A DNA stretch of 64,000 bases from assembly GCF_030644205.1 (NCBI RefSeq), contig NZ_CP128647.1, positions 1,240,001 to 1,304,000 of the forward strand. The letters run 5' to 3'. Source of the DNA: Mogibacterium neglectum. Its GTDB lineage: Bacteria; Bacillota; Clostridia; Peptostreptococcales; Anaerovoracaceae. The notes beneath the pieces were generated by a model that saw only the letters and a list, made by a program, of their open reading frames with translations, was not told the origin of the DNA and did no database searches. The translations under genes were made by a program, and so were the position numbers. Positions 1-64,000 of the stretch are shown here, piece after piece (position 1 is the first letter of the stretch; the number at the start of each line of letters is the position of its first letter).

Positions 1-3000
1 AATAGCAGTTTTTCCGCCATATTTCGTAACATCGTTAAGCGGAGTATTCTTAGTTTTAAGCCCTGTATATACAAGTGGCTTTGCCTTTGACTTAGGATAA
101 ATAGTTTCCTTAAAATATTCCCCTTTGCCCTCTTCAGTCTTATATGTTACTAGAGGAGAATATTTTGCCATTATTCGCTTGACGGTAGTAATAGTGTTGT
201 TACCTTCTTCCACACTCCATGCAATCTCATTCTTATTCTGCACTGTGTTCTCAAAGAACTTACTTAAGTGATACTTATATTTCTTGTCATTTTCTTTTCC
301 CTTGGATTCTTTTATAAATCTTGCAGGATTGCCCTCAAACTTCACATAATACGAATTTCCAACGACGATATTTAGATATGCGTCGTTAGCATGGTGATAG
401 CAGTTTAAGACTCTGGATTTTGGCAATTTAAACTTCTGCCTAAAGTCAGAAACTAGTCTTGCTTTAGAGAATACTATCTTTGTATTGTTATCAAATGCTT
501 GTGAGAAGATTCTTGTTATAGCTTTAGTTGCTTGACTTGTCTCGACCAACTGCCTACTTATAAATCCAGCTTTTTCATCATCTGAGAATGCATAACTATG
601 TCTAGTAAGTCTTGCATATTTCTCGCTAGTGATGAACTTACCATCCAGTAAGGCTTTCCATTTACCATGCATTTTTGCTTGATTGCTTTAGTGATTGGCA
701 TGTCACTCTTACGAGCATTGAACTCTTTCTTTACAAGGACTAAATTATTATGAATACTATCGTCCTTTGTAAAGTGCTGAGGATAAATGTGATCCAAGTC
801 ATATAGGTTATCGTTCATCAAGTTATCTAAATCAATCTTCTCTCCAGAGTACATACACATTCCTTGCTGCATATAATAGAGGAAAAGTTTTCTGCTCTTG
901 AATGCGGATTCATCTCGGTTCTCGATCTCTTTAATCCAGTCTTTAGTCTCACCTTTTATGTTCTTATATAAATCTATGAGCTTCTGCTTTCTAGATGTAG
1001 TTCTTTCTTTCTGCCCATCTCCTCGTGTAACTTCGACAGATACTCGTTTTGGAGCATAACCAATTACAGATTGTAATTCATCTACAATCTTCATAGTCTG
1101 CCATACCATTCTTTTTACAGATGGCGACAGATACATATCCTCAAGGTCTTCTATTTTCCAGCTAGAAAGAGGTTTGATTGTATCATCCATCATTCCATTC
1201 AGCTGGCTAGTAAATGTATAGTTGTCACTGAGAAGCTCCATTAGATTTTCTTGTCCATTCCACATAAAGCCGATGATACTATCTATCTCACCAGTTACTT
1301 TGGATGTTCCTTGCATCTCAAGAAATTTCTTAGATAGATTCCCCCATCCTTCGAATTTGAATCCTAATATCTTATTAAGCTGTTTCTTGTCAAATGTATT
1401 TGGGTATCTATCTTCGATTTTTTCTCGGATGATTTTTCTATCACCGCTGTATATAGTGCTCCAGTAGATGATGTCCTCTATGATGTCCTTATTGGATTGC
1501 TTAAACACAGCATCGCCAAATACAGCCCTAAACTTACCAAGCGATGCAAGTTTTGTTGTGCATGTTTCATCAGATAATCCTGTAATTTCAACATCATCGC
1601 GAGCATAATTGTGTTTAACTAAATATTCTTTTATTTTCTTCTTTGACACTTTATTCCCTAATGTGAACAAATCATTATAAATGCCTTGCTTAGCTTTAAC
1701 ACTGATTCTTTCGTTGTCTATCTTAATGTTGTTAATTTCATTTAGAACTATAAATTTTTCATACGCTAAGGAATGCTTAGGTAGTGTATACTCATCGGAC
1801 ATATACGAGCATCTTCTAAGCATACGCTTTATAAATTCTTCTGCGGATGCTGTTCTATCTATGTATTTATCAAAGTTCCAAGGCATAACTTTAACACCAG
1901 GTTTTAGTCCCTCTTCAGTTCTAACTGCCCAGTTGTTATAGCCTTTTACGCCATTAAACTCTCTACCTAGTGGTCCTACGTAGTATGGAATCTGGAATTC
2001 AAATAACTGAATGATTTTATCCTTAATGGACAAGCCATCTTCATCTATATCTTGAAGGAACTTTAGATACCTCTCAGCATTGGAAAGTATGCGCTTAAGC
2101 TCTATTGTGTGTACCTGGTTTGGGATTACCCCATTATTGCTAGTTAGCTGTTTCTCTAGGAAGCAATCTTTCTCAATCTTATCCAAGATTCTTGCTTTTA
2201 CCACATTATCCTCAGGCACTGAGTCGTTGAGTACCTTTTTTACAAGTTTATATAGGTCTTCCTTTGCTGTTCCAGAATTAGCACTAGTTGTCCCTAGTCT
2301 TCTAATTTTGTTACCGTGACTGTTCACACTTCCAACGTAAGCACTATATGAGCCGACATCCATTGTCCTAAATATCTTTTCATAAGCATCCTTGTCATAC
2401 TCAGCAAGTAGTGATTTTAAATCTTGCAAATCCTGTTTGTGACGTTCGTACATCTCAACTCTAGAATATGATAGATACTTGTTATTGCCGAGTATCGATG
2501 ATAATAGGCAAATCTCATATACGCTCTTAGCCTTTAAAATTACATCAAAATACTCATCTTCCAGAACTTCTTGAATCTTATCTAAATTCTCTTCTAGGTT
2601 CGAATCAGTAAAACTAATTGATACTTTAAGGCATTCTGAATCGACCGAAGGATTTTCAATATTAGATAAAAGTTCTTTTACAGTAACCTTTAGCCCGCAC
2701 ACTAACTTAAGCACAGCACAAATATGTTTCTCACTCTTGGGCACACCAAGTAGTTCTCGGAGCGCATCAAATTTAGCTGACCTTGTCTTACCTCTATCTC
2801 CTATTATCTGTTTAATCTCTGGATACTTTGAAATATCTAGTAAAGCTGATATGTTGTTAATTTCTTTGTTATTGCTTAACTGGGAAGTCTCGAATGCATC
2901 TATTAGTTCTTTCCATGCACTGTCGAAATTATTATCCCTGTCGTCGTCCGATGACATGTTGGTATTGAGAAAATGTCCTCTGTGCGAGAACATATTTAGA

Positions 3001-3455
3001 ATAGCAAGGTAAACGAGTCTCACGTCGAACTCTCTGTCTTCGTGAAGTAATGCTTTTCTAAGATGGAAAATTGTTGGATATTCATTATAGTAATCAAAAT
3101 CTGTATAGCTGCCATCATTAAACAGAGCATTCATCTGCTTATTAGAATCTGACCTGTCTTCATACTGCAGAAAGCTCTCGTCGAGGCGCTGGAAGAAACC
3201 TGGATCAACAGCATCAATCGCATCTGAAAAGAACAATTTGAACATTGCCTTTCTAGCCTTTTCTCTTTCAATTCTACGGCGCTGAACTCTCTTAGTTCTA
3301 CGATTCACCGCTGGCTGAGCTTCTGTAAATAGTCGCACACCCCATATGTCTTTACCCTTTGCACGCATAAGGTTATATTCTGTATCGGTAACTGCCCATC
3401 CTACAGAGTTAGTTCCCATGTCCAAGCCGATGTAGTATTCCTTTTTGTTATCCAT
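1..3455 (-). pseudogene. cas9: cas9, type II CRISPR effector nuclease, frameshifted and cut by the window edge
   Basis: RNA-guided DNA endonuclease. Starting at the ATG at 3455 (preceded by AAAGGTGA), the N terminus shows RuvC-I (IGLDMGTNSVGW, Asp12) and then an arginine-rich bridge helix. RuvC-II (VSVEVTRGDG) and the HNH core (DLDHIYPQ, about residue 886) follow. Just after HNH the frame breaks near codon 928 at a run of five A (five T at 672-676 on the + strand). Adding one base restores an open frame down to position 1, reading KAGFISRQLVET, RuvC-III HHANDAYLN and TKYGG. All catalytic residues are therefore present, split over two frames. The frame that is actually open stops at 558. The C terminus and any cas1/cas2/csn2 lie outside the window. 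The break could be a real mutation, a homopolymer sequencing error or a phase-variable tract. Confidence 0.93.
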
Positions 3456-3490
3456 AAGTTTCACCTTTCTAGAAAAATTTATATTAGCTC

Positions 3491-3518
3491 TTGACCTCAA
3501 AAGAAATTGTGATAATAT
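3491..3518 (+). promoter_or_regulatory. Predicted promoter of the tracrRNA
   Basis: TTGACC (3491-3496) and TAATAT (3513-3518) are separated by 16 bases and point away from cas9 into the tracrRNA sequence. Transcription would start near 3524. It overlaps the upstream region of cas9 on the other strand. Confidence 0.5.
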
Positions 3519-3521
3519 ATA

Positions 3522-3627
3522 GGTGATTTACAAGGTGAGTTCAAATAAGGATTTATCCGTATCTGATTGCCTCCATTGGGAGCATTTTTCTTGTAAATAC
3601 TAGTCGCTTATGCGGCTATTTTTTATG
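3522..3627 (+). ncRNA. tracrRNA for the type II CRISPR system
   Basis: The + strand carries the hallmark core GTGAGTTCAAATAAGG followed by a nexus hairpin (GGAT-TT-ATCC at about 3548-3557), matching the layout of type II-A tracrRNAs in Firmicutes. Two 3' hairpins follow. One is a TG(C)CTCC/GGAGCA stem before T5. The second is TAGTCGC-TTAT-GCGGCTA (3601-3618) before T6, a rho-independent end. The anti-repeat lies just upstream of GTTCAAAT, so the cognate repeat should begin close to GTTTGA. No repeat-spacer array is in the window to confirm this. It sits 5' of cas9 in the opposite orientation. Confidence 0.82.
3601..3624 (+). terminator. Rho-independent terminator of the tracrRNA
   Basis: A 7-bp stem TAGTCGC/GCGGCTA with loop TTAT and a following T6 run. 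Confidence 0.75.
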
Positions 3628-3650
3628 CGATTTTTTCAAAAAAATAATGC

Positions 3651-3698
3651 GCTATTTCAGTAAATATGTGCGTTTGACGTTACATTTACTAAAATAGC
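3651..3698. repeat. Imperfect inverted repeat between tracrRNA and mcrC
   Basis: GCTATTTCAGTAAAT (3651-3665) is the reverse complement of ATTTACTAAAATAGC (3684-3698) with one mismatch, around an 18-base loop. It has no T run, so it is not an obvious terminator. Function unknown. A second short inverted pair, GCAAGGA/TCCTTGC, lies at about 3710-3744. Confidence 0.6.
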
Positions 3699-3803
3699 AA
3701 CATTAGTCCGCAAGGAAAGTATAGCATCTACTGTGCCTCCTTGCATTAAAATATAAACAATTTTATTTGTATTTTTGAGGTGCAAAATACCGTTATTTCA
3801 CGA

Positions 3804-3830
3804 AAAAAGTCATGGAATAACCATAACTTT
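3804..3830 (-). terminator. Terminator of the mcrBC operon
   Basis: On the minus strand, 19 bases past the mcrC stop, AAAGTTATGG-TTATT-CCATGACTTT folds with one mismatch and is followed by a T run. Confidence 0.75.
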
Positions 3831-3848
3831 AATTGTAATTTATAATGT

Positions 3849-5162
3849 TTATTTAATCGATTTTACAAAGGCTATTTCATTAATCCTAATTTGTTTCTTA
3901 AAATCCTTATAATCTTTTGACTCACTCGGAATCCTCAGCCCCAGCTTGGTTATGCAGATATCTGTTCTAGCTTTCACATTTCCTTCGTAGGTTGAACCTT
4001 CATTCATCATTAGGCATTTACTGCCTGAATCAGCTGAGTCAGGATATAGATAGTATCCGCGTTTAGAGTCGAACCTGAACATATAGGCGAGCACCTGCAG
4101 ATAGTCTTTGTTCCCGATATTATCAATTGGCTTATATTTAGCATCGGCGATGACTCTATCAGCTGGATTCTTCCCTATGAAATCTGGATATATCAATCCA
4201 ACACCACCAGCAAATAGCCTCTGTGCGCCAGTGCCAGACTTATTCATTGGATGATAGAACATATCGCCGATAAGGGAATTAATGTATTCCTCCCATAGCC
4301 ACGCACCATCGAACAGGATGCCGTAAACTTTTCGACGTCCGTCACCGAACTTGTGCTTCTGATTTTGAAGGATTAATATGCATAGTCTTTGAAGGTCACT
4401 GTATTCGTGATAGTACGCATGACGAATAGTGTTTTTCCTGTTTGCTTCGAGAACGTGTCTTCTATCTGTCGCCCTGTATTTAGGAGTGGCGTCTATAACG
4501 AGCTTTACCTCATCCTTTACTTTGTTAAGAAGATTGTAGCCGAATGATTTACTCTTGATGTGCTCAATGGTATGCCTTATTAGCTCCACGAGATAATTAT
4601 CAAATGAATATTCCCTCTGGTTGTATGCGATATCACCTACAAATGGAATATTCCTCTTGATATGCCTTGCAATATCTATTGTTCCTCTTACGTTTCCATC
4701 GTTATATTTTTTGTTGATATATGTCTTGAAAGCACCTTTTCTAGCAGCGACTTTGAGATAGTGAGGGAATAGAAATAGAAGCAGATTAAACATCCGCTCC
4801 TCCTGATTAGCATCCGTATCAAGACTTATGAAATTAGGAAAATCCAGTACCTTTTCTAATAGGTACTGGAAGAAATAGTCATTATCACCAAGGCTAAATC
4901 TAGATTCGATTACAAGGCGTTCATCGTCCAATCCGAAGAAGCCCATGACGTTTCCAGAGCAATACATATCGTTACAGCTTTGTAGAATCATCTGATCCTT
5001 GGTTATGTCTTCCGCATCCTTGATAATCTCAGGAAATACGAATACACCCTCTCGTTCAAGCTGCTCAAGCGTCTTGTCGGAAACGTGCGAGACTATGGAT
5101 TTTACTTGATAAAAATCCTCTTTTGGCAGGTATTGATTATCCTTAATTTTGAGCTGCTTCAT
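3849..5162 (-). CDS. mcrC: McrC-like 5-methylcytosine restriction nuclease subunit
   Basis: Nuclease partner of the McrB GTPase in modification-dependent restriction. The protein is about 437 residues from the ATG at 5162, which has AAGGTG six bases upstream and overlaps the 3' end of mcrB by 20 bases. An in-frame ATG at 5177 is possible but has a weaker ribosome site. The C-terminal half has the PD-(D/E)xK core: YPDFIG near residue 325, then ADAKYK near 339-344, and QVLAYMF further on, as in the McrBC (LlaJI-type) family. Length and architecture are normal. The overlap and the terminator right after it mark a two-gene operon with mcrB. It cuts DNA when recruited by the translocating McrB ring (family knowledge). 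Confidence 0.9.
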   Translation of the reverse strand: MKQLKIKDNQYLPKEDFYQVKSIVSHVSDKTLEQLEREGVFVFPEIIKDAEDITKDQMILQSCNDMYCSGNVMGFFGLDDERLVIESRFSLGDNDYFFQYLLEKVLDFPNFISLDTDANQEERMFNLLLFLFPHYLKVAARKGAFKTYINKKYNDGNVRGTIDIARHIKRNIPFVGDIAYNQREYSFDNYLVELIRHTIEHIKSKSFGYNLLNKVKDEVKLVIDATPKYRATDRRHVLEANRKNTIRHAYYHEYSDLQRLCILILQNQKHKFGDGRRKVYGILFDGAWLWEEYINSLIGDMFYHPMNKSGTGAQRLFAGGVGLIYPDFIGKNPADRVIADAKYKPIDNIGNKDYLQVLAYMFRFDSKRGYYLYPDSADSGSKCLMMNEGSTYEGNVKARTDICITKLGLRIPSESKDYKDFKKQIRINEIAFVKSIK

Positions 5163-6993
5163 CTGTAGCACCTTCATCTAGCGCAGAATATCCATACGCT
5201 CTAGCAAACCTCTTCATGATGCCCTTTTCGTCATAGAGACCACGCACATATTCTTGCAGTAGTGGCTCAAGATAGTCAGTCCAAAAGTCATCGAAATCCA
5301 GATACTTTAGTTTAAGGAAATACGAAGCACCAATCTGATAGTTCTCGTTTAGGCCCTCTACTTTGAGAATCTCAGCATTCAGTCTATCCATCCTTGCAAT
5401 TGCCTCATTCTTAGTGTCTTCATCGGCTATTGTATCTAGCATATCCTGTGTAGATTCAGCTCTCACCTCAACGAACCTAAACCTTCTGCGCATAGCAAAA
5501 TCGAAGCTATCTACGGACCTGTCGATATCGTTCATCGTGCCTATGATATATACATTCTCAGGGATGTAGAACTTCTCATCTGGGTTAACGTGCATATTTG
5601 AGTACTGAGTTGCTACTTCACCAGCTTGTCCACGGTATCCTGGATCAATTGCAAAGAATAGCTCACCGAGGATTTTTGAAATCTCTCCACGGTTTATCTC
5701 ATCGATGATGAAGATGAATTTCTTTAAAGGCTCTGCTTCGACTTTTGTCTTTCGGTTAGTCTTCCCAGCTTCTTTGATGGCTTTAAATAAAGCGAAATCA
5801 TACGAGTAATTCTGGGTACCGAACTGCTTACCAAAGAACTTCGTGATATCACTTACTTTATTGAAGTCGAGTCCTGACTCGAGCATCTTTCGTAATTCAT
5901 CGATATTTAAACTTAGTTTGTTTACTGTCTCGTTGCCTGGTATTGCAAGGTAAATATGCTTATCATCCATATTTGTGATAGTAAACTTACTGCCTTTTAT
6001 AGTTCTAAATTCTTCCTCTCCGAACTCAATATCTGCAAAAAATTCCTCTAGTGCGGTGTTAGAAGATATTTCTTTCTCCCTTACCTCTTTAGGCTTCTGA
6101 GAATCCTCGAAGTTTCGTCTTGCTCTATCTACAAAGCTTTTAAATATACCGTCTTGCAGTTCAAAGCCCATGCTTCCGTCTTCATTCATTTTAGGTCTTA
6201 AACCTTCAACAAAATCTGAATAATCATAGCTTGGATGGAACTGTACAAACTCGACTTGTCTTCTCTGTTCCTCTGTTAGATCAGCCCATTTGTCTGTGTA
6301 TCCGTTGCTTATTATGTCTGCGGCTATCTGCTTAGCAAGATATGATTTACCAGTTCCCGGTGCACCTCTGAAGATGAGGTTTTTGGATTCGAGTAGTAGT
6401 TTTGAGTATGGAATTTTACACTCAATCAAAGTCTTTACTGTATCATCAATGATTATTTTTTCAACTTTGTCATCTTTCTTTGTTTTTTCGGTTTTGTCCC
6501 TATATATAAGGACAAACTTCTCGCCTTGCTTTCCAAATCTCTTTACACACTCTTGAACAAAGTTCAATGTTGAAAACATATTCCATGAATAAATTACAAA
6601 CTGTGGACCACCCTCTCGTCTGTAGATTAAATACTCAACTGATTTCTTGTAATCACGATATTCTTCTACACTTGAAAAAATACCCCTAATAATTGCCTGC
6701 CCAGGGCTGTACTTACAGATAGGAAACTCCTTCTTGGCTTCCTTTGACAATGCTATGAGTTTTCTTTCGAAAATCTGCATAGCAAGACGAGGAAGCGTTT
6801 GATTAGATATACGTTGCTCCCCTTTATTTCTTTTTCTTCTGATCAACTCATTATCAGAAGTTACATAATATGCATCTATAGGTTCGTAGTTGTCACCTAG
6901 GTTTAGGTTGTCTATATTAAACCTTGTATCTGTTGAAATTAGGTTGTCGGCGGTGATGGTTAGTTCGTATTTTTCTTGAGTTGTGGTGGTCAT
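5143..6993 (-). CDS. mcrB: McrB-like AAA+ GTPase of a modification-dependent restriction system
   Basis: Motor and recognition subunit, 616 residues. The first ~190 residues are a variable N-terminal part that should read the modified or foreign DNA; it contains no domain I can name. The AAA+ module has Walker A GAPGTGKS (210-217), the McrB signature FHPSYDYSDFVEG (252-264), Walker B IFIIDEINRGE (427-437) and GTMNDIDRS (485-493) with arginines at 502-504. Loss of mcrC pairing is excluded by the 20-base overlap. It sits next to cas9, so the two belong to one defence region. Target modification cannot be read from the sequence. Confidence 0.92.
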   Translation of the reverse strand: MTTTTQEKYELTITADNLISTDTRFNIDNLNLGDNYEPIDAYYVTSDNELIRRKRNKGEQRISNQTLPRLAMQIFERKLIALSKEAKKEFPICKYSPGQAIIRGIFSSVEEYRDYKKSVEYLIYRREGGPQFVIYSWNMFSTLNFVQECVKRFGKQGEKFVLIYRDKTEKTKKDDKVEKIIIDDTVKTLIECKIPYSKLLLESKNLIFRGAPGTGKSYLAKQIAADIISNGYTDKWADLTEEQRRQVEFVQFHPSYDYSDFVEGLRPKMNEDGSMGFELQDGIFKSFVDRARRNFEDSQKPKEVREKEISSNTALEEFFADIEFGEEEFRTIKGSKFTITNMDDKHIYLAIPGNETVNKLSLNIDELRKMLESGLDFNKVSDITKFFGKQFGTQNYSYDFALFKAIKEAGKTNRKTKVEAEPLKKFIFIIDEINRGEISKILGELFFAIDPGYRGQAGEVATQYSNMHVNPDEKFYIPENVYIIGTMNDIDRSVDSFDFAMRRRFRFVEVRAESTQDMLDTIADEDTKNEAIARMDRLNAEILKVEGLNENYQIGASYFLKLKYLDFDDFWTDYLEPLLQEYVRGLYDEKGIMKRFARAYGYSALDEGATDEAAQN

Positions 6994-7054
6994 TTCTTGT
7001 CTCCGTGAGTACTATTCTCTTAACTGAGAAGTGCTGATATTGTATCTGATTTCA

Positions 7055-7083
7055 ATTATAGTCTTATAAATAATTTACTACAA
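7055..7083 (-). promoter_or_regulatory. Predicted promoter of mcrBC
   Basis: On the minus strand TTGTAG (7083-7078) and TATAAT (7060-7055) are spaced by 17 bases, about 60 bases upstream of the mcrB start. Confidence 0.55.
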
Positions 7084-7326
7084 AAAGAAAGTCTATTGCT
7101 CAGAATACTTAGTTGGTATAACAGCTGTTAAATCCATTCATATTATGCCTGTAAGATCTTATACCCGTTACATCTTAAGATACGTGAAAATTCTCTAATA
7201 ACACGTACTTCCCTATAAGTACGAAAGTAGGATTTCATCTTGGCTCCTGTATTCGAGAGAAAATATTATACGATATTTACTTCTACAGCTTGTGTGTGAT
7301 AGAGTAATTTTGTCAACCACAATGGC

Positions 7327-7384
7327 AACCTCCAATGTTATTTGATGTGATTGGCGAACCAACATTATAATAACATTGGAGGTT
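7327..7384 (+). promoter_or_regulatory. Long hairpin that would mask a Shine-Dalgarno (translation-attenuator-like)
   Basis: AACCTCCAATGTTAT (7327-7341) pairs perfectly over 15 bp with ATAACATTGGAGGTT (7370-7384). The 28-base loop holds a small hairpin TTGG-CGAA-CCAA. The right arm contains GGAGG, five to six bases upstream of a TTG start at 7390, so the left arm would hide that site. A seven-codon frame reading MATSNVI starts at 7322 and runs through the left arm. This is the layout of leader-peptide attenuators ahead of resistance genes, but the leader has no clear ribosome site. Alternatively it is a plain + strand terminator or the remnant end of a mobile element. Confidence 0.45.
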
Positions 7385-7389
7385 TTTCT

Positions 7390-7476
7390 TGAAGCGAAAG
7401 CTCAGAGAATCCACTGCTAAACCAGAATTCTTTACTTCTCGTAATACAATAGGATACATCCTAAAACTTTGATGCC
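7390..7476 (+). pseudogene. Possible truncated gene start, unknown product
   Basis: A TTG-initiated frame of 28 codons (starting LKRKLREST, containing EFFTSRNTIGY) with GGAGG close upstream, ending in TGA. I do not recognise the protein. It looks like the preserved N terminus of a gene whose body is gone, since the next gene lies convergent right after it. It may also be chance. Confidence 0.25.
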
Positions 7477-7495
7477 CTACTTTTCATGATGCTAA

Positions 7496-9337
7496 TTATA
7501 CGTGCCTATTTGACATTGTTAATGGCTTTGCAATCCCATAAGCTTCCTTAAGATCATACATGAACTTTAGCAATTCAGATACAGTATTGTAATCAGAATA
7601 AAAGTATTCAAGGATATCAGATTTCAGCACAAATTTCCAGGCATCACTTTCGAGATCACCATCTTTAAAAACTCCCTTAAGATCATCATTTGAAAATTTT
7701 TCTCCTATACCCTGAAAAAGAGTTTTTACTTTATCGGCAGTAAACAATGCAGTTGATTCTTTTTCATCTAGAGTTCTCCAAAATGATTGGTGCGCCAGTG
7801 AATCATTACAAATTTTCATTATTATCCTATATAAGTACGATTCTGGTGCAAAATAGTTTGGTGCAAAAATGATATTTGGTTTATGCTTTCTATCATTTAC
7901 TCCTCTGTTTTTAGGATCAAAATAACAGTCCATATAATCACATGCACGTGGTTTTTCGGTAGAATTTTTTATTCTCGCATCACCATCTAACATGATTATA
8001 ACTCTTTTAAAATATTCATCCGCTTCAGAAATATCTATTAAATTCTCACATCCTAGGTGCGTGACTATCTTATTTGTCTTATCTTTTATTTCAAGAACTT
8101 CCTCTAAAGAAAGGATGTTGTGATCTATTTTATCTTTTTCTCTATTATCAGAATTCCTTAATGCACTTAATGATGAACAGTCTTTGACTTTTGTCAGTAC
8201 CTCCTTATATGCATTCATTAATTGTTCAAAAATTGTTTTCCCAATATCATCTTCAAAATACATTTTCACATAGGGCTGTTTAAACGTCAGACTACCGAAC
8301 ATATCTTGTTTAAGCATATTATAGTCTTTTATTCTTGTAACCATTGGAGCGGATGGACTCTTTAAATACACTACAGTATAGTTCTCTTTGTCTTTTTTTT
8401 CTTTCCTTAAGCACTCCTTTAGTACCGTCAAGGAATGTGAACTCACTACAACTTGTATTTTCAACTCGTCTGCTAGCTTGTCTAATAAATTAATCATCCT
8501 AACTTGTGTATCGGGATGTAATGATACTTCTATCTCATCAATGCACAGCAGCGCACCTTGATAATCTTCTTCCATGGATAGAATATATAATTCTGTGAGT
8601 GCACTAATAATATTCCCAACATTATCTTGACCTATAGATTGTGATAATGTAGGAGTATTTTTAATATCCATATGTAGTGAAGCCCTAGAGCATGCTTCTT
8701 TATTTACCAGTGAAGCATCTGCATCAAGCTTTATAGAATTAGGAATAACGTAGTTGTACCATTCCCGATATTTGTCTGTTGCATTCTTTTGGACAAACAG
8801 ATTATTTCTTCTAATTTTCCTTATTTTAACGGATTCTCGTCTCTCTCCTAAAGGATATAATCTTGAGAGGCTTGAATAAATCGTAGGAATCTTAACTCTA
8901 CCAGACCCACCTACACCATACTTTTCCTTTTCAACTCTAGCAACATCTGTTGTAGTCATTCCATCATAATGGATATTTACGGTGCGTGGGATTATTCTTA
9001 TGCCACGATTACCATCTTTATAGTTATTAAAAGACAATCTCCTCGCAATCGCAAAATTCCCATCATCTTTTATATATTTTATAAATATCTTGTATTCCTT
9101 AAATGGCTCATTAACATCAATATTAAAGAACTCAGTAAATTCTGGCTGAAAATTGCTAGCAACCTGTGATTTCCTATTCGTTCCAGAACCAGAAGCTATT
9201 AGTGACAAGATGTTAGACTTGCCCACACCATTCACTCCACTTATAACTGTAATCTTTTTTGCTAAATTAATTCTAACATCTTTAAAAGAACGAAATTTTT
9301 CTAATATAAGTTCACTCGCTAGTAATCTCTTATTCAT
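7496..9337 (-). CDS. OLD-family-like ATPase with C-terminal TOPRIM nuclease domain
   Basis: A 613-residue fusion. The N-terminal ABC/SMC-type ATPase has Walker A GVNGVGKS (34-41), a signature-like LSQSIGQDN (231-239), Walker B LLCIDEIE (263-270) and the switch histidine in VVVSSHS (His301). The TOPRIM part has an acidic residue in YFEDDIGKTIFEQL (around Glu362) and the metal motif IIMLDGDAR (447-455). Such proteins are ATP-controlled nucleases in anti-phage systems (OLD, and the AAA15-TOPRIM proteins of Gabija- and PARIS-type defence). The start has AGGAG six bases upstream, and nine bases separate it from the upstream Dam-like methylase gene, so the two are co-transcribed. Whether the methylase protects host DNA from this nuclease is inference. 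Confidence 0.82.
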   Translation of the reverse strand: MNKRLLASELILEKFRSFKDVRINLAKKITVISGVNGVGKSNILSLIASGSGTNRKSQVASNFQPEFTEFFNIDVNEPFKEYKIFIKYIKDDGNFAIARRLSFNNYKDGNRGIRIIPRTVNIHYDGMTTTDVARVEKEKYGVGGSGRVKIPTIYSSLSRLYPLGERRESVKIRKIRRNNLFVQKNATDKYREWYNYVIPNSIKLDADASLVNKEACSRASLHMDIKNTPTLSQSIGQDNVGNIISALTELYILSMEEDYQGALLCIDEIEVSLHPDTQVRMINLLDKLADELKIQVVVSSHSLTVLKECLRKEKKDKENYTVVYLKSPSAPMVTRIKDYNMLKQDMFGSLTFKQPYVKMYFEDDIGKTIFEQLMNAYKEVLTKVKDCSSLSALRNSDNREKDKIDHNILSLEEVLEIKDKTNKIVTHLGCENLIDISEADEYFKRVIIMLDGDARIKNSTEKPRACDYMDCYFDPKNRGVNDRKHKPNIIFAPNYFAPESYLYRIIMKICNDSLAHQSFWRTLDEKESTALFTADKVKTLFQGIGEKFSNDDLKGVFKDGDLESDAWKFVLKSDILEYFYSDYNTVSELLKFMYDLKEAYGIAKPLTMSNRHV

Positions 9338-9346
9338 CTTTTTCTC

Positions 9347-10219
9347 CTACTGTGCATTGATGCAAATATTTCCATTCTGAATTGGCGATACATTAGAAAG
9401 CATTGATTCATTTTTAAATATTAAGAGTTCCTGACCTTTTCTCTTATTACCCACACTATAATTTAATTCGAATGTTTTAATATATCTGTTTTCATAGATT
9501 TTTTTAATCTCTGGCTCATTGTCATATGTAATCAACCAATCACAATTTACCACGCTTGAAATCAGTTTTTCAATTCTTAAATGATCTTCATAATCAAAAT
9601 AGTTCATGTAAAGTTGACGCCCTTTTCGAAAATAAGGTGGATCAAAGTATATAAAAGCGTTATCTTCATATTTAGGGATATAATTTTTTATAAATGACAC
9701 AATATCTTTATTGTACAAATGAATGTGTCGTTTCTTCTCTGCAATTTTCCTAATTCTCGCAATTAACTCAGGTTTATTAAACCTAGCATCTAATTTCCAA
9801 GGCCCTTGCTGATCTTTGCCGCCAATAACACCACCTTTTATTATTCCAGATCTATTTGTCCTGTTCATAAAAAATGTTGCAAATCCCAATTCAAAACTGT
9901 ATCTAGAATTCTCATTCATACATATCGTTCTCTGTTTATACCACTCATCCATATTAACTTGAGTTTTCTCAATCTCACTTATAAATCGTTCTGTATCGGT
10001 AAGAATTGCTCTCCAGAAAGAATAAATGCATTTATCTAAATCGTTAATTACAATTTCAGATACAATACCTTTTTCAAGCAGCTCGAGTGCAACTGCTGCC
10101 CCCCCTACAAATGGCTCAATATAGGTCCCTCCTACACGTCCACGAGCTTCGATCATCGTTGATATAAATGGGGTTAATTTTCTTTTTCCTCCAGGATACC
10201 GTAACGGAGAGTAATACAT
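9347..10219 (-). CDS. Dam-type (D12 class) N6-adenine DNA methyltransferase
   Basis: Transfers a methyl group from SAM to adenine in DNA. About 290 residues from the ATG at 10219, which has AAGAGG nine bases upstream; an ATG three codons earlier would put that site against the start. Motifs in order: RYPGGKRKL (SAM-binding entry), YIEPFVGGAAV (motif I), and DPPYF (motif IV, the adenine-specific DPPY). Length fits the Dam/MboI-M family, whose members often recognise GATC, but the target here is unproven. It is the first gene of a two-gene unit with the ATPase-TOPRIM protein, a restriction-modification-like pairing. Low GC relative to the core genes suggests transfer. Confidence 0.88.
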   Translation of the reverse strand: MYYSPLRYPGGKRKLTPFISTMIEARGRVGGTYIEPFVGGAAVALELLEKGIVSEIVINDLDKCIYSFWRAILTDTERFISEIEKTQVNMDEWYKQRTICMNENSRYSFELGFATFFMNRTNRSGIIKGGVIGGKDQQGPWKLDARFNKPELIARIRKIAEKKRHIHLYNKDIVSFIKNYIPKYEDNAFIYFDPPYFRKGRQLYMNYFDYEDHLRIEKLISSVVNCDWLITYDNEPEIKKIYENRYIKTFELNYSVGNKRKGQELLIFKNESMLSNVSPIQNGNICINAQ

Positions 10220-10421
10220 TTGACACATCCTCTTAAAACTTCAATTTCAAAATCACCAAACAATATTTATTATAATACTATGTTCAAAATTTATTCACTG
10301 ACATCAATCAATAATAATTATTTTAAGATAAAATATATAACCTTTTTATAAATAAATGTTAGCATAATTATTTATAGTTTATCAAATTTTAAATAAAATG
10401 AAAATAATGAATGTGTAACGA

Positions 10422-10726
10422 TAATCACTTTCACCTTCAGTTCTTGAGAAATTCTAGCGGAGGGCGCACATACCAACACCAACATGCCATAAACCGTAGC
10501 ACCACGTCATCGTACTACGTGCTCGTCTCGCTGGAGGTCCTGGCGGAGAAACTACATAGACCACCAACACACCGTCGACTGCAACCACTCAACTTCGCAC
10601 CCTTTGTTTGTTTAGTGGCAGTCTTGGTGGAGGACACACATCAAATAACAACACGCCGTAGATTTCTTCCAATCGCTTTCACCTTCGGTTCAGCTCCTGG
10701 GAAATCCTGGCGGAGGAACTACATCG
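10422..10726. repeat. Tandem array of ~84-bp repeats, left copy (array A)
   Basis: About four degenerate units. The landmark CCTGGCGGAGG-like core recurs at 10453, 10539, 10623 and 10706 (spacing 86, 84, 83). Between cores, segments such as ACGCCGTAGA and CTTCACCTTCGGTTCAGCTC recur. The same units form array B at 14700-15136. The open frames across it are frame-inconsistent between units, so it is read as non-coding. It is GC-richer than the AT-rich sequence around it. Confidence 0.88.
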
Positions 10727-10765
10727 AAAAATGGTGGGCGCATAACTGCAACCCACCATTTTTCG
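10725..10765 (+). terminator. Strong hairpin closing array A
   Basis: CGAAAAATGGTGGG (10725-10738) pairs perfectly with CCCACCATTTTTCG (10752-10765) around a 13-base loop, immediately after the last repeat core. A and T runs lie inside the stem, so it could act in either direction. Confidence 0.6.
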
Positions 10766-10844
10766 GGTAATCAAAGTTTTTTAGGGTCTAGATATTTTAG
10801 GGGCAAATTTTAGGGTCTGGTTTTAGGGTCAGATTTTGTATTAG

Positions 10845-10880
10845 AAAAGCGAGGCAAAGATTATTCTTGCCTCGCTTTTT
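10845..10880 (+). terminator. Terminator inside the left end of the ISL3 element
   Basis: AAAAGCGAGGCAA (10845-10857) pairs with TTGCCTCGCTTTT (10867-10879) and is followed by T residues. It would stop outside transcription from reaching the transposase, a common IS feature. Confidence 0.75.
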
Positions 10881-10929
10881 GCTTTTTCATAATATATCTT
10901 CTGGGAAAACATTAGAGAAAGGAATTCAT

Positions 10930-12294
10930 ATGAATATTATCACATCTTTACTGGACATTGAAGACAATGACCTTGAGTTGTTATCTTGTGAAGTTCAGGA
11001 CTTAAAGAAAATAGTTACTGTTGGCAGTATGCCTACACCTCACTTTTGTCCTCAGTGTTTTTACTAAATGCATTCTAGAGGCATTAAAACTAGGACAGTT
11101 AATCACCCTGTTCTTCAGGACGGCTATAAGCTAGTAATAAAGCTCCAGCAAAGACGTTGGAGATGTACAAACTGCGATTGCCTTTACGAATCAAATGAGC
11201 ATTTCAAACTTGTTAACCGCTACAGGCGTAATACTAATGCTTCTGACCTACTAATTCTTAATCAGTTTAGAAATCTTATTTTTTCAGCTGTAGATATAGC
11301 TAGGCAACTTCATACTTCAGATATGCATGTTCTTAATGTTCTCGACAGATATATACAATTGGATCGTCTTCCACTTACAGATGCTATTTCTGTCGATGAA
11401 GTATACCTAGATATGGATAAAAACTGTAAATACGCCCTAGTTATTCAAGATTTTTACACTGGTGATCCTATAGATATTATTCACAGCAGATTAGATAGAG
11501 TTACTGAACCATATTTCTCAAATATTCCCTTAAAAGAACGTGCTAATGTTAAGTATCTAATTTCAGATATGTATAACCCTTATTTAAGTTATGTAAAAAA
11601 ATACTTTCCTAATGCTGTATCTGTAGTGGATTCTTTCCATGTAATGCAATGGCTCATTCATTCTCTTGACATGTTTCTTCGTAACCTGCAAAAGGAATAT
11701 AAAGCACGAGATGAATCTAAACGATATGCAAATTTTTCAAAATACGGACATCCGCAAAGAATCCCTATTTCAGATGAAGTATATCTTCTTAAGAAGTATC
11801 GGTGGCTGCTTCTTAAGAATCAAGAGCATTTAGAATATCACTTAGAACCTAGATATGACAGACACTTTAGATATTTCATAAACACTTTTGGATACGAGGA
11901 AAAATTTCTGGCTCTTCACCCATATATCAAGGTCTTTAGAGATTTAAAAGAAGAGTACGTAAGATTTAATTCTAGAAATGCTGGTAATCCCTTAAAAGCT
12001 TCTGAAGAAATAGATTCCCTAATACACAAATACTGCAGTAGTGAATATCAGATATTCGTTGAATTCGGGAATTTACTACGTAAATACAAGAATCCCATTA
12101 TTAACTCATTCATAATGGTAGATAGATTAGGACCAGATGGCATATATAACAGCCGTCTTTCTAATGGTCCAATTGAATCTTTAAATCGCAAAGTAAAAGA
12201 CCTAAAGCGACTAGGAAGAGGATTTCGAAACTTCGAACACATGAGAAATCGGTTCCTTTTTGCTACTCGCAGGAATCCAATTTACAAAGGCTAA
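10930..12294 (+). pseudogene. ISL3-family transposase with an in-frame stop codon
   Basis: DDE transposase of about 454 codons. The start at 10930 has AAAGGA upstream. A TAA at 11065-11067 follows codon 45 (PHFCPQCFY), and the same frame continues at once with HSRGIKTRT to 12294. The stop falls inside the N-terminal zinc-binding region: the CPQC pair is before it and the CTNC pair after it, so the downstream fragment alone lacks half the finger. Catalytic Asp in SVDEVYLD, Asp in VVDSFHVMQ and Glu in GPIESLNRK are intact. Either the copy is dead, or it is expressed by readthrough or from the ATG at 11068. Family assignment rests on these motifs and on length. Confidence 0.88.
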
Positions 12295-12320
12295 TAATCA
12301 AATCACTAATGTTTTCCCGT

Positions 12321-12357
12321 GCAAAATGGATTGGGCAAACTGCCCAATCCATTTTGC
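12321..12357 (+). terminator. Terminator downstream of the transposase
   Basis: A perfect 17-bp stem, GCAAAATGGATTGGGCA with its complement at 12341-12357, around a 3-base loop AAC. Confidence 0.7.
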
Positions 12358-12469
12358 ATTTCGTAAGACCCTAAAAACTTTTTATCAACCCAAAATTCTG
12401 ATAATCCATACTATAAGAATAATGTTCTTTAGCTTCCATCTATATTTTTATCATACTTTTACGTGATTA

Positions 12470-13054
12470 TTATATAATTCTATTTTTTTGTGCTATTGAA
12501 ATACAATACTCGAAATATAAATACAAATTAGAATTTTTGCATTCTTTAAGTTTATTTGCATATTCTATTGCCATATTAATATCTAAATCACCTTTATTAG
12601 TTGGAAAAATTCTAAAGTATCCTTTTACTTTTTCTCTAGGATTTATACTAATGCCTATATCTTCCATTGTTCCCTCTAAATTAGGATCATTATAAATAGG
12701 TACAATATAATCATATAAGGGGTGTCCAATAAACATAGTCTTATCTTTAAATTCTTTAGCTTTTTGTACTTCACAATCATCTAAATCCATAATAATAAAC
12801 AGCTTAAAATTAACTAACTTTTTTTTACAATATTCTATTCCATATTCATCAGAAAATTTTTTTAATCCCATATTGAATTTATTAGACCAAAGTTCATTTC
12901 TAACACTATTTACCTGTATACTACACTTCCCTTTATTTTTAGCATGTATTTCATGTTTAATTTTAAGATTTGATTTAACAGAGCTACACATTAGTAATTC
13001 AGATTTTCCGTGAACAATTGACATAACATTTAATTTTGCAGGTCTTATTTTCAT
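12470..13054 (-). CDS. Small TOPRIM-like partner of the adjacent AAA ATPase
   Basis: 194 residues, not closely recognised. The N terminus reads SIVHGKSELL (12-21), resembling the EGxxE strand of RloB/AriB/OLD-type TOPRIM nucleases, though the first glutamate is replaced by His15; Glu19 remains. IIMDLDD (87-93) gives the paired acidic residues of the TOPRIM metal site, and DPNLEGTMED (123-132) resembles the conserved segment that follows it. Start has TAGGTGAT six bases upstream; the gene begins 17 bases after the ATPase stop, so they form one transcript. By analogy with RloA-RloB and PARIS, it is probably the effector released or controlled by the ATPase. Very AT-rich, unlike the core genes, and next to an IS. 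Confidence 0.6.
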   Translation of the reverse strand: MKIRPAKLNVMSIVHGKSELLMCSSVKSNLKIKHEIHAKNKGKCSIQVNSVRNELWSNKFNMGLKKFSDEYGIEYCKKKLVNFKLFIIMDLDDCEVQKAKEFKDKTMFIGHPLYDYIVPIYNDPNLEGTMEDIGISINPREKVKGYFRIFPTNKGDLDINMAIEYANKLKECKNSNLYLYFEYCISIAQKNRII

Positions 13055-13071
13055 AACTAATCACCTACAAT

Positions 13072-14433
13072 CTAGTTCAAATCTTCTTCAAATTGATCAA
13101 CAAGATCATTAAAGTCTAGATATCCAACATTTGGTATTCCAGAATAATCACCCCTAAGATATTTTAATCGTACATTATTATTCTTTTGTGTTCTAAATTC
13201 ATATTTATCAATCGACAAAATATTCTTTTTACCAAAAGCATCACCTACTATAATATAGACATATTCTTGTGGTAGCATTTCCATCAAATATGTACTGTGT
13301 GTTGTGGCTATAAATTGTGAATTTTCGCTATAACCGAAAGAATTCAATAGAGAAGATATTACTTCGTAAATAAGCAAATCATGAATACCGTTTTCTAGTT
13401 CATCTACAAGAACAGTGTTCCCTTTTACGTATAAGAAAATATACTTAATAGTCTCTATCAGGCGTTGGGTTCCTGTGGATTCAAGTGTAAATGGAATATC
13501 TTTTAATTCACCATCTATAAGTTTTGTAAAGTAGAGTTCATATTCAAATTTATTATCAATATGTTTAAAGACATAAAAAACCCTTTTTATATCTGAATAC
13601 AATTGTGTAAAAACTCCATTTAAGAAATTTTCCATCGATAGCAATTCTTTATTTCTTTCATTATCCACATTACCTTTTTCAATTTTTGATAATATTTCTT
13701 TAGATGTGGCAATTCTTCCTATGATTGATTTTCCATTTTTACATTGTAAAGAAATTTTACTTAGCCAGGAAAAAACATTTAAAAAATTTCTACTTAATGT
13801 TTTTTTTGTAAAAGAGTCATTTTTTATTCTAAACTCATTAAAAATAATGCTCATAAAAGTGTTTTTTCCCCAATATTTTTCAATATTATCTATTAATTCT
13901 TTTCTGTATGATGTTGATAGTATCATTGAGGGACTAATAGTTATATTACCTTTATCTATTTTAAAAATACTACCAACTCTTTCATTTACTAAATATTTTA
14001 ATTCTTCAAAAATAACTGAATTATTATCAAATTTTAACTCATAAGAACCCTCAATTCCATTTATATTAAAGCCAATCTTTATTTCCATGTCTTCTTCACA
14101 ATCAATAGTCTTATTGTCTCTAATTAGATTTTCCAAGCTATATAAATTTTCTTTTAAAAAATCAATAAAATAATTTTTTTCTACATCATTTTCAAAATCC
14201 GGCAAAGATTCATGGAAATTTTTTTCACCGGAAAACTCTTTCAACTTAATAGTATTTGTTAATGTTAATAAAGTTTTTTCCAAAAATAGTATTGAAGATA
14301 TTATATTTGTCTTACCTGATCCATTCTCGCCATATATAAATACAATTTTTTTAGGCTTACGATTTTCTCCTCTAAAATCTATCCTTGTATCAGTAAGCGA
14401 CTTAAAATTCTTTAAATCTATATAAGCTAGCAT
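13072..14433 (-). CDS. AAA ATPase (AAA15/RloA-like), probable defence sensor
   Basis: 453 residues from the ATG at 14433, which has AAAGGAG at good spacing; an upstream in-frame start lacks this. ABC/SMC-type ATPase motifs: Walker A GENGSGKT (35-42), signature-like LESTGTQR (317-324), Walker B TVLVDELENG (340-349) and the switch histidine in ATTHS (His379). The C-terminal YLRGDYSGIPNVGYLDF is typical of AAA15 ATPases encoded beside a separate nuclease. Unlike the protein at 7496-9337, no TOPRIM domain is fused; it is supplied by the next gene. Base composition is strongly AT-rich, a sign of transfer. A defence role is inference from family and from location in a defence-rich stretch. Confidence 0.75.
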   Translation of the reverse strand: MLAYIDLKNFKSLTDTRIDFRGENRKPKKIVFIYGENGSGKTNIISSILFLEKTLLTLTNTIKLKEFSGEKNFHESLPDFENDVEKNYFIDFLKENLYSLENLIRDNKTIDCEEDMEIKIGFNINGIEGSYELKFDNNSVIFEELKYLVNERVGSIFKIDKGNITISPSMILSTSYRKELIDNIEKYWGKNTFMSIIFNEFRIKNDSFTKKTLSRNFLNVFSWLSKISLQCKNGKSIIGRIATSKEILSKIEKGNVDNERNKELLSMENFLNGVFTQLYSDIKRVFYVFKHIDNKFEYELYFTKLIDGELKDIPFTLESTGTQRLIETIKYIFLYVKGNTVLVDELENGIHDLLIYEVISSLLNSFGYSENSQFIATTHSTYLMEMLPQEYVYIIVGDAFGKKNILSIDKYEFRTQKNNNVRLKYLRGDYSGIPNVGYLDFNDLVDQFEEDLN

Positions 14434-14699
14434 ACTACCTCTCCTTTTTGTTATAAAATATAACACAATTATTTGTTACACCTACAATATTATTATATAT
14501 AATCCTTTTACAGATGTCATGTACTATTTTTAAAATTGAATGCCAATATAATTCTCAATTACGCTTGTATCATTTATTATCTTAAGAAATTGTTTAATTT
14601 TAAACAATAATTAAATACATAATTATAAATTTTAGTTTTAAATATCACATTACTTAATCCCGTACCAATAAAGATATTTTTAATTTCTTACCATCCAAT
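14434..14699. other. AT-rich spacer upstream of the ATPase gene
   Basis: Contains the probable promoter region of the ATPase/TOPRIM pair, but no clean consensus pair that I would defend. No gene or RNA seen. Confidence 0.4.
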
Positions 14700-15136
14700 G
14701 AGCTGCAATCCACACCCTAACACACTGTAGACTGCAACCACTCAACTCCACACCCTGTGCTCGCTTCGTGGACAGTCCTGACGGAGGAACTATATCGCTC
14801 TACTGTCACGCCGTAGACTGTTCCCAATCATCTTCGCTATCGCTCGCTTCTTGGACAGTCCTGGCGGAGGACACACACTGACAACCAACACGCCGTAGAT
14901 TTCTTCCAATCACTTCACCTTCGGTTCAGCTCTTGGGAAATCCTGGCGGAGGAACTACATCGATCTACTGTCACACCATCGACTGCAACCACTCAACTTC
15001 GCACCTTGTGCTTGTTTCGTGGGCAGTCTTGGTGGAGGACACTCACAACCACCAACACGCCGTAGACCGCACCACCTCGTTATCGCCCCTTGGGCTCGCC
15101 TCGCTAGCGATCCTGGCGGAGGACACACATCAAAAG
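14700..15136. repeat. Tandem array of ~84-bp repeats, right copy (array B)
   Basis: Five clear cores, CCTGGCGGAGG or close variants, at 14777, 14860, 14942, 15028 and 15112 (spacing 83, 82, 86, 84), plus a degenerate unit before them. Inter-core segments match array A, for example CTTCACCTTCGGTTCAGCTC and CTGCAACCACTCAACTTCGC. The last unit runs into the guaA terminator hairpin. There are no spacers and no palindromic short repeats of constant sequence, so it is not CRISPR. Confidence 0.9.
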
Positions 15137-15176
15137 GCCTGCCCTCGCATGAGGGCAGGCCTTTTGATGTGTGTCC
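15121..15176 (-). terminator. Perfect 26-bp hairpin terminator after guaA
   Basis: Left arm 15121-15146 and right arm 15151-15176 are exact reverse complements around the loop GCAT, one base past the guaA stop. The core AAAAGGCCTGCCCTC/GAGGGCAGGCCTTTT is a bidirectional terminator. The outer 11 bp, GGACACACATC, are the repeat-array sequence itself. Confidence 0.85.
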
Positions 15177-15177
15177 A

Positions 15178-16719
15178 TCATTCGAACTCCACCGTTCCCG
15201 GTGGCTTCGAGGTCAGATCGTAGAACACTCTATTCACGTGATCCACCTCATTGATAATTCTATTCATCACCTTCTGCAGCACTGCCCATGGGATTTCCAC
15301 CGCTTCTGCTGTCATGAAGTCGACTGTCTCGACCGCACGGATCGCCACCGCATAGTCATACGTACGGAAGTCTCCCATTACACCGACTGACCTCATATTA
15401 GTTAGAGCTGCGAAGTACTGGCTGATTGAGCCTTCGAGGCCCGCCTTGGCTATCTCCTCGCGGTAGATTGCATCCGCTTCCTGTACTATCTTAACCTTCT
15501 CAGCTGTAACTTCGCCGATGATTCTGATGCCGAGCCCTGGACCTGGGAATGGCTGACGGTCAACTAGATAGTCTGGGAGGCCGAGCTCTCTTCCGAGGGC
15601 GCGCACTTCATCCTTGAATAGCATGCGGAGTGGCTCGATTATCTCCTTAAAATCAACGTGGTCTGGTAGTCCGCCCACGTTATGGTGGGACTTGATAACT
15701 GCCGACTTGCCGAGGCCGCTCTCGATGATGTCTGCGTAGATTGTTCCCTGAGCTAGGAAATCAACTGCGCCTATCTTCTTAGCTTCATCTTCAAATACAC
15801 GGATGAACTCCTCACCGATGATCTTACGCTTCATCTCTGGGTCTGTCACGCCAGCAAGCTTTGAATAGTATCTCTCCTGAGCATTTACACGCACGAAGTT
15901 GAGGTCGTACTCGCCCTTGCTGCCAAATATCTCTTCAACCTGATCGCCCTCGTCTTTACGGAGTAGTCCGTGGTCTACGAATACGCAGGTCAGCTGCTTG
16001 CCGATTGCCTTTGCCAGAAGTGCAGCCACTACGCTGGAATCAACGCCGCCAGAGAGTGCAAGTAACACCTTGCCGTCTCCAACCTTCTCTCGCACCTCTG
16101 CGATTTTCTTCTCAGCGAAGGAATCCATCTTCCAGTCCTGCTCGCACTTGCACACGCCTAGTATGAAGTTGCTGAGCAGCGCTGTGCCCTCTGCCGTATG
16201 GTTAACCTCTGGGTGGAACTGCACTGCGTAGTAGCCCCTAGCCCTGTCCTCCATGCCTGCAACTGGGCAGTTTTCTGTATGTGCTGTAATCTTGAAGCCT
16301 TCTGGAACCTCACTGATATAGTCGGTGTGGCTCATCCATGTTACGGTCTCGTCGCTGAGTCCTGCAAAGAGGCCTTCCTTGCAGTCTACCACCGTATCGG
16401 TGCGGCCGTACTCGCTCGTCGGAGCTGTTCCGATTTTACCGCCCAGCACGTGTGCCATCAGCTGTGCGCCGTAGCAGATGCCAAGGATTGGCAGATCTAG
16501 CTCGAACACACCCTTATCGATTGCTGGTGCACCCTCTCCGTATGCGGACTGTGGTCCACCTGTAAAGATGATGCCGCATGGGTCAAATTCCTTGACCTTA
16601 TCTACTGTTATATTTTCAAAATTATGAACTTCCGAGTACACGCCGAGCTCACGAACCCTGCGGGCGATGAGCTGGTTGTACTGTCCGCCAAAATCAATAA
16701 TTAATATCTTGTTAGCCAT
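15178..16719 (-). CDS. guaA: GMP synthase (glutamine-hydrolysing)
   Basis: Converts XMP to GMP with ATP and glutamine, the last step of guanine nucleotide synthesis in the cytoplasm. 513 residues, normal length. The N-terminal class I amidotransferase has the nucleophile Cys in LGICYGAQ and the His-Glu pair in QFHPEVNHT. The ATP pyrophosphatase domain has the P-loop SGGVDSS, and the C-terminal dimerisation domain ends in PPGTVEFE. It starts 8 bases after the guaB stop, giving a guaB-guaA operon, and ends at a strong hairpin. Confidence 0.98.
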
Positions 16720-16727
16720 TATCGCTC

Positions 16728-18239
16728 CTAACGTCTTACCGTTGCTACGCTGTTGTCTTTGAGTACAACATCGTGCGCTCCGCCCTCGATGATACTTGTC
16801 GCCGATACTAGTGTGAGCTTGGAATTATGCTGTAGCTCTGGAATCGATAGAACTCCGCAGTTACACATTGTCGATTTAACCTTCTCCAGAGAGAGGTTTA
16901 CGTTATCATGTAGCGATCCTGCATATGGAACGTAGGAGTCAACACCCTCCTCGAACTTGAGCTTACCTTCGCCGCCGAGGTCATATCTCTGCCAGTTACG
17001 GGCTCTTGCAGAACCTTCGCCCCAGTACTCCTTCATGTAGTTGCCATTTACCATAACCTTAGCAGATGGTGACTCGTCGAATCTTGCAAAGTATCTTCCC
17101 AGCATGATGAAGTCCGCGCCCATAGCGAGTGCTAGTGTCATATGGTAGTCATACACGATTCCGCCGTCGGAGCAGATTGGAATATACTCACCTGTTTTCT
17201 CGAGCCACTCGTCTCTTGCTGCTGCAACCTCGAGCACTGCAGATGCCTGTCCGCGTCCGATTCCCTTCTGCTCTCTAGTGATACAGATGGATCCGCCGCC
17301 GATTCCAACCTTGATGAAGTCTGCGCCGCTCTTTGCGAGGAACTCAAATCCTTCCTTGTCAACGACGTTACCGGCACCGATTTTAACTGTGTCGCCGTAC
17401 TTTTCCTTAACCCACTTGAGTGTTCTTGCCTGCCACTCTGAATATCCCTCGGATGAATCGATTGTGAGCACGTCTACGCCAGCATCTACGAGCGCAGGGA
17501 TTCTCTCCTCGTAGTCACGAGTGTTGATTCCTGCACCTACGATGAAGCTCTTGTTGTCGTCGAGTAGCTCGTTTGGATTCTGTTTGTGGGAATCATAGTC
17601 CTTTCTAAATACAAATGCTACCAGGCATCCGTCCTTGTCTACGATTGGCAGCTGGTTAACCTTGTTCTCCCAGATGATGTCGTTTGCCTCGGATAGAGTG
17701 ATTCCAGCATTGCCGTACACGAGGTTCTCGAGAGGTGTCATAAACTCAGAAACCTTAGTGTCTGTGCTGAGTCTGCTCACTCTGTAGTCCTTGCTTGTAA
17801 CGAGGCCGACTAGCTTGCCGTGGCCTGTTCCGTCATCCGTAACCGCCACTGTCGAGTGTCCGGAGTTCTTCTTAATTTCTAAGACATCAGCAAGTGTACT
17901 GTCAGGTTTTACATTAGTATCACTAGGTACAAAGCCTGCTTTATAAGACTTAACCTTCTTGACCATTGCTGCCTGGTTTTCGATTGACTGGGAACCGAAG
18001 ATGAAAGAAATTCCACCCTCCTTCGCTAATGCAACCGCCATCCCATCATCAGAAACTGCCTGCATCACTGCGGAAACAAGTGGAATATTCGCCTTGATCT
18101 TAGGCTCCTCGCCTTTCTTGAATTTAGTAATAGGAGTCGCGAGCGACACATTCTCAGGCCTAGCATCTGCGCTAGAATATCCAGGCACTAGAAGGTACTC
18201 GCTAAATGTTCTTGATGGTTCTGTTAGAACGATTGCCAT
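16728..18239 (-). CDS. guaB: IMP dehydrogenase
   Basis: Oxidises IMP to XMP with NAD, the committed step of guanine nucleotide synthesis. 503 residues. The TIM barrel is interrupted by a CBS pair (about 95-225, around [25 protein letters not shown] and [10 protein letters not shown]). The catalytic loop is [10 protein letters not shown], and the flap region contains the Arg-rich [13 protein letters not shown]. The N terminus and spacing differ somewhat from the E. coli/Bacillus type, matching the branch found in many anaerobic Clostridia. First gene of the guaBA operon. Confidence 0.95.
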
Positions 18240-18297
18240 TTTGCACCTCTCTCTTTCTATATAAAAATCAAATTGTAATTAAAGATATTAATTGAAA

Positions 18298-18303
18298 ATT
18301 ATA
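18298..18303 (-). promoter_or_regulatory. Extended -10 promoter of guaBA
   Basis: TGCTATAAT on the minus strand, about 60 bases before guaB. No good -35 box, consistent with an extended -10 promoter. No purine riboswitch is visible in the leader. Confidence 0.45.
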
Positions 18304-18349
18304 GCACAATGGGGCGGTTTTCGGTAGTGGTTGGAGCGTAAAATATAAT

Positions 18350-18383
18350 AAAAAAGCTGTGACCGAGCGAATTGCCCGGTCAC
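18350..18383 (-). terminator. Terminator of the hcp operon
   Basis: Minus-strand stem GTGACCG/CGGTCAC with an additional inner GC pair, followed by AGC and a T6 run. Confidence 0.8.
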
Positions 18384-18425
18384 CACTCTATGATTTAAGT
18401 TTTATCTGTAATCACTGTTTGGTGA

Positions 18426-19022
18426 CTACGCTCTAATCTCGTAAGTTCCCTCCTGAGGCTCCTCATATGTGAGGCCTGCAGGTTCGAACATTCCCTTGAC
18501 TAGTTCTGTTCTGAGCACATAGTAGAGTTCATCCTCTTCATTAGCCCAGTGCTGAGCGTGAATGTCCATGTTGCGCCTCCATGTGATGGAGTCGTCTGTC
18601 TGGCTGATCATTTCATTTACATTGTCACAAGGCATGCCATCGAGCAGTGTGTTGTTAAGGTATCCGAAAGCTACATCTGGCTTAGTTCCAGCTGGTACCG
18701 CATTTAGCTCGCCGAAGCGTCTAGCTGCCTGCTTTAGATCCTCTACTCTTGCAGGGTTTGCTGCTGCGATAGTCTTAACCAGCTTCGCATATCTGCACTC
18801 TGCATCTGCAATTCTTGCCTGAAGGCTGCCGTGAATGTTGTCAGGGTCAACCGCCTCTTCAAGCGGACGTCTATCGTAGCTGTGACACTCATTTGCAAGC
18901 TCCTCTGTTAGCTCGCTCCAGCCCTCTGCCTTTCCAGCATCGATCAGAGCATCTGTGAGGTCATCCTGAAATATAATCTTGTCATATAGCCACTGATGTA
19001 TAGGTCCTAGAAATAAACTCAT
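18426..19022 (-). CDS. Conserved protein of unknown function linked to hcp
   Basis: 198 residues, start FLGPIHQWLYDKI. No domain recognised, no membrane segment, no signal peptide; acidic and predicted mostly helical. It contains HAQHWANEEDELYYVL near residue 155, with histidines and glutamates, but I cannot claim a metal site. It begins 9 bases after the hcp stop and shares its terminator, so it is co-expressed with hydroxylamine reductase and may serve nitrosative stress handling or Hcp itself. That role is inference from context. Confidence 0.75.
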   Translation of the reverse strand: MSLFLGPIHQWLYDKIIFQDDLTDALIDAGKAEGWSELTEELANECHSYDRRPLEEAVDPDNIHGSLQARIADAECRYAKLVKTIAAANPARVEDLKQAARRFGELNAVPAGTKPDVAFGYLNNTLLDGMPCDNVNEMISQTDDSITWRRNMDIHAQHWANEEDELYYVLRTELVKGMFEPAGLTYEEPQEGTYEIRA

Positions 19023-19031
19023 CGTTACCTC

Positions 19032-20675
19032 CTATTTTCCAAGGAATAGCTCGATATCGTCGTCTACTGTTCCGATTCCTGCGATTCCGAAGTTCTCAAC
19101 AAGTACGTTTGCAACGTTTGGCGAGAGGAATCCTGGTAGCGTTGGTCCTAGGTGGATGTTCTTAACACCGAGGTATAGAAGTGCGAGAAGTACGATTACA
19201 GCCTTCTGCTCATACCAAGCGATGTTGTAAGCGATTGGTAGCTCGTTAACGTCATCTAGTCCAAATACTTCCTTGAGCTTGAGTGCGATCAATGCTAGTG
19301 AATATGAGTCGTTGCACTGTCCTGCGTCGAGCACACGTGGAATTCCACCGATGTCTCCAAGGTCTAGCTTGTTGTACTTGTACTTAGCGCATCCTGCTGT
19401 GAGGATTACTGTATCCTTAGGTAGAGCCTTTGCAAAATCTGTGTAGTAGTTTCTAGACTTCATTCTGCCGTCGCAGCCAGCCATTACGAAGAACTTCTTG
19501 ATTGCTCCAGACTTAACTGCCTCAACTACTGTATCTGCTAGTGCAAATACCTGCTCGTGTGCAAATCCACCTACGATCTCTCCTGTCTCAATCTCTGTTG
19601 GCGCTGGGCACTTCTTAGCTAGCTCGATGATTTCGGAGAAGTCCTTAGTCTCACCATACTTGCCGTCGATGTGCTTGCATCCTGGGTATCCTGCTGCACC
19701 TGTTGTAAATAGTCTATCCTTGTAGCTATCTGCTGGTGGCACGATGCAGTTTGTAGTCATCAGGATAGGTCCGTTGAATGTCTCGAACTCTTCCTTCTGC
19801 TTCCACCATGCATTTCCGTAGTTACCAGCGAAGTGCTCGTACTTCTTGAATGCTGGGTAATACTGACCTGCGAGCATCTCAGAGTGTGTATATACATCTA
19901 CGCCTGTTCCCTCTGTCTGCTCTAGAAGCATCTCGAGGTCCTTTAGGTCGTGACCTGAAATCAGGATTCCTGGGTTCTTTCTAACACCGAGATCTACCTT
20001 TGTGATCTCTGGGTTTCCGTAAGCAGATGTATTTGCCTCGTCAAGTAGAGCCATACCATCTACACCGTACTTACCTGTCTCTAGTGTAAGTGCAACTAGG
20101 TCATCTATTGATAGAGAATCGTCCAGTGTAAGTGCTAGAGCCTTCTGCATGAAAGCATCAACCTCGACGTTGTCCTTAAGCAGAGCGTTTGCGTGCTTGC
20201 TATAAGCGGAAAGTCCCTTTAGTCCATAAGTGATGAGCTCTCTTAGAGATCTAACATCCTCGTTCTCAGTGGATAGAACGCCAACCTCTGGGCTTGCAGC
20301 CTTTGCAGCGAACTCACCAACGCAGCCATTCCACTTTGCAGCCTCAGGAAGCTTGCTTGTATCGTCAAGCTGCTTTAGTAGCTGCTCCTTACATGTTAGT
20401 GTCTCAACGATCTTAGCTGTGATTGCTTCGTCATCAAAGTTAGCATTTGTGATAGTTGTGAATAGGTTTAACGACACTAGGTGATTTACCTGCTCGCTTA
20501 CTTCCTTACCCTCAGCTCTTAGCTGTGTAGTCACTGCAGAAAGTCCCTTAGTTACGTATACGAGCAGATCCTGTAATCCTGCTGTCTCAGGAAGCTTGCC
20601 GCAAACACCTCTCATAGTACATCCTGTGCCCTTTGCTGTCTCCTGGCACTGATAACAAAACATACGGTTTTCCAT
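19032..20675 (-). CDS. hcp: Hydroxylamine reductase / hybrid-cluster protein
   Basis: Iron-sulfur-oxygen enzyme that reduces hydroxylamine or nitric oxide and can act as a protein S-nitrosylase; cytoplasmic. 547 residues. N-terminal cysteines CYQC (7, 10), Cys19 and Cys25 bind the [4Fe-4S] cluster. Hybrid-cluster ligands are visible in [45 protein letters not shown] and [10 protein letters not shown]. Start has AAGGAG upstream. A predicted promoter lies at 20696-20725, and a Crp/Fnr-like palindrome lies further upstream in the hairpin at 20764-20804, next to the crp-type gene, suggesting HcpR-like control. Confidence 0.97.
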
Positions 20676-20695
20676 GTGTTTCTCCTTTCAACTCT

Positions 20696-20725
20696 TATAT
20701 AACGTTCATTTTTGTCTTTAATCAA
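20696..20725 (-). promoter_or_regulatory. Predicted promoter of hcp
   Basis: Minus-strand TTGATT (20725-20720) and TATATA (20701-20696) with an 18-base spacer, 20 bases upstream of the start codon. Confidence 0.5.
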
Positions 20726-20763
20726 TTGTTTGCTTTAATTTATGGCTCAAGCATATCATTAAA

Positions 20764-20804
20764 AAAAGATAGAATCTGTAACTAATGTTACAATTCTATC
20801 TTTT
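20764..20804 (-). terminator. Terminator after the crp-type gene with a Crp/Fnr-like palindrome at its tip
   Basis: An 18-bp stem with one bulge, flanked by A7 and T runs, ends the groESL-crp transcript. Its tip is TGTAAC-TAAT-GTTACA (20777-20792), a perfect palindrome of the type bound by Crp/Fnr-family regulators. It lies about 55 bases upstream of the hcp -35 box, so the same DNA may also be an operator. Confidence 0.65.
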
Positions 20805-20887
20805 AATTTTTGTTTTTGAATTAATACATCGTGTCCATATCAATTACTTTATTCTTATTAAATTGCACGCCCAATATGCTGGGTGTA

Positions 20888-21598
20888 TTAGTTGAGCGCC
20901 TCGATTTCCGCAGGGTCAAGGACATATATCTTGCGACCCTTTATCTCGATCAAACCATCGTCCTGCATCTTCATCAGCTCCCTTGAAACTGATGGTCTCG
21001 TCACACCTAGGAACTCCGCTAAACCTTCTCTCGTCATATTGATTGGCTTGTTCATATCTCTATCGTTGTAGATGAGTAACATCTTGGCGATCTTCTGACG
21101 GAGAGTCGGACAGGATAGTATCCTCAGCCTCATATTTAGCGCGTAGGCATTCCTCGCAAAGCTCATCAGCATATTATTGATCAGCTGATTATGATATCCA
21201 CAGCCGCTTCCACAGGTTTCCGCCATGAACTCTCGTGGCAATGCAATGACCTTGGTATCACAAGTAGCCTGAGCAAATACACCGTACTTCTCTTTGCCGA
21301 GAAATAGCAGTATATCTCCAAACACCTCACCAGTATCTGTAAAGTTTCCGATAACTCTCCTGTTGCCGTCGAAGGAATCATAACCGATTCGTACACCGCC
21401 ATCTAGGAGAATGTGGAGCTTGGTTGGTTCATCCTCTTCAGTGAATATCATGTCTCCCTTCTTGAATGAGAGGCAGAGTGCACCACTGCATGTGAAGCAG
21501 TTGTGCACGTCATCTACCGTCATATTCTCAAAAAGCGGACTGACAGTAAGGCGTCCAGCTATTGCTCTATCTGTCTTTGATGATGCTCTTGCTGCCAT
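20888..21598 (-). CDS. Crp/Fnr-family transcription regulator, HcpR-like
   Basis: 236 residues. The cyclic-nucleotide-binding-like fold spans about 20-140, with LFENMTVDDV, FKKGDMIFTEEDE and a core GEVFGDILLF. The C-terminal winged HTH reads EGLAEFLGVTRPSVSRELMKMQDDGLI (about 190-217). Cysteines cluster at FTCSGALC and ETCGSGCGY, which could sense redox or hold a cofactor; this is inference. It starts 12 bases after groEL and is followed by hcp on the same strand, so it probably controls hcp. Co-transcription with the chaperonin would place a nitrosative-stress regulator under heat-shock control. Confidence 0.88.
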   Translation of the reverse strand: MAARASSKTDRAIAGRLTVSPLFENMTVDDVHNCFTCSGALCLSFKKGDMIFTEEDEPTKLHILLDGGVRIGYDSFDGNRRVIGNFTDTGEVFGDILLFLGKEKYGVFAQATCDTKVIALPREFMAETCGSGCGYHNQLINNMLMSFARNAYALNMRLRILSCPTLRQKIAKMLLIYNDRDMNKPINMTREGLAEFLGVTRPSVSRELMKMQDDGLIEIKGRKIYVLDPAEIEALN

Positions 21599-21610
21599 AT
21601 CCTTTGCCTA

Positions 21611-23251
<1,641 letters not shown>

Positions 23252-23367
23252 CTATATATATGCACCAATCAAGGTGCGTGATTAGATTTAAACTACTGTC
23301 TTTGCAATATTATGCATATCTGTCTCTCTTTGCAGTGTGTAACTATACCTCTGTAGAGGCTAAGCAA

Positions 23368-23646
23368 TTACTCGATTACTGCCAAGATATCCTTCTGGCT
23401 CAAGATGATATAATCCTCACCACCGTACTTGAGCTCTGTGCCGCCGTACTTTGAGAATATAACCTTATCTCCAACCTTTACTTCCATCTTCTCGTCTTCA
23501 GTTCCTGGACCTACTGCGAGGACCTCAGCCTCCTGTGGCTTCTCCTTGGCACTTGCCGAAAGTATCAGACCGCCTTCCGTCTTCTCAAGTGCTTCACTAC
23601 GTTTAATTACGACTCTTGCACCTAGTGGCTTTATTCCTATACTCAT
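23368..23646 (-). CDS. groS: Co-chaperonin GroES
   Basis: Heptameric lid of GroEL, about 92 residues from the ATG at 23646 (AGGAGG six bases upstream; an earlier in-frame ATG would not use it). It begins SIGIKPLGARVVIKR and has the mobile loop EGGLILSASAKEKPQE and the conserved YGGEDYIILS end. First gene of the groES-groEL-crp operon, with CIRCE 36 bases upstream. Confidence 0.98.
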   Translation of the reverse strand: MSIGIKPLGARVVIKRSEALEKTEGGLILSASAKEKPQEAEVLAVGPGTEDEKMEVKVGDKVIFSKYGGTELKYGGEDYIILSQKDILAVIE

Positions 23647-23681
23647 TTGTAACCTCCTAATCATAAGTCTTATTCATATTG

Positions 23682-23708
23682 TTAGCACTCAATTATTAAG
23701 AGTGCTAA
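23682..23708 (-). promoter_or_regulatory. CIRCE operator (HrcA binding site)
   Basis: TTAGCACTC, nine bases, GAGTGCTAA: an exact match to the CIRCE consensus. HrcA repression released on heat shock is known for this element. hrcA itself is not in the window. Confidence 0.97.
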
Positions 23709-23782
23709 GCTCTATAACATAATTTTACTCAGCACCTCATATGTTGTCAACACGGCACTATGAATTAAATGTGAAAATATCT

Positions 23783-24631
23783 TCACTTCATGCTTCTATA
23801 GTAATAGAACAGATATTGCTGCGCGATGCCTCCTAAATCTCCGAAGTGCTCGTCTGCAAACTTCTGCATGCCTTTGATATCCTTTATGTCAAAACCATAG
23901 AGGTCAACCATTATCTTCTTCATCCAGATATCTATAGGAAATGCAGTAAAGTCTCTTAATCCAAATAGCAATATGCAGTTCGCAACCTTAGGTCCGACGC
24001 CTAAATATGATAGTAGCGCTTTGTGCTTCTCTTCCGTCGTTCCCGTCGGTATACCTTGCTCCGCAAAGTGCTTAGGTGCCGATACGATGTAGGCATTCCT
24101 GTACCCGAGTTTCAGGTCTGCAAGTTCTCCAAGCGTGGCCTTAGATAGTTGATCAGGTGTCGGAAATGCGTATCTCACCTCACCCATGAATTCACCTATC
24201 TCTGTGCCGTAATTCTTCGCTAACGACTCGATGCATTTCTTAATCCTTGGAATATTGTTGTTCTGTGAGACTATAAAGGAAATTAGCACCTCCCAGTAGT
24301 CCTGATTGAGTATTCTGATACCGTGGCATATGTCAATTGACCTTGCTAGCTTAGGTTCGCCCCTTAGAAGAGTCTTCTTCATAGCACTGTAGTCCGTATC
24401 CAAATCGAAATATCTATGCCAGTACTCCTCACTTCCGCCTGTGCACTCAATTATGAGTGCGCACGAATCATCATAATGCTCAAGCGAAACGTGTGCAGCA
24501 TAGCCTCCTGTAACACCTATGTATGAACCATCCTCGCACTCATTCCAGCGAAAACACTGTCCACACTCGAACACATGAGGTAACTCTATATCGTGCAAAT
24601 TATCAAATCTAATAACCTTAATGTTGTTCAT
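23783..24631 (-). CDS. ogg: 8-oxoguanine DNA glycosylase/AP lyase, OGG1 type
   Basis: Removes oxidised guanine from DNA. 282 residues with an N-terminal OGG_N-like domain (about 15-110; PHVFECGQCFRW) and a HhH-GPD domain: SQNNNIPRIKKCIE (122-135), the hairpin LGVGPKVANC with the Schiff-base Lys215, and the catalytic Asp234 in FPIDIWMKK. This is the bacterial OGG1 branch rather than MutM. Monocistronic on the minus strand, after the groESL promoter region. Confidence 0.93.
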   Translation of the reverse strand: MNNIKVIRFDNLHDIELPHVFECGQCFRWNECEDGSYIGVTGGYAAHVSLEHYDDSCALIIECTGGSEEYWHRYFDLDTDYSAMKKTLLRGEPKLARSIDICHGIRILNQDYWEVLISFIVSQNNNIPRIKKCIESLAKNYGTEIGEFMGEVRYAFPTPDQLSKATLGELADLKLGYRNAYIVSAPKHFAEQGIPTGTTEEKHKALLSYLGVGPKVANCILLFGLRDFTAFPIDIWMKKIMVDLYGFDIKDIKGMQKFADEHFGDLGGIAQQYLFYYYRSMK

Positions 24632-24702
24632 AAGTCCGTCCTTTCATAATGGCTATTATACATGAAATTTCCATTCTGATTGATAGGAGTTGCAAATAAA
24701 AT

Positions 24703-24730
24703 GACCGCCAGCAAGCATTTGCAGGCGATC
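24703..24730 (-). terminator. Terminator after ridA
   Basis: Minus-strand GATCGCC-T-GCAA-ATGC-TTGC-T-GGCGGTC with one T-T mismatch, followed by ATTTTATTT. Confidence 0.55.
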
Positions 24731-24851
24731 ACTTATGTTACAGCTACTCAAATTCAGTCGATTATCATAGTTACTGCTCCGAAATTAGTGAATTTCCAGC
24801 TATTGAAAATTTCAATATGGGTTTTCGTCACAGTTTTTTATTTCGTAGATT

Positions 24852-25226
24852 TTACTTTACTGCAATAATTTCCACTTCACAGAGTGCTCCTGCTGGAAGT
24901 GCTGTGATTGCAACACAGGATCTAGCTGGTTTTGAAGTGAAATACTTAGCATACACTTCATTGAAATCCTTGAACTCTGTCATATCGAGGATATAGCAAG
25001 TGGTCTTAACTACGTTATCGTAAGTCATGCCATTAGCCTTAAGAATCTCTCCTACATTTTTACAAGCCTGCTCGCACTGGCTCTGCACATCTTCGCCTAC
25101 AAACTTTCCTGTCTCAGGGTCGATTCCGATTGCGCCAGAAGCATAAAGTGTATTTCCTGCCATCACTGCCTGTGAATATGGTCCGAGAGCTACAGGAGCA
25201 GTCTTGATATCGGTATATTCAAACAT
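24852..25226 (-). CDS. ridA: RidA family reactive-intermediate deaminase
   Basis: Hydrolyses reactive enamine/imine intermediates made by PLP enzymes, releasing ammonia. 124 residues, a full-length YjgF/YER057c/UK114 trimeric protein. Substrate arginine in PARSCVAI (Arg102) and Glu in GALCEVEI are conserved, as is the N-terminal APVALGPYSQAV. Single gene with its own terminator. Confidence 0.95.
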   Translation of the reverse strand: MFEYTDIKTAPVALGPYSQAVMAGNTLYASGAIGIDPETGKFVGEDVQSQCEQACKNVGEILKANGMTYDNVVKTTCYILDMTEFKDFNEVYAKYFTSKPARSCVAITALPAGALCEVEIIAVK

Positions 25227-25432
25227 TTGTCTACCTCCGATGAAATTATTATTTAGAAAAATATATTACATTTTGATTGTAACACTAGCGAGAAACTAGT
25301 TCAAACAGCTACCTGATAGTATCAATGACTTATGTTTCTAAAAGCGTAATCTCCGCTAGGTTTGATTTCCATTTCGATCCCCATTATGCATGGTTCATTA
25401 CTATGACGCTTACAGTTTATTTTCCATGCTAC

Positions 25433-26200
25433 CTAAATGAACACCTTAAACTCAGCCCAGATTCTCCCCTTCTTGGAGAGTCCAGAGAATTCTGTGAGCA
25501 CTGCCTTTCCCTTGCCGCGTAGAACTATCGTGTTGCCTTCATCTATACGCTTATCTATCTTGGTTACTTCATCGTGATTTACAAATACGATGCCACCCTT
25601 TATGGCTCTCACCGCTTCACTTCGAGAGACATGAAATGCTGCTGACACGACGTTATCCAGTCTTGGTGAAGAGAGCGTATCTCTAACCGATTTCACCATC
25701 TGCTCGGGGACTTTCAGATTGCATATCTCAGAGGCCGTGATCTGGAGATTTGTATGACCTGCGCTGTGAAATTCGGATAGAAGAAAATCTACGATTTCTG
25801 AATTTATAATCATGTCAGCACCTTTATCATTTACCAGGATATCACCGATCACAGACCTATCGAGTCCGAGCGATAGAACAGAACCGAGATAGTCCCTGTG
25901 TGTGAGCTTTCTGCCACCAGGAGAAGCCTTGATATGGAGCACCGAGAGTGGGGAAATCATCTCCAGCGCTTCCTCGAGAGTATCTGCATAGACATCCGGA
26001 ACGAACATGAGAATTCCCCTCTCGGCATCCTCGTAGCCACCGTAGAAAAATGATTTGACGTCATTCCTCCCCCTGACTACGCGCATGGCAAGCGACTGTT
26101 CGTGCATGTTGAGAAAACCTGTCGTGGTAATGTAGCTACCGCGTTCAGCCTGCTCTAGCTTATCCTCTATTCGCGCTGTAATAATCTTGTCGTTATCCAT
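25433..26200 (-). CDS. ylmH: S4-domain RNA-binding protein, YlmH family
   Basis: About 255 residues from the ATG at 26200; a TTG at 26215 is an alternative and neither has a strong ribosome site. The middle part (GGYEDAERGILMFVPD, LTHRDYLGSVLSLGLDRSVIGDI) is the YlmH core. The C-terminal S4 domain (RLDNVVSAAFHVSRSEAVRAIKGGIVFVNHDE) binds structured RNA. YlmH is normally encoded in the division cluster after ftsZ/sepF and has been linked to ribosome rescue or quality control in Bacillota; here it stands alone. Confidence 0.9.
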   Translation of the reverse strand: MDNDKIITARIEDKLEQAERGSYITTTGFLNMHEQSLAMRVVRGRNDVKSFFYGGYEDAERGILMFVPDVYADTLEEALEMISPLSVLHIKASPGGRKLTHRDYLGSVLSLGLDRSVIGDILVNDKGADMIINSEIVDFLLSEFHSAGHTNLQITASEICNLKVPEQMVKSVRDTLSSPRLDNVVSAAFHVSRSEAVRAIKGGIVFVNHDEVTKIDKRIDEGNTIVLRGKGKAVLTEFSGLSKKGRIWAEFKVFI

Positions 26201-26303
26201 GTTCTTATCTATCAAAATGATCTATCTGTTTCTCTTATCATTATTCTATTTTCTGTTCTATTTACTTGCTTTAATTCGACATTAAATGATTTTATCAGTG
26301 GCT

Positions 26304-27005
26304 TTAAAGCTTCTTCACCGATGTGACAACCAACTTTCCGCCTTGAAACTCAAACTCTATATCCACGTTTGCAAACGCCATCTTACAAGGCTTTACAGAT
26401 TCTCTATCATATGCATCACGTGGATCAAGTTCAAGAATCCTCATGAGTGGCGCGCGAAACTCTTCATCTACTTTTGAAAGTAAATTCTCTGGAAATTCCA
26501 CATCTATCGCAGTGTCGACACCATGTGCAAACCCTTTATCTGCATCTGTGATGATATCACTATATGGGACATACGGCTTGATGTCGTATATAGGCGTTCC
26601 GTCAAGGAGATCTGCTCCTTCAACGATAAGGCTGAGCTTACCACTCACATTTCTTATCTCAAGTAGCTTAACTGCGGACATGCCAAGTGAGTTCGGTCTA
26701 TATGGCGACCTTGTGGCAAATACCCCCTTACGTATATCTCCGCCAAGTCGAGGGGGTCTCACAGTCGGTTTCCACGCTGGGTTCTTCACATTCATATCTA
26801 TCTTGTTACGTGAGAATCCCCAAATTAGCCAAATGTGAGAGAACTCTTCGAGTCCTCTCACAGCGTCTGGATTATTAAATTCGTCGCCGAAGACTATCTC
26901 CGACTTCAGACCTTGTACGAGCCTCGGCTGCCTCGGTATACCGTACTTCTGCTTGAATGCAGATTTAATGACGGCAATCTTGCGAATCTCATGTATATCG
27001 TTCAT
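26304..27005 (-). CDS. trmO: tRNA m6t6A37 methyltransferase, TrmO/TsaA family
   Basis: SAM-dependent N6-methylation of t6A37 in tRNA-Thr-type anticodon loops. 233 residues. The N-terminal half of the family signature is GIPRQPRLVQGL, then FSHIWLIWGFSRN, then the hallmark ATRSPYRPNSLGMS and LLDGTPIYDIKPYVPYSD. Length fits the bacterial form with a C-terminal extension. Same strand as ylmH with under 110 bases between them, possibly one transcript. Confidence 0.92.
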   Translation of the reverse strand: MNDIHEIRKIAVIKSAFKQKYGIPRQPRLVQGLKSEIVFGDEFNNPDAVRGLEEFSHIWLIWGFSRNKIDMNVKNPAWKPTVRPPRLGGDIRKGVFATRSPYRPNSLGMSAVKLLEIRNVSGKLSLIVEGADLLDGTPIYDIKPYVPYSDIITDADKGFAHGVDTAIDVEFPENLLSKVDEEFRAPLMRILELDPRDAYDRESVKPCKMAFANVDIEFEFQGGKLVVTSVKKL

Positions 27006-27099
27006 AATCCTATCCTATAACTAATGTATCATGCGGTTAGAAGCATTAGATTTTTGATGCACTTAATTATATTTCGAATTGCAACATATGCGCGTATCA

Positions 27100-27786
27100 C
27101 TATGCCCAAACGAACTCCTTTGGCGATGCTCCAATTTCGAAATGGTACTTCACTATACCAACATCGAGCTTAGTGAACTTTCCAAATCCTGATTTTATCT
27201 TGACTCTATCCCCACTTATCGCAAAAGTAAATTTCTGCCTATTCATGGCTGTAGGTGCTAAAAGCGCCATCTCTACACCCTTCTTGAACCACTCAGGTGT
27301 GTCCTCGTATCTTGAGATCCTTGAAGACTTGCCATCGAACACATCCTCTGGCTTCTTAGATTTTCTGATAGACCCCATAGTCTGTCCATATCCAAGAGCG
27401 ATTACGGCAACTATCTTCTCATCGTGCCCAACGTCGATGACCTCCTTGACCTTCTTGTACGTTCCGCCGACCCAGCAAGTGTTTAACCCATGTTGCATGC
27501 AGCGAATCACTAACTTCTCACCGTAGTACCCCGCCTTGTCATCGAGGTCATCGCGCCTCCTGCCGACTACGGTGATGTAATTTTTGACGTTAGAAAATTT
27601 TCCGTATTTTGCAAGTAAACTCGAGAACGCCTTTGGCTCATCCTGTATAAGCTGGAAATGCATGTCTCCCTCGCGGTTACACTGCTGAATCATGACCTTG
27701 AGGTCTTCTACCGCCTTCGTGTCAATAGGCCTATCCTCGTAAGCACGCACGGAGTGTCTCATCTTTACACACTCTCTTATGTTCAT
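27100..27786 (-). CDS. Nitroreductase-family flavoprotein
   Basis: FMN-dependent NAD(P)H oxidoreductase of unknown substrate. 228 residues with the FMN-binding start RHSVRAYEDRPID (about 10-22), a central GYYGEKLVIRCMQHGLNTCWVGGTY (about 86-110) and a C-terminal APTAMNRQKFTF, as in the TM1586-type branch of the nitroreductase fold. No metabolic context: trmO lies downstream and carB upstream. Confidence 0.88.
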   Translation of the reverse strand: MNIRECVKMRHSVRAYEDRPIDTKAVEDLKVMIQQCNREGDMHFQLIQDEPKAFSSLLAKYGKFSNVKNYITVVGRRRDDLDDKAGYYGEKLVIRCMQHGLNTCWVGGTYKKVKEVIDVGHDEKIVAVIALGYGQTMGSIRKSKKPEDVFDGKSSRISRYEDTPEWFKKGVEMALLAPTAMNRQKFTFAISGDRVKIKSGFGKFTKLDVGIVKYHFEIGASPKEFVWA

Positions 27787-27824
27787 AGCTCCCTCCTCTG
27801 CTTGAATAATAACTAATTATAACA

Positions 27825-30800
27825 CTAAGCATCGATTGTGGACACCTTAAATGTTATATCATCTAGTGCCTTTAGCAGTACTCTCACGGTATCAAGTGAA
27901 GTGAGCGTAGTCACGCTATTTTCAGCTGCACACTTTCTGATGCGACTACCCATGGAGTTCGCATCTACGGATCTGATATCTCCGATATTAATCACGTAAG
28001 TAACGTAACCCTGTCTGAACTCATCCATTACTGCATCCAGACTATTATCTGTATGCTCGAAGCTTCTGGTCTTAACACCGTTATTTTTCAGGAACTGTGC
28101 CGTACCCTCTGTCGCTTCGATGTTGAATCCTAGATCGTAGAAGCCTCTGATTAGAGGAAGTGCATCCTCCTTAGACTCGTCGTTGATCGATGCAAATACC
28201 GTTCCGTAATTCTGCATCCTCATGCCTGCCGCCTGCATGGCCTTGTAAAAAGCACGCATCATATCATCATCATACCCGATGGCTTCGCCAGTTGATTTCA
28301 TCTCAGGCGATAGTCTTATATCCATTCCAGAGAGCTTTGCGAATGAGAACGCTGGCACCTTTACATACCATCTCTTCTTCTCGAGCGGCTTCACACCCTT
28401 GAACCCTTGCTCCTCTAAGCTGATTCCGAGCATTACCTTGGATGCGATATCTGCAAGGTTGTATCCGGTAGCCTTGGAAAGGAATGGGACGGTTCTCGAG
28501 GATCTTGGATTTACCTCGATTATATACACATTTTCAGAAGAATCGACAATGAATTGGATGTTGAATAGCCCGCGAATACCTATTCCGAGACCCAGCTTCT
28601 CTGTGTAATCCCTAATAGTCTCCTTGACATCCTCTGAGATGGAGCATGGTGGGTAGATACTAATCGAGTCTCCAGAGTGAACACCTGTACGTTCAACGAG
28701 CTCCATGATGCCTGGGATAAATACATCTGTACCATCGCAGATCGCATCCACCTCGATTTCCTTCCCGCGGATATAGTGGTCAACGAGCACTGGTTTATCT
28801 TCGTCGATTTCCACGGCTGTTCTCAGGTACTGTCTGAGCTGAGTCTCGTCCGCAACAATTCTCATCGCTCTACCGCCAAGCACGAAGCTTGGTCTAACAA
28901 GTACCGGATAACCTATCTCCTTAGCAACTTCGCAACCTTCATCTATGTCAGTGACTGCTTTTCCTTCTGGCTTAGCGATACCGAGCTTCTGGAGCAGTTT
29001 ATCGAACTCATCTCTATCCTCGGCAGCGTTGATTGCTGCACAGTCAGTTCCGATAATCTTTACACCCCTTTCATCGAGAGCATTCGCAAGGTTCACAGCT
29101 GTCTGTCCTCCTAGCGAAACGATTACACCATCTGGTTTCTCGAGTCTTAGGATATTCATAACATCCTCGACACAAAGTGGCTCAAAGTAGAGCTTATCTG
29201 CAGTCGTGTAGTCTGTCGAAACTGTCTCAGGGTTGTTATTTATGATTATAGCCTCACAGCCCTGACTGCGGAGAGTCTTTACCGCCTGAACTGTCGAGTA
29301 ATCGAACTCAATGCCCTGCCCGATTCGGATTGGCCCCGAACCTAGAACTACAATCTTCCTCTTGCCAGAATTCCTAGTTATCTTGGTCTCACTTCCGTCA
29401 AAGGTCGAATAAAAGTATGGCACATATGCATCCTTCGATCCTGCACACGAATCTATCATCTTGTACTCTGGGAATAGCTCGACTGCCTCGCGTAGCTTCC
29501 ATACCTGCTCTTCTGTTACATTCCAAAGCCTTGCAATTTCAACATCTGAAAATCCGTACTGCTTGGCTATCCTCAGTCTTGCGACGTCGTTTTTATTAGC
29601 TTTCAGTTCGTTCTCAATTGAGATAATATTCTCGAACATCTCTATAAAATACTCATTTATAGAGGTTAGTTCACATATCTCCGACTTACTCACTCCTCTT
29701 CTTAGAAGCTCTGCTATTGCAAAAATTCTATCGTCGCGGCCCTCAGTTATATACTCCTTCATCTCATCAGTATCCCAAGTATCGAACTTCTCCATGTAGA
29801 TGTGAGATACACCAATCTCAAGGGAGCGAACGGCTTTGAGTATACTCTCTTCGAGATTCATACCGATGCTCATAACTTCTCCAGTAGCCTTCATCTGCGT
29901 TCCTAGCTTATTATCTGCATCTGCAAACTTGTCGAACGGGAACCTAGACACCTTGCTCACAACATAGTCAACGGCAGGTTCTACCGAAGCTGGCTGGTCT
30001 ATAATCTCAATCTCATCCAGTGTCATACCGACTGCTATTTTGGCCGTAATTCTTGCGATTGGATATCCACTTGCCTTGGATGCAAGTGCGGATGAACGAG
30101 ACACTCTTGGGTTTACCTCGATTAAATAATATTCGGACGAATTTGGATTAAGAGCGAACTGCACGTTGCAGCCACCCTCTATCTGAAGTGCGCGGATAAT
30201 TTTAAGCGCACTAGTCTTAAGCATCTCTTTGTCTTCTTTGCTTACAGTCTGTGTTGGGCATATTACTATCGAGTCGCCTGTGTGTACTCCAACTGGATCG
30301 AGGTTTTCCATATCACAGACTGCAATTGCTGTGTCACTTCCATCTCTCATTACCTCGTACTCTATCTCCTTGAAGCCCTTGATACTCTTCTCAATCAATA
30401 CCTGGTGGGTTGGGGATATTGAGAGCGCACGTTTGAGAAGTTCTTTAAATTCTTCTTCATTATATGCAAATCCACCACCTGTGCCACCGAGAGTGAACGC
30501 CGGGCGGAGAACCACAGGAAAACCAATATCTTTTGCAATCTCAAGTCCATGCTCTTCGCTATTTGCAATGTCGGATTGGATTACAGGTTCTCCAAGTTCT
30601 TCGCAAAGTTCTTTAAAAAGCTCTCTATCTTCAGCTCGTTCAATACTATTACTCTTGGTTCCGAGGAGTTCAACACGGCACTCTTTAAGTACACCCTTCT
30701 TCTCAAGCTGCATCGCAAGGTTTAGTCCGGTCTGTCCACCGATTCCAGGTAAAATAGCGTCAGGTCTTTCGTATCTGATAATCCTTGCTAGGTATTCGAG

Positions 30801-31010
30801 GGTTAACGGTTCCATGTACACCTTATCTGCCATAGATGTATCCGTCATGATAGTCGCAGGATTGGAGTTGCAAAGCACCACTTCATATCCCTCTTCCCTG
30901 AGCGCGATACATGCCTGTGTGCCAGCGTAGTCAAACTCTGCTGCCTGACCGATTACGATTGGACCTGATCCGATAACCAGAATTTTATTGATGTCATTTC
31001 TTTTTGCCAT
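27825..31010 (-). CDS. carB: Carbamoyl-phosphate synthase large subunit
   Basis: Makes carbamoyl phosphate from bicarbonate, ammonia and two ATP for pyrimidine and arginine synthesis. 1061 residues with the two homologous ATP-grasp halves (each opening with a GSGPI(V/R)IGQ-type motif at about 13 and 560) and a C-terminal MGS-like allosteric domain (about 935-1061). carA is not adjacent. It is preceded by a ~190-base leader ending in a terminator hairpin, so attenuation is likely. Carbamoyl phosphate is also the substrate of HypF, encoded 8 kb away; that link is context only. Confidence 0.98.
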   Translation of the reverse strand: MAKRNDINKILVIGSGPIVIGQAAEFDYAGTQACIALREEGYEVVLCNSNPATIMTDTSMADKVYMEPLTLEYLARIIRYERPDAILPGIGGQTGLNLAMQLEKKGVLKECRVELLGTKSNSIERAEDRELFKELCEELGEPVIQSDIANSEEHGLEIAKDIGFPVVLRPAFTLGGTGGGFAYNEEEFKELLKRALSISPTHQVLIEKSIKGFKEIEYEVMRDGSDTAIAVCDMENLDPVGVHTGDSIVICPTQTVSKEDKEMLKTSALKIIRALQIEGGCNVQFALNPNSSEYYLIEVNPRVSRSSALASKASGYPIARITAKIAVGMTLDEIEIIDQPASVEPAVDYVVSKVSRFPFDKFADADNKLGTQMKATGEVMSIGMNLEESILKAVRSLEIGVSHIYMEKFDTWDTDEMKEYITEGRDDRIFAIAELLRRGVSKSEICELTSINEYFIEMFENIISIENELKANKNDVARLRIAKQYGFSDVEIARLWNVTEEQVWKLREAVELFPEYKMIDSCAGSKDAYVPYFYSTFDGSETKITRNSGKRKIVVLGSGPIRIGQGIEFDYSTVQAVKTLRSQGCEAIIINNNPETVSTDYTTADKLYFEPLCVEDVMNILRLEKPDGVIVSLGGQTAVNLANALDERGVKIIGTDCAAINAAEDRDEFDKLLQKLGIAKPEGKAVTDIDEGCEVAKEIGYPVLVRPSFVLGGRAMRIVADETQLRQYLRTAVEIDEDKPVLVDHYIRGKEIEVDAICDGTDVFIPGIMELVERTGVHSGDSISIYPPCSISEDVKETIRDYTEKLGLGIGIRGLFNIQFIVDSSENVYIIEVNPRSSRTVPFLSKATGYNLADIASKVMLGISLEEQGFKGVKPLEKKRWYVKVPAFSFAKLSGMDIRLSPEMKSTGEAIGYDDDMMRAFYKAMQAAGMRMQNYGTVFASINDESKEDALPLIRGFYDLGFNIEATEGTAQFLKNNGVKTRSFEHTDNSLDAVMDEFRQGYVTYVINIGDIRSVDANSMGSRIRKCAAENSVTTLTSLDTVRVLLKALDDITFKVSTIDA

Positions 31011-31049
31011 TTTTTCACCTTTCCTGCTTTCTACATCCTACAAAGATTT

Positions 31050-31098
31050 TAAAAAAAGACTTCGATCATTGGAATAATAAATCCAATGTCGAAGTCTT
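31050..31098 (-). terminator. Leader terminator upstream of carB
   Basis: Minus-strand AAGACTTCGA-CATTGGA pairs with TCCAATG-(A)-TCGAAGTCTT (17 bp, one bulge) followed by T7, about 40 bases before carB. A promoter at 31194-31221 lies upstream of it, so the terminator sits within the carB leader and may be an attenuator; it could also simply end the radical SAM transcript. Confidence 0.7.
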
Positions 31099-31193
31099 AA
31101 TCTACGTTATTATATTCAAGATACAAGTCGCGAAACATTCGCCTCTCCATCTATCTACCTCTTTCTGCGAGTTACTATATCTAAACCTTAAGC

Positions 31194-31221
31194 ATTTTAG
31201 CATACTCAAATAATTTGTCTA
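31194..31221 (-). promoter_or_regulatory. Predicted promoter of carB
   Basis: Minus-strand TAGACA (31221-31216) and TAAAAT (31199-31194), spacer 16. Confidence 0.45.
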
Positions 31222-31309
31222 GAGGTATATTAAAATTTTCTGCAAAAAAACATTTTAGAAACAATTTAGAAAAGCAATGTATCCTCACGTATATTTGATG
31301 TGTAAACTG

Positions 31310-32701
31310 TTAATGCACTCCCTTATTATGTTTTCTATGGCTCCAAATCGCTTCGGCAGTTGCATTCCATTGCTTAGCATATGGTTTACACTTATTTTCA
31401 AGATGTTCAGCACTTTCAGGTGAAATCATATCTGTTGAATGTGCACCTGAATCATTTACCATCTCGGAAAGTCTGCCAGGATTCTCGAGCATTGGGCAAG
31501 GCTTTAGATGATTGCTGTTAAATGGCTGATTATGGTGATATGCCATGAACAGCGGTTTCTTAAGAGCTTCCATTATAGTATCCTTGCGAATATTCGAATC
31601 AGAATAATGTATAAACACGCATGGTTCCATATCACCTGCCGAATTGATATGGAAGTAATTGCGTCCACCTGCGATGCATCCGCCAATGTACTCCCCGTCA
31701 TTTTGGAAGTCAATAGCAAACATGTTATTAGCATAATCCTTAGATCTAATGATGTGAACTTTATCCATCACATGTTTACGCTGTGACGCAGTCGGCATCA
31801 AACTTGGATCTGCATCATTACCAACAGGCATGTAATGGAAGTACCAAGCTAGTTTACACCCATGTTCTCTAAGCATCATAATGAATTCATCGTCAGTTAC
31901 ATACTTGTAGTTTACACTCGTATAACAAATAGATACTCCATATAACAAATGATGTTTCTGCAACAACTTCATTGAATCCATAACTCTCTTATACACACCT
32001 TTTCCACGGCGAGAATCTGTTGACTCTTCGGTACCCTCAATGCTAATTGCAAAGGAAATATTTCCTACACGTTGAACTTCTTTACAAAACTTTTCATCAA
32101 TAAGAGTTCCGTTCGTAAAAATATGGAATTCACTATCATTGAATTCTTCCGCAAGTTTTATAATATCGTCCTTGCGTACAAGTGGCTCCCCACCCGTGAG
32201 AATGTACATATATGTCCCAATATCATTACCTTGCTTAATAATACTAGCCATTTCATCATAACTAAGGTTATTCTTATGACCATATTCGGCTGCCCAGCAT
32301 CCTGTGCACTTAAGGTTACACGCCGATGTTGGATCAAACAATATTGCCCACGGAATATTGCAATTCTCTTCACGCTGCAATTTGCATCTCTTTTTATTGC
32401 CCTTGTATGCCGCATTGAATCCGACGTTAGAAACAAAGTGTTTGATTACATTCTCATCTACGTCGTTTACCATATCGGTTGCAAATGAAACCCAGCTTGA
32501 GTTGGGATCTGCAAACTCACGCCTGATATTCTCGATAGCTTTCTTACCACTATTTTCCTGTTCGCTTTTAGGCATCATATATTTATCTATAATACCGACG
32601 ATATCAAGCATACCTTCTCTAGGATTCTTCTTAATCTTTTTGAATCCTATATCAACAGCTTTATTAAATGCAGCTAATGTTGCTTTCTCTCTAAGTGTCA
32701 T
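31310..32701 (-). CDS. Radical SAM protein of unknown function with extra C-terminal cysteines
   Basis: 463 residues. A helical N-terminal ~110 residues precede the radical SAM core with CNLKCTGC (Cys128, 132, 135) binding the [4Fe-4S]-SAM cluster, then YILTGGEPLVR. A C-terminal SPASM-like region has Cys in GGCIAGGRNYFHINSAGDMEPC and in KPCPML, suggesting an auxiliary cluster. Enzymes of this type modify peptides or small molecules, but the neighbours (rsmE upstream, carB downstream) give no clue and no substrate peptide gene was seen. Product and reaction unknown. Confidence 0.88.
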   Translation of the reverse strand: MTLREKATLAAFNKAVDIGFKKIKKNPREGMLDIVGIIDKYMMPKSEQENSGKKAIENIRREFADPNSSWVSFATDMVNDVDENVIKHFVSNVGFNAAYKGNKKRCKLQREENCNIPWAILFDPTSACNLKCTGCWAAEYGHKNNLSYDEMASIIKQGNDIGTYMYILTGGEPLVRKDDIIKLAEEFNDSEFHIFTNGTLIDEKFCKEVQRVGNISFAISIEGTEESTDSRRGKGVYKRVMDSMKLLQKHHLLYGVSICYTSVNYKYVTDDEFIMMLREHGCKLAWYFHYMPVGNDADPSLMPTASQRKHVMDKVHIIRSKDYANNMFAIDFQNDGEYIGGCIAGGRNYFHINSAGDMEPCVFIHYSDSNIRKDTIMEALKKPLFMAYHHNQPFNSNHLKPCPMLENPGRLSEMVNDSGAHSTDMISPESAEHLENKCKPYAKQWNATAEAIWSHRKHNKGVH

Positions 32702-32811
32702 AACAACCTCCTTCCGTAAACTGCTTAAGTAGTCTTCTTTAACACCTATTGTAGGACTTTATAATTTTTTTTGCAAATATACTGATTCATATATTGCATA
32801 AAACGCAATGC

Positions 32812-32842
32812 AAAAACTCTCGGGCATTATGCCAGCGAGAGT
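32812..32842 (-). terminator. Terminator after rsmE
   Basis: Minus-strand ACTCTCG/CGAGAGT stem with an inner GCATAATGC hairpin, followed by T5. Confidence 0.75.
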
Positions 32843-32884
32843 CTTGCAATATAATTAAATACAAATATTCCAATTCAAACTTGC

Positions 32885-33631
32885 TTATTTGTTCAGTTCC
32901 AGCGCATAACTCACCGCAGACAGTACATACATAGGGGCTGTTTCAGCACGCATAATGCGTGGTCCAAGCCCTGCGCAGACTGCCCCAGCCTGCGTAAAAG
33001 TGTCGATTTCCTTATCTGTGATTCCGCCTTCTGGTCCGAAGATAAAAAGCAGCTTATCTCCAGCTGATACTTCTGAAAGAGCATTGGCGAGAACAGACTT
33101 CTCTCCATCCTTTGCCGCTTCCTCGTATGCTACGAAAACCTTATCGTAATCAGCGAAGCTATCTACAAAACTCTTCTTGTTAGCAACAAAATTTATGCTA
33201 GGAACTATATTGCGCTTACTCTGCTCAGCAGCGCCCTGAACTACCTTATCAAGCTTTTCTGCCAATTTAGCCAGCTTCTTATCGTCCCATTTCACTATCG
33301 ATCTCTCCGCTGGAAATCCGCATATCTCTGTTGCTCCTAGTTCGGTTGCCTTCTGAGCGATGGTCGCAAATTTATCGCCTTTAGGAAAACCGCATGCGAT
33401 AGTAATGTGAACTGGTAGCTCAACATTTTCGTCTAGCTCTTCTACGATGCGCATAGTTCTGCTCTCTGCATCTAAAACTTCTGCAAGCCTCTTGATGCCA
33501 TCTGGGAACACGAGAACCACTTCATCGCCAGCTCTAAGTCTCATGACCTGGAACATGTGCTTGATTGTATCCTTGTCCGTTATCTCAATAGTTTCAGCGC
33601 TAGGGCTGCCGTATATAAAATACTGCTGCAT
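32885..33631 (-). CDS. rsmE: 16S rRNA m3U1498 methyltransferase
   Basis: SAM-dependent SPOUT-class methylation of U1498 in 16S rRNA. 248 residues: an N-terminal PUA-like part (DKDTIKHMFQVMRLRAGDEV) and the knotted C-terminal domain with LLFIFGPEGGITDKEID and LGPRIMRAETAPMYVLSAV, the deep-knot SAM site. Confidence 0.96.
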   Translation of the reverse strand: MQQYFIYGSPSAETIEITDKDTIKHMFQVMRLRAGDEVVLVFPDGIKRLAEVLDAESRTMRIVEELDENVELPVHITIACGFPKGDKFATIAQKATELGATEICGFPAERSIVKWDDKKLAKLAEKLDKVVQGAAEQSKRNIVPSINFVANKKSFVDSFADYDKVFVAYEEAAKDGEKSVLANALSEVSAGDKLLFIFGPEGGITDKEIDTFTQAGAVCAGLGPRIMRAETAPMYVLSAVSYALELNK

Positions 33632-33742
33632 TGCTGCTCCTTTAGTATATTAGTGTTATTAGTTAAAGCCGTTTCGAATCGTCATTCTGTAACTTAGGAA
33701 TAATCGATTTAGGTGCAGTGCGTATATATTGGAAGGCAAGGT

Positions 33743-35668
33743 TTACCAGCCACCGCCTCCGCCGCCACCAGAGCCGCCACCGACCGATCCGCCGCCGCCA
33801 GAGCTGAGACCGCCGCTGACATCTGCGTACAATGCCGATGATACTCTAGAAAACGCACTAGATTGAACATGATGAATCATAATATCCATATTTATAAGGT
33901 CGTACATGTCTCCGCCTAACGCACTGTATCCAATATGTCCAGCTAGAGTCTTAGGTTCAAACTTCTTCGCCCAGGTGTCGGTAAGCCCAAATACATAGGC
34001 ATACGGAAGCACGTCGTAGAAATACGCTGGATTTTCCTCAACAAGGGCATTTATTCTATCCACCTCTGCTGTAGCGATAAATTCTTTGAAGCCGATAATC
34101 TCACCATAAAGCTTGGCACTATCCTTAGTTCTCTTGAGGAATCCTAGTAGAATCAATGGTACAGCCAATGTGTATACAGCTATTGCAGCTAGAGAATAAA
34201 TCGTCATCTCACCGCCCGCCATCTTGTACAAAAACAATAACATAAACGATGATATCGCCAGATAGATAATTCCCCAGAACGCAAAAGATGTAACACTTCT
34301 TAAACCGCTTCTCGTCCTATGAAAATGATACTCTCTACACATCCTCTTAACAGGCAATCTCCAAAATGCATCAAGAATCACCGAACCACCATATACGAAT
34401 ATCAAAATTCGCCAGCCGGGTAGGTAAAACTCTCTATACATAGAAAGTGCGATTAGCATACCTCCTATTATGCAGCTAATGATAGCTGCAATCTCTTCAT
34501 TTTTCTGCGATTTCTTAGAGAATATAGATTTGTTGTCAGTGTACTCTTCAACGATCACCTTTCTAATCAGTTCACATTCTTTGCCTATGCGTTTGCTCGC
34601 TTCCTCTAGGCTCACTACCTTGCCAAGCGTGCCCTTCTTCGTGCTTCCAAATATAGTTTTGTAAAAAGTAACGGTAATCGGTGGTTCGTCATATACGTCG
34701 GGAATCCGGAGGCTCTCGAATTGATATTTCCCCTTCTTGTATTCCTCAATCGAGATATAGCCCTTGGATGCCAAGTAAAAGAACATCGATGTGATATCCC
34801 TCTTATTTACTGCTTCGTCGACCAGATATCCGATTTCTCCAGGCGGAACACCTTTTGGCGGCTTGAACGTAACAGGCGCAACAATCGGGTGCTCTTTTTC
34901 GTTCAAAACCCTAAGCACGATAAGTATAATGACGCCGAGAATTGCTACTATTACGGTCGCATAGTTCACCCAGTACTTGCTAGGCGCTTTGTACCAGTAA
35001 CCTTTTGGAGTATCTACGAGCAATGTTGCGCCATTATTCGCAGGCAAATTCTGAACGTTGTATTCGATTATATTTCTCTTCTTGTTGTAATTCCACGTCC
35101 CGTACATATTGTAGGTGCTTTTATGTGGCCCACTATATCCTTTCATGCCGCTATAAGGAAAATGCTGTGGCAGACTCACAGAAACTGAAGCCGACTTGAT
35201 ATCTGTTGCCCATTCCGACGGAAGCACATCCACATATATATCGTTCGGATTATTCTTGCGCTCGTAATTAGCGAGCGTATAGATGATGGTGTACTCTTTA
35301 ATACCTGTAACAGTCTTCTTTTTATCACCAATTTTAATCTGCATATGCTCAGCTTTGTACAGATTCTTAATCCTATATTTATCCCCATCTACGGATACGT
35401 CTTTGATCTTGTATCCCTTGCCGAAAGGAATGTTTCTAACTATACCGTGCTTTGGGTCGGTGAAATTCACCTTAATCTTCTCTACGACTACGTATGAATA
35501 GTCATTTCTAACATCCACAGTCACATTGTAACTAAGGGTAGAATATCCAACGCCCGTGTCGACATCTCCTGAACTGAAATATCTTGTTAGGCCTGAAATA
35601 AGCCATATTGTAGCTAGTAAACCGATAGATACTATGATTGCTATGCGATCATTTCGTTTTTTGTCCAT
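33743..35668 (-). CDS. DUF2207-family predicted membrane protein
   Basis: 641 residues. A hydrophobic N-terminal segment (about 10-30) is followed by a ~200-residue outside domain, membrane helices near 235-257, 395-412, 420-440, 460-485 and 490-515, and a C-terminal tail of almost pure glycine and serine (SGGGGSVGGGSG and on), typical of this family. Function of the family is not established; a cell-surface role is assumed. Single gene on the minus strand. Confidence 0.88.
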   Translation of the reverse strand: MDKKRNDRIAIIVSIGLLATIWLISGLTRYFSSGDVDTGVGYSTLSYNVTVDVRNDYSYVVVEKIKVNFTDPKHGIVRNIPFGKGYKIKDVSVDGDKYRIKNLYKAEHMQIKIGDKKKTVTGIKEYTIIYTLANYERKNNPNDIYVDVLPSEWATDIKSASVSVSLPQHFPYSGMKGYSGPHKSTYNMYGTWNYNKKRNIIEYNVQNLPANNGATLLVDTPKGYWYKAPSKYWVNYATVIVAILGVIILIVLRVLNEKEHPIVAPVTFKPPKGVPPGEIGYLVDEAVNKRDITSMFFYLASKGYISIEEYKKGKYQFESLRIPDVYDEPPITVTFYKTIFGSTKKGTLGKVVSLEEASKRIGKECELIRKVIVEEYTDNKSIFSKKSQKNEEIAAIISCIIGGMLIALSMYREFYLPGWRILIFVYGGSVILDAFWRLPVKRMCREYHFHRTRSGLRSVTSFAFWGIIYLAISSFMLLFLYKMAGGEMTIYSLAAIAVYTLAVPLILLGFLKRTKDSAKLYGEIIGFKEFIATAEVDRINALVEENPAYFYDVLPYAYVFGLTDTWAKKFEPKTLAGHIGYSALGGDMYDLINMDIMIHHVQSSAFSRVSSALYADVSGGLSSGGGGSVGGGSGGGGGGGW

Positions 35669-35754
35669 TAGTTGTTCCTGTTGTTATTGTTTAAAGGATT
35701 AATAACCAACATGAAATCATGAGGTTAAACTGCCTATGAAATGCGAGTGTGCTA

Positions 35755-35940
35755 TTAATTCACTTCAGCTTTGGAATCTTCAATCACAGCTCGCTCTAGT
35801 AGCTCAAGAACGTATACGGGAGCTTGCCTGCGCCCACTCTCCCAATCTTGAATTGTTCTTACTGGGATGTTATATTTCTCTCCAAATGCCGCTTGCGATA
35901 AGCCGAGAAGCTTACGCATCTCCTTTAGTTCCATTATCAT
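35755..35940 (-). CDS. Small XRE-type helix-turn-helix protein
   Basis: 61 residues, almost entirely one HTH: MRKLLGLSQAAFGEKYNIPVRTIQDWESGRR, then a short helix (VYVLELLERAV). GGAGATA precedes two ATGs two codons apart, so the start may be 35940 or 35934. Such solitary HTH proteins occur as antitoxins or as regulators; no toxin gene is next to it. Confidence 0.8.
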   Translation of the reverse strand: MIMELKEMRKLLGLSQAAFGEKYNIPVRTIQDWESGRRQAPVYVLELLERAVIEDSKAEVN

Positions 35941-36014
35941 TATCTCCTCTTTTATGTAACTCTTATAGAATAACTTAATGATACAACATGTGGGGTGAAT
36001 GTGTAAGGGTATAA

Positions 36015-36045
36015 AAAAACCTTGAGCTCTAGCTCAAGGTTTTTT
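36015..36045 (-). terminator. Terminator after tRNA-Glu
   Basis: Minus-strand AAAACCTTGAGC-TAGA-GCTCAAGGTTTT, a 12-bp perfect stem ending in a T run, directly downstream of the tRNA. Confidence 0.85.
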
Positions 36046-36049
36046 ACTA

Positions 36050-36125
36050 TTGGTACCGCATCCGGGAATCGAACCCGAGATTCAGCCGTGAGAGGGCTGC
36101 GTCTTAACCTCTTGACCAATGCGGC
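36050..36125 (-). tRNA. tRNA-Glu (anticodon CTC)
   Basis: A 76-base cloverleaf on the minus strand. Acceptor GCCGCAT pairs with ATGCGGT, the anticodon stem CAGCC/GGCTG encloses loop CTCTCAC with anticodon CTC, and the T arm is TCGGG-TTCGATT-CCCGG. The 3' CCA is encoded. It reads GAG codons. Confidence 0.95.
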
Positions 36126-36131
36126 ATAAAT

Positions 36132-36157
36132 ATTCGTGTCACGATTGCGACACGAAT
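36132..36157. repeat. 9-bp perfect inverted repeat in the tRNA-Glu 5' leader
   Basis: ATTCGTGTC (36132-36140) and GACACGAAT (36149-36157). It lies between the hypE stop and the tRNA; it may be a weak terminator of the hyp operon or a processing/regulatory hairpin. Confidence 0.5.
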
Positions 36158-36240
36158 TAGTATACATAATATACCAGAACTTGTCTAGTACTTTTTTCTT
36201 TTAACTAAGATTTTTCGATTTAACTAGTTTATCAATTCTG

Positions 36241-37245
36241 CTAGCAAATCCTCGGCAGCAGCTCTCCGCTTGGAGGTGGTAGCAGCGTTTCAGTGCCTAT
36301 TTCCGTGGTCATCACAACGTGACCAGGCATCTCTTTAGTCACCTCGCCTATTACCACCGCACCCTCTGTATGCTCGGAGCTGTGCAGTGCCGCGAGTACA
36401 GCGTCAGCGGATTTTGCAGGGACGAACATAACCAGTCTGCCTTCGCAAGCGAGATAAAGTGGCTCTAGCCCGAGCATGCCCGTGACACCAGCGACTTCAG
36501 GATTCACAGGAATTGACTCAGTATCGAGCTTGATTCCGACATCACTCTGGTCAGCAATCTCATAGAGTACAGTCCCAACTCCGCCGCGCGTCGCATCCCT
36601 TATAACGTGGATGTCTGGATCAGCTTCAAGTGCAGCATTTACAGCATTCCAGAGTGGCGCACAATCACTCGTCACATTCGCCTCCATGCCGAATCTGTCC
36701 CTCTCGAGCAGAATCGTACAGCCGTGACGGCCAACGTCTCCAGTCACGATGATCTTGTCACCAGGTTCAGCATTTGCACCAGCTGGATTAACGCCTTCCA
36801 GTATCTCGCCTACGCCAGTAGTCGTGATAAATACTCCATCCACCTGCCCTTTGCCAGCAACCTTGGTATCGCCAGATACGATTGAAACACCTACCTCATG
36901 AGCCGTCTCAGCCATCGCCTTAGCGATGCGGTCCAGCTTCACAACTGGGAAGCCTTCCTCTATTACAAACGCACAAGAGATATAGAGTGGCTTTGCGCCC
37001 ATGCACGCGAGGTCATTTACCGTGCCGCATATCGAGAGCTTTCCGATGTTACCGCCAGGGAATTCTGCAGGCGATACGATAAACCCGTCCGTGGACATCG
37101 CCATCCTCCCAGCTGGAGGTGGCACCACGGCTGCATCGTCCGCTGTTAGGTATTTGTTGTCGAAATATTTCTTGAAAATCCCACCGATCAGGTCATTCGT
37201 CTGCTTTCCACCCGCACCGTGCGCGAGGGTTATTGTTTGTTCCAT
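36241..37245 (-). CDS. hypE: HypE, carbamoyl dehydratase for cyanide ligand synthesis
   Basis: AIRS-family ATPase that dehydrates the C-terminal S-carboxamide to a thiocyanate and passes CN to HypC-HypD. 334 residues from the ATG at 37245 (GGAGG six bases upstream; it overlaps hypD by 16 bases). It has LAHGAGGKQTN at the start, the ATP motif STDGFIVSP and GDTKVAGKGQ. The essential C-terminal Cys is intact (tail GELLPRIC). Last gene of the long nitrogenase-like/hyp operon. No hydrogenase gene follows; a tRNA does. Confidence 0.97.
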   Translation of the reverse strand: MEQTITLAHGAGGKQTNDLIGGIFKKYFDNKYLTADDAAVVPPPAGRMAMSTDGFIVSPAEFPGGNIGKLSICGTVNDLACMGAKPLYISCAFVIEEGFPVVKLDRIAKAMAETAHEVGVSIVSGDTKVAGKGQVDGVFITTTGVGEILEGVNPAGANAEPGDKIIVTGDVGRHGCTILLERDRFGMEANVTSDCAPLWNAVNAALEADPDIHVIRDATRGGVGTVLYEIADQSDVGIKLDTESIPVNPEVAGVTGMLGLEPLYLACEGRLVMFVPAKSADAVLAALHSSEHTEGAVVIGEVTKEMPGHVVMTTEIGTETLLPPPSGELLPRIC

Positions 37246-38300
37246 ATGTCGCCTCCGTATTTGTAAAATGCCGAACATGCGCCTTCACCAGAAACCATGC
37301 ATGCACCTATCGGATGTTCCGGTGTACAGCCCTTACCGAACACCTTGCAGTCGTAAGGCTTGCATTTGCCGAGAAGCACATCTCCGCATCTACATGCCGG
37401 GTTTGGCTTACCTTCTATATCCGGAAGGTCAAACTTGAACCTCGCATCGTAATCACGATACTTTGGCTTTAGTTCGACACCCGATTTCTCTATTACACCG
37501 AGTCCACGCCATTCTGCATCGCAAGGCTCCATCACTGTCTCGACAAGCTTTCTAGCCGCAGGGCTACCTTCTTCAGTTACTACTGCTGGGTAGCAATTTA
37601 CTGCAAAAGGCTTTTTCTCCGCCACCTTCTTGATGATCACCGCAAGTGCCGTCAGTATCTCGGATCCCGAGAAACCGGCGACTACTCCGGATATTCCGTG
37701 TTCATCGCGGAGTTTGTAGTATTCCTCCATACCAGTCATCGTGCTCACGTGACCTGGATACAGGAAAGCATCTACACTGCCCTTGAGCGCAAGATAAGCG
37801 TTATACATCGTCTTGTTAGCAGTCAATATCGAGAAATTCTTGATGCCCTGTGCCTTCGCTTCACGCACCGCCATAACGCTTCCCGGTGTTGTCGTTTCAA
37901 ATCCGACCGCCAGAAATACGACCTGCTCGTCCGGATGCTCCTTGGCATACTCGAGCGAGTCGAGCGGTGAGTATACAACATTGACCTTCGCACCCTTGCT
38001 GCGAGCTCCAGCAAGGCTCATCTCCGTTCCCGGAACTCTGATTAAGTCTCCAAAAGTCGTGATAGTTGCCTGCTTATCCAGTGCAAGCATCACCGCTTCA
38101 TCGATGTAAGAAACCGGTGTTACGCAGACAGGACATCCTGGACCCGAGATAAGTTCGATGTTATCAGGCAGAAGTCTCCTTATTCCAAGTCTAAAAATCT
38201 CATGCGTATGAGTTCCACAGACTTCCATAATTCGCAGCTTCGGGCCGTCGTAGGAAGTGACAATGTCGCGAGCTTTTTTTGTACTCTCGTTAATTGTCAT
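37230..38300 (-). CDS. hypD: HypD, Fe(CN)2CO assembly scaffold
   Basis: Iron-sulfur protein on which, with HypC, the iron receives two cyanides and CO. 356 residues. Conserved motifs MEVCGTHTHE (25-34), GPGCPVC near 53-59, GFETTTP and the [4Fe-4S] site with CRCGDVLLGKCKPYDC, GCTPEH and GACMVSGEGAC are all present, so it looks functional. Overlaps hypC by 11 bases and hypE by 16, indicating tight translational coupling. Confidence 0.98.
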   Translation of the reverse strand: MTINESTKKARDIVTSYDGPKLRIMEVCGTHTHEIFRLGIRRLLPDNIELISGPGCPVCVTPVSYIDEAVMLALDKQATITTFGDLIRVPGTEMSLAGARSKGAKVNVVYSPLDSLEYAKEHPDEQVVFLAVGFETTTPGSVMAVREAKAQGIKNFSILTANKTMYNAYLALKGSVDAFLYPGHVSTMTGMEEYYKLRDEHGISGVVAGFSGSEILTALAVIIKKVAEKKPFAVNCYPAVVTEEGSPAARKLVETVMEPCDAEWRGLGVIEKSGVELKPKYRDYDARFKFDLPDIEGKPNPACRCGDVLLGKCKPYDCKVFGKGCTPEHPIGACMVSGEGACSAFYKYGGDIWNKQ

Positions 38301-38505
38301 TTAGCTCCTCCATGACCTTATCTGCCTCTTCCTCTTCATCTGCTGCAACCCTTGCAATAGCAAGACCTGCGTGCACCATCACATAATCTCCAGGAGCGAG
38401 GTCTGAAATCAGCTCCGCAGAAACCTTTCTCTTAACGCCGCCAGCATCGATGACAGCCATATTATTCTCTATATTAGCAACCTTTGCTCTCAATCCCACG
38501 CACAT
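38290..38505 (-). CDS. hypC: HypC/HupF hydrogenase maturation chaperone
   Basis: Small OB-fold protein that holds the Fe(CN)2CO unit with HypD and normally delivers it to the hydrogenase large subunit. 71 residues with the essential N-terminal Cys2 (MCVGL) and HAGLAI near the end of the core, followed by an acidic tail (DEEEEAD). Family members mostly begin MC(L/I)(A/G)(I/V)P; the proline is missing here. Start has GGAGGTG upstream. With no hydrogenase nearby, the recipient protein is an open question. Confidence 0.95.
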   Translation of the reverse strand: MCVGLRAKVANIENNMAVIDAGGVKRKVSAELISDLAPGDYVMVHAGLAIARVAADEEEEADKVMEELNDN

Positions 38506-38570
38506 ATGTGCACCTCCGTCATTTTCTAATCTCTATGTATTTTATACCCATGTACAGTAATATTGATGTA

Positions 38571-40997
38571 CTATTTATTGTTCTTCGCTTCAAGCGCTGC
38601 TATTCCTGCAGCCGCCTGGCCGATTGCTATGCCGCCGTCGTTTGTCGGTACGACTCCGTGCTTCAGCACTTTGAAGCCTTCTCGTTCAAGTCCATCATCC
38701 ACTAGCTTTAGAAGTAGTAGGTTTTGGAATACTCCGCCTGATAGGGCAACAACGTTCACTTCACACCTTGTACGCTGGTAGCAGCACGCGATTACGATCA
38801 TGTCTGCCAGCGCTTTATGGAAGAAGTATGCCAGCTGGTCAGTATCTTGATCTGCCAGACTCCTTGCAGCTAGTTCCATGAGCAAGGTGTCTGTGCACAG
38901 TTCGAACTGCTCTTCGTCGATATTCATCAGCCTGCCCTCGTAAGGCGCTAGGCTTATTCCTTGTGCTTCGGCGCGTTCAGCTGCAAACTGGAGCGCCATC
39001 GAGGCCTCGCCTTCGAAGGTGCTGGCTGACTTTATGCCGAGCACTGCGCTTACTGCGTCAAAGAGGCGGCCTGCGCTTGTTGACTTCACTGTATTTATAT
39101 TATTTCCGAGCATGAAGTCGATGCTCTGCCTGCCCTTCTCGTCTCCGAGTCCGAGTGTCTCTCCTATGCGGTTGGCCGCCTCGCTTCCGAGCGCTGTGCT
39201 AATCATGGAGTATGCGATTCGCCATCCCTCCCTAGAGGCGATATCTCCGCCAGCATGTATAAACGGCGCTATACTGCCGACACGCTCGTAGCCTTTCTCA
39301 TCGCCAAGCAAGAATTCGCCGCCCCAGATAGTCCCATCTGGACCGTATCCAGTTCCGTCAAAAGTCACTCCCAGAGCTGTTCCATCGTATTCGTTCTCTG
39401 CCATGCACGATACCATGTGTGCATGATGATGCTGCACTTCCATAACTGGAACACCTTCTCTCTCTGCAATCACCCTAGCCATCTCACTCGTGTTATAGCC
39501 TGGGTGCATATCTCCCACTATTATATCTGGATGAATCTCTAGTAGCCTTTCCATACGAGTTGTCGCTGCTTCAAGTGCTCTCACACTTCTCATATCCGCC
39601 ATATCGCCTATGTATGGTGATGGATAAAAAAGCCCCTTATCTCCTAGGCAAAATGCATTCTTTAACTCTCCACCTATTCCGAGCACCGCATGGGGGCTTT
39701 CACTCTTCGCTACTATTGGAAGCGGAGAATACCCTCTAGACCTTCTGATCATATAAGGCTTGCTTCTGTAAAATGCCATAACCGTATCATCCGCTCTTAT
39801 CCGTATGTCCCTAGAGTTAGAAAGTATGATATCGCACATCGGCGATAGATACTTAAGCGCTTCCTCATCGTTCATGCATATCGGAGCTCCAGATGGATTT
39901 CCGCTAGTCATAACCAGCACATCAGATATTGGCTCATCATCAGGATAATCGAAGAGGAGCATATGAACTGGTGTATATGGCAGCATCACCCCTAAATTTG
40001 GATTGTTAGGTGCTACGGATGCTGCGATTCTTAATCTATGCCGTATCTGGCTGTTGGTCTTAATTTCTTCCTGTATATTGGAATCAAGCTCTGCCGACTC
40101 AGCTGAATCGTGACGTCTAGGAATCAGTATTATCGGCTTCTGCGGGCCGGTAAGCAGAGGCTCCATCTCTGGCTCCAGCCTGCATTCGCGCCCGACCACT
40201 TCGAGATCCCGCATCATCACTGCAAACGGCTTCATCGGGCGCGCCTTCAGCTGTCTGAGGCGCTGGACCGCTGCTTCGTTCGCGGCGTCGCAGCAGAGGT
40301 GGAAACCACCGATCCCCTTGATGGCGGCTATGCCGCCATTCCTGATTACAGCCCTAGTTTCAAGAAGCGCCGCCGCGCCATATACACCCTCGTGGCGCCC
40401 AGTATCAGATGCTTCGCCCACGAGGGTGTAGAGCTCCGGCCCGCAGTCGTTACAGCATACAGGCTGAGCATGGTAGCGTCTCGAATCCATATCGGTATAT
40501 TCATCACTGCAGGCCTCGCACATCGGAAAACCAGCCATGCTGGTTTTCTCTCGGTCGTATGGCATCGAGTCGAGAATAGTTAAACGCGGACCGCACTGAG
40601 TACAGTTTATAAACGGATGGAGATACCTCCTGTTATTCTTATCAAACAGCTCCCTTGCGCAATCCGGGCAAGTTGCTATGTCAGGCGATACGAATATCTG
40701 CCCATCCTCATGCTTGCTATCTACAATCTCGAAACCTGATGGAGCTTCTATATCCAGAGGATAATCCATAACCTTAACCTTGACGATTGCAGACCGCTCT
40801 GGCGCTTCTGCTTCTATGGCATGTACAAAATCGCCTATTACGGACTCATCTGCTCTTGCGATTATCTCAACGTAAGAGCCCTTGTTACAGACACTTCCAG
40901 ATATGCCATATCTATCCGCAAGTCTGCTCACAAAGGGTCTAAAGCCAACGCCCTGAACTATTCCATAAATCCTAATTAATCTACATACCAATTGCAA
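38571..40997 (-). CDS. hypF: HypF carbamoyltransferase
   Basis: Uses carbamoyl phosphate and ATP to carbamoylate HypE, the source of cyanide. 808 residues, full length: acylphosphatase domain (GIVQGVGFRPFVSRLADR, about 1-90), a double zinc region (CPDCARELF, CTQCGPRL, CEACSDEY, CNDCGPEL; about 108-185), a YrdC-like domain (KGIGGFHLCCDA, about 200-400) and a Kae1-like domain (VQHHHAHMVSC, LSGGVFQN; about 420-800). It begins 14 bases after the nifK-like gene stop, placing it in that operon. Confidence 0.97.
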   Translation of the reverse strand: MQLVCRLIRIYGIVQGVGFRPFVSRLADRYGISGSVCNKGSYVEIIARADESVIGDFVHAIEAEAPERSAIVKVKVMDYPLDIEAPSGFEIVDSKHEDGQIFVSPDIATCPDCARELFDKNNRRYLHPFINCTQCGPRLTILDSMPYDREKTSMAGFPMCEACSDEYTDMDSRRYHAQPVCCNDCGPELYTLVGEASDTGRHEGVYGAAALLETRAVIRNGGIAAIKGIGGFHLCCDAANEAAVQRLRQLKARPMKPFAVMMRDLEVVGRECRLEPEMEPLLTGPQKPIILIPRRHDSAESAELDSNIQEEIKTNSQIRHRLRIAASVAPNNPNLGVMLPYTPVHMLLFDYPDDEPISDVLVMTSGNPSGAPICMNDEEALKYLSPMCDIILSNSRDIRIRADDTVMAFYRSKPYMIRRSRGYSPLPIVAKSESPHAVLGIGGELKNAFCLGDKGLFYPSPYIGDMADMRSVRALEAATTRMERLLEIHPDIIVGDMHPGYNTSEMARVIAEREGVPVMEVQHHHAHMVSCMAENEYDGTALGVTFDGTGYGPDGTIWGGEFLLGDEKGYERVGSIAPFIHAGGDIASREGWRIAYSMISTALGSEAANRIGETLGLGDEKGRQSIDFMLGNNINTVKSTSAGRLFDAVSAVLGIKSASTFEGEASMALQFAAERAEAQGISLAPYEGRLMNIDEEQFELCTDTLLMELAARSLADQDTDQLAYFFHKALADMIVIACCYQRTRCEVNVVALSGGVFQNLLLLKLVDDGLEREGFKVLKHGVVPTNDGGIAIGQAAAGIAALEAKNNK

Positions 40998-41011
40998 TCA
41001 CCAATATCTAT

Positions 41012-42244
41012 CTATTTCACTACATCTCCGGCTTTCTGCCAGTATTCTTCATCTGAGCTCGATGAGTACAGAGAAGCCGAGATTGCGAAATGAGGAAGAC
41101 TGAGGAAAGTACCCTTCCATCCAGGAAGCGCCCTCTTGATTAGCGGATCACCCATCACCATATCGTACCCTTCTGCATCTACGAGCTTCATGAGCTCATC
41201 CTCTTCATTTAACTTAGCATCATGCTCCTGACGAACCTCTTTGCTCATCATGAACCAGCTCGCAACATCTATGCGCTCTAGTGGCTTATCCTCGGAAGCA
41301 CCTATAAGCACGTCTCTAAGCGAATTTGCAAAAACCTGCTGATGCACTATCAGCACCTTCCGAGGCTCGTGCCCCATGACCTTGCGAGAGAACTCATCCG
41401 CACAATCCTGCGGCAGAGGATAACATATCTCATATGGTACGCCATACTTGTCCGATAACCATCTCGCGGGCTTTACACCGCCAGGAGATACGACGATATT
41501 TCTATCCACATGTGCAGCAGCAGCCACATCTTCTAGCGTATCATTCATGCCATAGATAACTGGGTTATCCACGCCCTGCTCGCTAAGTGCAGTCACCATA
41601 TCTTCGTAGTCGCCGCTTCCAGGGGTGTCGAGCGGCGTAAAGCCTAGTACTCCAACTCTTTCGGAAGCATTACTCTTATCAATCTTACCTAAATCACCTA
41701 GCTTGCCCAGTTTTCCTAGCTTTTCTAGATCTTCCAAGCTAATTGCTTTTTGCTCAAGACTGCCATTTGCGATAAATCTCGCTCCTGAGCCGCCCTCTTC
41801 ATGCAAGTAGTTCTTGAGTATCTGTAGAAACGCCCTGCTAACACCTTCGTCATACATGTCGATTCCATTAGTTTCAACAGGTACAACTGGCACCTCGTAG
41901 TCAGTCTCCATTAGGCGCTTTAGCGCTCTATAGTCAGTAGCGATAACGGCTGGTACAGGTGTCCCGATTAGGCCGACGAATTTAGCGTCTATGTCTCCGA
42001 GTGCTTCCTTTGTCTTCTGAATGAGAAGCTTGTCACGGCCGAGAATCGCATCTAGATCACGAAGAGCTGCGCTAAATATCGCGCTCTTTTTCTTATCCCA
42101 ACGCGGCTCATCGTATCCGCAGATATTTCCAACGCAGCCACCAGCATCCATGATTATCAGCATACCGCCGTAGTGAAACAGCACAGAGACCGCACCAGAC
42201 TGGTCTGGCGTAAATGGCGATAGATACTTTCTAAGCCCTTTCAT
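41012..42244 (-). CDS. Nitrogenase component 1-like protein, NifK/BchB-type subunit (set 1)
   Basis: 410 residues, distant homologue of nitrogenase beta subunits. Only two cysteines sit in the cluster region, in DAGGCVGNICGYDEPRW (Cys37, Cys42); the position that usually holds a third cluster Cys reads VGLIGTPVP. The DEPRW motif is shared with the second NifK-like protein at 46620, so the two are paralogues. A low-complexity insert KLGKLGKLGDLGKIDK (175-190) lies between the two lobes. It overlaps the nifD-like gene by 14 bases and is followed 14 bases later by hypF. Shorter than NifK (about 510) and without its N-terminal extension. Substrate unknown. Confidence 0.82.
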   Translation of the reverse strand: MKGLRKYLSPFTPDQSGAVSVLFHYGGMLIIMDAGGCVGNICGYDEPRWDKKKSAIFSAALRDLDAILGRDKLLIQKTKEALGDIDAKFVGLIGTPVPAVIATDYRALKRLMETDYEVPVVPVETNGIDMYDEGVSRAFLQILKNYLHEEGGSGARFIANGSLEQKAISLEDLEKLGKLGKLGDLGKIDKSNASERVGVLGFTPLDTPGSGDYEDMVTALSEQGVDNPVIYGMNDTLEDVAAAAHVDRNIVVSPGGVKPARWLSDKYGVPYEICYPLPQDCADEFSRKVMGHEPRKVLIVHQQVFANSLRDVLIGASEDKPLERIDVASWFMMSKEVRQEHDAKLNEEDELMKLVDAEGYDMVMGDPLIKRALPGWKGTFLSLPHFAISASLYSSSSDEEYWQKAGDVVK

Positions 42245-43520
42245 CAGCGAGCCTCCTCTCTATAGCCTCTACAAAGTGTACAAGTCCCTTGTATCCAAAC
42301 GGCTGGATTTCGTTATTCCAGTGCACATTTATCGACTCTGGATAGTAGAACTGTGCATCTATACCGATTGAAATATCAACCTTTTCCGAACCATCGTAGT
42401 TCATCATTGTCGGTGACATAGTCGAGTACACCTTGAGGTCTGGGTTGTAACTAGCTAGTTCTCTGATAAAAGGAAAGTCATCTTCGCTTATATTCGCAAA
42501 CGCCGACTTAACGCGTAGTCCCAGCTTCTCGAGCGCTAGCGCCATCTCAATTGAGTTTCCATTTACAACCTGTCCTATTGCAAATGTCTTTCCTTCACAC
42601 AGCTGCTGAAGTCTTAGGCACGCATCGCTAGCCTCACAGAAGTATTCCGAATCATCAATTTCTACTCCGAGAGCCGAAGCGAACAACGCATATTGACGCT
42701 TGATTCTATCTATTTCATATACTCTAGTCAGCTCCACGTAAGGGATTCCGAGCTTTGACTCAAGTGTGAATGCTGCCTTTCTAGCCTCTGGATGAAGTAT
42801 GATATTGAAATCTGCTCCGCCCATATCCATGTATTCTTCGAGGGTTTCTTTTCTCCCTACCTCGTGTATGGTCTTGATTCCCATCTGACCGAGGATGTCA
42901 TAAAGGTCTGAATCGTCCTCTAGATGTGTAAAATTACCGAGCAAATTAACGGTCCCGCCTGTCGGCTTTCTCTTCTCAAGCAGCGAGTAAATCGCTTCTC
43001 TTACAGCTACCATCGGTGAGTTCTTGCCCTCGCGCATAAGCGCATACATATATGTAGGAACGACGTGAATTCCCGTGCGCTCCTCTGCCTTTCTACAGAC
43101 ACGCTCTAGGTCAGTTCCGAGAAGCGCATCGACGCATGTGATGCAAATAACCACAACCTTAGGCTTCACTTCACAGACTTCATAAATCTCCTCGATAGCC
43201 TGCGGTATATCGGATAGATGTCTGCCTGTGACGAGGTCATTTTCACTCATCTGAAGGAAAAACATCCTCTCGCTATATCCGCCTTCGTCCGCCAAAATCG
43301 TGGTATTACGGCCACAGCAAGCTGGCGCAACCACGAGCATTACCGATTCCGGTATGACTACTCCTGCTCTCTTAACGCCAAATCCCTGTGCACCTGGTGA
43401 GTTGTACATCAAGGTCGCCGGTGAGCTATACACGAGATGCTCGTTGCTCACTAGCTCGGTCGGAATACTGCCAGCCTCAGCGAGCGCTCCTATTGTCGTG
43501 AAATAAGTGTCTCTCGCCAT
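42231..43520 (-). CDS. Nitrogenase component 1-like protein, NifD/BchN-type subunit (set 1)
   Basis: 429 residues of the oxidoreductase/nitrogenase component 1 family. Cluster cysteines: APACCGRNT (Cys68, 69) and VICITCVDALLGTDL (Cys126, 129). The Cys and His that hold FeMo-cofactor in NifD are not seen, so a P-cluster-like or [4Fe-4S] centre without FeMo-co is expected, as in dark-operative protochlorophyllide reductase or CfbD. It shares one base with the stop of the Fe-protein gene and overlaps the NifK-like gene, giving a strict H-D-K order. Confidence 0.82.
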   Translation of the reverse strand: MARDTYFTTIGALAEAGSIPTELVSNEHLVYSSPATLMYNSPGAQGFGVKRAGVVIPESVMLVVAPACCGRNTTILADEGGYSERMFFLQMSENDLVTGRHLSDIPQAIEEIYEVCEVKPKVVVICITCVDALLGTDLERVCRKAEERTGIHVVPTYMYALMREGKNSPMVAVREAIYSLLEKRKPTGGTVNLLGNFTHLEDDSDLYDILGQMGIKTIHEVGRKETLEEYMDMGGADFNIILHPEARKAAFTLESKLGIPYVELTRVYEIDRIKRQYALFASALGVEIDDSEYFCEASDACLRLQQLCEGKTFAIGQVVNGNSIEMALALEKLGLRVKSAFANISEDDFPFIRELASYNPDLKVYSTMSPTMMNYDGSEKVDISIGIDAQFYYPESINVHWNNEIQPFGYKGLVHFVEAIERRLADERA

Positions 43521-44272
43521 TACGAATTCTCCTTGATCAGGTAGTCTGCCAGTGCAAAGAACCTCTTTGCGATATCCGACTCAGGATTACCCTCGATTAC
43601 GGTCTTACCCTGATCCTCCCAGTCGATGATTTCCTGACTGCGAGGGATCTCTCCTACGATTGGTATTCCAGCATCATCTGCAAATGCCTGCACCTTCTCC
43701 GTCTCATTCTCGACGTTGCGATGATTGAGGACCACTCCCTTTACCTTGGCATAACCGCGGTCCGCAAAATTATCTACAGCCGTCTTAATATTATTTGCCG
43801 CATAGAGAGCCATCTTTTCACCCGAAGTTACGATGAGTATATCCTCTGCAAAGCCTTCTCTGATAGGCGCAGCAAACCCTCCACAGACTACGTCCCCGAG
43901 CACGTCATAAAGGACTACATCAGGATTGAATCTGCCAAAAACATCTAGATCATCTATTAGATTAAAAGTTGAGATGATACCTCTACCCGCACATCCGATG
44001 CCCGGTGTAGGTCCCCCAGTCTCGATACATTCAACTCCTCCAAATCCAGTTTTAACCATCTCGTCAATAGTCGGTTCATCGTCGTTATCCCTCATGAAGT
44101 TCATAACCGGAATCAGCGGATTGCCACCGAGAAGGTTGATCGTCGAATCAGCCTTTGGATCACATCCAATCTGAACCACCTTATATCCCTTAACTGCAAA
44201 GGCTGCTGCGAGATTCGCAGTCACTGTCGATTTTCCGATACCACCTTTACCATATATTGCTACCTTAATCAT
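43520..44272 (-). CDS. NifH-like Fe protein (set 1)
   Basis: ATP-dependent electron donor with a bridging [4Fe-4S] cluster. 250 residues: P-loop GKGGIGKS (8-15), [10 protein letters not shown] (35-44), cluster Cys94 in [13 protein letters not shown] and Cys130 in [14 protein letters not shown]. Arg97, the ADP-ribosylation site in NifH, is present. Shorter than NifH (about 275-295), as in nitrogenase-like families. First gene of the H-D-K-hypFCDE operon; the start has AGGGGG upstream, directly after the leader terminator, and a TTGCGT/TATAAT promoter drives it. Confidence 0.93.
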
Positions 44273-44286
44273 TTATCCCCCTACAC

Positions 44287-44357
44287 AAAAAGACTTCAAA
44301 CCACACAGGTAGAAGTCTCCGAAAACAAATTCATACCACTCGGGACACCTTGTGGTT
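44287..44357 (-). promoter_or_regulatory. Structured 5' leader with alternative terminator and antiterminator (candidate riboswitch)
   Basis: Read on the minus strand. Terminator: AGACTTC (44318-44312) with GAAGTCT (44297-44291) and a T5 run, ending 14 bases before the Fe-protein start. Antiterminator: the 18-base arm at 44357-44340 pairs with 44322-44299 in four blocks (AACCACA/TGTGGTT, AGGT/ACCT, GTC/GAC, CCGA/TCGG), which uses up the first terminator arm. The two folds exclude each other. No known riboswitch class was recognised. Confidence 0.65.
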
Positions 44358-44379
44358 GGTCTTCATTTAATTAATTAAA

Positions 44380-44408
44380 ATTATACTATCGTAACAGATT
44401 GTACGCAA
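44380..44408 (-). promoter_or_regulatory. Promoter of the nitrogenase-like set 1/hyp operon
   Basis: TTGCGT (44408-44403), 17 bases, TATAAT (44385-44380). Start expected near 44373, giving a ~100-base leader. Confidence 0.7.
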
Positions 44409-44432
44409 TAAAAGGTATTTTAATCACAATCG

Positions 44433-44461
44433 TTTACATTTTTTTGAGTGACTGATAAAAT
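44433..44461 (+). promoter_or_regulatory. Promoter of the nitrogenase-like set 2 operon
   Basis: TTTACA (44433-44438), 17 bases, TAAAAT (44456-44461). The ~80-base leader contains a small hairpin TTATACCT/AGGTGTAA and no T run. Confidence 0.6.
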
Positions 44462-44546
44462 ATTTTAAATACATTTTCTCTCTTTATACCTAACAAAAAG
44501 GTGTAAATTGGTGAGGTGAAATTTATTTTTTAGGAAGTATTTCTCA

Positions 44547-45296
44547 ATGAAAAGAATTGCAATATACGGTAAAGGCGGAATTGGAAAATCCACTACCGTC
44601 TCTAATATGTCTGCAGCACTCGCTGGAAAAGGCTATACGGTCATGCAGATTGGTTGCGATCCAAAGGCTGATTCCACGATTAGTCTTCGTCAAGGTATGG
44701 AGCTCACTCCAGTTCTCGATACTTACAGGGATAAAATCAAGGACATTCAGCTTGAAGATATGTATACCATCGGCTATAACGGTGTTATCTGCGTGGAAGC
44801 TGGCGGTCCAACTCCTGGCATTGGCTGCGCTGGACGAGGCGTTGCTAAGGCGCTGGATCTGCTCAAGCAAAAGAATTTCGAAGAAGTGCTCCATCCCGAT
44901 GTCGTCTTCTACGATGTGCTCGGAGACGTAGTATGTGGCGGTTTCTCCATGCCATTAAGAAAAAACTATGCTGACAACGTATACGTGATTTCATCCGGGG
45001 AACAGATGGCGATATATGCGGCGATGAATCTCGGTCTAGCGATGGAGAATTTTAAACGCCGAGGTCACAACGGGCTATCTGGAATAATTGCTAACAAGCG
45101 CAATGTTAATGGTGAAGACGAGAAGCTTCAGACCCTTAGCGAAGACCTCGAATGTCCGATAGTCGGAACTATCGAGCACAGCATGGTGGTAAAAAGAGCG
45201 TCTGACGATGCTCTCACAGTTACCGAAGCTTTTCCGGATGACCCGATGGTTGACGTATATATGAAGATAGCGATGGAGATTATAAACAGGGACTAA
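44547..45296 (+). CDS. NifH-like Fe protein (set 2)
   Basis: 249 residues, closely parallel to the set 1 Fe protein but clearly diverged: P-loop GKGGIGKS (8-15), [10 protein letters not shown] (35-44), Cys94 in [13 protein letters not shown] and Cys130 in [20 protein letters not shown] lies eight bases upstream of the ATG. Divergently transcribed from set 1 across a 274-base region. One base separates its stop from the next start. Presumed to reduce the component 1-like pair encoded next; ATP- and cluster-dependence follow from the family. Confidence 0.93.
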   Translation: MKRIAIYGKGGIGKSTTVSNMSAALAGKGYTVMQIGCDPKADSTISLRQGMELTPVLDTYRDKIKDIQLEDMYTIGYNGVICVEAGGPTPGIGCAGRGVAKALDLLKQKNFEEVLHPDVVFYDVLGDVVCGGFSMPLRKNYADNVYVISSGEQMAIYAAMNLGLAMENFKRRGHNGLSGIIANKRNVNGEDEKLQTLSEDLECPIVGTIEHSMVVKRASDDALTVTEAFPDDPMVDVYMKIAMEIINRD

Positions 45297-45297
45297 T

Positions 45298-46623
45298 ATG
45301 CTGATTGATTTACACAAACCCGATATTAATAAAGCGAAGGTGAAGCTTGGGGACCTCGATACCCTTGCTCCTTTTCCGCGCAAACTTGAATACTCATGTC
45401 CTTCTCGCGGTGGCTGGACTATCGCGCATACACCGATGATTATTCCTGGCTCGCACATGATATACATCGGAGCGTCAGCCTGTCTGCGCGGCGTAGTTCT
45501 CTCAGCTGCCGAGTATGAGGGACTTGATAGATTTTCGATGGTGCTCATTGAGGAGAAGGATATTTTGAGTGGTAACATGGAAGAACTTTTTATCGAGGGT
45601 GTTACCGACATCCTGAATAAACTGGATTATAAACCTACGTGTGTACTCCCTTTTACAGGCTGCATTCACTACTTCCTTGCCACGGATATCGAATATATAT
45701 ATGACGAGCTTTCGGCTCGCTTTCCAGACATCGACTTCATCTCTTCGCAGATGACGCCGACCATGAAGATAAATGACCACACACCTGAAGAGGATATGTG
45801 CCGCTCGATGTACCTATGCATCGAGGAACAGCCTCTTAATGATAAGGTCGTTAATTTCATCGGCGATAGTTTTCCGATTGATAAGTCTGGCGATCATATG
45901 AAGCTACTACATGATAACGGTTTTCGCACCCACGACCTCGCTTCAATCAATGATTACGATGAGTACAAGGCCATGGGAGAGAGTTTTCTCAATATCTACT
46001 CCCTTCCAGTTGCAAAGTGGTCAACTGAGTGCCTTGAGGAGAGACTCGGTCAAAAGAGCCTGTATATGCCGTACACTTACGACTATGATGAGATTGACCG
46101 TGATATGAGTGCGCTTTCTCAGGTTATTGGAGCTCCTACTCCTGATTTTGCATCACTTCGGGCAGAAGCTGATGAAGCCCTAGGAGATGCACTTTCTGTA
46201 ATCGGAGATGCACAGATTGCTATAGATTTCATGAGCACACCGCGTTTCTTGAGCCTTGCAAAACTCCTGCTCTCACGCGGTTTTAATGTGACAGAAATAT
46301 ATGGCGATGCTCTAACACCAGATAGCAAGCCAGACCTTGAGTGGTTAAAGCAGAATTATCCAGATATTCCGCTAATTGCTACTCAGGATTTTCGTGCTCG
46401 TTTCTATCCAAGAGATGAAGCTACAGATGGCAAGCTGCTCGCAATAGGTCAGAAGGCTGCGTATTTTACAGGTACTAACCACTTTGTAAATCTAATAGCC
46501 AATAACGGCTGGTATGGATATGACGCCATTAAAAAGCTCGCAGCAGAAATGATCGATGCGTTTAACAACGAAAAAGACACTAAGTCCATAATTCAGGTTA
46601 AGGCTTGGGGGTGCTCGGCATGA
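45298..46623 (+). CDS. Nitrogenase component 1-like protein, NifD-type subunit (set 2)
   Basis: 441 residues. Cysteines near the expected cluster are Cys34 (EYSCPSRGGW), Cys62 (IGASACLRGVVLSAAE) and Cys115/Cys122 (CVLPFTGCIHYFLATD). This three-position pattern is closer to nitrogenase alpha subunits than the set 1 protein. No FeMo-co Cys/His pair was found. The C terminus ends in KAWGCSA. The stop overlaps the next start in ATGA. The GRxT-type N-terminal layout differs from set 1, so the two D-like proteins are not recent duplicates. Confidence 0.82.
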   Translation: MLIDLHKPDINKAKVKLGDLDTLAPFPRKLEYSCPSRGGWTIAHTPMIIPGSHMIYIGASACLRGVVLSAAEYEGLDRFSMVLIEEKDILSGNMEELFIEGVTDILNKLDYKPTCVLPFTGCIHYFLATDIEYIYDELSARFPDIDFISSQMTPTMKINDHTPEEDMCRSMYLCIEEQPLNDKVVNFIGDSFPIDKSGDHMKLLHDNGFRTHDLASINDYDEYKAMGESFLNIYSLPVAKWSTECLEERLGQKSLYMPYTYDYDEIDRDMSALSQVIGAPTPDFASLRAEADEALGDALSVIGDAQIAIDFMSTPRFLSLAKLLLSRGFNVTEIYGDALTPDSKPDLEWLKQNYPDIPLIATQDFRARFYPRDEATDGKLLAIGQKAAYFTGTNHFVNLIANNGWYGYDAIKKLAAEMIDAFNNEKDTKSIIQVKAWGCSA

Positions 46624-47924
46624 AACAAGTAGCAAGAGTTTTATCCACCTATTCAGCTGACCTATTCGGCATCTGCTCCGTACTCTATGAGTTGGGCGGT
46701 CTCGTTGTAATGCACGATGCATCCGGCTGTAATTCAACATACAACACACACGATGAGCCGCGTTGGTATGATATAGAGAGCATGATTTACATATCTGGAC
46801 TCATTGAAAATGACGTAATTCTCGGAAACGACGAGAAGCTCATAGGCGACGTAATTGAGGCGGCAGATGAAACTAATCCTAAATTCATCGCTATCTCCGC
46901 TGCACTGATTCCACTCTTTATGAGCACTGACATGAAGGGAATAGCCCGCATCATCGAAAAACGCACTGGAATACCGACATTTGGATTTACGACTAATGCG
47001 ATGGATACTTATGTGCTAGGCGGCAATATGGTCTACCGTGAATTTCTAGATAAATTCTGCCCTGCCCTTGATAGCAGCCAAAACACAGCTGACTCGTCCT
47101 CCATATCTGTAAATCTCCTCGGCGTAACTCCACTCGACTTCTCGATAGTCGGAAACGTTGAGGCTCTAAAGGAGTATTTTAAAGACCGCGGCATCGAGGT
47201 CAATTGCTGCATGACGATGGGCTGCACTCTTTCTGAAATGGCAAAGGCATACAAAGCTGATGTCAATGTTATCTGCTCATCTATGGCACTTGACGGTGCG
47301 AGAATACTTCATGATAAGTACGGAACCCCTGCAGTTCTGGGACTGCCTATGGGAAAGTCTGCTTGCCATGAACTTGAAAAGCTTATAAGAGAATCTGCCG
47401 TTGATGGTAAATCGAGAGCGCTTGGTTCATCAGGCGAGCTAAGCAGTATTCCTGCGCTCGAGCATCCGAAATCTAGCTATGCACTTAGAGATAGAGCCAA
47501 GGGTGGCACCTGGATTATCGGAGAAGCGATTAATGCAGCTGGTATTCGCTACACGCTGGAGCATGACCTCAAGCTAAGTGATGTTCACATACTCTGCCCT
47601 ACTCAAGTAGATGCTCATATGCTTAGAGATGGCGATGTTATGGTGCGCGACGAAGCTGACATAGAGAAGGTGCTAAAGGATGCAAAATGCGTAATTGCAG
47701 ATCCTATCTATATACGAATTCTGACGAGAAATGAAAGTGGTAATTTACCGCACTTTATAAATATTCCTCATGAAGCTTATTCTGGCAGAATGTACAGGAG
47801 TCATATCCCGACCTTCATCGGAGCAGGCTTCACAGATTGGCTGACTTCTAAGGTCAATGCTGATCAGGATTCCATCGGTATCAACGACATAATGCGGATA
47901 AATGTGCCATACAAAAAGGGATAA
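46620..47924 (+). CDS. Nitrogenase component 1-like protein, NifK-type subunit (set 2)
   Basis: 434 residues from the ATG at 46620, overlapping the previous stop by 4 bases, with GGGGG upstream. It shares with the set 1 NifK-like protein the start of the fold and the motif HDASGCNSTYNTHDEPRW, but has only one cysteine there (Cys37); the second cysteine of set 1 is Tyr/Asn here. ISAALIPLFMSTD occupies the usual third-Cys site. So the cluster is either asymmetrically ligated or completed by the D-like partner. Last intact gene of this operon; a decayed lipoprotein gene follows. Confidence 0.82.
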   Translation: MKQVARVLSTYSADLFGICSVLYELGGLVVMHDASGCNSTYNTHDEPRWYDIESMIYISGLIENDVILGNDEKLIGDVIEAADETNPKFIAISAALIPLFMSTDMKGIARIIEKRTGIPTFGFTTNAMDTYVLGGNMVYREFLDKFCPALDSSQNTADSSSISVNLLGVTPLDFSIVGNVEALKEYFKDRGIEVNCCMTMGCTLSEMAKAYKADVNVICSSMALDGARILHDKYGTPAVLGLPMGKSACHELEKLIRESAVDGKSRALGSSGELSSIPALEHPKSSYALRDRAKGGTWIIGEAINAAGIRYTLEHDLKLSDVHILCPTQVDAHMLRDGDVMVRDEADIEKVLKDAKCVIADPIYIRILTRNESGNLPHFINIPHEAYSGRMYRSHIPTFIGAGFTDWLTSKVNADQDSIGINDIMRINVPYKKG

Positions 47925-47946
47925 ACGCTTGGAGAAACAAAGTAAT

Positions 47947-48098
47947 ATGAGAAAAAGGCTTTTGATTGACTTGCTGTAGTACTATCATTATCACTTTCTG
48001 GGTGCGGTAAGTCTGAGAAGAAAGCAGGACTTACAAATAAAGATATAATCGGCATATGCAGTGCACCGCTCCAAATGTTCTTACTGACACATATATGA
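47947..48098 (+). pseudogene. Decayed N terminus of a lipoprotein (probable ABC substrate-binding protein)
   Basis: An ATG (MRKRLLID) opens a frame that stops after 10 codons. Shifting one frame gives LAVVLSLSLSGCGKSEKK, a clear signal peptide with lipobox LSGC and a charged linker, continuing LTNKDIIGICSAPLQMF to a stop at 48096. It is therefore a frameshifted and truncated lipoprotein start, 22 bases after the NifK-like stop and in the same direction. It was probably the binding protein of a transporter once served by this operon; which substrate cannot be read. Confidence 0.7.
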
Positions 48099-48099
48099 C

Positions 48100-49602
48100 T
48101 TAGAATTCCTCATCCTCTGCCAGCGCAAGCACAGCATCAACAGCTCTATGCCATTTAGCCTTAGCACGCTGCCTATCCTCATCTTCAATCGCTGGATAGA
48201 ATTCTTTGTCAATATCTTTAATCTCTATGATATCCTCAATCGACTTATAATATCCTGAAGCAAGTCCTGCTAGATATGCAGCTCCAAGTGAAGTCGATTC
48301 AATTGACTTATGACGGACTATATGGATGTCCGAGATATCTGCCTGATTTTGCATCAAGAAATTATTGAGTGAGGCTCCACCATCTACCTTAAGGTCGGTA
48401 ATCTTTCTTCCGAGATCCTTCTCCATCGCCTTGATCAGATCATCACTCTGAAAAGCAATTGACTCAAGTGTCGCCCTAACCACGTGCTCCTTCTTGGTGG
48501 ATCGCTTGATTCCGAGAATCGCTCCCCTAGCATCTGGCTCCCAGTAAGGTGCTCCAAGTCCTGTAAATGCAGGCACAACTACCACACCATCACTATCAGG
48601 AACCTTGCTAGCGAAGTTTTCCGAGATGCTCGATTTCTTAATCATCTGCAGGTTATCGCGTAGCCACTGAATAGCAGCACCACACACGAATACGGAACCT
48701 TCGAGCGCGTACTTAACCTCTCCATTTAGCCCCCAGGCGATAGTCGTGAGAAGACCGCTGCTGCTGTACACAGGCTTATTTCCAGTATTTAGAAGTAAAA
48801 AGTTTCCTGTTCCATATGTGCTCTTAATCTCACCTTCGTTAAAGCAAGCCTCACCAAAGAGTGCAGCCTGCTGATCTCCTGCAGCTCCAGTGATATGTAG
48901 CTTACCGCCAAATAATTCGAAAATAGTCTCTCCAAAGTCACCTGCACATGACACAGGTTCTGGTAGCATCGCACGCGGAATATCTAGGATAGATAGTATC
49001 TCATCATCCCAGTCGAGCGTACTTATATTGAACATCATAGTTCTGGCAGCATTTGAATAATCAGTCAGATGCTTCACTCCACCAGTCATCTTCCAGATTA
49101 GCCACGTCTCAACCGTTCCGAACAGCAGCTCACCACGCTTAGCCTTTTCCCTCGCCCCATCTACATGGTCGAGAATCCACTTTAGCTTAGTCGCACTGAA
49201 ATACGCATCTATGATAAGACCTGTCTTCTCTCTAATCATATCGGAGTAACCTTGATTTCTAAGCCATTCAGCGATATCAGCAGTTCTCCTGCACTGCCAT
49301 ACAATCGCATTATAAATCGGTCTTCCTGTCTCTTTATCCCACACAATTGTGGTCTCACGCTGGTTGGTGATTCCGATGCAGTCGATATCTCTGTAGGTGA
49401 GACTCGCCTTGAGCAGCGCCTCCTGAGCAACCGCCATCTGTGTGGAATATATCTCCATAGCATCGTGCTCAACCCAGCCGTCGTGCGGAAAGATTTGCTT
49501 AAATTCCCTCTGCCCAACGCTTACCGCATTTCCCACTCTATCGTAGATTATGCACCTCGCACTCGTCGTACCTTCGTCGAGTGTCATGATGTATTCGCCC
49601 AT
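48100..49602 (-). CDS. glpK: Glycerol kinase
   Basis: Phosphorylates glycerol to sn-glycerol 3-phosphate. 500 residues from the ATG at 49602 (AGGAGG five bases upstream; a GTG one codon earlier is less well placed). FGGY family: YIMTLDEGTTSARCI at the start, then WQCRRTADI, DAYFSATKLKWILD, TYGTGNFLLLNTG and the C-terminal KVDGGASLNNFLMQNQADI. It starts 18 bases after the hemW stop, so it may be cotranscribed with lepA-hemW. The usual partners glpF/glpD are absent. Confidence 0.97.
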   Translation of the reverse strand: MGEYIMTLDEGTTSARCIIYDRVGNAVSVGQREFKQIFPHDGWVEHDAMEIYSTQMAVAQEALLKASLTYRDIDCIGITNQRETTIVWDKETGRPIYNAIVWQCRRTADIAEWLRNQGYSDMIREKTGLIIDAYFSATKLKWILDHVDGAREKAKRGELLFGTVETWLIWKMTGGVKHLTDYSNAARTMMFNISTLDWDDEILSILDIPRAMLPEPVSCAGDFGETIFELFGGKLHITGAAGDQQAALFGEACFNEGEIKSTYGTGNFLLLNTGNKPVYSSSGLLTTIAWGLNGEVKYALEGSVFVCGAAIQWLRDNLQMIKKSSISENFASKVPDSDGVVVVPAFTGLGAPYWEPDARGAILGIKRSTKKEHVVRATLESIAFQSDDLIKAMEKDLGRKITDLKVDGGASLNNFLMQNQADISDIHIVRHKSIESTSLGAAYLAGLASGYYKSIEDIIEIKDIDKEFYPAIEDEDRQRAKAKWHRAVDAVLALAEDEEF

Positions 49603-49620
49603 CACAGCCTCCTATCTATG

Positions 49621-50778
49621 CTATACAAATAGCGCCATAATACTGTTGCTTATATCTATGCCTTCGTCCGTAAGCCTCATGCCATCTTCACCAATTACGA
49701 GTTTTCCTTCTCTCTCATATTCGTGGGCTTCTTCAAAGACATCGCTGTAATATTCCCAGAATTCCTCATAACTACCCAGCACATCCTCGTATCTAATTCC
49801 TTCTACCTTCCTAAGCCCTGTAAAAACAGCCTCCGCCACGTTGTCATGCTCCGAGTTCTCGTGTGCTTCAGCGGAAGGCGCAAGACCTTTACCATTGAAT
49901 TCAAAATATTCATCGAGCGAGCAGACATTCATAATCCTATTGTTATCGATAAACGAAGATGCTCCGAGACCAAGTCCCAGATAAGGAGTCATCTCCCAGT
50001 ACTTGAGATTGTGCCTAGATTCATAGCCATGCTTAGAGAAGTTAGAAATCTCATAGTGCTCATATCCTTTCTCTTTGAGGAACTTGGCTCCAGCGTGATA
50101 CGTCGCTCTATCGATTTCATCTGAAACTTCGGTGAACTCGCCCCTTTCAAACTCCTTGAAAAATGCTGTACCTTCTTCAAGCTGTAAGCTATAGAAAGAT
50201 ATATGTTCAGGCTCTAGGCCCGTTACAGCTTCTATATCCATGAGCGTAGTCTCCAAGCTGCTACCTGGCACTGCAAAAATGAGGTCGAGGTTAATATTAT
50301 CAAACCCTGCTTCTCTAGCATTCTGTACATCTCTTATCACGTCCCCAGCTGTGTGAATCCTGCCAAGTCGCCTTAGTATATCGTTATCCATACTCTGAAC
50401 ACCCATGGATAGACGGTTCACTCCAGCATTTCGGTATCCTTTTAGGCTTTCCATAGATAGTGTCGCTGGATTCGATTCAAGCGTAATCTCTGCATCACTA
50501 TCTATATTAAAATTCACCCTTAGCTCAGCGATGATTCTAGCGGTCTGTTCACTCGTCAGTAGTGACGGAGTTCCGCCACCGAAGAAGATGGTATCAAAGA
50601 CTCCATGTGCAAGGTCACTCATAAGTCTTGTTCTAATACGAATCTCTTCGCACAGCGCCTTCACGTAGCGCTCTCTAAGAGCTTCGTCTGAAGCCCCAGA
50701 TAGGAACGCGCAGTATTTACACTTTCTGACACAGAACGGAATATGAACGTATATACCAGGATTCTTATTTGTCGTCAT
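49621..50778 (-). CDS. hemW: HemW-like radical SAM heme chaperone
   Basis: 385 residues, with the radical SAM cysteines FCVRKCKYC (16, 20, 23), [10 protein letters not shown], and [15 protein letters not shown]. The length and the lack of an N-terminal extension fit HemW (heme-binding chaperone) rather than HemN coproporphyrinogen dehydrogenase. It overlaps the end of lepA by 14 bases, the standard lepA-hemW pair of Bacillota. Confidence 0.92.
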
Positions 50779-52573
50779 CGAACTTCAGAACCTCTGTAAA
50801 CGCTTCCTGAGGCACTTCCACTCTTCCGAACTGCCTCATGCGTTTCTTACCTTCCTTCTGCTTCTCAAGCAGCTTCTTCTTACGCGAGATGTCTCCACCG
50901 TAGCACTTTGCGATTACGTCCTTACGGTAAGCTCTTACGGTCTCACGCGCAATTACCTTCTGCCCGATTGCCGCCTGAATTGGTACCTCAAACTGGTGCA
51001 TAGGAATTAGCTTCTTGAGCTTCGCACAGATAGTACGCCCCTTTGCATATGCTTCTTCTTCAGGAACGATTGTGCTAAACGCGTCGATGAGCTCCTTGTT
51101 GAGCAGTATATCTAGCTTGACGAGCTTTGCAGCTCTGTACTCCTTAAATTCGTAGTCAAGCGAAGCGTATCCCTTTGTCTTGGATTTGAGCGCATCAAAG
51201 AAATCATAGATTACCTCGTTTAGAGGAATCTCGTAGTGTAGCTGAACTCTCGTCTCAGTCAGATACTCCATGTGCACCATATTTCCACGCCTACTCTGGC
51301 ACAGCGTCATGATAGTTCCGACGTAGTCCTTAGGCGTCATGATTTCAGCCGAAACGATTGGCTCTTCTATTCTCTGAATATCAGCTGGATCAGGCAGATT
51401 CGAAGGATTCTGAACCATGATCTCCGAACCATCTTTCATAACGACCTTATAAATAACGCTTGGCAGCGTCGTGACTACATTTAAATCGAACTCTCTCTCA
51501 AGTCGCTCTATTATTACGTCCATGTGGAGCAGTCCGAGGAATCCGCAGCGATAACCGAATCCGAGCGCAGCGGAATTTTCAGACTCAAAATTGAACGCCG
51601 CATCGTTTACCTGTAGCTTCTCAAGGGCGTCCTTTACATTCTCGTATTTCTCCCCCTCTGCTGGATATACTCCGCAGTACACCATTGACTGAGCCTTCTT
51701 ATAGCCCTTTAGCGGATGCTCTGTCGGCAATTTAGTCAGAGTAATTGTATCTCCGACTCTGGCATCGGCAACCTGCTTGATGCTTGCACAGATGTAGCCT
51801 ACCTCTCCCGCCTTGAGTTCCTTGGATGGAAGCATGTTCGGGATACAATAGCCAACCTCAGTTACTTCGTAGTCTTTGCCAGTATTCATCATGCGGATAA
51901 AGTCACCCTTATTGACTCTACCGTCAAAAATTCTCGTATAAATAACGACACCCTTATAGCTGTCATAGTATGAGTCGAAAATTAGACCCTTTAGTCGTTC
52001 ATCAGGATCACCCTCTGGTGGTGGAATAACCTCAACTAGTTTCTCGAGCATGTCATCTATGCCGAGACCTGTTTTAGCAGAAATCTGCGGTGCCTCTTCA
52101 GCATCGATTCCGATAATCTCCTCTATTTCAGCCTTTGCCTCTTCAGGTCTAGCACTGTCTAAATCCATCTTGTTAAGAACTGGGAGTATCTCGAGGTCTT
52201 CATCGAGAGCTAGATAAACGTTACCGAGCGTCTGTGCTTCTACGCCCTGAGTAGCATCCACTACCAGTACGGCACCATCGCAGGCAGCTAGGGAACGAGA
52301 TACCTCGTAGTTAAAATCCACGTGTCCTGGAGTGTCGATTAGGTTTAACACGTACTCCTCTCCATCCTTTGCCTTGTAAGAGAGCCTCGTTGTCTGAAGC
52401 TTGATGGTGATGCCTCGCTCTCTCTCGATATCCATATTGTCGAGAAACTGCTCCTTCATATCCCTCGATGCAACGAGTCCAGTCTTCTCAATTAGTCTGT
52501 CAGCAAGAGTTGACTTACCATGGTCTATATGAGCAATGATACTGAAATTTCTAATTTTTTTTAAGTAATCCAT
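50765..52573 (-). CDS. lepA: Elongation factor 4 (LepA)
   Basis: Ribosome-dependent GTPase thought to back-translocate or remodel stalled ribosomes. 602 residues, full length. G1 AHIDHGKST (14-22), G2 ERGITIK, G3 DTPGHVDF, G4 NKMD; then domains II-V and the LepA-specific C terminus rich in Lys/Arg ([21 protein letters not shown]). Confidence 0.98.
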
Positions 52574-52603
52574 ATTCGTCCTTATCTTAATTTATATTAA
52601 TTC

Positions 52604-53125
52604 TTATTTATCTTCGTCCGTCTCCGCAATAGAAGCTATGAGCTCCTTGCAAGCAAGCATATTTGCATACCCAGCCACAGCAAGCTCAAGCGCCAGCTTC
52701 GTAGCAGTTTCTTTGTCTTTGCAGCCTTTAATTTTATCCGCTACTCGCAAGTATTCATCATCTATAGTCCTACAGTACTCATCGTAGAAATGCTCTACAT
52801 CCATGTGTTCCATTTCCGAACCGAGCAAAAGACCAGCTTCCTTGACGCTCATGACCTGCTTGAACAAGCAAATGGCTGTTAGATACCCTATATGTTCACG
52901 GTCGTACTTCTTACCATGAGCCCTCGGAAGGAGCGAACTCTTCATGTAGTTGTTAATCATAGCTGGCGTGAGAGTTTCCTCACCTTCACGCTCAAGCCCT
53001 ATGTGCTGCCTCTTCATGTATCCGATGATTTGATCCATATATAGGTCGATATCCGGAATCTTATCCCAATTCTCAGGTCTTGAATTCTCAAGTCTTGAGA
53101 CGAGCTCGTTAATTCGTTCTGACAT
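52604..53125 (-). CDS. DUF1836 domain protein
   Basis: 173 residues from the ATG at 53125, which has GAGAGG seven bases upstream; a start 17 codons earlier lacks one. The core has LTPAMINNYMKSSLLPRAHGKKYDREHI, the MerR-like winged-helix pattern of DUF1836, then CLFKQVMSVKEAGLLL. Probably DNA-binding; its target is unknown. Same strand as lepA with 30 bases between, so it may share its transcript. Confidence 0.88.
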   Translation of the reverse strand: MSERINELVSRLENSRPENWDKIPDIDLYMDQIIGYMKRQHIGLEREGEETLTPAMINNYMKSSLLPRAHGKKYDREHIGYLTAICLFKQVMSVKEAGLLLGSEMEHMDVEHFYDEYCRTIDDEYLRVADKIKGCKDKETATKLALELAVAGYANMLACKELIASIAETDEDK

Positions 53126-53343
53126 GTAAATACCTCTCTCAAATTTATACATTCTATTATACTTAATCACATACACAAATAACAGCTTTCATTTACAAAA
53201 TCTTCATATTGGTATATTGCAATTTTTATAATTGTTTAATATAATATTGGATATTATATTAAGTCATAATATTAATCATGTTGGCAGGTGTATCCATATA
53301 TCGATTTCGCTGCTGATATGATAATCATATGGAGGTGACCAAA

Positions 53344-54027
53344 GTGACAGATATATGCGTATTAGGAGATTCCATATCTAAGGGAATAGTTTTTGACGAT
53401 TTAAAAGAGAGATATGCAGTGCTAAACGATAACTTTATCTCTCTTCTGCAAAGGGAATTCGGTACCACGATAAAGAACTTCGCTTCCTTCGGAGCGACGA
53501 TTACGAAAGGTCTAAGAATCTTCGAAGAGCGCTATTCGAGTATTAAGTCACATAAATATACTTTGATTGAATTTGGCGGAAACGATTGCAATCTCAACTG
53601 GGAGCAGATTTCAGTCACTCCTAACGCGGAGCATCTAGCCAAGACTCCGCTATCCGAGTTTAAGGCTACCTACGAGGATATAATCGAGAAGACTATGTAC
53701 GCTGGCAGTCGCCCTATCCTGCTCACATTACCGCCACTTGAGAGGAATAGGTTCTTCGAATGGGTATCGCGGGATCTTAACAAGGACAATATCATGAAGT
53801 ACATGGGCGGGAGCACTATATTTATAGAGAGATGGCATAGTTCATACAACGAGATGATTCTCGAACTAGCAGATGAATACGGTATCCAGGTCTTCGATAT
53901 CAGAAAACCATTTCTAGAGCTCGGAGACTATAGCGACTATATATGTATAGACGGTATGCATCCTAATGCTGCAGGGCATAAGCTTATTGCAAAATACCTC
54001 CGCGAAGAGCTGGCAGCTCTCGAGTAA
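53344..54027 (+). CDS. SGNH/GDSL-family hydrolase
   Basis: 227 residues from a GTG at 53344; the ATG at 53329 sits on the Shine-Dalgarno GGAGGTGA itself, so GTG is preferred. Block I ICVLGDSISKG (nucleophile Ser), block II FASFGATITKG, block III EFGGNDCN (oxyanion Asn), and block V DGMHPNAAGHKLIAKYL (catalytic Asp-His). No signal peptide, so it acts in the cytoplasm on an unknown ester. It faces away from the DUF1836 gene. Confidence 0.9.
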   Translation: MTDICVLGDSISKGIVFDDLKERYAVLNDNFISLLQREFGTTIKNFASFGATITKGLRIFEERYSSIKSHKYTLIEFGGNDCNLNWEQISVTPNAEHLAKTPLSEFKATYEDIIEKTMYAGSRPILLTLPPLERNRFFEWVSRDLNKDNIMKYMGGSTIFIERWHSSYNEMILELADEYGIQVFDIRKPFLELGDYSDYICIDGMHPNAAGHKLIAKYLREELAALE

Positions 54028-54063
54028 CTTGGCGTGTACGCATTAATAAACCATACACACATC

Positions 54064-54092
54064 TTGAAATTTCAGACTCATTGGGATATAAT
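54064..54092 (+). promoter_or_regulatory. Promoter of rpsT
   Basis: TTGAAA (54064-54069), 17 bases, TATAAT (54087-54092), near-consensus and 47 bases before the start codon. Confidence 0.8.
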
Positions 54093-54138
54093 GGCTAAGC
54101 GAATTATTACTATTTAAAAGAAAAGTGGGGTAAATTAA

Positions 54139-54411
54139 ATGGCAAACATTAAATCCGCAAAGAAGAGAATCAGAACTATCGAGAAGAAGACTGCTCGTAA
54201 CATCAGAGTTAAGAACCACGTTAGCGAAGCTGAGAAGGCTTTCCTAACTGCTATTAAGGCTGGTGACGTTGCAGAGGCAGAGAAAGCATTTAAGCACGCT
54301 GAAAAGAAGTTCATGCAGGCTGCAGCTAAGGGTACTTTCCACAAGAATACCGCTTCGAGAACAGTTTCGAGACTCGCAAAGAGACTTAACAATCTCAAGG
54401 AGAGTAAGTAA
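54139..54411 (+). CDS. rpsT: 30S ribosomal protein S20
   Basis: Primary 16S-binding ribosomal protein. 90 residues, highly basic, helical: MANIKSAKKRIRTIEKKTARN at the start and the conserved KGTFHKNTASRTVSRLAKRLN. Strong promoter and a clear terminator make it monocistronic. Typical neighbour of lepA in Bacillota. Confidence 0.98.
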   Translation: MANIKSAKKRIRTIEKKTARNIRVKNHVSEAEKAFLTAIKAGDVAEAEKAFKHAEKKFMQAAAKGTFHKNTASRTVSRLAKRLNNLKESK

Positions 54412-54466
54412 ATCTCACCCGTCCCCACAGCACATATACGTGCAGCGTATAAGTTAAAAATACGCC

Positions 54467-54499
54467 AGAACGAAGGAGTGTCTCCCTTCGTTCTTTTTT
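54467..54499 (+). terminator. Terminator of rpsT
   Basis: AGAACGAAGG/CCTTCGTTCT stem (54467-54476 and 54485-54494) followed by T6. Confidence 0.85.
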
Positions 54500-54531
54500 A
54501 TTTTCTTTACACTTACAAGCTACCATGTTAA

Positions 54532-54570
54532 ACAAAAAAAGGATGTCACCATCTCATATAGGTAACATCC
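54532..54570 (-). terminator. Terminator of the yitT-like gene
   Basis: Minus-strand GGATGT(T)ACC/GGT(G)ACATCC followed by T7, 15 bases past the stop. Confidence 0.8.
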
Positions 54571-54585
54571 ATATTGATACAATTT

Positions 54586-55455
54586 TTATTTTGCAATATG
54601 CTGCTTAGCAATCCGCTTTGGTCTGTACATAACATCGTGGATATTGGTAACAGTCGCAAACGCATCTGGGTCTACTTCACGCAGGTGTTTCATCAGCTTT
54701 GCATATTCGTTTCTATTTACGATTACGTTTATTTCGTCAAACTTGTCTCCAGTAAAACCACCCGACGCTTCGTACCTAGTGACCCCGCTATGAAGCTCAT
54801 TGAGAATGTACTCACATATCTCGTCGTTCTTCTTAGATAGTATGCATACCTTCAGTTTAGTGGTCATACCGAATACATAGTGATCGATGATAATTCCGGT
54901 TACGTAAGTTCCCAAAATACTTAGGACTCCCGTCTTCGGGTCATAGATGAATATTGCTGGTGCTGATATAAACAAACCGACTACCGATGTAGCTACACCA
55001 AAATCTATGTTCAGATACTTGTTAGCCATCTTGTAGAGCACATCTAATCCCCCAGATGATGCATTTCTTACGAACATGAGTGCTATTCCAAGGTCACAGA
55101 GGAACAAATAGCATATCATATCCAGAAACTGATCATTCATAACGCCGTGATAGTTTGGTGTAAAATGCCCTAGAATCATCATGACTACAGGTAATCCTAC
55201 AGAAGGATATATGGACTTAATAGTAAACTCATGACCAACGAAGAACCATGAGATGACGAGCAGTACCAAGTTCAAGATAAGTATTATCATCGCTTTTGAT
55301 AAAGGCACGAATTTACCAATTAGAATAGCGACACCAGAAACGCTGGCAATCGCAAGGTTACTCGGCACCATAAAAAAGTACGTCGCTGTACCACATATTA
55401 TCATGCCAATCGTGATTAAAATAAAATCTATAATACTGGTTTTACTTATATTCAT
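54586..55455 (-). CDS. YitT-family membrane protein
   Basis: 289 residues: five to six membrane helices in the first ~190 (for example 8-28, 35-55, 60-80, 105-130, 145-170) and a cytoplasmic DUF2179 domain (about 205-280; SGVTRYEASGGFTGDK, VNRNEYAKLMKHLREVDPDAF). YitT proteins are candidate transporters of unknown substrate. It lies downstream of a LysR gene on the same strand and ends at its own terminator. Confidence 0.9.
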   Translation of the reverse strand: MNISKTSIIDFILITIGMIICGTATYFFMVPSNLAIASVSGVAILIGKFVPLSKAMIILILNLVLLVISWFFVGHEFTIKSIYPSVGLPVVMMILGHFTPNYHGVMNDQFLDMICYLFLCDLGIALMFVRNASSGGLDVLYKMANKYLNIDFGVATSVVGLFISAPAIFIYDPKTGVLSILGTYVTGIIIDHYVFGMTTKLKVCILSKKNDEICEYILNELHSGVTRYEASGGFTGDKFDEINVIVNRNEYAKLMKHLREVDPDAFATVTNIHDVMYRPKRIAKQHIAK

Positions 55456-55489
55456 CTCTTTTACTCTCTAGCTACAATATATGAATTTT

Positions 55490-56407
55490 CTACTCATCAC
55501 CCTTTTCATCATAGATTCGTTTTATTCTATTTCTCACGAATTCCATGAATAGCCCGAGGTGTGGTTCAATCCACTTCTCTCTCCTATATACAATCTGCGA
55601 ATACATTCTACACTTGAAATCTTTATCAACATCGAGGGCTACCACTCTTCCCTGCTCTAGCGCTCTAACTATTGAAGATCTAGGGATAAACGATACTGAG
55701 TTACTGCTCGCAACGATTTCACTTATCGCAATGATTGAACTTACCTCCATAATTGGATCATAATCTATGCCGTTGTCCTTGCAGTAGTCATCAAGGAATC
55801 TAGGATAGCTTACCTCCTGATCAGAAGTTATAAACCCACTCTTTACAACCTCTCTAATCGGAATATTTTTGTGTCCTGCAAGTGGGTTGTCTGGCGAGGT
55901 GATAAAGATCATATCTTCTGGTTGATCAACTACAGTGTTGCAATCCTTGTATACCATCTTTCTATCGATAAATAGCGCAAAGTCTATCTCATTCTGCTTA
56001 AGCTTTTCATACAGATTATCGAAGTAATCCGAGGTCTTAAGCATGAGTTTAATATGCGGATACGTCTCGCTAAACTCACGCAGAAGCGTAGGAAAATAGG
56101 CATTCGCCATAGATGATGTTGTACCTATTCTGATGGTCCCACGTATTTCATCGTCTTGCTGCATGAACTTACGAGCCTGTTCATTTGCCTTAAGAATTTG
56201 ATGCGCATAAGGGAGAAACCGCTCTCCACTTGATGTGAGCTGTATTCCCTTTCCCATTCTGTCGAATAATTTCGTGCCAAGTTCATCTTCAAGCTGCTTA
56301 ATCTGTACTGTTACGGCAGCCTGAGAATAACCTAGTACATTTGCGGTGCGAGAGAAGCTACCAAGCTCCGCCGCTTTAATAAAAGTTACTATAGTCTTAG
56401 CTTCCAT
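55490..56407 (-). CDS. LysR-type transcription regulator
   Basis: 305 residues. N-terminal winged HTH (FIKAAELGSFSRTANVLGYSQAAVTVQIKQLEDELG, about 8-42) and a periplasmic-binding-like effector domain (about 90-300; IRIGTTSSMANAYFPTLLREF). No divergent target gene lies beside it; yitT is downstream and an aminotransferase upstream, both on the same strand. Effector unknown. Confidence 0.93.
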   Translation of the reverse strand: MEAKTIVTFIKAAELGSFSRTANVLGYSQAAVTVQIKQLEDELGTKLFDRMGKGIQLTSSGERFLPYAHQILKANEQARKFMQQDDEIRGTIRIGTTSSMANAYFPTLLREFSETYPHIKLMLKTSDYFDNLYEKLKQNEIDFALFIDRKMVYKDCNTVVDQPEDMIFITSPDNPLAGHKNIPIREVVKSGFITSDQEVSYPRFLDDYCKDNGIDYDPIMEVSSIIAISEIVASSNSVSFIPRSSIVRALEQGRVVALDVDKDFKCRMYSQIVYRREKWIEPHLGLFMEFVRNRIKRIYDEKGDE

Positions 56408-56502
56408 GAGAATATATCCTCTAAAAAAGGTGTAGGCGAGACAAAAGTCCCACCCATCACCGTAAAATCTAAATCTTGATTTGTAAACGAAGCTCGCTTG
56501 AC

Positions 56503-57693
56503 TTACTTGTAAGACTCAATCATAGCCTTGAATGCAGGCAGCGATCTCTTAATCATATCATTGCTTACGCAGTAGGAAAGTCTGAAGTATCCAGGGCAAG
56601 CAAATCCGTCTCCAGGAACTACGAGCAGGTTGTGATCTAGCTTAGCCTTCTCTGAATATGCAACAGCATCACCATTTGGAGCTTTTACAAATAGGTAGAA
56701 AGCACCGTCTGGTTTAGCGCACTCATATCCATACTCTGTTAGTGAATTATAGAGAAGGTTTCTATTCTCTTCATAAGCTGCGAGGTCTGGCATCTCACCA
56801 ACGCACTCTCCGATAACCTTCTGAATCAGTGTTGGAGGGCAAACAGAACCGATTTCACGAGCTGCACCTGCAACTGTGTCATATACAGCCTTAGCATCTG
56901 CACACTTTTCAGGAACGTATACATATCCGATTCTCTCTCCTGGTAGGGAAAGTGACTTCGACCACGAGTAGCACACGATTGTGTTGTCGTATACGTTAGG
57001 GATGAATGTAACCTTAACTCCATCGTATACGAGTTCTCTGTATGGCTCGTCAGCAACAATGTAGATTGGGTGTCCGTACTCCTTGCTCTTTCTCTCAAGA
57101 AGCTCAGCTATCTTCTTAAGAGTCTCCTCCGTGTAAACAACACCTGAAGGGTTATTAGGCGAGTTGATTACTACTGCAACTGAATGCTCGTTAATTGTCT
57201 TCTCTAGTGCCTCCATGTCAATCTGGAAGTGAACAGTATCTGCTGGAACTACCGTTAGCTTAGCACCTGCACATGTAAAGAATACATTGTACTCAGGGAA
57301 GAATGGTGCGATAGCGATGAATTCATCTTCTGGGGAAGTTGTCAGTGCGTGTGCAACAGATACTAGAGCAGGAGCGCATCCACAAGTCATGAATAGCTCG
57401 TTAGCCTTAGCATTGCAGTTAAATCTAGCATTGAGGTTATCTGCAATTGCCTGACGCACGTTCTCAAATCCAGGAGCCATTGAATATCCGTGAAGCTGAA
57501 TAGAATCAGTAGTATCAATGAGATTCTTGATTGTATCATTAACCTTAGCAGGTGCTGGAATGCTTGGATTACCAAGGGAGTAATCAAATACGTTTTCCTT
57601 ACCAACTACCTTTGCCTGCTGCAGACCGTATGCAAAAAGCTCTCTGATTACGGATGGGGCTGTCCCGAGTCCATGATATTTTTCGTTAACCAT
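56503..57693 (-). CDS. Class I/II pyridoxal-phosphate aminotransferase
   Basis: 396 residues, AspC/AAT-like fold. PLP contacts: NSPNNPSGVVY (about 178-188), DEPYRELVYDG and the Schiff-base lysine in YSWSKSLSLPGERIGY (about 248). It is divergent from the shikimate operon, so an aromatic or aspartate/prephenate-type aminotransferase is plausible; substrate specificity is not visible. Confidence 0.92.
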   Translation of the reverse strand: MVNEKYHGLGTAPSVIRELFAYGLQQAKVVGKENVFDYSLGNPSIPAPAKVNDTIKNLIDTTDSIQLHGYSMAPGFENVRQAIADNLNARFNCNAKANELFMTCGCAPALVSVAHALTTSPEDEFIAIAPFFPEYNVFFTCAGAKLTVVPADTVHFQIDMEALEKTINEHSVAVVINSPNNPSGVVYTEETLKKIAELLERKSKEYGHPIYIVADEPYRELVYDGVKVTFIPNVYDNTIVCYSWSKSLSLPGERIGYVYVPEKCADAKAVYDTVAGAAREIGSVCPPTLIQKVIGECVGEMPDLAAYEENRNLLYNSLTEYGYECAKPDGAFYLFVKAPNGDAVAYSEKAKLDHNLLVVPGDGFACPGYFRLSYCVSNDMIKRSLPAFKAMIESYK

Positions 57694-57892
57694 AAATTAA
57701 CTCCTTTCCAATTCGAATAGCCATATGCGATTAACATCTTATTTATAATTGTATTATATCACATGCAATAATACATTATAGACTCAGCGGGTATAATAAA
57801 AAATAAATGCATACATTAATTATTATGATATTTGCTCCTTGCGCCTGTAACTGTTACAATTACTGTAAGACAATGTTTTGCCTATAAATTGA

Positions 57893-57922
57893 TTGATTTT
57901 ATGCGATTTAGTTCACTATAAA
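57893..57922 (+). promoter_or_regulatory. Predicted promoter of the aro operon
   Basis: TTGATT (57893-57898), 18 bases, TATAAA (57917-57922), 45 bases before the start. A GTAAC-T-GTTAC palindrome lies upstream at about 57847-57857. Confidence 0.5.
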
Positions 57923-57967
57923 ATAATATATCATATTATAATTTTTTTATACATTTTGAGGTAAGAG

Positions 57968-60316
57968 ATGAAATTATCCAAACTTGGAGACCTTATACAT
58001 GAATATCAAAATCAAGGTACTGTACTCATAATTACGGACACTAACGTTGCCCCACTCTACTTGAACGAAGCAGTTTTTAGTATCGAATCCTCTAGCTTAG
58101 TTTGTGAAAGCTGCGTTATCCCCGCGGGGGAGGAATCAAAATCATTTGAGACTTATATCAAAATTATCGAATATGCCTCTCTTATTTCACTCACGAGAAC
58201 AGACGGAATCGTTGCACTCGGAGGTGGCATGGTTGGGGATATCGCAGGCTTTGTTGCTGCAACGTATATGCGGGGAATCAATTTCTACCAAGTTCCAACA
58301 ACCCTTCTTGCTGCAGTAGACTCATCGGTAGGAGGAAAATCGGCAATTAATACTTGTTTTGGCAAGAACTTAGTCGGTGCTTTTCACAAGGCAAAATTCG
58401 TTCTTCAAGACACGACGCTACTCGCTTCCGAAGATGACTACGTATTAATGGATGGTTACGCAGAAATCATTAAAACTGCTTGCATTTCTAGAAATGATGA
58501 GTTATTCAAGAAACTTGAGTCAGGAAACTTCGATATCCAGGAGATAATAGATGACTCTGTTGCCGTGAAGGCTTACTATGTTGAAAATGATGAGAACGAC
58601 TCTGAAATCAGGCATACGCTGAACTACGGTCATACGCTTGCACATGCGCTTGAGAAACTGAGCAACTACGAAATTGGACATGGTCATGCTGTAGCAAAAG
58701 GAATTGCATTTACAGCAAGTCTTTCATATGACATGGGCTGGTGTAGTATCGACTGCAGAGACCGTATACATGCTCTGCTTGATAAGTTTGGATACGACCT
58801 TTCCATTAGTTTTCCACCTTGTGATATTGCAAATGCTATGGAGAGCGACAAAAAAAGGTCTGGTAACGGAATTAAATTTATAGTCAGCAGCGATATAGGG
58901 CAGTCCCAGATTAAACTTATATCGTTAGCGCAGTTAGGTGAGATATTAGTGACATATAGCGAGATATTTACTGAAAGAGCGGCCATCTCACATCGTGGTG
59001 CACCTCTTTTTGCACCTGCGAAAGTTGTATCTGCTCCGCCGTCCAAGTCTTATCTACATAGAGAGATTATAGCAACAATGCTGTCAGGTAATGAATTCAA
59101 CTTGGATGATGAAGAGCCTTCAGAGGACATAATTGCTACATATGAAGCGGTTAAACAGATTGCAGAACATGCCAGTTCAATAAAGACTGGGCACACGGAA
59201 CATAGCGACAATTCTGCTGCAGGTGGCTCTAAGCTATCAATCGACTGCAAAGAGAGTGGAACTACACTTCGCTTCCTGCTTCCCGTTGTTACAGCACTTG
59301 GACTAGATGCTAACTTCATGCTATCTGAAAGACTCAAAGAGCGCCCAATTGAGCAATTAGTAATTCAACTGAAGCGTCATGGAGCGGAGATTATAAAAGA
59401 TAGTGCCGGGAATATATCAGTTGCGAATGTCCCAGGATGCAGAGGCTTATCGCCAGGCGAATTTACTTTTGTAAATCCAGAATCATCACAATTTATAAGC
59501 GGACTGTTATTCGCATTACCAATCCTAGATGGTGACAGTATAATCCATGTATATGATAAATTTGAATCATCCAGTTACGCGATGATTACCCTCGATGTGC
59601 TTAATAAATACGGCATAAAAATCGAGTATACCCATGAAAAAAAATACTGGAGATTTAAGATTCACGGAAATCAAAGCTATAGATTCACATCCATCCTATC
59701 TGAAGGAGATTGGTCAAACGCAGCATTTCTACTCGCACTCGGTGCACTCGGTAAAACTCCCCTGCGTATAAAGAACTTACCACTTCCGTCGAAGCAGGGA
59801 GATATAAAGGTTCTCGATTTACTAGAAGACTTTGGCATAACCGTAAATTGCTACACAGATATCGTTGATAATCGCTCAGGTATGGTAGATGTATTTCCAT
59901 GCAGAAAACTAACATCTATTCCTAATGTCGATGCTTCCGAATCACCCGATCTCGTTCCCATTATCGCCCTAATCGCGTCAATAGCTAACGGTACGACAGT
60001 CATAAATAATGCCGAGAGGCTGAGATATAAGGAGAGTGACCGCCTTGCCAGTATATGCAGCGTGCTAAAAGCTCTCGGTGCAAATATAACCGAGATGGAA
60101 GACAGACTAATAATAGTTGGTACGGAAAAACTACAGGGTGCGTATGAAGGCGATGGATACGGAGACCATCGAATTATTATGATGATTGCGGTTTCATCAC
60201 TTGTTTCGGTTGATATGGTCAAAATCCACGGAGCTTCAGCAGCTGCAAAGTCCTTTCCTAACTTCTTCGAAGTTCTGCACAAGCTTGGATTAGACGACAA
60301 CATAGAACTTGTATGA
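57968..60316 (+). CDS. aroBA: Fused 3-dehydroquinate synthase / EPSP synthase (AroB-AroA)
   Basis: 782 residues in one frame. AroB part (1 to about 340) with GGGMVGDIAGFVAATYMRG, DSSVGGKSAIN and HTLNYGHTLAHALE, the NAD- and metal-binding motifs of DHQ synthase. EPSP synthase part (from about 345) with APPSKSYLHRE, ESGTTLRFLLP, PESSQFISGLL, GDWSNAAF, RYKESDRLASI and DHRIIMM; all substrate-binding residues are present. No linker beyond a few residues is seen. The two catalyse steps 2 and 6 of the shikimate pathway; the order B-A copies that of the fungal AROM protein. It is followed by aroC 27 bases later. Confidence 0.95.
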   Translation: MKLSKLGDLIHEYQNQGTVLIITDTNVAPLYLNEAVFSIESSSLVCESCVIPAGEESKSFETYIKIIEYASLISLTRTDGIVALGGGMVGDIAGFVAATYMRGINFYQVPTTLLAAVDSSVGGKSAINTCFGKNLVGAFHKAKFVLQDTTLLASEDDYVLMDGYAEIIKTACISRNDELFKKLESGNFDIQEIIDDSVAVKAYYVENDENDSEIRHTLNYGHTLAHALEKLSNYEIGHGHAVAKGIAFTASLSYDMGWCSIDCRDRIHALLDKFGYDLSISFPPCDIANAMESDKKRSGNGIKFIVSSDIGQSQIKLISLAQLGEILVTYSEIFTERAAISHRGAPLFAPAKVVSAPPSKSYLHREIIATMLSGNEFNLDDEEPSEDIIATYEAVKQIAEHASSIKTGHTEHSDNSAAGGSKLSIDCKESGTTLRFLLPVVTALGLDANFMLSERLKERPIEQLVIQLKRHGAEIIKDSAGNISVANVPGCRGLSPGEFTFVNPESSQFISGLLFALPILDGDSIIHVYDKFESSSYAMITLDVLNKYGIKIEYTHEKKYWRFKIHGNQSYRFTSILSEGDWSNAAFLLALGALGKTPLRIKNLPLPSKQGDIKVLDLLEDFGITVNCYTDIVDNRSGMVDVFPCRKLTSIPNVDASESPDLVPIIALIASIANGTTVINNAERLRYKESDRLASICSVLKALGANITEMEDRLIIVGTEKLQGAYEGDGYGDHRIIMMIAVSSLVSVDMVKIHGASAAAKSFPNFFEVLHKLGLDDNIELV

Positions 60317-60343
60317 TGCTCACTCTATTGTATAGGAGGATAT

Positions 60344-61708
60344 ATGTCTGTTTATAAAGGTCAAACACTCACATTATCAATATTTGGCACATCACACGGT
60401 CCAGCGATTGGAATGACTCTATCTGGAATTCCTTCAGAAGCAAATATCAATCTTGATGTCCTGCAGGACTTTATGGCACGAAGAGCTCCTGGAAATAGTC
60501 CCTTTTCGACAAGCCGCAAAGAACCTGATATCCCTGAGTTCGTGAGCGGTCTAAAAACTGGAAGTTCTCGAAATTCAAGAAACCTTACTACAGATGGATC
60601 CGAAATAAAGGCGATAATCTACAATAGAGATGTAAAGTCCTCAGATTATTCAAAGATAGCGAATACACCTAGACCTGGGCACGCCGATTACACAGCACAC
60701 GTAAAGTACGGTGGAACGGAAGACTCACGAGGCGGCGGAGCATTCTCTGGCCGCATGACTGCACCGCTATGTATAGCAGGCGGAATTTGCAAGCAGCTAC
60801 TTGCGGAGAGAGGAATTTATATTCACGCTTCAATCCACGACATTCATGGAAATGCAGAAGATCCTCTATCCGAGATAAAAAAAGCTCAAGTACTTAGAGA
60901 TTCTGTCGGTGGAACGATTTTATGCACCATCAGTGGATTAGAGGCTGGATACGGCGGGCCGCTATTCGAAGGACTTGAAGGCCGAATTGCCGAAATCGTA
61001 TATGCGGTACCTGCGGTCAAGGGCATCGAATTTGGCGCTGGCTTTGAGTCGACACGCATGTACGGAAGTGAAAATAACGATGAATTCTACTACGATGAGC
61101 GTGGCACGATGTGCACCCGAACAAATAACTGTGGCGGCATACTAGGCGGGATCAGTGATGGCATGGATATAGAGTTCCGCGTGGCAATAAAACCGACACC
61201 CTCTATTGCGAGGTCACAGAAGACCATAGTATACGATAGTACAGAGGAGGCTGTAATCGAGGTTCACGGAAGGCACGATCCCTGCATAGTACCGCGAGCT
61301 GTTCCTTGCGTAGAGGCAGCCGCTGCAGTTGTGATAACTGATCTAGTTTTGACAGAAAGAACTGCTTCATCTACAGTTTCTAAAGAATCAAAGGAACTAA
61401 CGACGGCATCACCTACTTCAGCTAGCAGCTTCGGTCTCGTTTTCGGAGACCTCTCACATCTTAGATCATCGATTGATGAGATAGATCTGCAATTAATCGC
61501 TTTAATTGAAAGAAGGCTGAAAATCGCTGAATCAGTTGCAGCATACAAGAAAGAAAATAACCTTGAAATAATTGATTCAAATAGAGAGGCATCACTGCTG
61601 AAAAGGATACGTTCCCTTTCCAGCGATGACCTAGCAGATTTAAACGAAGATATATTTAAGGCAATTATTAGAGCAAGCTGTAAGCATCAGGAAGAGTTAT
61701 TAAAGTAA
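60344..61708 (+). CDS. aroC: Fused chorismate synthase / chorismate mutase
   Basis: 454 residues. Chorismate synthase (1 to about 340): FGTSHGPAIG, RAPGNSPFSTSRKEPD, RPGHADYTAHVKYG, EDSRGGGAFSGRMTAP and GRHDPCIVPRAVP, the FMN-dependent enzyme making chorismate. After a Ser/Thr-rich linker (about 340-362) comes an AroQ-type mutase (365-454): LRSSIDEIDLQLIALIERR, VAAYKK, REASLLKR. It makes prephenate from chorismate, so the protein joins two consecutive steps. GGAGG precedes the start; transcribed with aroBA. Confidence 0.95.
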   Translation: MSVYKGQTLTLSIFGTSHGPAIGMTLSGIPSEANINLDVLQDFMARRAPGNSPFSTSRKEPDIPEFVSGLKTGSSRNSRNLTTDGSEIKAIIYNRDVKSSDYSKIANTPRPGHADYTAHVKYGGTEDSRGGGAFSGRMTAPLCIAGGICKQLLAERGIYIHASIHDIHGNAEDPLSEIKKAQVLRDSVGGTILCTISGLEAGYGGPLFEGLEGRIAEIVYAVPAVKGIEFGAGFESTRMYGSENNDEFYYDERGTMCTRTNNCGGILGGISDGMDIEFRVAIKPTPSIARSQKTIVYDSTEEAVIEVHGRHDPCIVPRAVPCVEAAAAVVITDLVLTERTASSTVSKESKELTTASPTSASSFGLVFGDLSHLRSSIDEIDLQLIALIERRLKIAESVAAYKKENNLEIIDSNREASLLKRIRSLSSDDLADLNEDIFKAIIRASCKHQEELLK

Positions 61709-61808
61709 TTCCGAACTACGGTAAATTTTGGCATAAGCATTTAAAGTGAACTCACACAAAGCTAAACGTCAATACACAATTGTGATTTTATAATAGTATG
61801 CTATTAAA

Positions 61809-61840
61809 TGAAAAAGGATGGGTCCTATGACTCATCCTTT
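61809..61840 (-). terminator. Terminator overlapping the flavodoxin stop
   Basis: Minus-strand AAAGGATGAGTC-ATAG-GACCCATCCTTT with the TAG stop in the loop and T residues after it. Confidence 0.75.
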
Positions 61841-62379
61841 AGTCTCTTTCGTGCTGCCCTTAGCACTTGTTCTGTATAACGTTTATCCACGTTATCTATG
61901 CCGTTTACTATAGCATCGACCATCTTATTGGCGGCTGACTCCGAAGATCTATCTGTAGCTCCTGATATAAGCACCTTTTTAGATATTGCCATGAGGAACT
62001 TATCAAGTCCCTTAACTTCACTCGGTATGTATCTACCTGGACAGAAGTAAAGTAGAGTATTCTGCATATTTATCTCTTCTTTGAAGTTAATCTCACAAAT
62101 TTGTTGATAGTTCTGGGGATTGTATTCAGAAATTCCTGTGACAAAAATAATCAGCTTGTCAGCAAATCCAGTAATCTGCTTTCTGAACTTATCAAATCCA
62201 ACTATTCCACTTCCCCTTAGCCAGCTACCAAAAATCACAACATCGAACTGCCCTAGTGCACCATAATCAAGGTTCTCAAGAGATACTAATGTGCACCCTA
62301 GCTCACTGGCAATCCACTCTGCATACTGCTTAGTAGCGCCGCGTTTTGAATTGTATATAACTATCGCTTTTTTGCTCAA
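61825..62379 (-). CDS. Flavodoxin-domain protein
   Basis: 184 residues. FMN loop YNSKRGATKQYAEWIAS (9-25), then DVVIFGSWLRGSGIVG and a third loop ISEYNP. The architecture resembles the HemG/PF12724-type flavodoxins rather than a plain electron-transfer flavodoxin. It is 22 bases after dnaE on the same strand; role unknown. Confidence 0.88.
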   Translation of the reverse strand: MSKKAIVIYNSKRGATKQYAEWIASELGCTLVSLENLDYGALGQFDVVIFGSWLRGSGIVGFDKFRKQITGFADKLIIFVTGISEYNPQNYQQICEINFKEEINMQNTLLYFCPGRYIPSEVKGLDKFLMAISKKVLISGATDRSSESAANKMVDAIVNGIDNVDKRYTEQVLRAARKRLKDES

Positions 62380-62401
62380 AACTATTCCTCACCAATCTGT
62401 T

Positions 62402-64000
62402 TTAATGCTTTACGTTCTCTTTGCCGAGGAGTTGCTCTAACTCAATCAATAAATTTTCATCGATATTTACACCATTTGCTGATTTAAGAGGCTTTTGACC
62501 TGGCAAATAGATTAGCACATCAATATCCCCACTGTGCGCTGATACAGCTCCCAAAATTCTCTGCTGAATTTCATCATTTCCTAGCAGGTCAGACAGTTCT
62601 TGACTCACTCTTAGCTTGAGATATTGCTTTTCACGTAACGGTTCAGTTTTTATTTTGCTATGTGAATAGTTACTAATGCTAGCGCGATCATAATCATTTC
62701 CACTCTGACTCTTAAACTCACTGATTCGCTCTATTTCAGTCACTTTATTTACTAAAATCTCTGGGTCTGAATCCTCTTTAAAGCTAAGTGTACCCTTGAC
62801 AGCGACAATAGCATCGTTTTCTAACACGTACTTTGCCTTAGCATAATCTCTAGGGAATACAATTGCAGTTATTACACCGAAATAATCTTCGATAGTCAGC
62901 CTAGCCATCTCCTGGTTAGACTTTGTAATCATGCGGCGTAGGTCTCCAACCATACCTGCCATTATAACAGTATCACCATCGTTAAAATGATTGCGACCAG
63001 ATGAGCCTTTACCAATGAAATTGGACTCATTCTCACTATCACCACTAAGGTCTAAATCAAATATTTCTGCAGTATTAGCAGTTATATTCTCATCTATCAA
63101 ATCGCGATACTTATCGAGCGGATGACCAGATAGGTATACCCCCATCATCTCCTTCTCCATAGCGAGGAGATGCGCCTTATCGAAATTCTTAATATTAGGA
63201 AGCTCCGGTGCTGTCTTAACGTCCTCCATAAGGTCAGAATCGAGTTGGAACAGCGAAATCTGATCCTTGGAAACCTTGCGAGCACTTCTCTGTGCAGCCC
63301 CGACGGCATCGTCACTTATAGCGAGAAGTGCAGCTCTATTTGGCGTAAATTCATCCATCGCCCCGGCTTTAATGAGGCACTCTATAGCCTTTTTATTCAG
63401 TTCGGATGGTTCAATAGACTTGATAAAATCGTAAAGATTATTTATATCACGCCCTCTTCTGCCTTCTACTATCGCATCAACTATACCGCTTCCAACGTTT
63501 TTAATCGCTAAGAGCCCAAATCGAATTTTACCATCCTTGGCGATAAACTTTCTCCTGCTATGCAGGACTGAAGGAGGTAGCACTTCAATTCCAAGTTCTT
63601 TGCAGTTCCTGATGTAAGCTGCGATGTGTCGAGGCTCTCCCATCACACTTGACATGAGAGCCGCCATAAATTCCACTGGATAGTGAGCCTTGAGATAAGC
63701 GGTCTCATAAGATACAACCGCATAGGCTGCAGCATGGGATTTATTAAAAGCATACTCGGCAAAGCTAACCATATCGTCAAATATAGCCTCTGCTGCCCTC
63801 TCAGGTATGCCATTTGCCACACATCCAGCAATTGCCGGTGTTCCGTCAGAGTCGTCCTTTCCGTGGATAAAGTATTTCTTCTCCTCCAGCATAACACTCA
63901 TCTTCTTTTTGGACATAGCACGACGCACGAGGTCAGATCTACCAAATGAATATCCTCCAAGTTCACGTACAATCTGCATTACTTGTTCTTGATAAACCAT
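62402..64000 (-). CDS. dnaE: DNA polymerase III alpha subunit DnaE, C-terminal part (cut at window edge)
   Basis: The 3' 532 codons only; the N-terminal PHP and palm domains lie past the right edge. Visible are VYQEQVMQI, FNKSHAAAYAVVSYETAYLKAHYP, a tandem HhH region (KNVGSGIVDAIVEGRRG), and an OB-fold nucleic-acid domain (VIMAGMVGDLRRMITK, about 350-450 of the visible part). The replication polymerase (DnaE type, not PolC). An OB domain with a rather variable, Ser-rich C terminus follows. Confidence 0.95.
   Translation of the reverse strand: MVYQEQVMQIVRELGGYSFGRSDLVRRAMSKKKMSVMLEEKKYFIHGKDDSDGTPAIAGCVANGIPERAAEAIFDDMVSFAEYAFNKSHAAAYAVVSYETAYLKAHYPVEFMAALMSSVMGEPRHIAAYIRNCKELGIEVLPPSVLHSRRKFIAKDGKIRFGLLAIKNVGSGIVDAIVEGRRGRDINNLYDFIKSIEPSELNKKAIECLIKAGAMDEFTPNRAALLAISDDAVGAAQRSARKVSKDQISLFQLDSDLMEDVKTAPELPNIKNFDKAHLLAMEKEMMGVYLSGHPLDKYRDLIDENITANTAEIFDLDLSGDSENESNFIGKGSSGRNHFNDGDTVIMAGMVGDLRRMITKSNQEMARLTIEDYFGVITAIVFPRDYAKAKYVLENDAIVAVKGTLSFKEDSDPEILVNKVTEIERISEFKSQSGNDYDRASISNYSHSKIKTEPLREKQYLKLRVSQELSDLLGNDEIQQRILGAVSAHSGDIDVLIYLPGQKPLKSANGVNIDENLLIELEQLLGKENVKH

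Follow-up and report, generated by a model that had tools for sequence, protein, structure and literature searches.

The ten genes at positions 36241-47924 of the window (the whole stretch of 64,000 nucleotides from Mogibacterium neglectum analysed here), which comprise a nitrogenase-like H-D-K trio (trio A), hypFCDE and a second such trio (trio B), very probably form, judging by comparative genomics, a branch of [FeFe]-hydrogenase H-cluster biosynthesis that replaces HydG. HydG is the radical-SAM tyrosine lyase of HydE-HydF-HydG maturation. It is strongly supported by gene distribution and neighbourhood that trio A and HypFCDE, which nearly always share the genome with trio B, would take the place of HydG in genomes with HydA and HydF. 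The genes are the following:

36241-37278, - strand: hypE, cyanide-forming dehydratase (345 aa; NCBIfam 417 bits, cut-off 251.6)
37230-38300, - strand: hypD, iron scaffold (356 aa; NCBIfam 402 bits, cut-off 192.8)
38290-38505, - strand: hypC, Fe(CN)/CO chaperone (71 aa; NCBIfam 60 bits, cut-off 48)
38571-40997, - strand: hypF, carbamoyltransferase (808 aa, TTG start; TIGR00143 697 bits, cut-off 466)
41012-42244, - strand: KA, NifK-like subunit of trio A (410 aa; Pfam Oxidored_nitro)
42231-43520, - strand: DA, NifD/NifE-like subunit of trio A (429 aa; Pfam Oxidored_nitro)
43520-44272, - strand: HA, Fe protein (NifH/CfbC-like ATPase) of trio A (250 aa; Pfam Fer4_NifH)
44547-45296, + strand: HB, Fe protein of trio B (ORF list, NCBIfam, Pfam)
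45298-46623, + strand: DB, NifD-like subunit of trio B (NCBIfam, Pfam)
46605-47924, + strand: KB, NifK/NifE-like subunit of trio B (NCBIfam, Pfam)

In the ORF list of the Mogibacterium genome, the genes for the Fe protein, the NifD-like and NifK-like subunits, hypF, hypC, hypD and hypE follow each other on the - strand, and adjacent genes overlap or are separated by gaps of 14 and 65 bases, so that the coordinates confirm the seven-gene order and spacing of the original prediction. Trio B, divergent from trio A at 44547-47924 (+), was absent from that prediction.

The run had also been described as standing without a hydrogenase. This is correct for [NiFe] enzymes: PF00374 and PF00346, which matched 5 and 11 of 14 control genomes, respectively, gave no match each across the whole Mogibacterium genome (1.747 Mb, 99.26% complete). 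It is incorrect for [FeFe] enzymes, as the hydrogenase domain PF02906 has two matches in the genome, and its HydA aligns over the full length with a solved HydA. HydE (545 bits, cut-off 254.6) and HydF (531 bits, cut-off 325.6) are encoded far from the ten-gene region. Despite the presence of HydA, HydE and HydF, HydG was not found in this genome; the best HydG-like match is ThiH.

Gene neighbourhoods were compared in the 80 top-ranking DA loci from a genome scan, among 503 related stretches. The operon occurs in Anaerobutyricum, Blautia, Roseburia, Coprococcus, Megasphaera and the Clostridium ljungdahlii group, and its trio A-hyp gene order is constant in many species: hyp genes are present in 72 of the 80 loci, and seven further contigs end too early. 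A TM1266-type regulator lies near DA in 44 loci, HydE in 14 and HydF in 14, at least one of the three being found in 53 of the 80. In L138 and L154 the maturation genes stand between D and K (HA-DA-HydE-HydF-KA-hypF), and L137 has the same HA-DA-HydE-HydF-KA order as far as the contig end in KA. Trio A-Hyp shares one run with HydE or HydF in L173 also, while L234 carries HA-DA-KA-hypFCDE-regulator-DB-KB-HydF on one strand. Because HydE, HydF and the TM1266 regulator adjoin these genes, and HydG is nearly always missing, the client of the system would be the H-cluster.

The absence of HydG was quantified in two samples. Among tested genomes, HydG scored above cut-off in 2 of 48 with the operon, versus 17 of 32 without it; HydF did so in 44/48 (four operon genomes having no match above cut-off) versus 19/32, and the HydA domain (PF02906) was present in 48/48 versus 28/32. 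Where looked at, genomes that keep HydA and HydF under this system also keep HydE. The second, separate sample comprised 353 genomes from the class of the window; HydF was found there in all 13 trio-A genomes and all 19 trio-B genomes, and HydG in none of either. All 19 HydG-less trio genomes possess trio B, and 13 possess trio A. HydF genomes without trio B contained HydG in 208 of 215 cases, leaving 7 of 234 HydF genomes with neither. The anticorrelation between trio B and HydG (p = 1.6e-22) persists within families (p = 5.7e-13, with both states in eight of nine families). In a tree of HydE, no lineage is special to trio-bearing species.

Could HydE and HydF simply use free cellular CO and CN, as suggested in the part of PMC9431212 available to us, the operon being unrelated and the anticorrelation a lineage effect? 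The same part cites about 1% in vitro activation without HydG, and the seven HydF genomes devoid of both HydG and trio B are in keeping with such a source. However, the persistence of the anticorrelation within families and the operons shared with HydE and HydF make this very improbable. In a second scenario, complex A would serve an enzyme of its own, for which it would carry or assemble a new Fe(CN)/CO cofactor, and its tie to [FeFe] hydrogenase would be indirect. A ligand source would hardly seem to need two complete H-D-K sets, each with an Fe protein, and the window holds no client except the trio; yet the linkage to HydE, HydF and TM1266 and the exclusion of HydG are hard to reconcile with this scenario, which we regard as improbable. 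In its first form, the original proposal, in which the nitrogenase-like complex carries a cofactor with Hyp-derived ligands for a new kind of enzyme, is not supported; the evidence points to a known client, the [FeFe] H-cluster.

The Hyp proteins appear intact. HypC, HypD, HypE and HypF all exceed their NCBIfam cut-offs with scores of ordinary family members, and alignments bear out the earlier claim that key residues are kept: compared with the solved proteins, HypD retains its CGTH, GPGCPVC and C-terminal cysteine stretches, HypE its ...PRIC end with the C-terminal Cys, and HypF its domains, and Cys2 and His45 of HypC are invariant in an 11-row alignment. At residue 4 of that alignment, all six trio-linked rows have Gly and all five others Ala; trio-linked HypC starts with MCVG, versus MC(I/L/V)A in hydrogenase-linked HypC. 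In the HypD tree, a branch with support 100/100 sets the 66 rows adjacent to trio A apart from 23 rows of relatives, which places the HypD of the window in a separate clade. The PF00374 search of relatives was confined to a sample of 99 genomes, distinct from the 41 operon genomes reached through loci. The seven of these relatives with window-type HypD (63-100% identity) all carry a KA-like gene and lack any PF00374 match; such a match occurs in 25 of the 26 genomes with other HypD. Co-occurrence of hyp with H-D-K genes without a [NiFe] hydrogenase, a check proposed originally, is seen in these 7/7 relatives, and the opposite picture, a [NiFe] operon elsewhere in the genome and unconserved hyp linkage, was not encountered. 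The four proteins with their key cysteines are those of the HypCDEF pathway for Fe(CN)2CO of [NiFe] hydrogenases, but here they differ by the missing PF00374 protein in Mogibacterium and its same-HypD relatives, the HypD clade and the HypC start. That they were left over from a [NiFe] hydrogenase since lost, and lie behind a nitrogenase-like operon by chance, would agree with their ordinary family scores; constant order in many species, preserved catalytic residues and a HypD clade apart render it extremely improbable. These comparisons support the view that the hyp genes are dedicated partners of the nitrogenase-like genes.

The trio proteins fall below every NCBIfam equivalog cut-off. HA reaches 302 bits with nifH (cut-off 394), and the NifD/NifE scores are far under cut-off, so that identity with nitrogenase (NifHDK, Vnf, Anf) was rejected. 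CfbC is the nearest model for the Fe protein, with scores of 303 (HA) and 292 for a cut-off of 402, and CfbD gives 28 versus 268 for DA; CfbCD (F430 biosynthesis) was rejected as well. AlphaFold models of DA (pLDDT 83) and DB (pLDDT 85) have the nitrogenase component-1 fold, and KA is fused to DA in 6 of the 80 best related loci. Invariant cysteines are 68, 69, 126, 129 and 142 in DA (20/20 rows), 37 and 42 in KA (19/19), 62, 122 and the near-C-terminal 439 in DB (24/24 rows covering both variants of the system) and 42 in KB (25/25). In the nitrogenase D subunit the cofactor Cys ligand lies in the C-terminal half; beyond residue 142 of DA, no Cys reaches 80% row conservation. The component-1 fold, in which few interface cysteines are invariant, recalls DPOR (BchLNB), but the partners here are hydrogenase-maturation genes, in contrast to CfbCD, DPOR and other nitrogenase-like reductases, and no tetrapyrrole genes were seen in the window run, unlike CfbCD/DPOR-type reductases. 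NifEN, the scaffold/maturase of FeMo-cofactor, is likewise a component-1 paralogue that serves in building a cofactor. Among PDB sequences the DA profile matches it best (66 bits), and it fills the first four Foldseek rows for DB, although structural comparison scores the members of the superfamily alike. It differs in that each trio here has its own Fe protein, and in the presumed product, the [2Fe] unit of the H-cluster. The methylthio-alkane reductase MarHDK is also a nitrogenase-like H-D-K system, and the profiles gave weak matches to its structures 9d9u/9fmg (DA 22 bits, DB 29 bits), the fold being superfamily-wide; neighbours and distribution of the trios point to hydrogenase maturation.

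A compact variant, exemplified by L219, has HydE-HB-DB-KB-SBP-permease-ATPase-HydF-regulator in one run. It accounts for 6 of the 19 trio-B genomes and is devoid of trio A and, judged by loci, of Hyp, so that Hyp would be dispensable in some genomes where trio B replaces HydG. The ABC importer adjoining trio B may take in the starting iron complex. The question arises as to whether trio B alone does the job of HydG, making either CO and CN or the entire synthon, with a cyanide supply or cofactor repair added by trio A and HypFCDE in type I species. This mechanism, nested within the general proposal, is possible though rather unlikely: trio B is the trio common to all HydG-less trio genomes, and the compact operon combines it with HydE and HydF without Hyp, but trio A-Hyp shares a run with HydE or HydF in three of the loci above (L138, L154, L173) and is a dedicated set with its own HypD clade.

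For the ten-gene system we tentatively favour, as plausible chemistry rather than the probable one, the following division of labour among Hyp, trio A and trio B. HypF and HypE would convert carbamoyl phosphate to cyanide and HypC-HypD would hold the iron, both as in [NiFe] maturation. Trio A would be an ATP-driven low-potential reductase acting on HypCD-bound iron, most likely making or loading extra CO. Trio B, common to both variants, would make or pass on the iron-CO-CN synthon that is the substrate of HydE, and HydF would perform the last step, as usual. The original suggestion of electrons delivered for Fe-CN-CO assembly comes close to this role, but for a different hydrogenase, the [FeFe] one. 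On its two irons the H-cluster needs three CO and two CN, against one CO and two CN on the single iron of the [NiFe] site. As iron built by HypFCDE bears two CN, versus one on the HydG product, a conversion step must be assumed. A more specific version, which we consider doubtful, is a third biological Fe-CO-CN route: HypFCDE would place cyanide on iron, the nitrogenase-like reductase would make CO there from CO2, and the second complex, with its invariant near-C-terminal cysteine as carrier, would yield an Fe(CO)2(CN)-type unit for HydE; in the compact variant, the importer would bring a ready-made iron-cyanide/CO complex instead. Compared with HydEFG maturation, the system would keep the client HydA, the same HydE and HydF and a TM1266-type regulator, and differ by nitrogenase-like and Hyp proteins where HydG would be.

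HydG is regarded, in the part of PMC3105041 available, as supplying the H-cluster with its CO and CN ligands. According to the accessible portion of PMC9431212 (2022), hydG was not found in five of eight acetogens having HydE, HydF and [FeFe] hydrogenases, five acetogens had HypCDEF without HypAB, and both the missing hydG and the orphan hypCDEF were left unexplained there. The same portion reports an active [FeFe] hydrogenase purified from C. autoethanogenum, names a HydG candidate in that species and divergent candidates in other acetogens, and, in a table row, seems to credit these acetogens with a [NiFe] hydrogenase. From their gene content, many gut and gas-fermenting bacteria seem to make the Fe-CN-CO core of [FeFe] hydrogenase without HydG, via Hyp and nitrogenase-like enzymes. 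If true, this would explain the puzzle of industrial acetogens as set out in that portion of PMC9431212, and would give hydrogenase engineering a maturation set that needs no tyrosine. One pathway would then bring together the cofactor chemistry of [NiFe] hydrogenase, [FeFe] hydrogenase and nitrogenase, and two unassigned nitrogenase-like families of gut bacteria would gain a role.

The seven-gene run that begins with trio A and the adjacent trio B form a real, conserved and dedicated gene run. The window covers positions 1240001-1304000 of contig C1 in the Mogibacterium neglectum genome (1.747 Mb, 99.26% complete); within it, 274 bases separate the start of trio B from that of HA, which lies on the opposite strand:

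36241-44272, - strand: HA (Fe protein), DA (NifD-like), KA (NifK-like), hypF, hypC, hypD, hypE, in that order (ORF calls)
44547-47924, + strand: HB, DB, KB, a second nitrogenase-like set, trio B (ORF calls and domain matches)

The original prediction had the order of the first seven genes right, but left out trio B. All four Hyp products score above the NCBIfam cut-offs, and the closest record of the named scan belongs to Mogibacterium pumilum (DA identity 94%).

The next genes past hypE encode a DUF2207 membrane protein (33743-35668) and a radical SAM/SPASM-like protein (31310-32701), the latter under all NCBIfam equivalog cut-offs. Mogibacterium KA proteins (KA at 41012-42244 in the window) have a variable-length insert at about residues 150-195, which in the window carries LGKLGKLGDLGK-like repeats and is missing from the other alignment rows.

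The idea that this operon has no [NiFe] hydrogenase to serve, for which a large subunit was to be sought in the genome and its relatives, held. Profile searches with PF00374 (large subunit) and PF00346 gave zero matches in the window's genome; among 14 control genomes the two profiles matched in 5 and 11, respectively. HypD is present in 33 of 99 relatives (own genome counted). Seven have the window-type HypD (63-100% identity; G000, the window's own genome, and G001, G002, G003, G024, G035 and G059), with a KA-like gene adjoining hyp in every case; PF00374 matched in none of the seven (completeness is 75% for G002 and 83% for G059, whose operon is divided between two contigs), against 25 of the 26 remaining HypD genomes, the exception, G056, being 73% complete. 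In a tree, HypD adjoining trio A forms a separate clade (66 rows versus 23 HypD of relatives, 22 of which belong to genomes where PF00374 matched; support 100/100).

Scanning genome contigs with the DA alignment gave 503 related stretches. The 80 that matched DA best were kept, so the numbers below apply to this DA subgroup. A hyp gene (F, D or E) was found in 72 of the 80, all of HA, DA, KA, hypF, hypD and hypE in 62 (six D-K fusions counted as KA), and trio B (DB or KB) in 60. Among the eight loci without hyp, seven contigs stop in or just past DA or KA, and the eighth (L171, 4 kb) has DA, then an H and a DB gene. Carriers include Anaerobutyricum hallii, Coprococcus comes, Blautia, Roseburia faecis, Eubacterium ramulus, Acetitomaculum ruminis, Megasphaera, Clostridium ljungdahlii and C. 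carboxidivorans. Formation of a D-K complex is supported by the six loci in which DA and KA are one long fused protein (L099, L101, L121, L143, L150, L168).

The entire run also occurs in a metagenome-assembled genome labelled Treponema (Spirochaetota; L100, DA identity 59%), which reflects either inter-phylum transfer or a misbinned contig. Four genomes of the class sample (below) encode weaker DA-like proteins (225-257 bits), which are members of other nitrogenase-like systems. Other nitrogenase-like H-D-K sets, whose D and K share about 26-36% identity with those of trio A, lie at L081-L085 in genomes G086, G085, G074 and G063 and make up additional unassigned families; no HypD match was found in these genomes, G063 being one of the four with a weaker DA-like protein.

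Neighbour clustering brought out three further families, a 91-aa TM1266-type regulator and the [FeFe]-hydrogenase H-cluster maturases HydF and HydE, with representatives above NCBIfam cut-offs. They occur in 44, 14 and 14 of the best 80 DA loci, respectively, and at least one is present in 53 of the 80, and in 39 of the 49 such loci of at least 17 kb. Several gene orders intertwine the systems:

L154, L138: HA-DA-HydE-HydF-KA-hypF
L137: HA-DA-HydE-HydF-KA, where the contig stops
L173: HydE between DA and KA
L134: regulator-H-DB-KB-HA-DA-KA-hypF-C-D-E-HydE
L234 (genome G183), single strand: HA-DA-KA-hypF-C-D-E-regulator-DB-KB-HydF

The third maturase, HydG (TIGR03955), was sought in 80 chosen genomes. 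Of these, 48 have the operon: the 7 relatives, plus 41 of the 77 other loci, for the most part from isolates or on longer contigs. The other 32 are operon-free relatives at family or order level. HydG exceeded the cut-off in 2 of the 48 operon genomes, those of C. drakei and C. thailandense, versus 17 of 32, HydF in 44 of 48 versus 19 of 32 (of the four that fell short, G002 has a completeness of 75%, and in G129 HydF is split into two fragments), and the [FeFe]-hydrogenase domain PF02906 matched in 48 of 48 versus 28 of 32. Of the 32, two are positive for HydF and negative for HydG, namely G019 and G070; in both, trio B shares a run with a HydE-like gene. The window's genome has HydE (545 bits; cut-off 254.6), HydF (531 bits; 325.6) and a HydA that aligns along its length with solved HydA1 (7q4v, 711 bits); its best HydG-model match is a ThiH, scoring 502 bits with the ThiH model and adjoining thiG- and thiF-like genes (neighbours named by eye).

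Searches for HydG and HydF, and with the DA and DB profiles, also covered a separate sample of 353 genomes from the window's class (the class sample), each at least 95% complete. Strong DA (591-777 bits) was found in 13 and strong DB (452-708 bits) in 19, including those 13. All 19 have HydF and none has HydG, whereas 208 of 215 HydF genomes without DB have HydG (Fisher p 1.6e-22 for DB, 1.4e-14 for DA). Because genomes are related, the test was redone within families: nine contain DB genomes, eight of these also HydF genomes without DB (HydG in 70 of 73), and the product of within-family probabilities is 5.7e-13.

Seven HydF genomes at least 95% complete lack both trio B and a HydG that exceeds the cut-off (G261, G316, G348, G351, G385, G405, G440), owing either to assembly gaps or to yet another route.

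Two variants exist. Type I combines trio A, HypFCDE and trio B. Type II, found in 6 of the 19 trio-B genomes (G070, G249, G308, G368, G407, G459) and in G019, outside the class sample, lacks a strong DA match; its trio B run also encodes a substrate-binding protein (SBP) and an importer of the iron/heme/cobalamin class (PF01497; NCBIfam matches under cut-off). HypD searches of G019 and G070 gave no match, and no hyp gene was seen within the stretches fetched from the other five. Type II is the plainest tie of a nitrogenase-like trio to H-cluster assembly:

L219: HydE-HB-DB-KB-SBP-permease-ATPase-HydF-regulator (HB at 6485-7264)
L220: permease-ATPase-HydE-HB-DB-KB-SBP-HydF

This compact form, trio B without Hyp and with a binding protein or importer of that class, is seen at L219-L223, L086 and L087, several of which also have HydE and HydF in the run.

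PMC9431212 describes eight acetogenic Clostridium genomes: in five hydG was not found by known motifs, and five have hypCDEF without hypAB. Divergent HydG or free diatomics are the explanations offered there, and the word nitrogenase occurs once. The paper names a HydG candidate in C. autoethanogenum, from which, it notes, an active [FeFe] hydrogenase has been purified, and includes a table row (label incomplete) that seems to assign a [NiFe] hydrogenase to these species; on HydG in C. drakei it agrees with our search of the 48 operon genomes. Our literature search found no paper joining missing hydG, or hypCDEF without hypAB, with nitrogenase-like genes.

In the alignments, seven cysteines are kept in all rows of trio A (DA 68, 69, 126, 129, 142; KA 37, 42), as are, in all trio B rows of both variants, DB 62, 122 and the near-C-terminal Cys 439, and KB 42; because of these invariant cysteines, each complex (DA-KA, DB-KB) could hold an interface Fe-S cluster. 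The C-terminal half of DA has no conserved Cys in the alignment rows. Cys 439 of the 441 residues of DB (45298-46623), invariant in 24 of 24 rows and both variants, resembles the C-terminal carrier Cys of HypE.

HypF and HypE convert carbamoyl phosphate to thiocyanate on that HypE cysteine, Fe(CN)2CO is carried by HypCD, and HydG supplies HydE with an Fe(CO)2(CN)Cys unit; nitrogenases and Fe proteins can reduce CO2 to CO. We propose that HypFCDE would put cyanide on iron, that trio A would supply reducing power at this iron, most likely for CO, and that trio B would produce the form accepted by HydE. In a tree, HydE of HydG-less species is interspersed among HydE of HydG species, a pattern that fits delivery of the same substrate to HydE. 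Uptake of type I's product would fit type II, with its importer and no trio A. It is very probable that the run replaces HydG in H-cluster maturation, and the within-family result implies several independent replacements, as expected of a mobile module.
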